The translations under genes and the position numbers were made by a program. The notes under the pieces are model-generated. The model had not been told where the DNA came from. It saw only the letters and a list, made by a program, of their open reading frames with translations, and made no database searches. A DNA stretch of 38,625 nt, taken from positions 1-38,625 of the forward strand of contig NZ_WEZF01000035.1 of NCBI RefSeq assembly GCF_009177065.1, in the 5' to 3' direction. Shown piece by piece: positions 1-38,625 of the stretch (position 1 is the stretch's first letter; every line of letters begins with the position of its first letter). The DNA is from Tautonia marina. Its GTDB lineage: Bacteria; Planctomycetota; Planctomycetia; Isosphaerales; Isosphaeraceae.

Positions 1-171
1 GACATCATCGGTGTGCGAACACAGGACCTGGCATGCGCCGCTTTCGGTCTGCCATAGGCGAACGGTGAAGTCCCGACGGCACGAGGCGAGGCGGAGGCCG
101 TCGGGACCGAACGTGGCAACGAAGGCCCGCGGCCGCCCACGAGGGCCTCTCTCATCTCGGTCACCGACCGA
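1..171 (-). CDS. WD40-repeat protein fragment, runs off the left edge
   Basis: On the minus strand one frame is open from about position 171 to base 1. It gives a clear WD40 blade: FVATFGPDGLRLASC, then FTVRLWQTESG, then a CSHTDDV turn like the usual GHTDDV. The protein continues past base 1, so neither its length nor its C-terminus can be judged. The residues before the blade (up to about 200) do not look like a WD40 repeat, and the same frame passes into a transposase relic once the MITE is removed. The gene is therefore probably a truncated or rearranged remnant here rather than an intact start. WD40 proteins are scaffolds, and no specific function can be assigned. The call rests only on the repeat pattern. 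Confidence 0.5.
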
Positions 172-258
172 AAACCTCACATCCGCATCGCCAACTGACC
201 TGGAACCGAATTCTTGTCCAGGGATTATGAGAGTGTGGGATCGGGGATTAGAACGACG

Positions 259-653
259 TCGGTCGGGGGGAACGAAGCGGCCCAAGAATCGGTCCGGCCT
301 CTGATGGCAGGGTCTACGCACGTTAGAAACGCTGAGTTTTTCGCTGGTTTGGTCGTCCCAATCCAAATTCTACAACAATGCAACTTTTATGTTGAAACTT
401 CTATAATAGAGAAAACGCAGTATTTTTCATGGTAATGTTCAAAGTTGCACCACAATAATCGGTTTCCCAAATTTCCTGTTGTGATGCGTAGACCCTGCCT
501 CTGATGGTTGGAGTCCAGGCGGAGGTCTTCGAGAATGACCTTCGCCGCCTCCGGCGTCTCGAACACCTCACGGTCCAGCAGCTCGTCTTTCAATCGGCTG
601 TTGAACGTCTCGCTATAGGCGTTCCCCCACGGGCTCCCCGGGGGGGCGGACAC
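259..653 (-). pseudogene. IS3-family transposase (OrfB, rve integrase) C-terminal relic, interrupted by a MITE
   Basis: Reading leftward from 653, the frame gives GSPWGNAYSETFNSRLKDEL, then LDREVFETPEAAKV and LRLDSNHQR. This is the C-terminal end of an IS3-type DDE integrase (family pattern GSPWxNxYxESFxSRLRDELLD..E.F, then YNxxRPHSSLG). At NHQR the frame runs into the MITE. Removing the MITE and one copy of its target duplication restores NHQR-PDRFLGRFVPPD, in line with the family's NHQRPHSSLG end. The N-terminal two thirds of the transposase and any OrfA are missing. The relic begins about 25 bp past the stop of the neighbouring phosphoesterase gene, so the original IS was truncated there. 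It is non-functional. Confidence 0.72.
298..507. mobile_element. MITE-like element, about 190 bp, with terminal inverted repeats and target-site duplication
   Basis: CAGGGTCTACGCA at 308-320 is exactly inverted at 485-497. Both ends are flanked by the direct repeat CCTCTGATGG (298-307 and 498-507). Because the flanks are GG/CC, this can be read as a 13-bp inverted repeat with a 10-bp duplication or a 15-bp repeat with a 6-bp duplication. The inside is strikingly AT-rich compared with its surroundings, contains a perfect TATAAT (402-407), and encodes no plausible protein. Precise removal rejoins the transposase relic in frame, which supports a genuine insertion. It was presumably mobilised in trans by a full-length IS with the same ends, which is not in this window. 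Confidence 0.85.
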
Positions 654-677
654 CCCCAGGGCCCGGGTCGATCCGGC

Positions 678-2648
678 TCAGGGCCGGCGGACGAAATGGC
701 CGAACCGGGCGTTGGAACGATCGACGTCCCGGGTGCCCCGCCAGAGGACGCGGGCCGGCTCGGCACCGGACTCGTCGACATCCGAGACGACGACCGAGAG
801 CTGGAAGCTCGACCAGTCGGCGCCGTCCTGGGCCTCGGCCAGGGCCGAGAGCGGCATGGCGAGCTCGACCTCATAGCCCCCCTCGATCTGCCGGGAGGCG
901 GCCCGGGCGCCCTCGATGGTCGGACCATCCCGGCGACGGCCGACCTCCAGGGCATCCGAGGCCTCGTCGCCGTTCGGTGCCGGGGCGGGGATCGTGAACC
1001 GGTGGCCTCCGCGGGCGAAGCGGGGGTCCGAGACGCGGCGGTCCATCGGCCGGGGGTCCCAGAGCACCTCGAGCCGATCCTCGCCGGGGACGACCGCCTC
1101 GTCGAGCACCCGGGCGGCGAGGTAGAGCATCTCGTCGTCGTACGCCAGGTCGAAGGACAGGTCGGCGTCGCCGGGGCCGGTCCAGGACTCGGCGGCTCCC
1201 AGGATCATCGGCGGGCTGGGCAGCCCGTTCCGCAGCGACTCCCACTCGTCGAGCCGGCCGTCGAGGGCGACGTCGTGGTCGGCCGGGGAGATCGTGTAGC
1301 CCCGGTCGATGACGACCGGTACCGCCTGCTCGGCCTTCAGCGGCGCCTCGCCCTCGGCGGCCTCGCCGGTGATCGTGGCGGTGAAGACGGTGCCGGCCAG
1401 CGCCTCGAAGGGGATTGGCTCGCCGAAGGCAACACGGACGGACAACTCGGCGGCCTCGCCGGGCTCGGCGGTCAGCTCCAGGGAGGCGGGATCGACCGTC
1501 AGGCCCCGCAGCGGCAGGCCCTCGATCCGGCCGCTGACGGTCACCGGGACGTCGAAGTCGTTGGCCAGGCGGACGTCGATCCGTCCCTCGTCCAGGCCTT
1601 CCCCCTCGGTGATCAGGATCGGCGCGACCTGCACCGAGGCGTCGGTGAGGAACTCTCGGAAGCGGGCGATCCCCTTCTCGGTGACCGTGTCGGGGGCGAG
1701 CACGCCGTCGAGCAGCAGGTGGGAGACCCGGGGGCCGTCGGGCTCCATGGTCAGCCAGGTGACGTGGTCGAACTCGCCGTAGGGGACGCCCCGGAGCTGG
1801 GAGCCGCCGCCGGTGGTCGCCAGGTGGTAGTAGTTCATGCCGTTGCGGTCATACTGCACGTAGTGGTGGACGTGGCCCGCGAAGACGGTGTGCGGGCGGT
1901 CGCCGAGCATCGCCTCGACCCGCTTCCAGTTGGTGGGGTCGGGGTTGCCGGCGGCCATCTCGCGCTCGGCGTAGGTCCAGAGCGGCTTGTGCAGGAAAAG
2001 CAGAGTCCATCGGGCGTCGGCGTGGGCCGCGAGGTCCTCCTCGAGCCAGGCGAGCTGCTCCTCGCCGAGGTGCTGCTGCGGGTCCTCGGAGTTGATCGCC
2101 ACGAAATGGACGCCCTTGTAGTCGAACGAGTACCACTCCCGACCGAAGTGCTCCCGCCAGATCCGGTGCATCGTCGGGTTGGTGAGGTCATGGTTGCCGG
2201 GGACGAAGAAGAACTTCATCTCCATGGTTTCGATGAAGCCGAGGAACTCCTCCCACTGCCGCTCGATCTCGGGCACCTCCTCGGTGTAGCCCTCGATCAG
2301 GTCGCCAACGCTGACCACGAACTCGGGGCGGAGCAGGTTGACCTTCTCGACCCCCTTCTCCCAGATGCCGGGACGGTGGCCGCCGGTGCGGTCGGTCATG
2401 ATGGCGATGTGGAAGCGGTCCGGGTGGTTGAGGTGCGGCGCATCCGACCAGGGCTTCGGGCCGTCAATCGGCGGCAGGATCAGGCCGGTCGGGTACTTCG
2501 GCCCGGCGGCCTCCGCGGGGGCCTCGCCCGGATGATCGTGGCCGTGGCTGTGCGGGCCGTCGTGGGCCCTTGAGGTCGATGGGGCCGCGGCGCCCCCGAT
2601 CAGGGCGAGGCCGACGGCCATTGCCCGTATCCACTCGGCTCGGGTCAT
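678..2648 (-). CDS. secreted calcineurin-like metallophosphoesterase with C-terminal CBM9-like/DOMON-like domain
   Basis: 656 residues. The start is the ATG at 2648, with GAGGAG eight bases upstream; the open frame extends further upstream but only through noncoding DNA. Residues 1-28 form a Sec-type signal peptide, followed by a His-rich stretch (HDGPHSHGHDH, 29-39) that could bind metal. The phosphoesterase core shows TDRTG (85-89, in place of the usual DxH), VGD (114-116), GNHD (151-154), FLHKP (219-222) and GHVH (258-261), the residues that coordinate the two-metal centre. Residues about 350-460 look like a beta-sandwich linker. About 470-656 (VALDGRLDEW, later YDDEMLYLAARV) match the CBM9-like fold found on exported planctomycete enzymes. 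It probably acts outside the cytoplasm on a phosphoester. The substrate is unknown, and no operon partner is evident. Confidence 0.88.
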   Translation of the reverse strand: MTRAEWIRAMAVGLALIGGAAAPSTSRAHDGPHSHGHDHPGEAPAEAAGPKYPTGLILPPIDGPKPWSDAPHLNHPDRFHIAIMTDRTGGHRPGIWEKGVEKVNLLRPEFVVSVGDLIEGYTEEVPEIERQWEEFLGFIETMEMKFFFVPGNHDLTNPTMHRIWREHFGREWYSFDYKGVHFVAINSEDPQQHLGEEQLAWLEEDLAAHADARWTLLFLHKPLWTYAEREMAAGNPDPTNWKRVEAMLGDRPHTVFAGHVHHYVQYDRNGMNYYHLATTGGGSQLRGVPYGEFDHVTWLTMEPDGPRVSHLLLDGVLAPDTVTEKGIARFREFLTDASVQVAPILITEGEGLDEGRIDVRLANDFDVPVTVSGRIEGLPLRGLTVDPASLELTAEPGEAAELSVRVAFGEPIPFEALAGTVFTATITGEAAEGEAPLKAEQAVPVVIDRGYTISPADHDVALDGRLDEWESLRNGLPSPPMILGAAESWTGPGDADLSFDLAYDDEMLYLAARVLDEAVVPGEDRLEVLWDPRPMDRRVSDPRFARGGHRFTIPAPAPNGDEASDALEVGRRRDGPTIEGARAASRQIEGGYEVELAMPLSALAEAQDGADWSSFQLSVVVSDVDESGAEPARVLWRGTRDVDRSNARFGHFVRRP

Positions 2649-3232
2649 CACGATCACTCCTCGATGGTTGCCGTTTCTGGTGTAATCCCCTGCGGGACGT
2701 CCGTACGCCCGGCGAAGGGCCCATCGTAGAAGGAAAGTGAGTCGAATCCGAGTGCTCCCCGAGAGCTTTTCGGGAAGTCTCGAGTCCGAGATCAACGGCG
2801 ACCCGATCGGAGCGATCAACCCGGGTATGCGACGACTCTGCCTGTCATTGAGGATGAAGGTGCTGAACGAAGGATGCTTGGCAGAGAGTCGACTTGCGAG
2901 ACTTGCGCGCTCCAGTCCGACAAACGCCGAAGGGCTATCGGTCGTTTCCCTCTCAGGCGGCTTCTCGCTCGGATCGACAGATCGCGTCAGCTGCAAGGAG
3001 GCGCGTTCGAGCCGGCCTCGCAACCCCGGGTAGGGGAAGGCTGGGGGGGGCACCTCAACTCCAGGACATCCACGAAGGTTGGCCCCAGTTCCGGGAAGGA
3101 CGCCCAGACCGTGAGTGACGGACCGGCCGACGTCGGCCGCAGAATAGGCGTATGGGAGGGCGTATGCGCGCCCCCCAGTGAGGTGACGGGATGGAGAAAA
3201 GGCCGTGATTCGCGGTGTTTCGAGGTCGTCGT
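2649..3232. other. intergenic region between phosphoesterase start and tRNA remnant
   Basis: 584 bases with no gene I can support. Long open frames cross it on both strands, but they show no domain, ribosome site or bias of their own. The minus-strand frame is just the upstream extension of the phosphoesterase reading frame and runs through the antisense of the tRNA. The promoter of the phosphoesterase gene should lie near 2660-2750, but no convincing -35/-10 pair was seen. Confidence 0.5.
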
Positions 3233-3295
3233 GGGCCGGTCTCGAAAACCGGTGTACCGGCAACGGTACCGTGGGTTCGAATCCCACCTCCTCCG
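3233..3295 (+). tRNA. 3' part of tRNA-Ser(CGA); 5' half not recognisable
   Basis: The anticodon stem CCGGT/ACCGG (3236-3240, 3248-3252) encloses loop CTCGAAA, with anticodon CGA. A class II long variable arm follows (TACCG-GCAA-CGGTA), then T arm GTGGG-TTCGAAT-CCCAC (3271-3287), acceptor 3' strand CTCCTCC and discriminator G3295. CCA is not encoded. The matching 5' acceptor strand should read about GGAGGAG near 3205-3210 and is absent. The D arm is at best badly degenerate, although CGAG and TGGGCC fragments resemble one. The molecule as written is unlikely to fold as a full tRNA. It is either a decayed copy or the 3' duplicate left by integration of an element into a tRNA-Ser gene. Confidence 0.65.
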
Positions 3296-3325
3296 CTTGC
3301 GAGTCCTTGAGAGTATGAGCCTTGT

Positions 3326-3358
3326 GCAGAGAGCCGCGTCCTGGACGCGACTCTCTGC
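3326..3358 (+). terminator. strong hairpin downstream of the tRNA-Ser remnant
   Basis: GCAGAGAGCCGCGTCC pairs with GGACGCGACTCTCTGC around a very short loop, with one internal mismatch (C3334/A3350). It lies 30 bases past the tRNA 3' end. There is no clear T-tract (GTTTATGG follows), so it is a terminator-like structure by stem strength and position only. Confidence 0.55.
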
Positions 3359-3926
3359 GTTTATGGAACTCCCGTGGAATAATGGCCCGGATCATCGCTC
3401 GCATGTCGCATCCGGGCGCATGGTGGTAGATCGCGAAGTCGTGCGATGAATGCACACCGGCCCAATTCCGGAAGTTGCACGATCGTTTGATTGAGCAGCA
3501 CAACAGGCTCGCGGCTTGACGGCGGTTCGACGACCTGCCTCAAGTGCGGGGCGCCAGGCGGGTGGTTCTTCTCTGGCAGACCTCGTCGAAAAAACGGTCG
3601 GGACCGGAGTTGCGCCCGGGATGCTCTTACGTTGAGGAGAACCTTCGAGCCGTGCTCGAAGGGCAGGTCGCGAGCGCCTCGGCAGTTGATGAGGTTTCGG
3701 CCCGGATCTCGAAATGCGAGGTCATCCAGGACGGTCAGGAGCTGGCGAGTGAAAGGCCGGGGGGATCCCGAGGAATCGGCCTCAGCGGTTCGCGCTCGGT
3801 CGTAGTGTACAAATTTCTCCAACACCTCTTGGCGGAGGCCGGGCCCGGATGTATGGTGGGGCGATTGACTCGGCCCTCCGACTTCGCAGGAGGCCGCATC
3901 ACGAGGCGTCTCGGAGAGCCAGGATC
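3359..3926. other. intergenic region upstream of the ECF sigma factor
   Basis: 568 bases with no supportable gene. The open frames have no recognisable motif or good start. The sequence just before the sigma gene must hold its promoter, but no TGTCGA-type box like those downstream was found, so autoregulation by the same sigma factor is not apparent. Confidence 0.45.
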
Positions 3927-5174
3927 ATGGAGGAGTGCCCGGGCGATCGAATCCGGGGCCTGGTGGATGAGGTCTACCGCGCCGAGTCGCGCCGCGTCTT
4001 CGCCACGCTGATCCGGCTTCTCGGTGACTTCGACCTGGCCGAGGAGGCGTTGCACGAGGCCTTCGCCGTAGCAATCGAGCGGTGGCCGAGGGATGGCATT
4101 CCCAGAAACCCCCGGGCGTGGCTCGTGTCGGCCGGGCGATTCAAAGCGATCGACGCCATCCGCCGGCGCGGCCACTTCGTTGATCTCCAGCCAGAACTCG
4201 CCGGTCGACTCTCGGAAATCGCCGAGGCCAATTCGGCCCGGGCCGACGAGGAGGTTGAGGACGATCGCCTCCGGCTCATCTTCACCTGCTGTCACCCGGC
4301 GATCGACCGGAAGGTTCAGATCCCGCTCACGCTCCGCGAGGTGTGCGGATTGACGACCGAGGAGATCGCGAGCGCCTTCCTCACCGCTCCGGCGACGATG
4401 GCCCAGCGCCTTGTTCGAGGGAAAGCCAAGATCCGGGACGCCCGGATCCCGTTCGTGATCCCTTCTTCGGACGAACTGCCCGAGCGTATCGAGTCGGTTC
4501 TTGCCGTCATCTACCTCGTCTTCAACGAGGGCTACTCAGCCACGGTCGGTGAGGCCCTGACCCGAGCCGACCTTTCGGGGGAGGCGATCCGTCTCGGGAG
4601 GCTGGTCGCAGACCTGCTGCCCGCCCCCGAGGCAACCGGCCTCCTCGCTCTCATGCTCCTTCAGGAATCCCGCCGAGAGGCCCGCACGACTCGGGACGGA
4701 GACATCATCCTGCTCGAAGACCAGGATCGATCTCGGTGGGACGTCCGGCTCATCACCGAAGGCCGAGCGCTCGTCGAGAGGGCTCTCGCCTCCCGAGAGG
4801 CCGGGCCGTACTCCATCCAGGCAGCCATCGCCGCGATTCATGCCGAGGCTCCGACTCCGGAAGCCACCGACTGGCGGCAGATCGCGGCGCTTTACGACCT
4901 GCTTCTGGCGATCCACCCTTCTCCAGTAGTCGCGCTCAACCGTGCGGTCGCCGTGGCCTTTCGAGATGGCCCGGACGTCGGCCTCGGGCTCATCGATGCG
5001 ATCCTCGAACGCGGCAATCTGGCCTCGTACCACCTCGCGCACGCCGCTCGGGCCGACCTGCTCCGCCGGCTGGGCAGGCGAGACGAGGCGAGGTCTGCCT
5101 ACGACCGTGCGCTCGACCTCGCGCAGCAGGGGCCGGAGCGTCGGTTCCTGCAAAAGCGGCTGGCGAGCCTCTAA
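3927..5174 (+). CDS. ECF42-type RNA polymerase sigma factor with C-terminal TPR extension (DUF6596)
   Basis: 415 residues, starting at ATG 3927 after GGAG at 3913; the frame is open upstream but that part is not protein-like. Residues about 12-80 are sigma region 2 ([30 protein letters not shown], the part contacting the -10). Region 4 follows at about 130-180 ([20 protein letters not shown] then [13 protein letters not shown], a helix-turn-helix for the -35). The C-terminal 230 residues (VFNEGYSA, then [19 protein letters not shown], then [17 protein letters not shown]) form the TPR-like extension diagnostic of the ECF42 group, which replaces an anti-sigma factor. ECF42 genes are known to lie beside DGPF/YCII genes, exactly as here. 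Length is typical. It presumably activates the promoters at 5231 and 6626. Confidence 0.93.
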
Positions 5175-5230
5175 CGATCGAACCGCCTCGGCGGTCGGAT
5201 CCCTGGCCTTCGAAAATATCGTGCGTCGTG

Positions 5231-5258
5231 TGTCGATTCGCGGTTCGACCGTTCGACC
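5231..5258 (+). promoter_or_regulatory. candidate ECF42-dependent promoter
   Basis: TGTCGA (5231-5236), 17 bases, then CGACC (5254-5258), 78 bases before the start of the first VOC gene. The same arrangement recurs at 6626-6653. The extended match is TGTCGATT-N15-CGACCA. TGTCGA at -35 and a CGA-type -10 is the motif reported for ECF42 targets (from memory). Confidence 0.62.
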
Positions 5259-5336
5259 ATCAGGAAACCAACCGGGCGGTACTCCTTGATTGGCAGGAGG
5301 ATTGCCGCGAAACGACCTGCGCTTGCGAGGGTTTCC

Positions 5337-5798
5337 ATGACACGACAGAAGATCAAGCCGTGCTTGTGGTTCGACGATAAGGCGGAAGAGGCCGTGGCGT
5401 TCTACACCTCCCTGTTTCCGGATTCAGCCCTCACTAAGATCACTCCTGGGCCTTCCGGAGAGGCGCTTGTGGTGGAGTTCCGCCTCGCCGGCATTGAGTT
5501 TCTTGCGCTGAACGGGGGGCCACACTTCACGTTCAACGAGGCAATTTCGCTCTCGATCGACTGCCAATCCCAGGCTGAGGTCGATGAACTTTGGACCAGG
5601 CTCTCCGAAGGGGGATCGAAGGGCCAGTGTGGCTGGCTGAAGGACCGGTACGGGCTTTCCTGGCAGGTCGTCCCCTCGGTGCTTACGGAACTCCTCGCGG
5701 ATCCGGACCGAGCGAAGGTGGGCCGGGTCATGGAGGCCATGATGGGAATGTCTCGGCTGGACATCCGGGCGCTCCAGGATGCGGTAAATGCTCAGTAA
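5337..5798 (+). CDS. VOC superfamily protein (PhnB/3-demethylubiquinone methyltransferase-like, PF06983 type)
   Basis: 153 residues from ATG 5337, with GAGG six bases upstream; the longer frame lacks a ribosome site. It opens KIKPCLWFDDKAEEAVAFY and SLFPDS, and contains GIEFLALNGGPHFTFNEAIS and GLSWQVVP. These are hallmarks of the PhnB-like branch of the glyoxalase/bleomycin-resistance (VOC) fold, named for similarity to 3-demethylubiquinone methyltransferase but not a methyltransferase. It is the first gene behind the candidate ECF42 promoter and lies 48 bp before a YCII gene. VOC proteins of this kind are regular members of ECF42/DGPF loci. The ligand is unknown. Confidence 0.88.
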   Translation: MTRQKIKPCLWFDDKAEEAVAFYTSLFPDSALTKITPGPSGEALVVEFRLAGIEFLALNGGPHFTFNEAISLSIDCQSQAEVDELWTRLSEGGSKGQCGWLKDRYGLSWQVVPSVLTELLADPDRAKVGRVMEAMMGMSRLDIRALQDAVNAQ

Positions 5799-5846
5799 GT
5801 CTCATGCTCCTCGCCTCGTCGAATTGTCAACGCCACGGAGATCGCA

Positions 5847-6620
5847 ATGAAGTACATTTTGCTCATGTATGGGGACGAGCGCCTCTGGACGGAGGAGGAG
5901 CGGAAGTCCTGCATGGTCGAGTCCATGAGGATCTGCGACCGCTTGATCGCCGAGGGGAAATACCTTGCCTCCTCGCCGCTCGAATCGGTGACGACTGCCG
6001 CGACCGTCCGGGTGCGTGACGGTCAGGTACTCGTCGTCGATGGTCCCTTCGCGGAAACAACCGAGCAGCTAGGCGGCTACTACATCCTGGAGCTTGCCAA
6101 CCTCGACGAGGCGATCGCGGTCGCGAGTGCGCTCCCTCCCGCGACGAAAGGAACCGTCGAGATCCGCCCCGTGTTCCCGCTGGAGGACTTGCCGCCGTCT
6201 CGAAACCTCCCCGAGAGTGCCGGCGACGCCGACGGGGCAAAGCGACCGTTCATGCTCCTCTGCTATGACAACGCCGAGGCCTGGCGGGCGGCCGGTTCCG
6301 CTGCACTCAGGGAAGCCATGGCCGAGGCCGCATCGCTCGCGAGGCAACTGAGCGATTTCGACATGTATGTGGATGCGTCGCCGCTTCATCTCACAGAGGT
6401 CGCCACTTCGGTGAGAGTCCGATCAGGCAAACGCGAGATCACCGATGGCCCGTTCGCCGAGACCAATGAGATCCTCGGGGGCTACTACGTGATTCTCGCC
6501 GAATCGCGCGACGATGCCCTTCGCATCGCGGCCCGACATCCAGGGGCGCGGGTCGGATCGGTCGAGGTACGTCCCCTGTTCGACGTGTCTGGGCTTCGAA
6601 CGCTCTCGACTCAATCCTGA
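5847..6620 (+). CDS. tandem-domain YCII-related (DGPF) protein
   Basis: 257 residues holding two complete YCII/DGPF domains in one chain. The first is MKYILLMYGDERLW with DGPFAETTEQLGGYY at 65-79. The second begins near 130 (FMLLCYDNAEAW) and carries TDGPFAETNEILGGYYV around 200. Typical DGPF proteins have a single copy of about 110-140 residues, so this is a fusion or internal duplication, mimicking the usual dimer. The fold is a dimeric ferredoxin-like alpha/beta barrel of unknown reaction. The genomic link of DGPF proteins to ECF42 sigma factors is established. The start has GGAG a few bases upstream. Probably co-transcribed with the preceding VOC gene. Confidence 0.9.
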   Translation: MKYILLMYGDERLWTEEERKSCMVESMRICDRLIAEGKYLASSPLESVTTAATVRVRDGQVLVVDGPFAETTEQLGGYYILELANLDEAIAVASALPPATKGTVEIRPVFPLEDLPPSRNLPESAGDADGAKRPFMLLCYDNAEAWRAAGSAALREAMAEAASLARQLSDFDMYVDASPLHLTEVATSVRVRSGKREITDGPFAETNEILGGYYVILAESRDDALRIAARHPGARVGSVEVRPLFDVSGLRTLSTQS

Positions 6621-6625
6621 GTCGG

Positions 6626-6653
6626 TGTCGATTTCCAAAGCTCCCAATCGACC
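6626..6653 (+). promoter_or_regulatory. second candidate ECF42-dependent promoter
   Basis: TGTCGA (6626-6631), exactly 17 bases, then CGACC (6649-6653), 77 bases before the second VOC start. The spacing and both boxes are identical to the site at 5231, and the flanks TT after the first box and A after the second also match. The sequence between the boxes is unrelated, which argues for selection on the boxes rather than recent duplication. Confidence 0.65.
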
Positions 6654-6730
6654 ACCAAGGGACGCCAGCGAGACGGCAGGAGGGTCTGCCTTACGCCCGC
6701 CTCACGACGATCAAATTGGAGGGAGAATTC

Positions 6731-7159
6731 ATGACCAACGCCACTCTGACCCCGTACCTGTTCTTCTCCGGCCGATGCGAGGAGGCTCTCGAATTCTACC
6801 GCAAAGCCCTCGGGGCCGAGGTCGAGATGCTGATGCGGTTCGACGAGAGCCCCGAGTCCCCTCCGGCCGGAATGCTCCAGGACGGCTTTGAGAAGAAAGT
6901 CATGCACGCCTCATTTCGGGTCCTCGGCGCTTCGATCATGGCCTCCGACGGGTGCGACGACCAGTCGACATTCGACGGTTTCCGTCTGTCGATCACCTTG
7001 CCCACCGAGGATGCAGCCCGGAAAGCCTTCGATGCCCTGGCCGACGGTGGCAGCGTCCAGATGCCCCTCTCAGCAACTTTCTGGTCGCCGTGCTACGGGA
7101 TGGTGACCGACCGGTTCAATGTCGGCTGGATGGTCACCGTTGCCGGACCCACGAGCTGA
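6731..7159 (+). CDS. VOC superfamily protein (PhnB-like)
   Basis: 142 residues from ATG 6731, preceded by GGAGGGAGAATTC; the in-frame ATG at 6716 lies upstream of that ribosome site and is rejected. Sequence signs: LTPYLFFSGRCEEALEFYRK then ALGAEVEML, KVMHASFRVLGASIMASDG, and the C-terminal FWSPCYGMVTDRFNVGWMV typical of PhnB-like VOC proteins. These are usually dimeric with a metal or small-ligand cleft. It shares fold class but little identity with the VOC gene at 5337, so the two are not a recent duplication. Preceded by its own ECF42-like promoter. Confidence 0.9.
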   Translation: MTNATLTPYLFFSGRCEEALEFYRKALGAEVEMLMRFDESPESPPAGMLQDGFEKKVMHASFRVLGASIMASDGCDDQSTFDGFRLSITLPTEDAARKAFDALADGGSVQMPLSATFWSPCYGMVTDRFNVGWMVTVAGPTS

Positions 7160-7175
7160 CGCGAGTCGGAGCGCA

Positions 7176-7212
7176 CCGCCGCGGTCAGACCGCGGCGGCC
7201 TCTTGCAAGAGG
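7176..7212. terminator. adjacent hairpin and perfect palindrome between operon genes
   Basis: CCGCCGCGGT (7176-7185), loop CAG, ACCGCGGCGG (7189-7198) makes a perfect 10-bp stem. It is immediately followed by the 14-bp perfect palindrome CCTCTTGCAAGAGG (7199-7212). There is no T-tract. It may be a transcription-attenuating or RNA-stabilising structure between the VOC gene and the next YCII gene. The palindrome could alternatively be a protein site. Confidence 0.45.
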
Positions 7213-7252
7213 ATCAATGGCTGGAACACGACACACATTGAGGAACGATGCG

Positions 7253-7687
7253 ATGAAGGTCATGGTGATTGTCAAGGCGACAGATCACTCCGAGGCCGGA
7301 GCACTCCCGAGCGAAGAGCTGCTGGCAGCCATGGGCAGGTACAACGAGGAACTCGCGACGGCGGGAATCCTGCTCTCGGGAGAGGGCTTGAAACCGAGCG
7401 CCCAGGGGGTCCGCGTCCGGTTCAGTGGCGAGGGTCGCGAGGTGACCGATGGTCCCTTCGCCGAGACGAAGGAGTTGATCGCCGGCTTCTGGCTCTGGCA
7501 GGTGAAGTCAATGGACGAGGCCATTGCCTGGGTCAAGCGCTGCCCAAACCCGATGCCGGGCGATTCCGAGATCGAGATCCGCCCCGTCTTTGAGGCGGAC
7601 GACTTCGCGCCGAGCGATCCGACGGGAGAACTCCGGGCCGCGGAAGCTCGGCTCCAGGCCAGGCTGAACGAGCGGGCCTCCGTTTGA
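7253..7687 (+). CDS. YCII-related (DGPF) protein
   Basis: 144 residues from ATG 7253 (GAGG at about 7239); the upstream in-frame ATG at 7217 lacks a ribosome site. It contains MKVMVIVKATDHSE, TDGPFAETKELIAGFWLWQV and CPNPMPGDSEIEIRPVFE, the standard single-domain YCII/DGPF pattern. The DGPF signature lies at about residues 76-82. The C-terminal 25 residues (ELRAAEARLQARLNERAS) form a charged helix beyond the domain. Third gene class of the ECF42 locus. No separate ECF42 box precedes it, so it is probably read through from 6626. Biochemical role unknown for the whole family. Confidence 0.9.
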   Translation: MKVMVIVKATDHSEAGALPSEELLAAMGRYNEELATAGILLSGEGLKPSAQGVRVRFSGEGREVTDGPFAETKELIAGFWLWQVKSMDEAIAWVKRCPNPMPGDSEIEIRPVFEADDFAPSDPTGELRAAEARLQARLNERASV

Positions 7688-7744
7688 GGCGAGGATTTCG
7701 CAAGGGCTGCGCTGGATACCGCGGCCCGGCCAGAAGACACGAAT

Positions 7745-7770
7745 GCGGGCATTCGCCGGAGGATGCCCGC
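7745..7770 (+). promoter_or_regulatory. inverted repeat in front of the BNR gene
   Basis: GCGGGCAT (7745-7752) and ATGCCCGC (7763-7770) form a perfect 8-bp stem with a 10-base loop, ending 22 bases before the BNR start. This could be a 5' leader hairpin or an operator. No partner site elsewhere was seen. Confidence 0.35.
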
Positions 7771-7792
7771 GGCAATCGTCAAGGAGACGTCG

Positions 7793-8971
7793 ATGAGCAG
7801 GGTGCGAGTGCTGGTCGGTACGCGCAAGGGAGCGTTCATCCTGACCTCGGACGGCACGAGGGAGCGCTGGGAGGTCGATGGCCCGCACTTCTCGGGCTGG
7901 GAGGTGTATCACCTCAAGGGTTCGCCTGCCGATCCCAATCGGCTCTACGCCTCACAGTCGAGCGGATGGTTTGGGCAGATCATCCAGCGGTCGGACGACG
8001 GTGGCACGTCGTGGGAGCCCCCCGGCGGCGGGCCGACGACCGGCCCGGACGGCATGCCCGTGGGCCAGAGTAACCGGTTTGCCTATGATACGTCGGACCG
8101 AACCGGAAAGCCCTTGACGACCCACCAGTGGTACGACGGCACGCAGCACCCCTGGAAGTTCAAGCGCGTCTGGCACCTCGAACCCTCTCTCACCGATCCG
8201 GACGTCGTCTTTGCGGGGGTGGAAGATGCCGCGCTGTTCCGGTCGGACGACGGCGGCCTGAACTGGAACGAGCTGTCGGGGCTCCGGGGGCACGAGTCGG
8301 GACCCCTCTGGCAGCCGGGAGCCGGCGGGATGGGGGCCCACACGGTCCTCCTCGACCCGAGCGCCCCGGACCGGATCTTCGTGGCGATCTCGGCCGCCGG
8401 TGTCTTCCGCACCGACGACGGCGGCCTCACCTGGGCTCCCAAAAATCGGGGCCTCCGGTCACAGTACATTCCCGACCCGGACGCTGATGTCGGCCACTGC
8501 GTCCATCGGATTGCCCTTCACCCCTCGCGTCCTCACGTGTTGTTCATGCAGAAACACTGGGACGTGATGCGCAGCGACGACGCCGGCGATTCGTGGCACG
8601 AGGTCAGTGGCGATCTTCCCAGCGACTTCGGCTTTCCAATCGACGTCCACGCCCATGAGCCCGAGACTGTCTATGTGGTCCCGCTCACGAGCGACGCGGA
8701 GCGCTACCCACCCGAAGGGAAGCTTCGCGTCTACCGAAGCCGGACCGGCGGAGGCGCATGGGAGCCGCTGACCGAGGGCTTGCCGCAATCCGATTGCTAT
8801 GTCAACATCCTTCGAGACGCCATGGCCGTCGACCGGCTGGACCCGTGCGGCGTTTACTTCGGCACTACCGGCGGCCAGGTGTACGTCTCGCCCGACTCGG
8901 GAGATCGCTGGAGGCCGATCGTCCGGGACCTACCCGCTGTGCTCTCCGTGGAGGTCCAGACCCTACCATGA
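7793..8971 (+). CDS. BNR/Asp-box beta-propeller protein (sialidase-/VPS10-like, probably non-catalytic)
   Basis: 392 residues from ATG 7793 after AAGGAGA; no signal peptide, so cytoplasmic. Five Asp-boxes (S/T-x-D-x-G-x-x-W) are spaced along the chain: [10 protein letters not shown] (67-76), [30 protein letters not shown] and [10 protein letters not shown]. This predicts a propeller of the sialidase/sortilin class. Sialidase catalytic residues (Arg triad, FRIP motif) are not seen, so 'glycosyl hydrolase' annotations of this family should be treated with caution. Its stop overlaps the start of the ThiS-like gene (ATGA), implying translational coupling. Location behind the ECF42 cluster on the same strand suggests common control. 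Confidence 0.85.
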
Positions 8972-9267
8972 TTCGCGTCGTCATCCCTTACCACCTGCGG
9001 AACCTTGCGGGGATCGGTGGCGGCGAGGTTGAGCTGGAGGTCGAGGGTCCGGTGACGCTGCGATCGCTGCTCGACGCACTCGAGGCCCGCTATCCGATGC
9101 TTCGCGGGACGATCCGCGACCATGCCACCCAGCAGCGGCGGGCCTTCCTTCGATTTTTTGCCTGCGAACAGGACTTCTCTCACGAAGCCCCCGATACACC
9201 TTTGCCCGAAGAGGTCGCCTCGGGCAGAGAGCCCTTCCTGATCGTCGGGGCCATCGCGGGTGGTTAG
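8968..9267 (+). CDS. MoaD/ThiS-family ubiquitin-like protein
   Basis: 99 residues starting at ATG 8968, overlapping the preceding stop by 4 bases (ATGA). The pattern is [37 protein letters not shown], then the C-terminal LIVGAIAGG, which ends in the Gly-Gly tail used for thiocarboxylate formation in MoaD/ThiS proteins. No E1-like MoeB/ThiF or pterin synthase gene is nearby. Coupling to a BNR propeller rather than to cofactor genes suggests a role as a sulfur carrier or ubiquitin-like tag in this locus, but this is inference. Confidence 0.85.
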
Positions 9268-9466
9268 CTGGCCCGAAGTCGCGGGACTTCGTATCGAGGT
9301 TCCGCGAACCCTTCGCCATTCACTTCGATTGAGGTGTCAATGTCCTTGCATTCGGAACGCAGGATTGCTCTCGGGCAGGTTGCTTTCGCCAAGGGTCCGG
9401 GCCGGGCATTCAGGCTGGACTCCTGAGCATCGGAACTTCAGGATCACTCACGATTGCCTGGACTCT

Positions 9467-10438
9467 CTACCCGAACGCACGATCGAACGCAGCCCGGATC
9501 GCCGGTCGATCGCGCTCCTCGACGACCGACTTCACCCGTTCACGGATGAGCGGGTCGTCCTTGTGGATCCCGAGAACCGCGAGAGCCTCGGCCGCGTCGG
9601 GTTCCGGTCCGGTTGCGACAAGTTCCGCCAGGAAGTCGAACGCGGCGGGGCGGCGCAGGATGGCCACGGCCAGAAGCAGATGCCGTTTCAATTCCGACGA
9701 AGACGAGTGCCGCCAGCACTCCACGAGTGGATCGAGCGCCTCGGCCAACCGCGACTTACCCAGCGCGAGGGCCGCCGACTCGCAGCCGATCGGGTCGCTT
9801 GGGTCAAGGTAGGTGACCACGAGAGTCAGGTACTCGCTGGCGTCGACGGCCAACAGGCCGCCGAGGCACTCGGAGAAGACATCGGGATCGGTGTCGCCGA
9901 TCCGGGCCTTCAACCGAAGCACCAGGCCCGCGGCCTCTCCGCCGACGGCCCCGAGCGCCGTGGCCGCCGCGCTCCGCACGTCCTCGGCGGGATCGGCGAG
10001 CGCGTCGACCAGCAACGGCAGCGCGCCAGTCCCTTCGACCCGTGCCAGGGCGAGAACCCCCGCGGCACGCAGGGGCGCAGCCGAGTCCTCCGAGCCGCCC
10101 CAGACCGGTTCGAGCTGCACATGCCGCGCCGCCTTCAAAAAGACTCCGGAATCCGGATGTTCCATGTCGTTGAGGGCCTGCACAATGCCGAGCTTGGCCC
10201 GGCAGAGCTTGTCGTCCTTGAGCGGGTTGATCAGGAAGCGATCGAAGGCCGCCTCCAGCTCACCGGCGCACTCGACGAGCGAATTCTCCCCGGCGATCGC
10301 TGCGGCCGCGGCAACGACCAGGTTCGATCGGTCACCGATCCGAGCCCTCAGCTCGGCCTTTTGCTCGTTGGTGAGCGACTGGCCGCGGAGGGCCCGCAGG
10401 GCCGCGAGCTTGTCGTCGAGAGATCGTCGGGCTGCCAT
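9467..10438 (-). CDS. HEAT-repeat protein
   Basis: 323 residues, ATG at 10438 with GGAG seven bases upstream. Nearly all helix-pair repeats: DSAAPLRAAGVLALARVEG, LPLLVDALADPAEDVRSAAA, then TALGAVGG, plus CESAALALGKSRLAEALDPL. This is an alpha-solenoid of the PBS-lyase/HEAT type used for protein binding. No signal peptide or membrane segment. Convergent with the ThiS-like gene (about 200 bp gap) and 214 bp downstream of the DUF1697 gene on the same strand. No specific function can be assigned. Confidence 0.85.
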   Translation of the reverse strand: MAARRSLDDKLAALRALRGQSLTNEQKAELRARIGDRSNLVVAAAAAIAGENSLVECAGELEAAFDRFLINPLKDDKLCRAKLGIVQALNDMEHPDSGVFLKAARHVQLEPVWGGSEDSAAPLRAAGVLALARVEGTGALPLLVDALADPAEDVRSAAATALGAVGGEAAGLVLRLKARIGDTDPDVFSECLGGLLAVDASEYLTLVVTYLDPSDPIGCESAALALGKSRLAEALDPLVECWRHSSSSELKRHLLLAVAILRRPAAFDFLAELVATGPEPDAAEALAVLGIHKDDPLIRERVKSVVEERDRPAIRAAFDRAFG

Positions 10439-10652
10439 GCTTCACTCCAACGTTTCGGAGAAGGAAATCCTTCCGGGAACGCGTTCGCGGACGCGCCGAG
10501 GACGCGACCGTGTGCCTCTGGGCAGCATCGTCGAGACGTGCGTTGAAGCCGGTCGCGTGGTCCGCGTCGCTGGCTTCACCGCAACTGATCCTCGTCTCTC
10601 ACTGGATGACCGTGCCCAACTTGAACAAGCTGGACCGGCCAGGCCCAGCCGG

Positions 10653-11168
10653 TCAGCTCAGTTCGGCGGCCATCTCGGCCAGCTTGGTCACCGTGTTGAT
10701 GTTACGTGCCGTGCCGGCCACGGCGGCGGGGATCTTCAACCGGGACCGGCCCATGCCGTCGCCGTAATGGACGTAGATCTCTCGCCTTCCGAGGCGGATC
10801 TCCTCGCCGGCACGGCCGGTTGCCCGTTCCACGGTCTCAGCGGGTGGGGGGGCGTCCAGGAAGATGGCCACGGTCCGGCTGGGCGAGGCGTCCGGGAACG
10901 GGTTGCTCGCGACGACATCCCTCATCTCCACGGCGGTACGAACCAGCACGCCGACGGGCTTGCTGGCGTACCGTTGCAGGGCAGACTCCAGGGCCGCCTT
11001 GACCTGGGTTTCCGATAACTCGCTTGCGAAAACGACATTGCCACTGGCGATGTACGTCCGGACACAGAGGAATCCGGAGTGTTCGCAAAGGGCCTTGAGG
11101 TCGCTCATCGGCAGTTTTCCGGTGCCACCGACGTTCACGGCCCGGAGCAGGGCAATATAGGCGTTCAT
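10653..11168 (-). CDS. DUF1697 domain protein
   Basis: 171 residues. It opens with the family signature YIALLRAVNVGGTGKLPMSD, followed by RTYIASGNVVFAS and NPFPDASPSRTVAIFLD, and ends near TRNINTVTKLAEM, covering the whole DUF1697 length. Cytoplasmic and of unknown function. The ribosome site is weak (AGGG about 12 bases before ATG). Stand-alone gene on the minus strand between the HEAT gene and the decayed Rrf2 regulator. Confidence 0.92.
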   Translation of the reverse strand: MNAYIALLRAVNVGGTGKLPMSDLKALCEHSGFLCVRTYIASGNVVFASELSETQVKAALESALQRYASKPVGVLVRTAVEMRDVVASNPFPDASPSRTVAIFLDAPPPAETVERATGRAGEEIRLGRREIYVHYGDGMGRSRLKIPAAVAGTARNINTVTKLAEMAAELS

Positions 11169-11429
11169 GACAGCACCGATCCCTGGCGTCGTGGCGGGGA
11201 ATAACTCTCAGCCGTTCGAACCGATGGTCCGAGGTCAGCACCTTGCTCAGCCGTTTCGTCTGGGTGGCCTGGAGCGGTCGCGGCAACCTCTCGACCCTCA
11301 CCTCTCCAATGTGGGACAGCGGTGAAGTCCCAGAGACCTCTCGCAAAGCACGCTGAACGCCCATCGGCCTGAGTCGTCACCTGTCTTCCATCGGCGATAC
11401 GCTGCTTCGAGCTCGAACGGCGGGGATGA

Positions 11430-11698
11430 TTATCCCGCGGATGGCCCGTCTCGGCCACCGGAGATTCGCTCCACCCGCGCCGTCAGTTCGCCAACCGGCC
11501 GCGCCGCCGCGCCGCCGCCGTGCAAACCTCTCCGGCCGACGACGATCCCGGCTCGCCCAGCGCCCGCAGTACCTTGGCCGGGTCGCCAACGGGCACCCTC
11601 GTCTCGGCCGTGATCGCCTGCGTTGTCATCGGTTCGCGCGCTGCAAGACCGATGCAGGCCTTCGCCCGCAGGGCATACTCAGCTGTCTACGAGATCAT
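11430..11698 (-). pseudogene. Rrf2-family (NsrR-like) regulator, inactivated
   Basis: From ATG 11698 the minus strand reads MIS, stop, TAEYALRAKACIGLAA, MTTQAITAETRVPVGDPAKV and LRALGEPG. A shift to another frame then continues IVVGRRGLHGGG, ARPVGEL and ends at TAA 11430. This matches an Rrf2 winged helix (consensus MISQTAEYALRA, TRVPAGYLSKVL, LVRSQRGLHGGF). Codon 4 is TAG where CAG is expected, there is a frame disruption near 11547, and the C-terminal part with the iron-sulfur cysteines is missing. The regulator is therefore dead. It is divergent from the nitric oxide reductase gene, the usual arrangement for an NO-sensing repressor. Confidence 0.8.
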
Positions 11699-11723
11699 CG
11701 GGGCGTCTCTCCAAGAGAATCGG

Positions 11724-11762
11724 ATATTTGGACCTTGACATCCAAATATGGGTGGCGATACT
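11724..11762 (+). promoter_or_regulatory. promoter and palindromic operator for the nitric oxide reductase gene
   Basis: ATATTTGGA (11724-11732), 8 bases, TCCAAATAT (11741-11749) is a perfect 9-bp inverted repeat. Within and next to its spacer is a consensus TTGACA (11735-11740), followed after 16 bases by GATACT (11757-11762, 4 of 6 to TATAAT). A protein bound to the palindrome would block -35 recognition. It lies between the divergent Rrf2 remnant and the reductase gene, so it is most simply the old Rrf2 operator, possibly now served by another regulator. Confidence 0.65.
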
Positions 11763-11923
11763 GTTCGAGCAAGGGATCGTCAATCCCGACGAGACGATGG
11801 GACGGCCGGGCTCGGCTCCGAGCGCCCTGTCGCGCGGCCCGCCGCGCGGGTCGGGGGCTGGCCGTCTTCGCGAGACCTGTACGTGGCGTTGGGGCGACGC
11901 CGGCAGAGTGAGGGAGATCGAGG

Positions 11924-14224
11924 ATGAAGTACCTGCGCCTGTGGATCGCCTTGGGAGTCGTCATCGCTGCGTCGTTCGCGGTGCTGGGCTATTACGGATG
12001 GGATCTCTACCGCCAGGCACCTCCGGTGCCGGGACGGGTGGTGACGAGTGACGGACAGGTCGTCTTGACCGGGCAGGAGATCAAGGACGGTCAGAACGTC
12101 TGGCAGTCGATGGGTGGCCAGGAGGTGGGCACGATCTGGGGGCACGGCAGCTACGTCGCCCCCGACTGGTCGGCCGACTGGCTGCACCGCGTGGCGACCT
12201 GGCTGGTCGAGCACTGGGCCGCCGACGAGTACGGCCGTCCCTTCGACGAGCTGGACGACGAGGCTCAGGCCGCCCTTCAGGCCCGGCTCCGTCGCGAGCT
12301 GCGGACGAACACCTACGATCCGGAGACAGGTGACCTGATCGTTTCTTCGCTGCGGGCTGAGGCGATCGCCGCCGTCGGCGATCACTACGCGGCCCTCTTC
12401 GGCGACGACCCCGACCTACACGACTTGCGCGACGCCTACGCGATTCCGGCCAACTCCCTCAAGACCCCCGAGCGCCGCGAGCAGCTCAACGCCTTCTTCT
12501 TCTGGGCCTCGTGGGCCTGCGCCACCAACCGGCCCGGAGGCGAGGTGACCTACACGAACAACTGGCCGGCCGAGGAGCTGATTGCCAATCGCCCGTCCGG
12601 GGCCTTGGTCGTCTGGTCGGTCCTGAGCTTCGTGTTGTTGCTGGCCGGTATCGGCGCCCTGGCCTGGTACTTCGCCGCCGAGCGACACAGGGGAGACGAA
12701 TACCATGAGCCTCCCGGGGCCGACCCGCTTCTGGCTCTCCGCCCGACACCGTCAATGCGAGCGACCTTGAAGTTCTTCTGGGTCGTCGCAGCGTTGCTGG
12801 TGGCGCAGGTCGGCCTGGGAGCGGTCACGGCGCACTACGGTGTCGAGGGCTCGGGCTTCTACGGCTTCCCGCTGGCCGAGTGGCTGCCGTACAGCGTCAC
12901 CCGGACCTGGCATCAGCAGCTCGGCATCTTCTGGATCGCCACGGCCTGGCTGGCGACCGGCCTGTTCATGGCGCCGGCCGTCTCGGGGCACGAGCCGAGG
13001 TTCCAGCGAGCCGGGGTGAACTTCCTGTTCGTCAGCCTTCTGATCATTGTGGTCGGCTCGATGGCCGGTCAGTGGCTGGCGGTCCAGCAACGGCTCGGCC
13101 TGGAGGCGAACTTCTGGTTTGGCCATCAGGGATACGAATATGTCGACCTGGGCCGTTTCTGGCAGCTCTTCCTGACCGTCGGCCTGTTCCTCTGGCTCTT
13201 CCTGATGGCGCGGGCCATCTGGCCGGCGTTCCGCCAGCCGGGCGACCACAAGCACCTGCTTGGCCTGTTTCTGCTGGCCTCGGCGGCGATCCCGATCTTC
13301 TACGTCCCGGGCCTGATGTGGCACCGCCAGACCAACCTGGCGATTGCCGAATACTGGCGCTGGTGGGTGGTTCACCTGTGGGTCGAGGGCTTCTTCGAGG
13401 TCTTCGCCACCGTGGTCATCGCCTTCCTGTTCACGCGGATGGGTCTCTTGCGAACGACAACGGCCACCGCCGCGGTCCTCTTCGCCACGACGATCTTCCT
13501 CTCCGGAGGCATCATCGGCACCTTCCACCATCTGTACTTCACCGGCACACCGACGGCAATCCTGGCCCTGGGCTCGGTCTTCAGCGCGTTGGAGGTGGTG
13601 CCGCTGGTGCTCATCGGCTTTGAGGCGTATGAGAACCTGACGCTGTCTCAGGCTCGGCCGTGGGTGTCGGCCTACCGCTGGCCGATCTATTTCTTCGTGG
13701 CCGTGGCCTTCTGGAACCTCGTCGGCGCCGGGCTGTTCGGCTTCCTGATCAACCCGCCGATCGCCCTCTACTACATGCAAGGCCTGAACACGACCCCGGT
13801 GCACGGCCATACGGCCCTGTTCGGCGTCTACGGGATGCTTGGCATCGGCCTGATGCTCTTCTGCCTGAAGGGCCTGACTCTCCGCCGCGAGTGGAAGACC
13901 GGAGCGCTCTCCTTTGCCTTCTGGACGATCAACATCGGCCTGGCCCTGATGGTCCTGCTCAGCGTCCTACCGGTGGGCCTCCTGCAAACCTGGGCGAGCG
14001 TCGAGCACGGGATGTGGTACGCTCGATCGGCCGAGTTCATGCAGACCGATCTTATGAACACCCTTCGCTGGCTCCGCGTCGTCGGCGACACGATCTTCGC
14101 CACCGGGGTGGTCGCGCTCGGCTGGTTCGTCCTCGGTCTCCGGTTTGGCTGGTCGACCCGGTCCGAGCCCGACGCCGTCGCGCGGGCATACCCGGAACAG
14201 GCCGAGGCACTCTCCGCCCGCTGA
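11924..14224 (+). CDS. norB: quinol-dependent nitric oxide reductase (qNOR, single-subunit)
   Basis: 766 residues, the usual qNOR length, starting at ATG 11924 after AGGGAG. It catalyses 2 NO + 2e + 2H to N2O + water at the cytoplasmic membrane, with electrons from quinol. One N-terminal helix is followed by a periplasmic c-type-like domain without a CxxCH haem motif (GQEIKDGQNVWQSMGGQEVG), as expected for qNOR. About 12 core helices then follow. Haem/iron ligand regions are seen: WHQQLGIFW (H330), WWVVHLWVEGFFEVFAT, GTFHHLYFTG (H535, H536) and HGHTALFGVYG. The FeB-associated Glu (VEGFFE) is present. The gene appears intact and stand-alone. It probably serves NO detoxification, since no nitrite or N2O reductase gene is in the window. 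Confidence 0.95.
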   Translation: MKYLRLWIALGVVIAASFAVLGYYGWDLYRQAPPVPGRVVTSDGQVVLTGQEIKDGQNVWQSMGGQEVGTIWGHGSYVAPDWSADWLHRVATWLVEHWAADEYGRPFDELDDEAQAALQARLRRELRTNTYDPETGDLIVSSLRAEAIAAVGDHYAALFGDDPDLHDLRDAYAIPANSLKTPERREQLNAFFFWASWACATNRPGGEVTYTNNWPAEELIANRPSGALVVWSVLSFVLLLAGIGALAWYFAAERHRGDEYHEPPGADPLLALRPTPSMRATLKFFWVVAALLVAQVGLGAVTAHYGVEGSGFYGFPLAEWLPYSVTRTWHQQLGIFWIATAWLATGLFMAPAVSGHEPRFQRAGVNFLFVSLLIIVVGSMAGQWLAVQQRLGLEANFWFGHQGYEYVDLGRFWQLFLTVGLFLWLFLMARAIWPAFRQPGDHKHLLGLFLLASAAIPIFYVPGLMWHRQTNLAIAEYWRWWVVHLWVEGFFEVFATVVIAFLFTRMGLLRTTTATAAVLFATTIFLSGGIIGTFHHLYFTGTPTAILALGSVFSALEVVPLVLIGFEAYENLTLSQARPWVSAYRWPIYFFVAVAFWNLVGAGLFGFLINPPIALYYMQGLNTTPVHGHTALFGVYGMLGIGLMLFCLKGLTLRREWKTGALSFAFWTINIGLALMVLLSVLPVGLLQTWASVEHGMWYARSAEFMQTDLMNTLRWLRVVGDTIFATGVVALGWFVLGLRFGWSTRSEPDAVARAYPEQAEALSAR

Positions 14225-14376
14225 CCGCGAAATGATGGGGGATGCGATCAGGAACGCGAGGAGCGACGTGGCCACTGAGGTCTCCGAACTCCGGGTGACC
14301 CTCTTGCCTGGACTTTCCCACGGATGGCGGTTTCCGGGATATGAGCATTGCCTTGTTGGTGTACGCATCGCTGCGG

Positions 14377-14790
14377 CAAGCCCTCGATGTCCGGCTAGTA
14401 CTCCTCCAGGCGAGGGTTTTCAGGGGCCGAGGCGACGAGCCGAACCTCCCTTCCAAGCAGCTCGGAGAAAGCCCGGTCCACGTCATCCCGGTCGCTTCGG
14501 AGCGATCGGCCATCTGGCAGCGTGATGCGGACGGGAGGCGGTGGCGAGCCCGCGATCGGCTCGTCGAGGAACTCGGTGCGGCAGTCAAAAAGCTGGCCTT
14601 ACTTGCGAGGACTCTTGGCGCTGGCGATCCGACCATCGGCGACGTCAACCAGCGCGTAGGCCCGGTCGCCAACCAGACCGCGCTCGGTGACCTCGGCGGC
14701 GATTCGCTCCTCGCCCATCATCGACTTGACCGGATAACGCCACAGGAGGACGAATTCTCCGAGCACCGCATCGGGGGATTCCACCATCAT
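14377..14790 (-). pseudogene. MOSC-domain protein, inactivated and truncated
   Basis: A good start (ATG 14790 or 14787 after GGAGGAAAG) leads into LGEFVLLWRYPVKSMMGEE, GLVGDRAYALVDV and IASAKSPRK. A TAA follows at 14599-14601 where the family has Trp (RKWG). The same frame then continues GQLFDCRTEFLDEP, VRITLPDGRSL and FSELLGREVRLVASAPENP, ending LEEY, TAG at 14395, PDIEGL. The second stop again replaces a Trp (EEYWPDI). The C-terminal part of the MOSC domain with its cysteine is missing. Two nonsense codons plus truncation make it non-functional. MOSC proteins carry sulfur to molybdenum cofactor enzymes. Confidence 0.8.
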
Positions 14791-14873
14791 CTTTCCTCCT
14801 TCGTTTGGCGTTGGAATCAATCGCGGCGAGCCCGACCCGGGAAGCGCGTGCGCCGCCATTCCCGGGCCGAGCA

Positions 14874-15146
14874 TCATGGTGTCTCTGGAGAATCGGTCCT
14901 CGATTCGATCGTCGGTAGATCGCCGAGGGTCGATGCGGTACGGCTCGATTCGGGGGCCGGGGGCAGCCCGCTCTCCTCCAGGCCGCAAACCGATCTCAGA
15001 TCGAGCGTGCGGATCGCTCCGACCGCCGCCTCCCAACGGCCCTCGGCGCAGAGGCCGCTCAGGCCGGCATCTTCGTACGCCTCGACCGCCGCTCGTACCA
15101 AGGCAGATCGCACACGCTCGGCAAGTTCTGTCGATCGGTTGTCCAC
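14874..15146 (-). CDS. small hypothetical protein, GTG start
   Basis: 90 residues from GTG 15146, preceded by AGAGGGG five bases upstream; the open frame runs further upstream but without a ribosome site or protein character. The core (STELAERVRSALVRAAVEAY, then EDAGLSGLCAEGRWEAAVGA and IRTLDL) is a conserved-looking helical pattern (AYEDAG..GLC.EGRWEAA..A.R.LDL). I recognise it as a small uncharacterised family in bacteria but cannot name it. The Pro/Ser-rich tail from about residue 58 has no domain. Its stop is 83 bp before the MOSC pseudogene on the same strand, so the pair may once have been an operon. Confidence 0.6.
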   Translation of the reverse strand: MDNRSTELAERVRSALVRAAVEAYEDAGLSGLCAEGRWEAAVGAIRTLDLRSVCGLEESGLPPAPESSRTASTLGDLPTIESRTDSPETP

Positions 15147-15942
15147 CGTTTCCCCTCTTGTGAGACCTCTGTCCAGTTCCTCGGAGACTCCGGGAGCCAT
15201 GAAGTCTGCCACGACACGATGACGGCTCGGTAGCCCTTCAACCAGATGAAACTCAGGCTCAAGGCTTCTTCGACCATCTTGACGCCTGGGGATCGCTGAT
15301 GACGAGGTCGCTCCGCTGTTCGATTCGCAAGCCCCCGCGAATGGCTGAGCGCGAGGCATGCGTCGGCCGCTGGTGACGCCTGGAGACGCGGGGAATTTTA
15401 ATGAAGAAATCGAGATGTTGAGAGGTCGATTTTGGAGTGATCCACACGCTCTTTGGAATCCAAATCTCTGAACCGTTTTCGACTCCAAGAATTTTTTTCA
15501 ATTAGGCTCTTGCGTTTGCTTATGAACGCAGTATCGTATCGCAAGGATCGGGATTGGAGTCGCAGTGAAGGCGATCCCAATCAAGATAACGTAATCCTGT
15601 AGTAGCAACGGGATTGAAATGACTCAACTGCTCGATCTCTCTCGACTGTTCTGATCGTACGGGATCGCCGCCTTCTTCTCCTGACCTTTTCAAGAGGTCG
15701 AACGACGAGAATCGACTCGTTGAACCTCTTGTGAGTTGCACCGACCAAACTGGTCCGGTTGGGTAGTACGTCTCATCAGTGATGCTGCATGATCGCTCGG
15801 GTTCGATGCCCGGAGTTTGGGGAGCGTCCGCCAGCACCGCACAGGGGCATGTAATTGCCTCGTGTGATTTCGATGATCGGCAAGATCGTTTCGGTGGGTT
15901 CCACAGAATCGTCCGCAAGATCCCAGTCGGGCCAGGAGAACC
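15147..15942. other. long intergenic region before the metabolic island
   Basis: 796 bases, less GC-rich than average (especially 15390-15640), with no convincing gene. Open frames on the minus strand give no known domain. It holds a sizeable inverted repeat at 15691-15731 (listed separately) and ends with AGGAGAACC before the AGE-family start. The operon promoter should be here, but no clear -35/-10 pair stands out. Confidence 0.5.
15691..15731. promoter_or_regulatory. imperfect inverted repeat upstream of the island
   Basis: CAAGAGGTCGAACGA (15691-15705) pairs with the 15717-15731 arm (13 of 15 positions, outer 8 perfect: CAAGAGGT/ACCTCTTG) around an 11-base loop. It lies 212 bases before the AGE-family gene. 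It may be a leader hairpin, a terminator in either direction or a protein site. No T-tract. Confidence 0.4.
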
Positions 15943-18120
15943 ATGAACCACTACGTTGCGTCTCGCACCGTCATGGGGGTCGTCGTGGACACGGTCGAGG
16001 AGGGGGCGCTCGACAAGGATCGGGACTGGTTCCGAATCCAGACCGCCAGTGGCGACGAATATGAAATCTTCATTTCAACCGAAACGTACTTCACCGTATT
16101 GACGAACATCGACGGACTCCCTCGCGACCGCGTGCCCAACCCCGAAGGGTACGACGAGAAACGACTCTCCCATCGAATCCACAAGTATGTGGTTCCCGAA
16201 TCACTGATCGTCGTGCTGGGGGTCGATCAGGATCACGACGGTCGGCGCCGATTTGACGCCCGAACCGTCTACCTGCTCGATTCGCACAGCCGTTCCGAGT
16301 CGTTCCAGTTCGAGACGGACGACTGGTGGCAGATCCAGATCCGAGAGCTGGCCAACGGCTGGCTCGACGCAATCTTCGGCGACCGTCGAGACTACTCCGA
16401 GGCCGACTTCGCCGAGCTCTACCGAACCAACCTGAACATCACCGGCATGCCGAAAGGCCCCAAAGTGCAGGAGATGGCGACACTCTCTCGCCTGATCTAC
16501 GGCCTCTCCTCGGCGTACCTGCTCACCGGACAGTCCCGGTTTCTGGCAGCGGCCTCGGCAGGGGTCCGCTACCAGCGCGAGGCGTTCCGCTTCCTCTGTC
16601 ACGGCGGCACGATGTGCATCTGGGCGTTCGGGCGGCAGGGCAGGGACGGCAACCTCACCAAGATCATTTACCCGTCGCAAAACGACGACGACAAGAACCA
16701 GTTCCCGCTCTACGAGCAGATTTACGCCCTGGCTGGCCTGGCCCAGTTCTTTCGCATCACCAACGATGCAACAGTGCTTTCCGATATCCGAGGGACGATT
16801 GAAGCGATCAATTACTTCTTTCTGAACCACGACGACCCGGAGGACCGTGGGTATTACTCGCACATCGACTACGTCGAGCGACGGCCCGATGCTCCAGTTC
16901 TGGGCGACAACCGCGGCAAGAAAAACTGGAACTCGATCGGCGATCACCTGCCGGCCTACCTGATTAATCTCCTGCTGGCCATCGACCCGCTTCCGCAACT
17001 CGTAGACGGGGGGCGGGCGGCAACTGAAGACCTCACCAAGCTGGTCAAGACCTGCCATGAGATGCTCCGCGAGACGAGTGAACTCATCGTCGAGAAGTTC
17101 CCGGCCCGAGAGCGCGATGGTCGTCCGAAGGAAGGGAGGGATGGCAGCGTCTTCGTTGACGAACGGTTCGAGAGCGACTGGACTCCCGACCACAATTGGC
17201 GCTGGCAGAAGAATCGAGGGATCGTTGGCCATAACCTGAAGATCGCCTGGAACCTCACCCGGGTGGCGAACTACCACCTGCAGCGGGAGGAATCGCAAGC
17301 GGCCCGTCGAGCGCTCGAGTTGGCCGAGCAGCTTGCAATGGACATGGCCGTTCACGGCCTGGACCGGCACCGGGGCGGCTGCTTCGACGCCGTCGAGCGG
17401 ATGCCGTCCAACGGAATGCCCTACGAGATCACCTGGATGCCGACGAAGGACTTCTGGCAGCAGGAGCAGGCGATTCTCGCCTACCTGATCCTCTACGGCG
17501 AGACCCACAACATTGAGTATCTCCAGAATGCTCGGGAAATGCAGGCGTTCTGGAATCTCTGGTTTCTCGACCGCGACCGCTGGGGAATCTACTTCCGCGT
17601 CACCGAGGATGGGCTCCCTTACATCGAAGGAATGTACGGAGACAAGGGAGGGCATTCCGTCTCCGGTTACCACAGCTTCGAACTCAACTTTCTTGCACAC
17701 ATCTACCTGAGATCTTACCTGTCCGACGACGAAAACACCGCCAACCGATTCAGCCTCTACTTCAAACCCTCCGCCGACGCGATCGGTCACACCATCAACG
17801 TGCTCCCTGACTTCTTCCCGCCCGGCAGCGTGGAGATCGAATCGGTAGCGGTCAACGGGGTGCCGAGGCACCTGAGCGAAGACGCCCGGGCGCGGTTCCA
17901 GATCCCCCTGGCCGACGGCGACCTTGGTCGTGAAGTTGCCGTCATCTTCCGATCCACCATCTCGAACTGGTGGTCCCGGCTCGAAGACCGCCGCGAGAAG
18001 TTCCGTCCCGAGAAATACCGAGGGCCGTCGGCCCCCAAGCGACGCTACACCCCTCCCGTCCTGAAGATGCCGAGTCGCTCCCAGGCTCAGGGGAAATTCA
18101 AGGAATCCGAGGTGTTCTGA
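15943..18120 (+). CDS. AGE-family (N-acylglucosamine 2-epimerase/cellobiose epimerase-like) alpha/alpha-barrel protein
   Basis: 725 residues, ATG 15943 after AGGAG. Residues about 1-150 are an unusual beta-rich N-terminal domain I do not recognise. The six-barrel follows from about 160: RLIYGLSSAYLLTG, then GIVGHNLKIAWNLTRVANYH (cf. AGE GHxxEwAWLL), HRGGCFDAVE, DFWQQEQAILAYLILYGE (cf. WWxQAE) and GGHSVSGYHSFEL carrying the conserved histidine of the active site. A beta segment from about 615 closes the protein. AGE enzymes epimerise or isomerise sugars at C2 using two histidines. At about 725 residues it is far longer than the usual 390-420, so substrate prediction is unsafe. No signal peptide. 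First gene of the eight-gene island. Confidence 0.82.
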   Translation: MNHYVASRTVMGVVVDTVEEGALDKDRDWFRIQTASGDEYEIFISTETYFTVLTNIDGLPRDRVPNPEGYDEKRLSHRIHKYVVPESLIVVLGVDQDHDGRRRFDARTVYLLDSHSRSESFQFETDDWWQIQIRELANGWLDAIFGDRRDYSEADFAELYRTNLNITGMPKGPKVQEMATLSRLIYGLSSAYLLTGQSRFLAAASAGVRYQREAFRFLCHGGTMCIWAFGRQGRDGNLTKIIYPSQNDDDKNQFPLYEQIYALAGLAQFFRITNDATVLSDIRGTIEAINYFFLNHDDPEDRGYYSHIDYVERRPDAPVLGDNRGKKNWNSIGDHLPAYLINLLLAIDPLPQLVDGGRAATEDLTKLVKTCHEMLRETSELIVEKFPARERDGRPKEGRDGSVFVDERFESDWTPDHNWRWQKNRGIVGHNLKIAWNLTRVANYHLQREESQAARRALELAEQLAMDMAVHGLDRHRGGCFDAVERMPSNGMPYEITWMPTKDFWQQEQAILAYLILYGETHNIEYLQNAREMQAFWNLWFLDRDRWGIYFRVTEDGLPYIEGMYGDKGGHSVSGYHSFELNFLAHIYLRSYLSDDENTANRFSLYFKPSADAIGHTINVLPDFFPPGSVEIESVAVNGVPRHLSEDARARFQIPLADGDLGREVAVIFRSTISNWWSRLEDRREKFRPEKYRGPSAPKRRYTPPVLKMPSRSQAQGKFKESEVF

Positions 18121-18202
18121 CATCGGGTGTGTCTCTCGGATCCGACACACCAGAACCGAAACCGGCCAGTCCTTCCTTAATGTCAAGATCCAGGGGGAAC
18201 TG

Positions 18203-19876
18203 ATGGACGATCAACCCTTGCGGGGGAAAAAAGTCGCGATCCTGGTCGAATCGGAGTACATCCCGAAGGAGCTTGAGGCGTACGAAACGCATCTGGGACG
18301 CCTCGGGGCCGAGGTCCACTTCCTCTCTCGGCTCTGGGGAAATGATCAGCTCTACATTATTAACGACATCGACCCGAACGGCGATCTGGTTTTCTCAGGC
18401 GGCACACCGGACATCGAGCAGACCGCCAAGAAGCTCCAGTTCCGCGAGGTTCGACTGGGGCTCCGCGAGCCGAACGACCCAGACGGCGTGGTCCGACCGC
18501 AAGTCTCCGACTACGCGGCCGTTCTGCTGGCAGCCAATTACGTGAGCGTTCGGCTCCGCTACTTCGAAGCGGGGGACCAGGCGATCACGCCCTCAATGGT
18601 CCGCGAGGCCCCCGCGGTGCGGTTCGTGGCTGCGGCCATGCGACACCCTCGGGTCGTCGTCGGGGCGCTCTGTCACGGACTCTGGCTGCTTACCCCTACC
18701 CCGGAACTCCTCGCCGGTCGCCGCGTGGTCTGCCACGAGGTGGTCCTCGCCGACATTCATAACGCCGGGGCTCAGTATGTCTCGCCAACCCCCGCAGATC
18801 GACAAAAGGACTTCAGCGCCTGGACTCCCGATCAGTCGATGCCCTCCGTCGTGGTGACCGACGGCGACCTTGTCACCGGACACTCCGCCCATGCCGTTGT
18901 CCCCTATGTCTATGCGGTTGCCCGAGCGGTCGAGGCGGTCGGCCACGTCACCCCGGCGGCGCCTTACACGCTTCCCCCGCCTCGGTCGCAAAACAATCAA
19001 CGAATCCTGACGCTCCTTTCCGAGCATGGATACTGGGGTGAGGAACTCGTCGGACCGATGGAGGTCTTCGCCGAACGGGGCTATGAGGTTGACTTCGCCA
19101 CCCCCAACGGTCGCCGTCCCCGCGCCCTGGCGCCGAGCATGGACCCCGACTACATCGACCCTCCTCTCGGAAGGTCCGTCACCTCTCCCGAGATGGCCGC
19201 CAAGGTTCGCCGCTGGGACAACGTCTCGGCCGACCGAAGTCCGGAATCGAAGCGGCTCGACACCCCGATCAGCCTCGCCGACTGGGTTCCTGAGCGCCCG
19301 TACTGGTCGTCTCCGCTGCTCGTTCGCGGCCTGGAGGCGTACCACCGAGAGCTGGACCGGCTTCGCCAGGAAATCGCCGACCGCTACGATGCGCTGCTCA
19401 TCGTCGGAGGGAGTGGACCGCTCGTCGATCTCGTCAACAATCAACGTGTTCACGACCTGATTCTCGCCTTCCTCGCCCTCGATCGTCCGATCGGTGCCGA
19501 GTGCTACGGCGTAACATGCCTCGCCTTCGCCCGCGACATGGAACACCGTCAGAGCATCCTCCGCAACAAGCGCGTCACGGGCCACTGCCTGGAGTACGAC
19601 TACAAGGACGGCACCGGCTTCGTCGATCCCTCGACCGTTGCCCAGCCCACGGCCGGCTTTATCCCGTTCAACATGGGGCCTCCTCCTTACCCGCTGGAGT
19701 ACATCCTCCGAGACGCGACCGCGCCGGACGGTGCCTTCATCGGCAACTTCGGCAAGGAGACTTCGGTGATCGTGGACTACCCCTTCATCACGGGCCGCTC
19801 CACTCCAGACTCCTACCTCACTGGCCAGAAGATGGTCGAGGTCCTCGAGGGTGGACTGAGGCGTTTCGGCTGGTGA
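18203..19876 (+). CDS. tandem DJ-1/PfpI (class I glutamine amidotransferase-like) protein
   Basis: 557 residues carrying two complete DJ-1/PfpI domains. Domain 1 (about 8-245) starts KKVAILVESEYIPKELEAYE and has the nucleophile elbow VVVGALCHGLWLL (C157, followed by His). Domain 2 (about 265-555) starts ILTLLSEHGYWGEELVGPME and has the elbow IGAECYGVTCLAF (C434, followed by Tyr). The families include glyoxalase III, deglycase-like proteins, isonitrile hydratase and proteases. The CH pair in domain 1 is compatible with catalysis, while domain 2 lacks the adjacent His. A role in handling reactive carbonyl intermediates of the neighbouring enzymes is plausible but inferred. 82 bp after the AGE gene and 22 bp before the ThDP enzyme. 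Confidence 0.85.
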   Translation: MDDQPLRGKKVAILVESEYIPKELEAYETHLGRLGAEVHFLSRLWGNDQLYIINDIDPNGDLVFSGGTPDIEQTAKKLQFREVRLGLREPNDPDGVVRPQVSDYAAVLLAANYVSVRLRYFEAGDQAITPSMVREAPAVRFVAAAMRHPRVVVGALCHGLWLLTPTPELLAGRRVVCHEVVLADIHNAGAQYVSPTPADRQKDFSAWTPDQSMPSVVVTDGDLVTGHSAHAVVPYVYAVARAVEAVGHVTPAAPYTLPPPRSQNNQRILTLLSEHGYWGEELVGPMEVFAERGYEVDFATPNGRRPRALAPSMDPDYIDPPLGRSVTSPEMAAKVRRWDNVSADRSPESKRLDTPISLADWVPERPYWSSPLLVRGLEAYHRELDRLRQEIADRYDALLIVGGSGPLVDLVNNQRVHDLILAFLALDRPIGAECYGVTCLAFARDMEHRQSILRNKRVTGHCLEYDYKDGTGFVDPSTVAQPTAGFIPFNMGPPPYPLEYILRDATAPDGAFIGNFGKETSVIVDYPFITGRSTPDSYLTGQKMVEVLEGGLRRFGW

Positions 19877-19898
19877 ACCACCTCTCGGAGGCCCACAG

Positions 19899-21557
19899 AT
19901 GGACGGCAATCACGCGATCCTTGAGCAGCTCATCGCCGACGGCTTCGAATTCATGTTCGGCCTCCCGGGGACCGAGGAGGAGGGCTTCCTCGATGCGCTG
20001 ACCGACTACCAGGATCGACTCAGGTACATCCTCTGCTATCAGGAGTCGGTGGCTGTGATGGCCGCCGACGGCTATGCCCGGGCGACCCGACACCCCTCTC
20101 TGGTCCAGATCCACAGCACCCCGGGACTGGCCAACGCCCTGGGGGCGATCTGGGAGGCGAAGAAGGGGAATGTCCCTCTGGTGGTCCTCGGCGGCAAGAC
20201 CGGCGTGAAGTATCTGCCGATGGAAGCCCACATGTCCGGCGACGTGGTCAACCTGGCTCGCCCGGTGACCAAGTGGGCCGGCATGGTCACCCACCCCGCC
20301 TCGACCCTGCGAATGCTCCGCCGGGCAATCCGGATTGCCTGCACCCCGCCTCGGGGACCGGTCTACCTCTGCCTACCGATGGACGTTCTCGACGCCGAGT
20401 CTGAGGAACAGGTTCGCCCGACGGTCATCCCCTCGACCCGAGTCGCCCCGGAGCCGGACTGGATTCATCGGGCGGCCGACATGCTCGCCGGCGCACGCGA
20501 GCCCCGCATCTTCATTGGTGACGGCGTGGTCGCCTCCGGTGCCGAGCAGGCCCTCCGGGCGGTCGCGGAACTCCTCGGAGCCCCCGTCTGGAGTGTGCAT
20601 CAAGGCGATATGGTACTCGATGGTGACGACCCGCTTTTTCAAGGGTTCACCGGCCGGATGTTCGGGACCGACAGCACCCCTCGGTTCCGCGAAGGAGACG
20701 TGAACTTCCTCTGCGGCACCTACGCCGTTCCCGAGGTCTTCCCGGAGCTTGGCCCGGTTTTCGCCGAAGGGTCCCGGGTCATCCACGTCGACCTCGACCC
20801 CGAAAACATCGGCAAGAACCACCCCCTTGATCTGGGCGCGGTGGCCGATCCCAGGCTTACCCTGGAGCATCTCGCCGAGGCCCTTGCCGCTCGCCTCGCC
20901 GGGCAAGACCGCAGCGCCGCCACCGAGCGGATCAGGACACTGGCGGAGGAGAAGGCCCGCCGCCGTCAGGAGGCCATCGACCGAGACGACTCTCTCTCTG
21001 GCGACGGCCTGATGCCATTCGCCGCCGTTGCCCGCGAGCTGGCAGCGCAACTGCCCGAGTCGGCGATGATCTTTGACGAGAGCCTGACCTGCTCACCTGC
21101 CCTCACTCGCTACCTGACTCCCCGGGCGGGCCGCTACTTCATCCCCCGAGGGGGCTGCCTGGGTATCGGTTTACCCAGCGCGATCGGGGCCGCGGCCGGC
21201 ATTACCGACCGGATGGTCGTCGGCCTCACCGGCGACGGCGGGGCGATGGAGGTCATCCAGTGCCTGGCCACCGCCGCTCGGTATCAGGTCCCCGCCAAGC
21301 TGATCGTGTGTAACAACCGGAGCTACAAGGTCTGCGAGTTCAACCTGATCCCGTACCGCCGCGACCGGGGGATCGACCTCAACCGTCCCCAGCCGGAGTT
21401 GTTCGATCTTTCCCGGCCCGACCTCAACTTCGCCATGCTGGCCGAGGGGCAGGGGGTGAAGGCCGCCCGTGTCGAGAACCCCGACGACATCGGGCCAAGG
21501 ATTCGAGAGATGATCGCGCATCCGGGACCGTTCCTGCTCGACGTCGTCGCCGGATGA
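19899..21557 (+). CDS. thiamine-diphosphate-dependent enzyme (acetolactate synthase/benzoylformate decarboxylase-like)
   Basis: 552 residues, full length for the family. The N-terminal PYR domain has LIADGFEFMFGLPGTEE and the cofactor-activating glutamate in ILCYQESVAVMAADGYAR (E49). The central domain ends near RVIHVDLDPENIG. The C-terminal PP domain has GDGG (445-448) followed after 24 residues by NN (472-473), the GDG-x24-NN ThDP/Mg motif. It should cleave or ligate a C-C bond next to a 2-oxo group (2-keto acid decarboxylase or carboligase). The FAD-binding and regulatory-subunit features of acetolactate synthase cannot be confirmed, and no ilvN is adjacent. It is the central enzyme of the island, 31 bp before the EthD-ankyrin gene. 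Substrate unknown. Confidence 0.9.
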   Translation: MDGNHAILEQLIADGFEFMFGLPGTEEEGFLDALTDYQDRLRYILCYQESVAVMAADGYARATRHPSLVQIHSTPGLANALGAIWEAKKGNVPLVVLGGKTGVKYLPMEAHMSGDVVNLARPVTKWAGMVTHPASTLRMLRRAIRIACTPPRGPVYLCLPMDVLDAESEEQVRPTVIPSTRVAPEPDWIHRAADMLAGAREPRIFIGDGVVASGAEQALRAVAELLGAPVWSVHQGDMVLDGDDPLFQGFTGRMFGTDSTPRFREGDVNFLCGTYAVPEVFPELGPVFAEGSRVIHVDLDPENIGKNHPLDLGAVADPRLTLEHLAEALAARLAGQDRSAATERIRTLAEEKARRRQEAIDRDDSLSGDGLMPFAAVARELAAQLPESAMIFDESLTCSPALTRYLTPRAGRYFIPRGGCLGIGLPSAIGAAAGITDRMVVGLTGDGGAMEVIQCLATAARYQVPAKLIVCNNRSYKVCEFNLIPYRRDRGIDLNRPQPELFDLSRPDLNFAMLAEGQGVKAARVENPDDIGPRIREMIAHPGPFLLDVVAG

Positions 21558-21588
21558 TCGGATCACCGACCCCGCCTGGAGCCTCGCC

Positions 21589-23364
21589 ATGATCCACCAG
21601 CTCATCTTCGCCCAACCCAAGCCGGGGATGACCGAAACGGACTTCCAGTCCTACTGGCTCAACGTCCATGCCCAGCGATTCGCCCGCCACATCCCCCAAA
21701 TCCGCCGCTACGCCATCAACGTGCGAACACCCATCGCCGGGCTCCCCCACGAACTTCCCGGCGGCTACAGCGTCGCCGAGATCTGGCTGGCCAACGACGA
21801 GGAGCAGCTCGCCTCACTCCAGTCCCCCGAGTTCCTCGAAGGGGCGCGACGCGATGAGCCCAGATGGGCCGCGTTCTGGGCCACCTTCGGCCTCGATACC
21901 GACCCCCAGACGCTCCTGGAGGGGCCGCCATTCGCGGCCGAGGACCCTCGCGTCAAGCTCCTCATCCTGCTGAAGCGACGGCCGGGCATGGAGGTTGATG
22001 AGTTCCGCCGAATCGCCTCCTCATCCCACGCCGATCTCGTCCGAGGAATCCCCGGCCTCCGCCACTATGTGCAGGGGACGGCCCGGGATGGTGCCTACGC
22101 AATCGGCGAACCTCGGTTCGACGCGGTCGAGCAGCTCTGGTTCGACGACGAGGCTTCGCTCCGCGCCGCGATCGAATCAGACCACTTTCGGCGGTCTTTC
22201 ACGACCAACGAAAATTCGCTTTTTGATGCTAGGCATTTGTTTGCCCTTGCGGCGCAGGCTCACTGGGTCATCGGACCCGAGTTCCGCGACCCCCTTCCGT
22301 CCCGTCCTGGAGGCGATCCGGTGCGGCTCTGTGAGGCCGTGTCCCGTGGCGATCACGACGCCATCCGCCGGGCCTTGACCCTGGGCGCGGACCCGAACGA
22401 ACGCGATGCCGACAGCGGACTGACAGCGCTGATGCTCGCTGCCGGTCGCGGCGACGAACCGGCGGTCCGGATGCTCCTGGACGGCGGTGCCGATGTCCAC
22501 ACCACCGACCCGAAGGGCGGCTGCACGGCGCTGCACAAGGCCTGCCAGGGCGGCAATCCTGGGGTCGCCCGCGCCTTGATCGAGGCCGGGGCCTTCGTCG
22601 ATGCCGTGGCTGTCACCACCGGCCATACCCCCCTCTGGGACGCCCTCTGGTACAAGTGGCCCGAGATCGTCGGAGTCTTGCTCCAACAGGGGGCCGGTCT
22701 GGGTCACAAGGCCGCGTATGGTTTCACCCTGGAACAACACATCACGTTTGAGGAAGACGTGAATCCTACCCCCGAGGCCCGCGAGAAATTCCGGCAGGCC
22801 CGCGAGCAGGTCGAGGCCCGCCGCCAATCCGACCAGGACACCGTGGTCCGGCAGCAACTGATGGCAGCCGTCGTCCGGAACGACCTTCCTTCCGTGCAAA
22901 AGCTCCTGGCTGGCGGAGCAAAAGTGGATGAGCGGTCGCCAAGGCTCAACGGGTTCAACGATCTGCACACCCCGTTGCTGGTGGCCTGCCGCGACGGTCA
23001 CTCAGAGATCGCCGCCGCCTTGATTCAGGCAGGCGCCGACGTCAACGCGGTCGAGCCCATCTTCGGTGCGGTCCCCTTGCACAAGGCAGTCTACAACGGC
23101 CACGCCGACATCACCGCCCTGCTCGCCGAGCAGCCGGACATTGACCTCGACTTCCAGGGCGCAACCAACGGATACACACCGCTTCATGATGCCCTCTGGC
23201 ACGGCTTCCGCGACTGTGCCCGCATCCTGATCGACGCCAACGCCCGCCTCGACCCCCGAGGCCACGATGGAAAGACACCCCTGGACATCGCGGTTGAGAC
23301 GTTCGGATCGGCCGACGAGCTGGTGGATCTGCTTCGGCAAAAGGGCGCCGAGCAACACGTGTAG
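21589..23364 (+). CDS. double EthD domain fused to ankyrin repeats
   Basis: 591 residues. Residues 1-110 (IHQLIFAQPKPGMTETDFQS, YWLNVHA) and about 125-235 (VKLLILLKRRPGMEVDEFRR, then SSHADLVRGIPGLRHYVQG) are two EthD-type dimeric ferredoxin-like domains in one chain. EthD proteins act beside oxygenases and in polyketide or ether degradation. From about 245 on come roughly nine ankyrin repeats (GLTALMLAAGRGDEPAVRML, GCTALHKACQGGNPGVARAL, HTPLLVACRDGHSEIAAALI, YTPLHDALWHGFRDCARILI and others), with a charged linker of about 50 residues after the third or fourth. The combination is unusual. The ankyrin half may hold partners from the same operon together. Same strand, 39 bp before the next gene. 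Confidence 0.88.
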   Translation: MIHQLIFAQPKPGMTETDFQSYWLNVHAQRFARHIPQIRRYAINVRTPIAGLPHELPGGYSVAEIWLANDEEQLASLQSPEFLEGARRDEPRWAAFWATFGLDTDPQTLLEGPPFAAEDPRVKLLILLKRRPGMEVDEFRRIASSSHADLVRGIPGLRHYVQGTARDGAYAIGEPRFDAVEQLWFDDEASLRAAIESDHFRRSFTTNENSLFDARHLFALAAQAHWVIGPEFRDPLPSRPGGDPVRLCEAVSRGDHDAIRRALTLGADPNERDADSGLTALMLAAGRGDEPAVRMLLDGGADVHTTDPKGGCTALHKACQGGNPGVARALIEAGAFVDAVAVTTGHTPLWDALWYKWPEIVGVLLQQGAGLGHKAAYGFTLEQHITFEEDVNPTPEAREKFRQAREQVEARRQSDQDTVVRQQLMAAVVRNDLPSVQKLLAGGAKVDERSPRLNGFNDLHTPLLVACRDGHSEIAAALIQAGADVNAVEPIFGAVPLHKAVYNGHADITALLAEQPDIDLDFQGATNGYTPLHDALWHGFRDCARILIDANARLDPRGHDGKTPLDIAVETFGSADELVDLLRQKGAEQHV

Positions 23365-23403
23365 CGAGACCAACACCGGAACGGCCCAAGGGGAGGGACG
23401 ACG

Positions 23404-23835
23404 ATGGAAAGCCCGACGACTCGCGAAGTGGCCGAGACCTGGTTCGAGGCGCTGACCACAGGCCAGATCGACCGCGCGATCGCCTGCCTTGCCGACGATG
23501 TGGAGTGGATCAACTACACTCCCGTCCCCGGCCTGAACGACATCATGCCCTGGATCGGCACGTATCACGGGGTCCAGGCGGTGATGGATTCCTTCCTCCT
23601 TTTCACCTCGCTCGTGCAGGTGAAACGCGAGGAACTCGTCCGCCTGGCCGTCGACGGTGAGAACGCCGCGGGCGTCATCTACGAGCTGTCCACGGTCAAG
23701 GAAACGGGCCTCGACTTCGAAATCGAATTCATCCAGTGGCTCACGATCCGAGGGGGCAAGATCGTCCGCTGGAAGTCCTACACCGACCCGTCCCCCATCA
23801 TCGTTGCCATGCGAGGGTCGTCGCCGTCCGCCTGA
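23404..23835 (+). CDS. NTF2/SnoaL-like protein
   Basis: 143 residues from ATG 23404, with GGGAGGGACG upstream. The cone-shaped NTF2-like fold is suggested by TREVAETWFEALTTGQIDRA, then CLADDVEWINYTPVPG, YHGVQAVMDSFLLF and the C-terminal FEIEFIQWLTIRGGKIVRWK. This is the classic SnoaL/ketosteroid-isomerase pattern in which the last strand carries R/K-W-x-x-Y. Such proteins act as isomerases, cyclases, dehydratases or ligand binders. A catalytic Asp cannot be assigned by eye. It sits in the run of small-barrel genes of the island. Confidence 0.82.
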   Translation: MESPTTREVAETWFEALTTGQIDRAIACLADDVEWINYTPVPGLNDIMPWIGTYHGVQAVMDSFLLFTSLVQVKREELVRLAVDGENAAGVIYELSTVKETGLDFEIEFIQWLTIRGGKIVRWKSYTDPSPIIVAMRGSSPSA

Positions 23836-23920
23836 ACCGGAAGGCCGGCGATCCGAACCCCGACCACCGTCGTTTGGGCCATCACCCGATCCGAGTGCCG
23901 TTCCCGAGGAGCCACCGGCC

Positions 23921-24220
23921 ATGCTGTTCTTCGTCCAGATGCGATGGAATATCGAGGGGCGATTATCCTTTGACGAGCTCTGGGAGCTGGAGGAGCAAGA
24001 GGCCGCGTGGGCCATGAGCGAAGGCCCCGAGGCTCAGCTCTGGAAGGTCGCCGGTCAAAAACGGGTCATCGGCGTGGTCCAGGTCGACTCGATCGAGGAG
24101 CTGGACCGGATCGTCATGGGACGATTGCCGATGCGTGAATATTTGGAGTTTGAGGCGATCTGGCCCCTCCGCGACTATCCCGGCTTCATCGAAGATGTTC
24201 AGCGTCGGTACAAGGTCTGA
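23921..24220 (+). CDS. muconolactone delta-isomerase-like small protein
   Basis: 99 residues from ATG 23921 with GAGGAG about 10 bases upstream; the open frame runs further upstream but shows no protein character. MLFFVQMRWNIEGRLSFDEL, ELEEQEAAWAMSEG and LPMREYLEFEAIWPLRDYP match the muconolactone isomerase fold and length (about 95). The family acts in the beta-ketoadipate pathway, but none of the other pathway genes are here. In this setting it is more likely a relative with an altered lactone or dicarbonyl substrate. 85 bp after the NTF2-like gene and 20 bp before the cupin. Confidence 0.8.
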   Translation: MLFFVQMRWNIEGRLSFDELWELEEQEAAWAMSEGPEAQLWKVAGQKRVIGVVQVDSIEELDRIVMGRLPMREYLEFEAIWPLRDYPGFIEDVQRRYKV

Positions 24221-24240
24221 CTGCGACTCCGGGAGGATGA

Positions 24241-24684
24241 ATGATGCGACGCGTCGTGACGGCCCTCACTCCAGGCGGAACCTCGTCCGTGATGATCGAC
24301 GGCCCCCCCGAGCCGCCGATTGCTCCGCCGGGCGCGCCGGGCCTGTCCTTCGTCAATCTCTGGGCCACGAGACCATCCCCGGGGCTTCCTGTCGATGACA
24401 GCGATGCCGCGCAGGGGATGCCGGTCCTTCCCGAGGCCGGGGGAACCTGCTTTCGCCTGATCCGCATCGAGCCCGGGCACGGCATGGACATGCACGCCAC
24501 CGACACCATCGACTATTTCGTCCTCCTCTCCGGAAGTATCACCCTGACCCTCGACGACGGCGCCGAGCTGGACCTGGGCCCGGGAGACTGCCTGGTGCAG
24601 GCCGGGGCCCGGCATGCCTGGCAGAATCGAGGAAATCACCCTTGCCTACTTGCCGCCGTCATCGTGGGAGCCGTCCGAAGCTGA
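24241..24684 (+). CDS. cupin-domain protein
   Basis: 147 residues; ATG 24241 or 24244, with GGGAGG placed better for the second. Cupin motif 1 is degenerate (GHGMDMHATDTIDYFVLLSG: one His, and Asp where Glu is usual). Motif 2 is normal (GDCLVQAGARHAWQN with the metal His). The protein is a compact single-domain cupin that may bind a divalent metal weakly or not at all. Preceded by a Pro/Gly-rich N-terminal 60 residues. It belongs to the run of small barrels between the ThDP enzyme and the GH13 enzyme. Confidence 0.85.
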   Translation: MMRRVVTALTPGGTSSVMIDGPPEPPIAPPGAPGLSFVNLWATRPSPGLPVDDSDAAQGMPVLPEAGGTCFRLIRIEPGHGMDMHATDTIDYFVLLSGSITLTLDDGAELDLGPGDCLVQAGARHAWQNRGNHPCLLAAVIVGAVRS

Positions 24685-24870
24685 CGTACGGAACGATGCT
24701 GTCGGCGTTGGAGAGAGTCAATCACAGGACGCCGATGCTCAGGCGGTTCCCGCTCGTGTGTGGTGGGCCAGCACTTGGGGAATGGCTCCAGGCCTCACAG
24801 GTGCCCGTCCCCAGTTTCGGCAGGGGCGATGCAGACAAGTGAACACCGCTCGAACCCAGGGCCGCGCGCC

Positions 24871-27453
24871 ATGATCACGGTTCCATTCGTTTATCAGACC
24901 GCCATCGCTCGCAACGACCTGTTCCGCAATCCTCGCCTCGTCGGGAGCTGGTCCAACGGCCGACACTCCGAGGACTGGTCCGAGTCTCCCATGCAGACTC
25001 GCCAGGGTGCTGATGGCTGCCCGGAGTTCGTCGCCTCGGTCCCGTTTCATCCGGATCAGGTGGGCCGAGCGTTTTCCTGGGGTGTCCGCGCGGATGGACC
25101 CGAGGGACCAGATCGTTGGCTCATCATGACCGAGGTCCGGGATCGGGCCTCCGATCATCGTGTAAGATCCTTCCGGCTTGAGTCGGACAGCGCGGAGCGT
25201 GAACAGGTCGATCGCCTCTCCGTCTCGCGCTGGCTGGGCGCCCAGAAACACCTTCACAACGGATCGGCGTTGTTGCGGTTCGCGGTCTGGGCCCCCAACG
25301 CCCAGGATGTTCAGGTCATCTTCGGCAAGACCTGGCACAAGGACGATCAACAGGCCGCCTCTCCCACGCCGCTGAACCCACCAGGCAGGGCAAACGCGCG
25401 CTCAGTTCCCTTCATCGACATCTTCGGCGGCTACATTGCCGACAACGAGCATGGCGCGCTCGAAGGCCATCCGGCCCTGCCGATGACCCGCCGGCCCGAT
25501 GGTGTCTGGGTCTCGGAAGTCTCCCCCTCCGAGGGACCCTTCTTCGAGGACTACGATCACCGCCCATACATGTTTCGCGTGGTTCGAGACGACGGCAGCG
25601 TCGTTTATCGCACCGATATCCACTCCCGCTGTCAGATCGGCGGCGGCACCTTCAATCCGAACGGTGCGCCCTACCACGAGCGCCCCCTCATCCTGGAAGG
25701 AACCCGAAGCTGCTCGGTCATCGTCGACCCCGACACGATCACCAGAGAGGACCAGATCTCAACCTCCCCCGAGCGGATCTGGCCCGAGCAGTTCGTCTCT
25801 GCCGACACCTTCTGGAACGGCCTGGAACGGCCCCGACGACGTGATCGATTGACCTACCCTGGGCGCGTCGAGGACCTGGTCATCTATGAGCTTCACATGG
25901 GGGCCCTGGGCTTCGGCCGCATCGACCCGTTCTCCGGCCAGCCGGCCCCCGGCACGCTTGATGACGCCGTCCGATTGCTCGACCACCTGGTCGATCTGGG
26001 GGTGAACGCCGTCGAACTGCTGCCCCTTTCGGAGTTCGGCGGCGGAGGCGCGAACTGGGGATACGCCACCAGCCACTATTACGCCATCGAGTACGCCGGT
26101 GGCGGGCGCGACAGCTTCAAGCACTTCATCCGCGAAGCCCACCGCCGGGGCCTCGCGGTCATCATGGATGTCGTCTACAACCACTACGTCCACGACGCCA
26201 ACCGGGCCCAGTGGATGTACGACACGACCCGCCACGACCGCAACTGCTACTACTGGTACGAAGGGGGCACGGGCGATGACCCCGCCTTCGATGCCGCCGT
26301 CGCTCCCGATCGCCGCGGCCAGGGCGGCTACGTCGATAATCTCTCGACCGGCTTCGCCCCACGCTACTACGAGGAGCTTGTTCGCAAGACGTTCATCTCC
26401 AGCGCCGTCGCTCTGGTCGAGGAGTTCCACATCGACGGCTTCCGCGTCGATCAAACCACTTCGATCCACGGCTACAATGTTCGGCATGCCGACGGCCGAC
26501 GGGTCGACGACGCCAACATCTTCGGCGCCAAGCTGCTCCGCGAGTTCGGCCGGACCCTCAAGGCCATTCGCCCCGACATCATCCTCATGGCCGAGGATCA
26601 CTCGGAATGGGACGCCCTGACCACCTCCCACGATCAGGGCGGCATGGGCTTCGACGCTCGCTGGTATGCCGACTTCTACCACCATTTGATCGGCGATACC
26701 GACAAGGGCTCCGACTACGCCAAGCTGCTCAAGGTCGCCGGCCTGGGCACCAACGAACCGCTGGCGATGGGCTACTTCGCCGGAGCGCTCGCCGCCAGCG
26801 GCACAAAACGCGTCGTCTATCACGAGTCGCACGATGAGGCCGGGAACGGCCACGGCACCGCCCGGACCCTCACCGTCGCCGTCAACGGCGCCCCGCTCAT
26901 CGGAGAAACCCGCCGCTGGGCAGAGCGGCGCGCCCGCTGCGTCTGCGGCCTCGCCATGCTCTCAGCCGGGACGCCCATGTTCCTCTTCGGTGAGGAGGTC
27001 GGCGCCAGCAAGCCATTCCTCTACAACGCCGTCCTCGAGAACCGCGAGGACCTGTTCGCCTTGCGCGATGGCCCGGGTGCTCACCTTTTTGCGTTCTACA
27101 CCGATCTGATCCGCCTTCGGCTCGACCCCGCGAACCCGGCGCTCCGGTCCCGACACATCAACGTCCTGCACTCCCACGACGTCAACCGCGTCCTCGCTTT
27201 CCATCGCGCATCCGACGGACAGGAGTTTCTCGTCATCGCCAACCTGAACGACCACCCGTTCGAGCAGGGCTATGCCATCGAGCACGGGGCGATCTCCAGC
27301 GGCGACTGGCGCGAGGTCTTCAACAGCGATTCCCAGAACTACGACGGTTGGAACGTCGGCAATTTCGGAGCCACCATCCCCAGCCCTCACGGCCGCTTCG
27401 AGGCAGTCCTTCCCGCCGCGGGGTTTGTCGTCTTCCAGAAGGAGAGCCCCTGA
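24871..27453 (+). CDS. GH13-family alpha-glucan enzyme with N-terminal CBM48-like domains (branching/trehalose-type)
   Basis: 860 residues from ATG 24871; an in-frame ATG at 24829 is possible but too close to its AGGGG. An N-terminal domain (1-100) of unclear fold is followed by a CBM48-like segment (LLRFAVWAPNAQDVQVIFGK, about 130-150). The (beta/alpha)8 barrel carries the four GH13 regions: DVVYNHY (I), FRVDQTTS with nucleophile D527 (II), ILMAEDHSEW with acid/base E575 (III) and YHESHDE with D655 (IV). The layout resembles glycogen branching or maltooligosyltrehalose trehalohydrolase enzymes more than plain amylases. No signal peptide, so it acts on cytoplasmic glucan. It lies 186 bp behind the cupin, so it might have its own promoter. 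Confidence 0.88.
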   Translation: MITVPFVYQTAIARNDLFRNPRLVGSWSNGRHSEDWSESPMQTRQGADGCPEFVASVPFHPDQVGRAFSWGVRADGPEGPDRWLIMTEVRDRASDHRVRSFRLESDSAEREQVDRLSVSRWLGAQKHLHNGSALLRFAVWAPNAQDVQVIFGKTWHKDDQQAASPTPLNPPGRANARSVPFIDIFGGYIADNEHGALEGHPALPMTRRPDGVWVSEVSPSEGPFFEDYDHRPYMFRVVRDDGSVVYRTDIHSRCQIGGGTFNPNGAPYHERPLILEGTRSCSVIVDPDTITREDQISTSPERIWPEQFVSADTFWNGLERPRRRDRLTYPGRVEDLVIYELHMGALGFGRIDPFSGQPAPGTLDDAVRLLDHLVDLGVNAVELLPLSEFGGGGANWGYATSHYYAIEYAGGGRDSFKHFIREAHRRGLAVIMDVVYNHYVHDANRAQWMYDTTRHDRNCYYWYEGGTGDDPAFDAAVAPDRRGQGGYVDNLSTGFAPRYYEELVRKTFISSAVALVEEFHIDGFRVDQTTSIHGYNVRHADGRRVDDANIFGAKLLREFGRTLKAIRPDIILMAEDHSEWDALTTSHDQGGMGFDARWYADFYHHLIGDTDKGSDYAKLLKVAGLGTNEPLAMGYFAGALAASGTKRVVYHESHDEAGNGHGTARTLTVAVNGAPLIGETRRWAERRARCVCGLAMLSAGTPMFLFGEEVGASKPFLYNAVLENREDLFALRDGPGAHLFAFYTDLIRLRLDPANPALRSRHINVLHSHDVNRVLAFHRASDGQEFLVIANLNDHPFEQGYAIEHGAISSGDWREVFNSDSQNYDGWNVGNFGATIPSPHGRFEAVLPAAGFVVFQKESP

Positions 27454-27662
27454 GTCGCGTGAGGATGGAAACGCGTGCAATCGATCAAACGCGGCACGAT
27501 CTCGATTCGTGGGGACAGGGGAAATGAACCCGGCTTTGAACACCAACTTTAGCATTGATTGCTATGTGTTAGTGTACTCATAAGTCCAATCGATTTCATT
27601 GCGGGAAGGTCGAGTTCCTGGTGAGACGGATCATTGCTCCTCGGTGTCGCGAGGTGTGACGC

Positions 27663-28280
27663 TCAACCGCACGGCTGACTGCGGCTCGGTCGAGGTGGAT
27701 CTGCGAAACAGACGGCCAGACTCGCCGTTAAGCACGCCACGAGCTGTTCCCGATCGGCGTCCGCCAGTTCTTTCGGCTGAATCATCTGATAAAGAATTGC
27801 GAATCCTGTGAGCTGAGCGATGATCAGGCCGGCTCGGGTTCCGGCATCGGGCCCGCCGAGACGTTCCGCCAGGAGCGGGAGGTTGTTTTCCTCCAGCTTT
27901 GCCCGCAGCAACTCGGCCGCGGCCGGCTCCGTGGCCGCGCGGAGCAGCAGAAGCAAGGGTATCCGGCCCGAGTCCGGCGCATCCGGTCGGCCGTAGACCA
28001 TGATTCGGGCAAGCCGATCGGCCAACGTTGCTCGGTCCCCCTGGATGAGTTCGCGGATGTCGAAGGCTCGCTCGATCACCTCGGCAAACAGGCCCTCCTT
28101 CGAACCGAAGTAGCGGTTGATCATCGCGGCGGTCACCCCGGCGTCGGTGGCGATCTCTCGCGCCCCGGCGTGCCCGTACCCTTTGCACGCGAAGTGTCGG
28201 GTGGCCGCCTCAAGAATCGCCGTCCGGGTGGCGGACGAATCCCGACGCCGGCGCCCTGGCTCGATTTGATCTCCTGGCAT
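27663..28280 (-). CDS. TetR/AcrR-family repressor of the RND efflux genes
   Basis: 205 residues using ATG 28280 (AGGGGG eight bases upstream); a GTG three codons upstream (28289) is the alternative. The N-terminal helix-turn-helix lies at about 39-58 (GAREIATDAGVTAAMINRYF, followed by GSKEGLFAEVI), the TetR hallmark. The C-terminal ligand domain has many leucines (IPLLLLLRAATEPAAAELLR). It is divergent from the adaptor/pump operon across a 207-bp region containing paired palindromes, so it is most likely an autoregulated repressor released by the pump's substrates. Confidence 0.92.
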   Translation of the reverse strand: MPGDQIEPGRRRRDSSATRTAILEAATRHFACKGYGHAGAREIATDAGVTAAMINRYFGSKEGLFAEVIERAFDIRELIQGDRATLADRLARIMVYGRPDAPDSGRIPLLLLLRAATEPAAAELLRAKLEENNLPLLAERLGGPDAGTRAGLIIAQLTGFAILYQMIQPKELADADREQLVACLTASLAVCFADPPRPSRSQPCG

Positions 28281-28300
28281 CTGTCGCACCCCCTCTCTCT

Positions 28301-28366
28301 AGTAAACGGAGGTTGACATCGGAAGTCAACCACCCTATCGTTCCTTGGTCAACGGCGGTTGACATC
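28301..28366. promoter_or_regulatory. interleaved divergent promoters and TetR operators
   Basis: Plus strand: TTGACA (28313-28318), 17 bases, TATCGT (28336-28341). Minus strand: TTGACT (complement of 28324-28329), 17 bases, TTTACT (complement of 28301-28306). Palindrome GGTTGAC-N7-GTCAACC (28311-28331) covers both -35 boxes; a second, GTCAAC-N4-GTTGAC, lies at 28348-28363. The 16-base unit AACGG(A/C)GGTTGACATC occurs directly at 28305 and 28351. One regulator bound here would shut both transcripts. Confidence 0.72.
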
Positions 28367-28487
28367 TGCCGAGGCACGTCCCAGGACCACCTGAGCCGGG
28401 CCCAGACCTTGACGAGACGTCGGGTGGAGGGGGTGGTTCCAGGTTGGGCCTCGGCCCTGTCCCGGCCACCTTTCGGAGCGACTGACC

Positions 28488-29975
28488 ATGAGAGCGAACT
28501 ACCGACTGGCCGCCGGCCAGACGGCTCCGAAGGCCGGGATGATCACGGTCGCGGCCCTCGGCCTGCTTGCCGCCACCGGCTGCCGAGAGCCCGAATCCCA
28601 GGCCGCGCCGCCACCGCCTACGGTCGGAGTCGTCGAGGCCCGTCGCATGACCGTCCCGATCCTCTCCTCGCCGACCGGCACCACGCGGTCGTTGCGCGAG
28701 GTCGCCGTTCGGGCCCGTGTTCGGGGGTTCCTGACCGAGCAGCCGTTCGAGGAGGGCTCGTTCGTCGAGGAGGGGCAGCTCCTGTTCGTCATCGAGGAGG
28801 AGCCGTTCCAGGTCGCCCTGAAGTCGGCCGAGGCCCGGCGAGACGAGGCCGAGGCGGCCCTGAAGAAGGCCGAGGCGTCTCGGGCCCGCGAAATCGCCGA
28901 GGCGCAACTGGCGGTCGATCATGCCCAGCTTGAGCTGGCTCGGGTTGAGGAACGCCGCCAGCAGACCTTGATCTCCCGCAACGTCGCCACTCAGCAAGAG
29001 CTCGACGAGGCGATCGCTCGCCGCGAGAGTTACGCGGCACAAGTCGAGGCCGACCGGGCCCAGTTGGAGCAGGCTAAGGCCGATTATGATGTGAACATTC
29101 TTGCTGCACGAGCTCGCCTGAACGAGGCCGAGGCCGCCGTTCAGGCTGCCAAGCTGGACCTTGGCTACTGCCGGATGTTCGCCCCGATGAGTGGCCGGAT
29201 TGGTGAAGCCCGCGTTAAGGTCGGGAACCTTGTCGGACCGACGGCTCCTGGAGGCGCCGACAACACTGAGCTTGCCACCGTCCAGCAACTCGACCCGATG
29301 GGCGTCGACATCCGGGTCAGCTCCCGCTATCTCGAACGCTTCTCCCGGCTGATCGCCGAGGGCCTGGCCGTCCGGCTCACCCGGACTGGGCTCGAAGGTG
29401 AGCGGCCGTACCCCCACGAGGGTCGGGTCAACTTCTACGACAATCGCATCGACCCAAGTACCTCGACGTTCCTGGTCAAGGCCGAGGTGCCCAACCCCGA
29501 CGGTACGCTGCTGCCGGGTGAATACGTGAAGCTGGAAATGACCATCGACGTGCTGGAGGACGCAATCGTCGTTCCCGAGCAGGCCGTGGCCGAGACGCAG
29601 GCCGGGCCGGTCGTCTATCTGATCGACGACGACGGCACCGTGGCCATCCAGAGTGTCGAGGCCGCCCAGACCCACGATGGGATGCGCGTGGTCTCGGCCG
29701 GCCTTGAGCCCGGTCGCCAGGTCATCGTTGAAGGGCTGCAACTGGTCCGGCCCGGCATTCCGGTGAACGCCCAGCCGGCAAACCTCCCCGAACCGGTCCG
29801 TCCCGCTGCCGAAGACCGAACTCCGATCAGGCTGCCCGATGCCGAGGTCCCACCCGTCGACGAGACAACGGCCGATGCCGACGCTCGGGGCTCCGATCAG
29901 TCCGCCCAGGGACACTTGACGACCCCGGACGACCAGCCGAACGACTCTCGACTCGAGTCCGAGCCGGCTCCCTGA
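28488..29975 (+). CDS. RND efflux periplasmic adaptor (membrane fusion protein)
   Basis: 495 residues. The N-terminus is a hydrophobic signal ending AATGC (C32), so it may be a lipoprotein, although the box is weak (Ala at -3). Family elements follow in order: beta-barrel and lipoyl halves (VAVRARVRGFLTEQPFEEGS, FVEEGQLLFVIEE), a long coiled-coil hairpin of about 100 residues (EAEAALKKAEASRAREIAEA onward to EQAKADYDVNILAARARLNE), then LDLGYCRMFAPMSGRIGEAR and LLPGEYVKLEM. The last 60 residues are an acidic, Pro-rich tail beyond the family's usual end. It bridges the inner-membrane pump to an outer-membrane channel. 60 bp before the pump gene. Confidence 0.95.
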   Translation: MRANYRLAAGQTAPKAGMITVAALGLLAATGCREPESQAAPPPPTVGVVEARRMTVPILSSPTGTTRSLREVAVRARVRGFLTEQPFEEGSFVEEGQLLFVIEEEPFQVALKSAEARRDEAEAALKKAEASRAREIAEAQLAVDHAQLELARVEERRQQTLISRNVATQQELDEAIARRESYAAQVEADRAQLEQAKADYDVNILAARARLNEAEAAVQAAKLDLGYCRMFAPMSGRIGEARVKVGNLVGPTAPGGADNTELATVQQLDPMGVDIRVSSRYLERFSRLIAEGLAVRLTRTGLEGERPYPHEGRVNFYDNRIDPSTSTFLVKAEVPNPDGTLLPGEYVKLEMTIDVLEDAIVVPEQAVAETQAGPVVYLIDDDGTVAIQSVEAAQTHDGMRVVSAGLEPGRQVIVEGLQLVRPGIPVNAQPANLPEPVRPAAEDRTPIRLPDAEVPPVDETTADADARGSDQSAQGHLTTPDDQPNDSRLESEPAP

Positions 29976-30035
29976 TCTGACCGTCCCGCGCGTCCTTTTT
30001 CGTTCGGTCTGAAATCAACGAGTTGATCATCCCTC

Positions 30036-33000
30036 ATGGTTAAGTTCGTCAACTTCTTCATCACCCGGCCGATCTTCGCCACGGTGCTGGCCTTGCTGAT
30101 GCTGATCATTGGCGGCATCAGTCTGTACTTCCTGCCGATCGCGCAGTACCCCCAGATCGCGCCGCCCCAGGTCCAGATCACCACCGCCTACACCGGGGCC
30201 GATGCCGAGACGGTTGCCGAGACGGTCACCACGCCGATCGAGCAGCAGCTCAACGGAACCGAGGGGATGGCCTACTTCTCCTCGAACAGCACGGCCAACG
30301 GCATGGCGAGCATCGTGGCCACGTTCGAGGTCGGATACGACCAGGACATTGCCGCGGTCGACGTACAGAACCGCGTGCAGACGGCCACGCCTCAGCTTCC
30401 ACCGGAGGTCAAGCAGTACGGCGTCTCGATCAAGAAGACCTCGACCGATATGGTCTGCATCGTCAACCTGGTCGACACTTCTGGAGAGGAACGCTACGAC
30501 CAGACCTTCCTCGACAACTACGGCCAGATTTACATTGCCGATGCGCTCAAGCGCGTGCCCGGTGTCAGCGACGTGATGGTCTTCGGCCGCAAGTACGCGA
30601 TGCGAATCTGGATCGACCCGGATCGCATGGCCGAGATGCAGATCGCCCCGACCGAGGTGATCCAGGCCGTGCAGCAGGAGAACCTTCAAGCGGCCGCCGG
30701 CAAGGTCGGCGCCCCTCCGGTTCCTTCCGGACAGGCGTTCGAGTACCCGATCACCGTCAAGGGGCGGCTCAGTGAGGTCTCGGAGTTCGAGGAGATCATC
30801 GTCCGCCGACGTGACGACGGGTCGATCGTTCGGCTCAAGGACGTTGCCCGCGTCGAACTCGACTCGGAAAGCTACGAGACAACGGTCTTTCTTGATGGCA
30901 TGCCTGCCGGTGGCATGGCAATCTTCCAGCACGCCGACGCCAACGGCCTGGCGATCGTCGAGCAAGTCAGGCACGAGATGGATCGGCTGGCGAGGAACTT
31001 CCCGCCGGGCCTGGAGTATCGGATTCCCTACAACACGACCCTCTACGTCGAGGAGAACATCGCCGAGGTCGAGCACACACTCGTCGAGGCGTTCCTGCTC
31101 GTCATGGTCGTGGTGTTCATCTTCCTCCAGGGTTGGCGAGCGACGGTGATTCCGATGCTGGCGATCCCGGTCTCGCTGATCGCCACCTTCGGGCTGATGG
31201 CGATCTTCGGGTTCTCGATCAACACGCTCACGCTCTGCGGACTGGTGCTGGCAATTGGCCTGGTGGTCGACGATGCGATCATCGTCGTCGAGAACGTGGA
31301 GAAGTACCTGGAGCGCGGCTACCGTCCCCTGGCGGCGACCCGAGCCGCGATGGCCGAGATCACGGCGCCGATCGTCACGATCACGCTGGTCCTGGCCGCC
31401 GTCTTTATCCCGGTGGCCTTCATCCCGGGCCTGACCGGAATGCTCTACAACCAGTTTGCCATGACGGTTGTTTTCTCGTTTATCTTCTCGGCCTTCAACT
31501 CGTTGACGTTTAGCCCGGCGATGTCTCGGTTGTTCCTGAAGCCGAAGCATCACGGCGAGTCGCGGTTCTTCCTGTTCCGCTGGTTCAACCGAGGGATGCG
31601 GTGGCTGGAGAACTCCTACGACGGCATTCTTGAGTTCACCGCTCGCCACTGGTGGACCATCGTGGTGCCGTCGGTCGGGCTGCTGGCCCTGACCGCCTGG
31701 ATGCTGATCCAGCGGCCCAAGGCGTTCATCCCGACCGAGGACCAGGGATACCTGATCGCCGCCGTGCAGGCACCCGACGGGACCAGCCTGGAGAAAACGA
31801 CAGAGCTGATCCGCCGCGTCGACCTGATCGCCCGAGAACTGCCCGGAGTGGAGCATACGGTGGCCGTCAGCGGGCGGAACATCCTGAGCAACACGGCCCA
31901 GAGCAACGCGGCCTTCGTCTTCCTGCCGCTCAAGGAGTGGGCCGAGCGCGACGATCCGGAGCTGAGGGCCGGAGCGCTGACCCAAACGCTTCAAGGCATG
32001 CTCGCTTCTCAGATCCGAGAAGCCCAGGTGATGGTCGTCGAGCCGCCGCCGATCCGAGGTCTCAGCCAGACCGGCGGCTTCGAGATGATGATCGAGGACC
32101 GCGAGGGCAAGGGGGTCCAGGCCTTGCAGCAGGTCGTCGACCAGGTGCAGGCCGCCGCCGCCGAGCGACCGGAGCTGGCCGGCGTCTTCTCGACCTTCTC
32201 GGCTCGAGTCCCGCAGGTCCGTTTCGACCTGGACCGCACCAAGGCCAGGCGGCTTGACGTCCCGATCTCCGACGTTTTCGCCGTCCTTCAGACGAACCTC
32301 GGCGCCTACTACGTCAACGACTTCAACCTGTTCGGCAAGGTCTGGAAGGTGATGCTCCAGGCTGAGGGAGAGGTCCGCCGGCGGCCCGAGGACATCCTCG
32401 ACCTGTTCGTCCTCAACCGGCAGGGAGAGAAGGTCCCGATGAGCGCCCTGGGAGAGGTCAAGTACATCCTTGGGGCGATCGACGTGCCTCACTACAACCT
32501 CTACGCCACGGCCCGAATGAACGGCGGACCGGCCCCCGGCTTCAGTTCCGGTCAGGCCGTCGTCGCCATGGAGGAGGTCGCCCGCTCGGTCCTCCCCGAG
32601 GGCTTCGACTTCGAGTGGACCGGCACGACCTTCCAGGAGCAGCGGACGGGCAACCTCTCGGTCTACATCTTCGGCCTCTCGGTCGTCTGCGTCTTCCTGT
32701 TCATGGCAGCGCTGTACGAGAGCTGGATCAGGCCGATGGTGATTATCCTGACCGTGCCGCTGGCCATGTTCGGGGCCGTCCTGGGGCTGTGGCTGTTCGA
32801 CATGCCACTGGATGTCTTCGGCCAGATCGGTCTGGTCATGCTGATCGGCCTGGAGACGAAGAACGCGATCCTGCTGGTCGAGTTCGGCGTCGAGATGCGC
32901 GATCGGCGCGGGATGGGGATCATCGAGTCGGCCAAGGCCGCCTCTCGAGAGCGTCTGCGGCCGATTCTGATGACCTCGTTCGCCTTCGTGATGGGAGTGC

Positions 33001-33344
33001 TGCCGATGGTAACTGCCACTGGAGCGGGTGCCTACAGCCGGAACTCGCTGGGGGTGGTGATCGCCTTCGGGATCGCCGTGAGCACGGTGCTGGGGCGGTT
33101 CGTCATCCCGATCTACTACGTGCTGGGTGAGCGAATCATCGACGCATTCTCACGTCCCCAGGACGAGGAGGAAGAAGACACCCTCGGACCCGCCCACTCG
33201 GGGCACGGCTCGGCGGCCCACCACGCCCACGCGAACCCGCACTCAAGGCCCGTCCCAGTTTCGTCTCCGATTGGCTCGAATGGCGAGGGAACGAGTGGGG
33301 GGCCTGGTCTTCCCGCTCCCAACCCGACAGGGAATTCCCAGTGA
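30036..33344 (+). CDS. RND multidrug efflux pump, HAE1 (AcrB/MexB-like) inner-membrane transporter
   Basis: 1102 residues. It starts VKFVNFFITRPIFATVLALL and has two large periplasmic loops and about 12 membrane helices. Helix 4 carries the proton-relay pair D412-D413 (GLVVDDAIIVVEN), diagnostic of HAE1 proton/drug antiporters. Helix-10-region motifs (NAILLVEFGVEMRDR, LRPILMTSFAFVMGVLPM) are present. The C-terminal 60 residues after helix 12 are unusual: acidic (DEEEEDT), then His-rich (HSGHGSAAHHAHANPH), then Pro/Gly-rich. The His stretch could bind metal. No TolC-like outer-membrane partner follows; it may be encoded elsewhere. Confidence 0.96.
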   Translation: MVKFVNFFITRPIFATVLALLMLIIGGISLYFLPIAQYPQIAPPQVQITTAYTGADAETVAETVTTPIEQQLNGTEGMAYFSSNSTANGMASIVATFEVGYDQDIAAVDVQNRVQTATPQLPPEVKQYGVSIKKTSTDMVCIVNLVDTSGEERYDQTFLDNYGQIYIADALKRVPGVSDVMVFGRKYAMRIWIDPDRMAEMQIAPTEVIQAVQQENLQAAAGKVGAPPVPSGQAFEYPITVKGRLSEVSEFEEIIVRRRDDGSIVRLKDVARVELDSESYETTVFLDGMPAGGMAIFQHADANGLAIVEQVRHEMDRLARNFPPGLEYRIPYNTTLYVEENIAEVEHTLVEAFLLVMVVVFIFLQGWRATVIPMLAIPVSLIATFGLMAIFGFSINTLTLCGLVLAIGLVVDDAIIVVENVEKYLERGYRPLAATRAAMAEITAPIVTITLVLAAVFIPVAFIPGLTGMLYNQFAMTVVFSFIFSAFNSLTFSPAMSRLFLKPKHHGESRFFLFRWFNRGMRWLENSYDGILEFTARHWWTIVVPSVGLLALTAWMLIQRPKAFIPTEDQGYLIAAVQAPDGTSLEKTTELIRRVDLIARELPGVEHTVAVSGRNILSNTAQSNAAFVFLPLKEWAERDDPELRAGALTQTLQGMLASQIREAQVMVVEPPPIRGLSQTGGFEMMIEDREGKGVQALQQVVDQVQAAAAERPELAGVFSTFSARVPQVRFDLDRTKARRLDVPISDVFAVLQTNLGAYYVNDFNLFGKVWKVMLQAEGEVRRRPEDILDLFVLNRQGEKVPMSALGEVKYILGAIDVPHYNLYATARMNGGPAPGFSSGQAVVAMEEVARSVLPEGFDFEWTGTTFQEQRTGNLSVYIFGLSVVCVFLFMAALYESWIRPMVIILTVPLAMFGAVLGLWLFDMPLDVFGQIGLVMLIGLETKNAILLVEFGVEMRDRRGMGIIESAKAASRERLRPILMTSFAFVMGVLPMVTATGAGAYSRNSLGVVIAFGIAVSTVLGRFVIPIYYVLGERIIDAFSRPQDEEEEDTLGPAHSGHGSAAHHAHANPHSRPVPVSSPIGSNGEGTSGGPGLPAPNPTGNSQ

Positions 33345-33464
33345 ATTTCCTGTGAGGGCAGACGGTGGTTGCCTGACGGGATTGGCTCCGTCGGAATCGG
33401 CGACGGGGCCACCATCTCGAGAATCGAGGAAAAAGAATCATGATGTGAAGAAGTTTGGCGTTGC

Positions 33465-34469
33465 TTATTCTGGGATTGATCCCCCCATTGATTGAGTGAT
33501 GGCCGACATCAGGCTCGCGCAGTTGTCGCGCCGCTCGTGGCCCCAGTGAAGGCCAAGGAGCTTGAGGTCGCTGGTCAGGATGGGGGCGCCCGAGGAGCCG
33601 GGTTCGGTGTTGGCGGAATGCTCGATCAGCCCCCGAGTGGCGTCGATGTTGGTGATGGAGCCGAGGGCGATTTTCAATCGCTCACCGCGGGGATACTGGA
33701 GCACGAGAATCGGTTCGCCGTTGACCGGGGGGCGGCTCGGGCCGGCGGGTTTCAGGGGATCGCGCTTGATCTGACGGGATCCTTGCTGGATCAGTTCGTC
33801 GCCGACCCGCTCGGCCAGCCGGACGAGTGCGAAGTCAAGCTTCTCCGGCGGCGACGATCGAACATGCCAGGTATCGTTGGCGGCGAGCGACACGATGCGC
33901 TGGGTTTGGAACGGCAGACCATCGTCGGGAGAAAGGAAATCATCGAGGATGAAGCGATCTCGGGCCGAATCGGAAGGTCCCGGGCGATCGTCCCCCTGCA
34001 TCAAATCTTCGATGACGTGGAAGTTCGTGAGGAGAAGGTCCGAGCCGACGAGGAGTCCGGTGGCGGCGTCGGAGGCATTCGCCACCTCCAGGCGTCCCAC
34101 GGCCCGAGCCATGCTGGAGAGGCTGCTGAGCCACGGGCCGAAGTGCTGGAAGGTCAGGTGAGCCTGGACGAGCTTTTCCCGAGTCGCCGTGGCCTGGTCC
34201 GGCATCGGGATCGGTGCGACCGCCTTTCGAATCGCGGCGTTGTCCGACCGCTGGATGCCGGCCTTCGAGATGAACTCGGTGACACGGTCGCGGTTCTCGT
34301 AGTAGCGAATGACATCGAAGGAGACCGCGCCGTGGGCCTTGAGCTTGCTGCTGATCCGATCGAGATCATCGCCCATCTCTCGGCGCAGGAACTGCTCCAG
34401 TTCGTCCGGCGAGAAGGCGTCGACGACCGCGTCGTGGAGCGCCTTGAAGTGGTCGGGATCGAGCCTCAT
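33465..34469 (-). CDS. effector-associated-domain (EAD1-like) trypsin-type serine protease
   Basis: 334 residues. The N-terminal 85 residues (FKALHDAVVDAFSPDELEQF, GDDLDRIS, FDVIRYYENRDRVTEFIS) match the helical EAD1 pattern (LxxALxxAFxxxxELxxxLR..L...LxxI...VxxLIxWAExxxRxxxLI). After a linker comes a chymotrypsin-fold protease with complete triad: H151 (LLLTNFHVIED), D212 (KLDFALVRL) and S293 (NTEPGSSGAPILT). No signal peptide, so it acts in the cytoplasm. EAD-trypsin proteins are described as effectors in NTP-dependent bacterial conflict systems, recruited by a matching EAD in another protein. The membrane protein at 36148 has a similar domain. Last gene of the minus-strand trio, convergent with the RND pump. 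Confidence 0.78.
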   Translation of the reverse strand: MRLDPDHFKALHDAVVDAFSPDELEQFLRREMGDDLDRISSKLKAHGAVSFDVIRYYENRDRVTEFISKAGIQRSDNAAIRKAVAPIPMPDQATATREKLVQAHLTFQHFGPWLSSLSSMARAVGRLEVANASDAATGLLVGSDLLLTNFHVIEDLMQGDDRPGPSDSARDRFILDDFLSPDDGLPFQTQRIVSLAANDTWHVRSSPPEKLDFALVRLAERVGDELIQQGSRQIKRDPLKPAGPSRPPVNGEPILVLQYPRGERLKIALGSITNIDATRGLIEHSANTEPGSSGAPILTSDLKLLGLHWGHERRDNCASLMSAITQSMGGSIPE

Positions 34470-34598
34470 CGCGGGACGACTCCGGTCAAGAAATCATGCC
34501 ATTGGAAGACGATACGATTTGAGTTTGGTCTTCTGCTTGCATGTTCACAAATTTGAGAGATTGGCGCCGATCGAGTGGATCGGCGAATTCCGGGTGAT

Positions 34599-36164
34599 TC
34601 AGGGTTCGACCGCCTTGATTCTGGGGGCGCCATCCTCATCTAAAAGGACGGCGGGGTCGAGGCCGCCGACGAAGAAGGGCACACCGGGTTCGGTGGCTCG
34701 GGTGCGCTCGGTGACAGTCCCATCGGGGTTGATGGCCAGGAATCGGGGTTCCCACTCCCTCCATTGCGTTGCGCCGATCGATTTCCCGTCGGAGGAGAGA
34801 GCGGTTTTGACCACGGGAGCCTCGGTGGGTGACTCCGACACGAACCTCCACCCGGTTCGCGTTCGCTCGAAGACGGCCAGCGATCCGGAATTCCCCACCC
34901 CCGCCCCCACGACCAGGGTGCGACCCTCGTCGGAGAATTCGAGGGTCGAGGCGAAATTCTGCTGGAGTTGGTGGTCGAGGACCGCTTCGGCCTGGTCCAG
35001 GTTCCAGAGCTGAACCTTGCCGGTCGAGGTTCCTGTGGCAAGCCACCGGCCCTCGGGCGAGAAGGCGGCGGAGAGAACCGCGGCCTCTCCCGTGTCCAAT
35101 CGGGTTCGCTTCACCTCAATTTCATCGGCATAGGTGAGAAGCTCCGCGCCGCCCTGACCTTGATTCACGATCAGCATGTAGTGGTGATCTGGAGACTCGG
35201 CCAGGACCGATTCGTTCGGTCTGAGCGAGACCTGGCGGCTCGGGGACAGGTCCGGGTTGCTCAGGTCTCGAATGGTGGTTAATCCCCCTCCTTCAGGAAC
35301 CGCGATCCGATCGCCGAGGATCTCGGAGCACATGGGATCCAGACGCAGCGAGGTGAGAACCTCGTTGACGCGAGGCGGCAGGGCACGCGCCCGGAATTCC
35401 GGATCAATTTCTGAGCCCCGGATGGTGTAGGACGAGATCGCCCCATCCTCAAAGATCTTCCACAGCTTTTTCGGTGTGCGAAACAATTCGTCTGGGGGTT
35501 CGGCAGACCTGACGTATTCGAGCGAGACGAGGTCATCGGCGCCGGTGAGTTTCTTGGCGGTGGCTTCCCGGCGGAGTCGGCCGTACTGGGCGGCCAGAGC
35601 GCGGTATTCCGGGAAGTCGAACCCGGCGGGGTCCGGTTCGTTCTCCGCGATTCTGGCCCCTTCGGTGATCCATTGCATGGCCCCATCGACCCACATGGAC
35701 AGGGGGCCGTTCGGGTCTTCCGTCATCGCCATCATGGCCGGGTCGACGCGGAGACTCCGGGCGACCAGCGAATATCCGGTATTGCCGAAGGTGGAGGCGA
35801 TCTCGCTGTACCGGGGCATCATGATGACAATCTGTTGTTGCGCAGTCGGCGAGAGGTACTGGACCATGACGTTGTTGAAGGAGACTAATTGTCCACTCGG
35901 CGGGTAGACGTATAGGCTGACGGGGTCGCTCACCCCTGGCGGCACCGGAACCAAGTGGCTTCCCGGATCATTAGGATCGGGCTCAGAGGCGTCGCCCAAC
36001 CCTGCTCCCGACATCCGCTTCAGGGAAAACGAGGGATTGCACAAGACCTCCCCGTCGGAATCGATGGCCTTGACCCGGATGACCCCCTGGGAGGCCGCCG
36101 TTGCCGACCAGGCCATGATGAGCAGAGGAACAAGTTGCAGGCAGCGGCTAGTTCTCGTCGTCAT
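34599..36164 (-). CDS. secreted WD40-repeat protein
   Basis: 521 residues. Residues 1-24 are a Sec signal peptide (LVPLLIMAWSATAASQG). A beta-rich domain of about 100 residues (VIRVKAIDSDGEVLCNPSFS) follows, then a mixed segment I cannot assign. From about 360 come WD40-type repeats (VLSAAFSPEGRWLATGTSTG, KVQLWNLDQ; LEFSDEGRTLVVGAG). It starts 17 bp inside the end of the EAD1-membrane gene (36148), so the two are translationally coupled. It ends 129 bp before the protease gene. It may be the sensor or scaffold of the putative EAD module on the outer face of the membrane. Confidence 0.8.
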   Translation of the reverse strand: MTTRTSRCLQLVPLLIMAWSATAASQGVIRVKAIDSDGEVLCNPSFSLKRMSGAGLGDASEPDPNDPGSHLVPVPPGVSDPVSLYVYPPSGQLVSFNNVMVQYLSPTAQQQIVIMMPRYSEIASTFGNTGYSLVARSLRVDPAMMAMTEDPNGPLSMWVDGAMQWITEGARIAENEPDPAGFDFPEYRALAAQYGRLRREATAKKLTGADDLVSLEYVRSAEPPDELFRTPKKLWKIFEDGAISSYTIRGSEIDPEFRARALPPRVNEVLTSLRLDPMCSEILGDRIAVPEGGGLTTIRDLSNPDLSPSRQVSLRPNESVLAESPDHHYMLIVNQGQGGAELLTYADEIEVKRTRLDTGEAAVLSAAFSPEGRWLATGTSTGKVQLWNLDQAEAVLDHQLQQNFASTLEFSDEGRTLVVGAGVGNSGSLAVFERTRTGWRFVSESPTEAPVVKTALSSDGKSIGATQWREWEPRFLAINPDGTVTERTRATEPGVPFFVGGLDPAVLLDEDGAPRIKAVEP

Positions 36165-37068
36165 CGGTCAACCTCCGGAACGAGATCATTGAGCGCAACG
36201 CCGTCCGATCCATATCGGGAGGGAGGCCTCCGGTCGTTGCGGGTTCGGATGGCCGGATGCTCATGACCATGTAGAGACGTTCTCCCAGCTTGCACTCCGG
36301 CAATGTCAGGAGAAGAGGATTGGGGCCGTGCTGAACCGGACCTGGCTGTCTGACCAGAGTCGGCTCCTGATTGCCTTGCCGCTTATAGAGCTGGGCGAGG
36401 ATATAGCTTCGCGCCCCGACAAGGGTTCTGATCCTGGTGCGCTCCGTGGTTTCCTCGAACGGACCGAACTCGACCACCAGATTGGCAATCTCGGCGCCAT
36501 CGACGTCGCGTATCGAAGCACGTGAGAGTTGATCTGCAATGGTATCCACCTCTGGCCAGTTCGAAGGCTTCGAGGGGGGAGTTGCCAGGGGAGTGTAGAT
36601 TTCTGCCGGCCGAACGAGTTTCGCATCCCAGGGGTTCTGAGTTTTTGTGGCAGTTGGCGGGGAAGAGCGGAGGGCGTAGCCGAGCAACCCGCCTGCCCCG
36701 AAAGCGAGCATCAGGCCCAGGGAAACGCCGATCCAGACACGACGTTTTAGGTCGGGGACGGGCACGCGGACGAGGAACCGCGAGGGTGGAGGGTACGTCT
36801 CGGAAAAATGTTCCCGAATGAAGGTCTGCAACTTCTGGTTCGTTGGCACGGTCTTCAGGGCCTCGACGGCAAGGATGTGGACGCGGTCAAGCTGCTCGGC
36901 TCGGCGAATGAGCTTTTCGACCCGGTCGTCGATCAGATCCTTGTCCGCAAAGACCTTCTCCCAGTCAACATTGAGCGCCGGTCGCGCCAGTTGCTGGGTC
37001 TCGTTGAGGCCCAGGGCGTCGGTGAGCGCTTCTTTCAGCGACTCGTAGACGTCAGCGTTCAGCTTCAT
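36148..37068 (-). CDS. EAD1-like domain membrane protein
   Basis: 306 residues, taking ATG 37068 (GGA about 9 bases upstream); the upstream extension of the frame is not protein-like. Residues 5-88 (VYESLKEALTDALGLNETQQ, LIDDRVEKLIRRAEQLDRVH, then NQKLQTFIREHF) follow the EAD1 pattern, including the D.V..LI..AE..DR core and the P.N..L..F ending. A single transmembrane helix lies at about 111-133 (WIGVSLGLMLAFGAGGLLGY). The C-terminal 170 residues are outside and contain no domain I can name. A shared EAD in this membrane protein and the protease suggests homotypic interaction. First gene of the trio, overlapping the WD40 gene by 17 bp. Confidence 0.72.
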   Translation of the reverse strand: MKLNADVYESLKEALTDALGLNETQQLARPALNVDWEKVFADKDLIDDRVEKLIRRAEQLDRVHILAVEALKTVPTNQKLQTFIREHFSETYPPPSRFLVRVPVPDLKRRVWIGVSLGLMLAFGAGGLLGYALRSSPPTATKTQNPWDAKLVRPAEIYTPLATPPSKPSNWPEVDTIADQLSRASIRDVDGAEIANLVVEFGPFEETTERTRIRTLVGARSYILAQLYKRQGNQEPTLVRQPGPVQHGPNPLLLTLPECKLGERLYMVMSIRPSEPATTGGLPPDMDRTALRSMISFRRLTDDDEN

Positions 37069-37447
37069 TCCGCCGAGTCCTTTCACATGGGGCCATATTA
37101 CGCCACCTTGCTTACGATACCCGTCTCGTCTGGATGAGTAAACCGATCCAGCGTCAAGCCGTCCAGAAAATCCTGATTTCACCTGGATCATGAGCATGGG
37201 CATGGTTGGCTTCGTTTCGCGCAAGGATGCGTGATGAAGTCGAATGATTCCATGGGATGGTTGGCGACGGGCTTGGAATGCGGGAAACGATGGACCAAGG
37301 GGGATGAATCCAGGGGGTTGGGATGGGTTGAGGACGCAGAGATTCCCAGACAGGACGGACTGATCGGGCCGCCGGGCGAGGGTTCGAGGGTGGGGACGAT
37401 CGGGGGCCGGGCTCGGGAACGACGGGCCAGGCGCGGGAGGCTGAGAA
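37069..37447. other. intergenic region upstream of the EAD operon
   Basis: 379 bases between the stop of the hypothetical gene at 37448 and the EAD1-membrane start. It must hold the trio's promoter. On the minus strand, AT-rich patches at 37090-37145 (TATCGT, TAATAT) are candidates but none pairs with a good -35. The part from 37231 to 37447 reads through the low-complexity 3' end region and shows no gene. Confidence 0.45.
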
Positions 37448-38512
37448 TCAGGAGCGTCGAGCTTTGGCAGCCTGAGCGCGGCGGGCTCGTCGATTGGCGA
37501 GGGGAGCGGGAGCGTGGGCCGGGCTGAGGACGGGAGACAATCGAACGAGTGCCGGAGCGGGGGACGAAGCGAGCGGCGAGGATGGCGGGGTGTTCCTCGC
37601 GGAGGAGGACCGATCGGTGTCGGAGGGGGTGTTGGGGGGTGGGGAGGGGTGTCGTGTCGGGCGAGTGGGAGGGGGTGGCGCGGTGGAGTGATGGGGCTCG
37701 GACCGTTGAGGTTCGGCGGCGGCCTGAAGTCGACGCAGTTCGGTTCGGCAGCGGTCGATCTGACGGCGGGCATCGGCCGCGTATCGTTCCAAAAGGCGTA
37801 CGTCGGCCGAGTCGCGGCCGAGTCCCTCCGCGGTGTCGTCGCGGGAGCGGGCGTCGCGGTCATTGAGCGAGGTGTCGAGGCGACCTCGAAGGGCTTCGAT
37901 GCAGCGACGGACCAGTTCCAGACCCGGAGCGGCCCCGCTGTCTTCGGGATCGAGATCCCAGGGGCCCGAGCCCTCTCGGGCCAGGGCCGACACGCCGAGC
38001 AGGTCCATTGCCAGGTTCCAGAGTTCGGGGGTCCAGCCCTGGCAGCGGGTGATCGCATCGGCGACCTCGTCCCAGCGATCGAGGAGCCAAAGGACGCCGT
38101 GCTTGCTCTGGAGAAGCTTCGGCTGGATGACTTCTGGACGGGATGCCAGCGTCGCGGCCAGGGCGGCGACCTCGGCGGCGCGGTCGTCATCCCAGCTTTC
38201 GAGGGCGCGTTCGGCCTGGTCGGCTCGGGCGGCGAGGATGCGACAGGAGCAAGCGTCCAGCCGAACCGACTCGGCGCAGAGTCGTTCAAAGAGCCACTGC
38301 TGGGCCGGGCCTTCGGGGCGATAGGAGTCGCGCCACTGCTCGATGCGGTCGGCGATCTGGTCGGCCAGGGCGGCCGGTGGGGTCGAGCCGAGGCGCGACA
38401 GGCCGTGCTTCAGGGCATTGCGTGCCGATCGGGCTCGCCCTTCGAGGGTGCGAGGGCCGGTGGAGTGCAAGGCGTTGAGACGGTTGGCAAGCGTTTGCTT
38501 CAAGGTGGCCAT
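37448..38512 (-). CDS. hypothetical protein of the STGPRT/NALKHGL family
   Basis: 354 residues. The N-terminus (ANRLNALHSTGPRTLEGRAR, then SARNALKHGL) is a short conserved motif seen on a widespread, uncharacterised family in planctomycetes and acidobacteria (family pattern ANRRNAxKSTGPRTPEGKA..NALKHGL). Residues about 60-265 are helical and Arg-rich (FERLCAESVRLDACSCRILA, IDRCRTELRRLQAA). From about 270 on the chain is a low-complexity Pro/Ser/Arg tail (TAPPPPTRPTRHPSPPP, then ANRRARRAQAAKARRS) that looks disordered and basic, possibly nucleic-acid binding. ATG 38512 follows a plausible leader. Function unknown. Confidence 0.75.
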   Translation of the reverse strand: MATLKQTLANRLNALHSTGPRTLEGRARSARNALKHGLSRLGSTPPAALADQIADRIEQWRDSYRPEGPAQQWLFERLCAESVRLDACSCRILAARADQAERALESWDDDRAAEVAALAATLASRPEVIQPKLLQSKHGVLWLLDRWDEVADAITRCQGWTPELWNLAMDLLGVSALAREGSGPWDLDPEDSGAAPGLELVRRCIEALRGRLDTSLNDRDARSRDDTAEGLGRDSADVRLLERYAADARRQIDRCRTELRRLQAAAEPQRSEPHHSTAPPPPTRPTRHPSPPPNTPSDTDRSSSARNTPPSSPLASSPAPALVRLSPVLSPAHAPAPLANRRARRAQAAKARRS

Positions 38513-38625
38513 GAGGTGCGATCTCCCAATAGGTGCGCATTTCCAGGACGGGTTGCGGCGTGTCGGACGGGAGGGGAAGATCGCATCTCCCCCCGTCCTT
38601 TAACTATCAGAAGAATCGAGAGGCT

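Follow-up and report, generated by a model that had tools for sequence, protein, structure and literature searches.

A planctomycete gene island that appears related to the cyanobacterial icfG operon and belongs to a gene set found in eight phyla

What brings an AGE-type barrel, two DJ-1 domains, a ThDP-dependent enzyme, several small barrel proteins and an alpha-glucan enzyme together in one row of genes? The question is raised by an island of eight genes in a stretch of 38,625 nucleotides from Tautonia marina (contig NZ_WEZF01000035.1), hereafter called the window. An earlier note on this DNA had listed eight genes on one strand with gaps of 20–85 bp up to the cupin gene, had assigned each to a family, and knew of no described pathway with this set. 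All eight open reading frames are indeed open at or near the coordinates first given, all lie on the plus strand, and every family assignment exceeds the curated Pfam cut-off. A search of open-licence papers likewise found none that describes the gene set. The genes are as follows:

15943 to 18120, plus strand: AGE-type (alpha/alpha)6 barrel protein, 725 aa (Pfam GlcNAc_2-epim, 8.8e-09)
18203 to 19876, plus strand: fused tandem DJ-1 protein, DJ-1a followed by DJ-1b (Pfam DJ-1_PfpI and ThiJ_like)
19899 to 21557, plus strand: ThDP-dependent enzyme of the benzoylformate decarboxylase/acetolactate synthase superfamily (Pfam TPP_enzyme N, M and C)
21589 to 23364, plus strand: EthD-EthD-ankyrin protein (Pfam EthD in two stretches, and ankyrin)
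23404 to 23835, plus strand: SnoaL/NTF2-like protein (Pfam SnoaL_2, 1.4e-11)
23921 to 24220, plus strand: MIase-like protein of the muconolactone isomerase family, 99 aa (Pfam MIase, 4.2e-11, on a longer reading frame from 23657)
24241 to 24684, plus strand: Cupin_2 protein, seemingly outside the conserved set (Pfam)
24760 to 27453, plus strand: GH13 alpha-glucan enzyme, branching enzyme/trehalohydrolase-like, of a cluster-specific subtype (Pfam Alpha-amylase)

The gaps measure 82, 22, 31, 39, 85 and 20 bp as far as the cupin gene. The next gap, to the GH13 gene, is 75 bp, or 186 bp with a GH13 start at ATG 24871, which may be the true one. ATG 23921, and not GTG 23657, is the most likely start of the MIase gene, because a Nostoc relative with 66% identity aligns there from residue 1. 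Simple scans, a weak test of a single transcript, gave no sigma-70-type promoter inside the island (the single match, at 28313, lies outside) and seven terminator-like sites as compared to 8.0 in shuffled sequences. No island gene reaches the cut-off of an NCBIfam equivalog model, and the genes are thus without a ready functional name; the only NCBIfam cut-off passed is that of the EthD subfamily model TIGR02118 (56.2 bits versus 30.5). The third-position GC content of the island genes (0.77–0.86) differs little from the values of three flanking genes (0.80–0.88). A mobile-element boundary was rejected, since the direct repeats found include no pair that flanks the island, and a tRNA attachment site is not claimed because the upstream tRNA-Thr called by ARAGORN had no Rfam match at the gathering score. 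For an empty-site comparison, the efflux adaptor downstream of the island had no match in the genomes of the genus. An anti-phage role was also rejected: PADLOC, applied to five island proteins, returned ankyrin-type and GlgB matches only.

A tblastn search of plasmids with the DJ-1 protein turned up relatives in 22 records, and in 14 of these the identity was at least 50%. Eight plasmid regions were read (two from Nostoc, three from Streptomyces and one each from Deinococcus, Runella and Gemmobacter). DJ-1b is followed by a ThDP gene in all eight, and AGE or EthD is annotated in seven; the eighth, from Nostoc (C052), has NTF2, VOC and GlgX genes in their place. An alignment scan for DJ-1b using one genome per species gave 385 pattern matches, of which 351 are relatives. 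The best 80 of these 351 come from actinomycetes, cyanobacteria, myxobacteria, desulfobacteria, alphaproteobacteria, a magnetococcus, a gammaproteobacterial symbiont and two planctomycetes. Together with the eight plasmid loci, these 80 make up a sample of 88 loci, from which the window and one partial locus (L003) are excluded. The stretches extend up to 10–12 kb per side and many are ended by contig ends. Many of the 88 loci are close relatives (Streptomyces, Nostoc), and the independent events are far fewer than 88.

DJ-1b is present in all 88 loci by construction of the sample. The earlier note had treated the gene set as a unit and tied this view to conservation in other genomes; the core does recur across phyla, with DJ-1a in 84 and the ThDP enzyme in 78 of the 88 loci (the best 80 of 351 relatives plus eight from plasmids). 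The other families in this sample were NTF2-like (45), hypNTF (44), GMC (44), VOC (42), AGE (39), GlgE (33), EthD (31), window-like GH13 (29), GlgX (18), STAS (16), ankyrin (15) and MIase (9). Several reference proteins derive from eight of the counted loci, and those for families missing from the window were taken from six plasmid loci, which match themselves. As controls, the flanking genes gave an RND pump in two loci, an adaptor in one, and norB, YCII-like and sigma-like genes in none of the 88. The ThDP gene directly adjoins DJ-1b on the same strand in 77 loci, as it does in the window. It is out of reach in ten, five of which are shortened by contig ends. The other five (L046, L048, L055 and L083, all from Rhodoplanes, and L070) extend about 10 kb on both sides, and the ThDP enzyme is therefore not always needed locally. 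An alpha-glucan enzyme is found in 67 of the 88 loci, a count that pools GlgB, GlgE, GlgX and MalQ with the window-type GH13 and has no background frequency beside it. Of the proposal that a glucan-derived sugar is converted to a dicarbonyl or lactone, the glucan part gains from these common neighbours, and the dicarbonyl or lactone product does not. When the recurrent neighbours were clustered, two were named by Pfam, an SDR and a GH63/MGH1-like glucosidase.

The lower count of AGE is partly due to the 10 kb limit, as AGE lies more than 10 kb from DJ-1b in many loci. We searched 23 genomes with DJ-1b, picked to include many without AGE nearby, and found AGE exactly once in each of them (1e-40). 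Of 20 genomes checked for linkage, 19 carry AGE and DJ-1b on contigs of equal length and hence apparently on the same contig, the exception being the genome of L042, and in 14 both fall within one stretch. As for the remaining three, AGE lies inside the cluster in L021 and probably on another contig in L053 and L086, because its coordinates would overlap those of DJ-1b.

The co-inheritance is strict in a sample of Streptomyces. Among 121 genomes, centred on that of L013, which was picked for having the gene set, DJ-1b, AGE and the close ThDP type were each found in 20, with one match each. The three lists are identical and the other 101 genomes carry none of the three genes (Fisher p = 2.8e-23, uncorrected for kinship; the cut-off of 1e-160 for the close ThDP type was chosen after the phylum-wide ThDP result). 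Two of the 20 ThDP matches cover only about 331 of 561 positions. AGE and DJ-1b are on one contig in 18 of the 20 genomes, at most about 21 kb apart. Judging from match lengths only, the '1 TGA' marks on the ThDP matches probably represent the terminal stop. Across 198 genomes of the same phylum, DJ-1b or AGE was found at 1e-60 in the centre genome only, and four other genomes have a weaker ThDP relative (about 1e-132 to 1e-136). In 146 cyanobacteria, AGE is present in 13 and DJ-1b in five, four of which, including the centre genome, also have AGE (p = 1.9e-4); the fifth (G392, locus L163) has DJ-1b, ThDP and GMC, with no AGE at 1e-60.

The gene set is patchy in the order and phylum of the window. 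Of 45 genomes from the order, 43 lack a match to the tandem DJ-1 protein at 1e-20, among them the three other genomes of the genus; of the two that do match, one is the genome of the window and the other is partial. In the phylum sample, the window's genome is the only match among 246 at 1e-40. In all, the set was found on both chromosomes and plasmids in eight phyla: Planctomycetota, Actinomycetota, Cyanobacteriota, Pseudomonadota, Myxococcota, Thermodesulfobacteriota, Deinococcota and Bacteroidota. In a DJ-1b tree of 89 rows, the window stands alone near an unresolved base and is not firmly placed; the nearest rows by path are from myxobacteria, and the three planctomycete rows (window, L024 and L053) lie apart from one another. 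Horizontal spread fits this tree and the plasmid copies in several phyla, with no single transfer proven.

Core genes are also joined to each other. DJ-1a and DJ-1b form one frame-checked reading frame in the window and in 14 other loci (some with over-extended starts, for example L055), and are separate genes in the Nostoc plasmids. A fusion of DJ-1a with AGE is clear in four actinomycete loci (L064, L070, L072 and L079). A similar case in L088 (1498 aa) was left uncounted, as its N-terminus appears out of frame. The frame check also removed the candidate fusions EthD/MIase in L021 and, in Streptomyces, DJ-1b/ThDP and DJ-1a/GlgE.

On the Nostoc edaphicum plasmid pNe_3 (NZ_CP054695.1), the EthD part (50% identity) and the ankyrin part (57%) of the window protein match two separate proteins, and the MIase there is 66% identical to that of the window. 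This plasmid has DJ-1a, DJ-1b, ThDP, EthD, SnoaL-ankyrin and MIase in one row, with EthD, ankyrin and MIase at 50–66% identity to those of the window. It differs in that DJ-1a and DJ-1b are separate, EthD stands alone and SnoaL is joined to ankyrin, and in that neither AGE nor a window-type GH13 occurs within the 19.5 kb read. Residues 1–141 of the Nostoc SnoaL-ankyrin protein match the window SnoaL gene (29%) and residues 142–479 match the ankyrin part of the EthD-ankyrin gene; in the window, ankyrin is thus joined to EthD and followed by a SnoaL gene. Of seven ankyrin proteins scanned, five have an N-terminal SnoaL domain above the cut-off (L005 from Nostoc, and L012, L084, L068 and L053), one has it below the cut-off (L028), and L021 has none. 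The Desulfarculus sp. locus L021 comes close to the island, with AGE, fused DJ-1a/DJ-1b, EthD, MIase, ankyrin, ThDP and window-type GH13 on one strand, but the ThDP gene follows the ankyrin gene, EthD and ankyrin are separate, and there is no SnoaL match and no cupin.

Within the 88 loci (the best 80 of 351 relatives and eight plasmid loci), MIase always occurs with both EthD and ankyrin (9 of 9). EthD and hypNTF are almost mutually exclusive: 30 loci have EthD only, 43 hypNTF only, one has both and 14 have neither. This result, together with the domain fusions and splits, suggests that the small-barrel part is exchangeable. The four small barrel families named in the earlier note are present according to Pfam, but EthD, ankyrin, SnoaL and MIase are better read as one exchangeable module, replaced elsewhere by an NTF2-like/GMC/VOC module. 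The cupin, which had been counted as a member of the set, was found in none of the 88 other loci; it seems to lie outside the conserved set as a bystander.

A second family of loci was found in cyanobacterial genomes that have AGE without DJ-1b. Eight such loci were read, a ninth (G325, with AGE in two pieces) being left out, and all eight carry the same one-strand series of DJ-1a, AGE, STAS, GlgX, STAS, with an RsbW-like kinase in seven and a SpoIIE-like phosphatase in six. We take DJ-1, AGE, STAS, GlgX to be also the order of Synechocystis slr1854–slr1861, slr1854 presumably being the DJ-1a gene of the icfG operon. GlgX is missing from one more locus, L162, whose genome has DJ-1b elsewhere; this locus contains DJ-1a, AGE, STAS, kinase and phosphatase. 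In at least one locus of this layout (L155), EthD/SnoaL/VOC-type genes are found directly upstream, namely an EthD-SnoaL-SnoaL protein and a VOC protein, and L154 has a similar long protein upstream (by eye). The L155 AGE had no Pfam match at 0.001, and the AGE alignment recognises it at about 1e-227. DJ-1b loci such as L058, L085 and L008 combine the DJ-1b/ThDP set with the AGE/STAS/GlgX part in one stretch, which suggests that they form one system. The link to the icfG operon is one that the earlier note had missed.

The icfG operon of Synechocystis PCC 6803 (slr1852–slr1862) and the island share an AGE gene adjoining DJ-1a (15943–19876 in the window, as in L154–L162) and an alpha-glucan GH13 gene on one strand. 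In contrast, the operon has STAS antagonists, a SpoIIE-type phosphatase and an RsbW-type kinase, none of which gave a tblastn match at 1e-4 in the 38.6 kb window (one reference each), and its GH13 enzyme is GlgX, whereas that of the window is GlgB/TreZ-like. The window adds DJ-1b, ThDP, ankyrin and MIase, and its DJ-1a is only about 30% identical. Thus, the window looks like a relative of the icfG operon, not a member. In the available text of PMC8670252, slr1852–1862 is a single salt-repressed operon that includes Slr1855 (GlcNAc 2-epimerase), Slr1856, GlgX and IcfG, and the operon is known for a carbon-status switch, as cited in the accessible part of PMC12329169.

The AF2 model of the AGE protein is good (pLDDT 82.9, pTM 0.87). 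Sugar isomerases and 2-epimerases ranked at the top in both Foldseek and VIA, with VIA Z-scores of 34.4 for D-mannose isomerase 5x32 (rmsd 2.4, 380 aligned), about 33 for cellobiose 2-epimerases and about 32 for glucose-2-epimerase. AprG, an AGE-fold protein titled transaldolase, scored lower (about 23.6) and suggests that the fold is capable of C-C chemistry. In line with the AGE superfamily, the predicted (alpha/alpha)6 barrel has two conserved His, H430 and H577, which are invariant in 21 sequences along with W505 and E508 and which we take to be the catalytic pair. The best structural fits span residues of about 110 to 603 (model residues 110–590 in VIA). An additional N-terminal beta domain (about 1–111) precedes the range covered by the 24 best, AGE-family structural rows; by eye, the icfG-type AGE of L155 has a similar N-terminal start. 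The beta stretch after the barrel (about 602–671) was dropped as a candidate extra domain, as YihS-type matches extend to about residue 679.

For the tandem DJ-1 protein, the model is no better than fair (pLDDT 74.0, pTM 0.54). Its best Foldseek match is Arabidopsis DJ-1d, a plant protein that also has two DJ-1 domains in one chain, but the whole-chain fit is poor (TM only about 0.27, rmsd about 22), and thus the two domains are alike and a like arrangement is not established. Invariant across 13 sequences are Glu16, Cys157 and His158 of DJ-1a (about residues 1–250) and, in DJ-1b (about 263–557), Cys434, which is followed by Tyr435 and not by His. The top PDB match of the ThDP enzyme is benzoylformate decarboxylase 6a50 (6.6e-54). 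E49 and H72, both invariant in 14 sequences, line up with a Glu and a His of 6a50 and are presumably the Glu and the first His of the active site. The second active-site His of benzoylformate decarboxylase appears neither in the window enzyme nor in 6a50 in this alignment. The enzyme scores below the equivalog cut-offs for benzoylformate decarboxylase (NF005485, 267.6 versus 493 bits) and acetolactate synthase (TIGR00118, 249.8 versus 538.35 bits), as does the MIase for muconolactone isomerase (TIGR03221, 28.2 versus 130.6 bits). The GH13 enzyme matches GlgB and TreZ in the PDB, is 27% identical to a GlgX over 455 columns, and retains DVVYNH, GFRVD, AEDH and HESHDE, which we take to be the catalytic motifs. 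Of 24 window-like GH13 proteins long enough to align, 11 have the window motifs (by eye) and 13 resemble ordinary branching enzymes.

Based on these results, we lean towards the view that the island is the planctomycete copy of a widespread metabolic unit, present once per genome where counted. The core of the unit is best read as the AGE barrel, DJ-1a, DJ-1b and the ThDP enzyme with an alpha-glucan GH13. Judged by sequence, the island shares its chassis with the icfG operon (DJ-1a, AGE, alpha-glucan GH13 and EthD/SnoaL barrels), and the best reading is that of a regulator-free cousin, expanded by DJ-1b and the ThDP enzyme, in which the STAS/phosphatase/kinase switch was lost or never present. 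In the probable route, a sugar derived from alpha-glucan is isomerised at C2 and passes through carbonyl chemistry to a step in which a C-C bond is cleaved or formed by a lyase or ligase. Gene content, conservation, co-inheritance, fusions, predicted folds and retained residues come from the data themselves, whereas all substrates, the order of the reactions and the product are ones that we infer. The GH13 enzyme would trim or remodel glycogen or maltodextrin, and the AGE barrel would isomerise or epimerise the released aldose at C2. A reactive intermediate of the 2-oxoaldehyde type may then be handled by both DJ-1 domains in one chain, in the style of glyoxalase III, and the resulting 2-oxo compound would be cleaved, decarboxylated or ligated by the ThDP enzyme. 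The EthD, SnoaL and MIase proteins may bind or isomerise the product, with the ankyrin repeats holding the module together.

The families are individually common, and the cupin is apparently a bystander that came to lie here by chance. That the whole row is such an accident is practically negligible as an explanation, given the recurrence across phyla, the identical presence lists and the fusions. A chance neighbourhood is refuted for AGE, DJ-1a, DJ-1b and ThDP by the recurrence and the presence lists, and is unlikely for EthD, ankyrin, SnoaL, MIase and GH13.

Two other readings accept the unit and differ in its purpose. The genes could serve stress or damage control during glycogen mobilisation, with the DJ-1 pair clearing methylglyoxal or deglycating proteins, the other proteins being protective or binding, and no dedicated product. 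The Glu/Cys/His set kept in DJ-1a and DJ-1d as the best structural match agree with this, as does slr1854, listed as a general stress protein with a transcript that rises under butanol (available text of PMC3726282). On the other hand, the slr1852–1862 operon is repressed and not induced by salt (PMC8670252, part of the text), an ethanol-producing strain contains less Slr1854 protein (PMC4526308, likewise in part), and Tyr follows the Cys in DJ-1b. Detoxification also needs neither a dedicated ThDP C-C enzyme nor an AGE isomerase, which are strictly co-inherited here, and we consider this reading unlikely. A small secondary-metabolite pathway, in which the ThDP enzyme joins sugar-derived carbonyl units and EthD, SnoaL and MIase cyclise or isomerise them, with a GMC oxidase and VOC in other versions, would explain the presence in Streptomyces, Nostoc and myxobacteria, and the EthD and hypNTF modules are exchanged as tailoring steps would be. 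Against it stand the frequent partners, which are alpha-glucan enzymes and, for the sister operon, regulators of carbon status; we regard such a pathway as quite unlikely.

Our reading of the island as a metabolic unit leads to a broader and more tentative proposal, which we put at somewhat below even. The set would encode a so far undescribed branch of central carbon metabolism that leads from alpha-glucan via a C2-isomerised sugar and a 2-oxoaldehyde to a product made by the ThDP enzyme, and the icfG operon would be its regulated, ThDP-less version, whose role in glucose tolerance would come from this chemistry. If true, a whole pathway has been overlooked despite its genes being annotated singly. 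The icfG operon, described for its carbon-status switch, would gain a metabolic meaning, and its function would become testable by metabolomics and enzyme assays.

The features discussed here, within the island and at its edges, in its flanks and at one locus of another genome, were as follows.

Window 15943-16275: beta domain of about 110 residues at the start of the AGE (sugar epimerase/isomerase-type barrel) protein
Window 15745-15821: putative tRNA-Thr, anticodon AGT, called by ARAGORN directly upstream of the island
Window 28488-29975: RND efflux adaptor gene adjoining the island
Window 5286-7687: several small VOC/YCII-like proteins in a row, adjoining a sigma-factor-like gene (translations inspected by eye)
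L155:4888-7125: EthD-SnoaL-SnoaL protein of 745 aa, immediately upstream of a cyanobacterial icfG-type operon

Further observations concern the loci collected around relatives of DJ-1b, the second half of the tandem DJ-1 protein. Four Streptomyces loci (L026, L029, L034 and L037) displayed an additional, second ThDP gene match upstream of DJ-1b. The Rhodoplanes/Rhodovulum loci L046, L048, L055, L083 and L059 contained AGE, the fused DJ-1, EthD and the window-type GH13, and no ThDP gene was found within the sequence stretch around DJ-1b. In a same-family genome, a DJ-1a fragment and a C-terminal AGE fragment were located near each other on opposite strands (L003:1477-3351). This arrangement has the look of a gene set that has partly decayed or been rearranged, or else of an assembly error. 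The beta domain of the window's AGE protein precedes the region aligned with solved AGE enzymes.

The tRNA-Thr is probably a false call, since the Rfam tRNA model gave no match there at the gathering score. The VOC/YCII-like row is, as far as we have seen, without relation to the island. The RND efflux adaptor had a match at 1e-60 in none of the three other genomes of the genus, and thus the strain-specific stretch may extend beyond the island.
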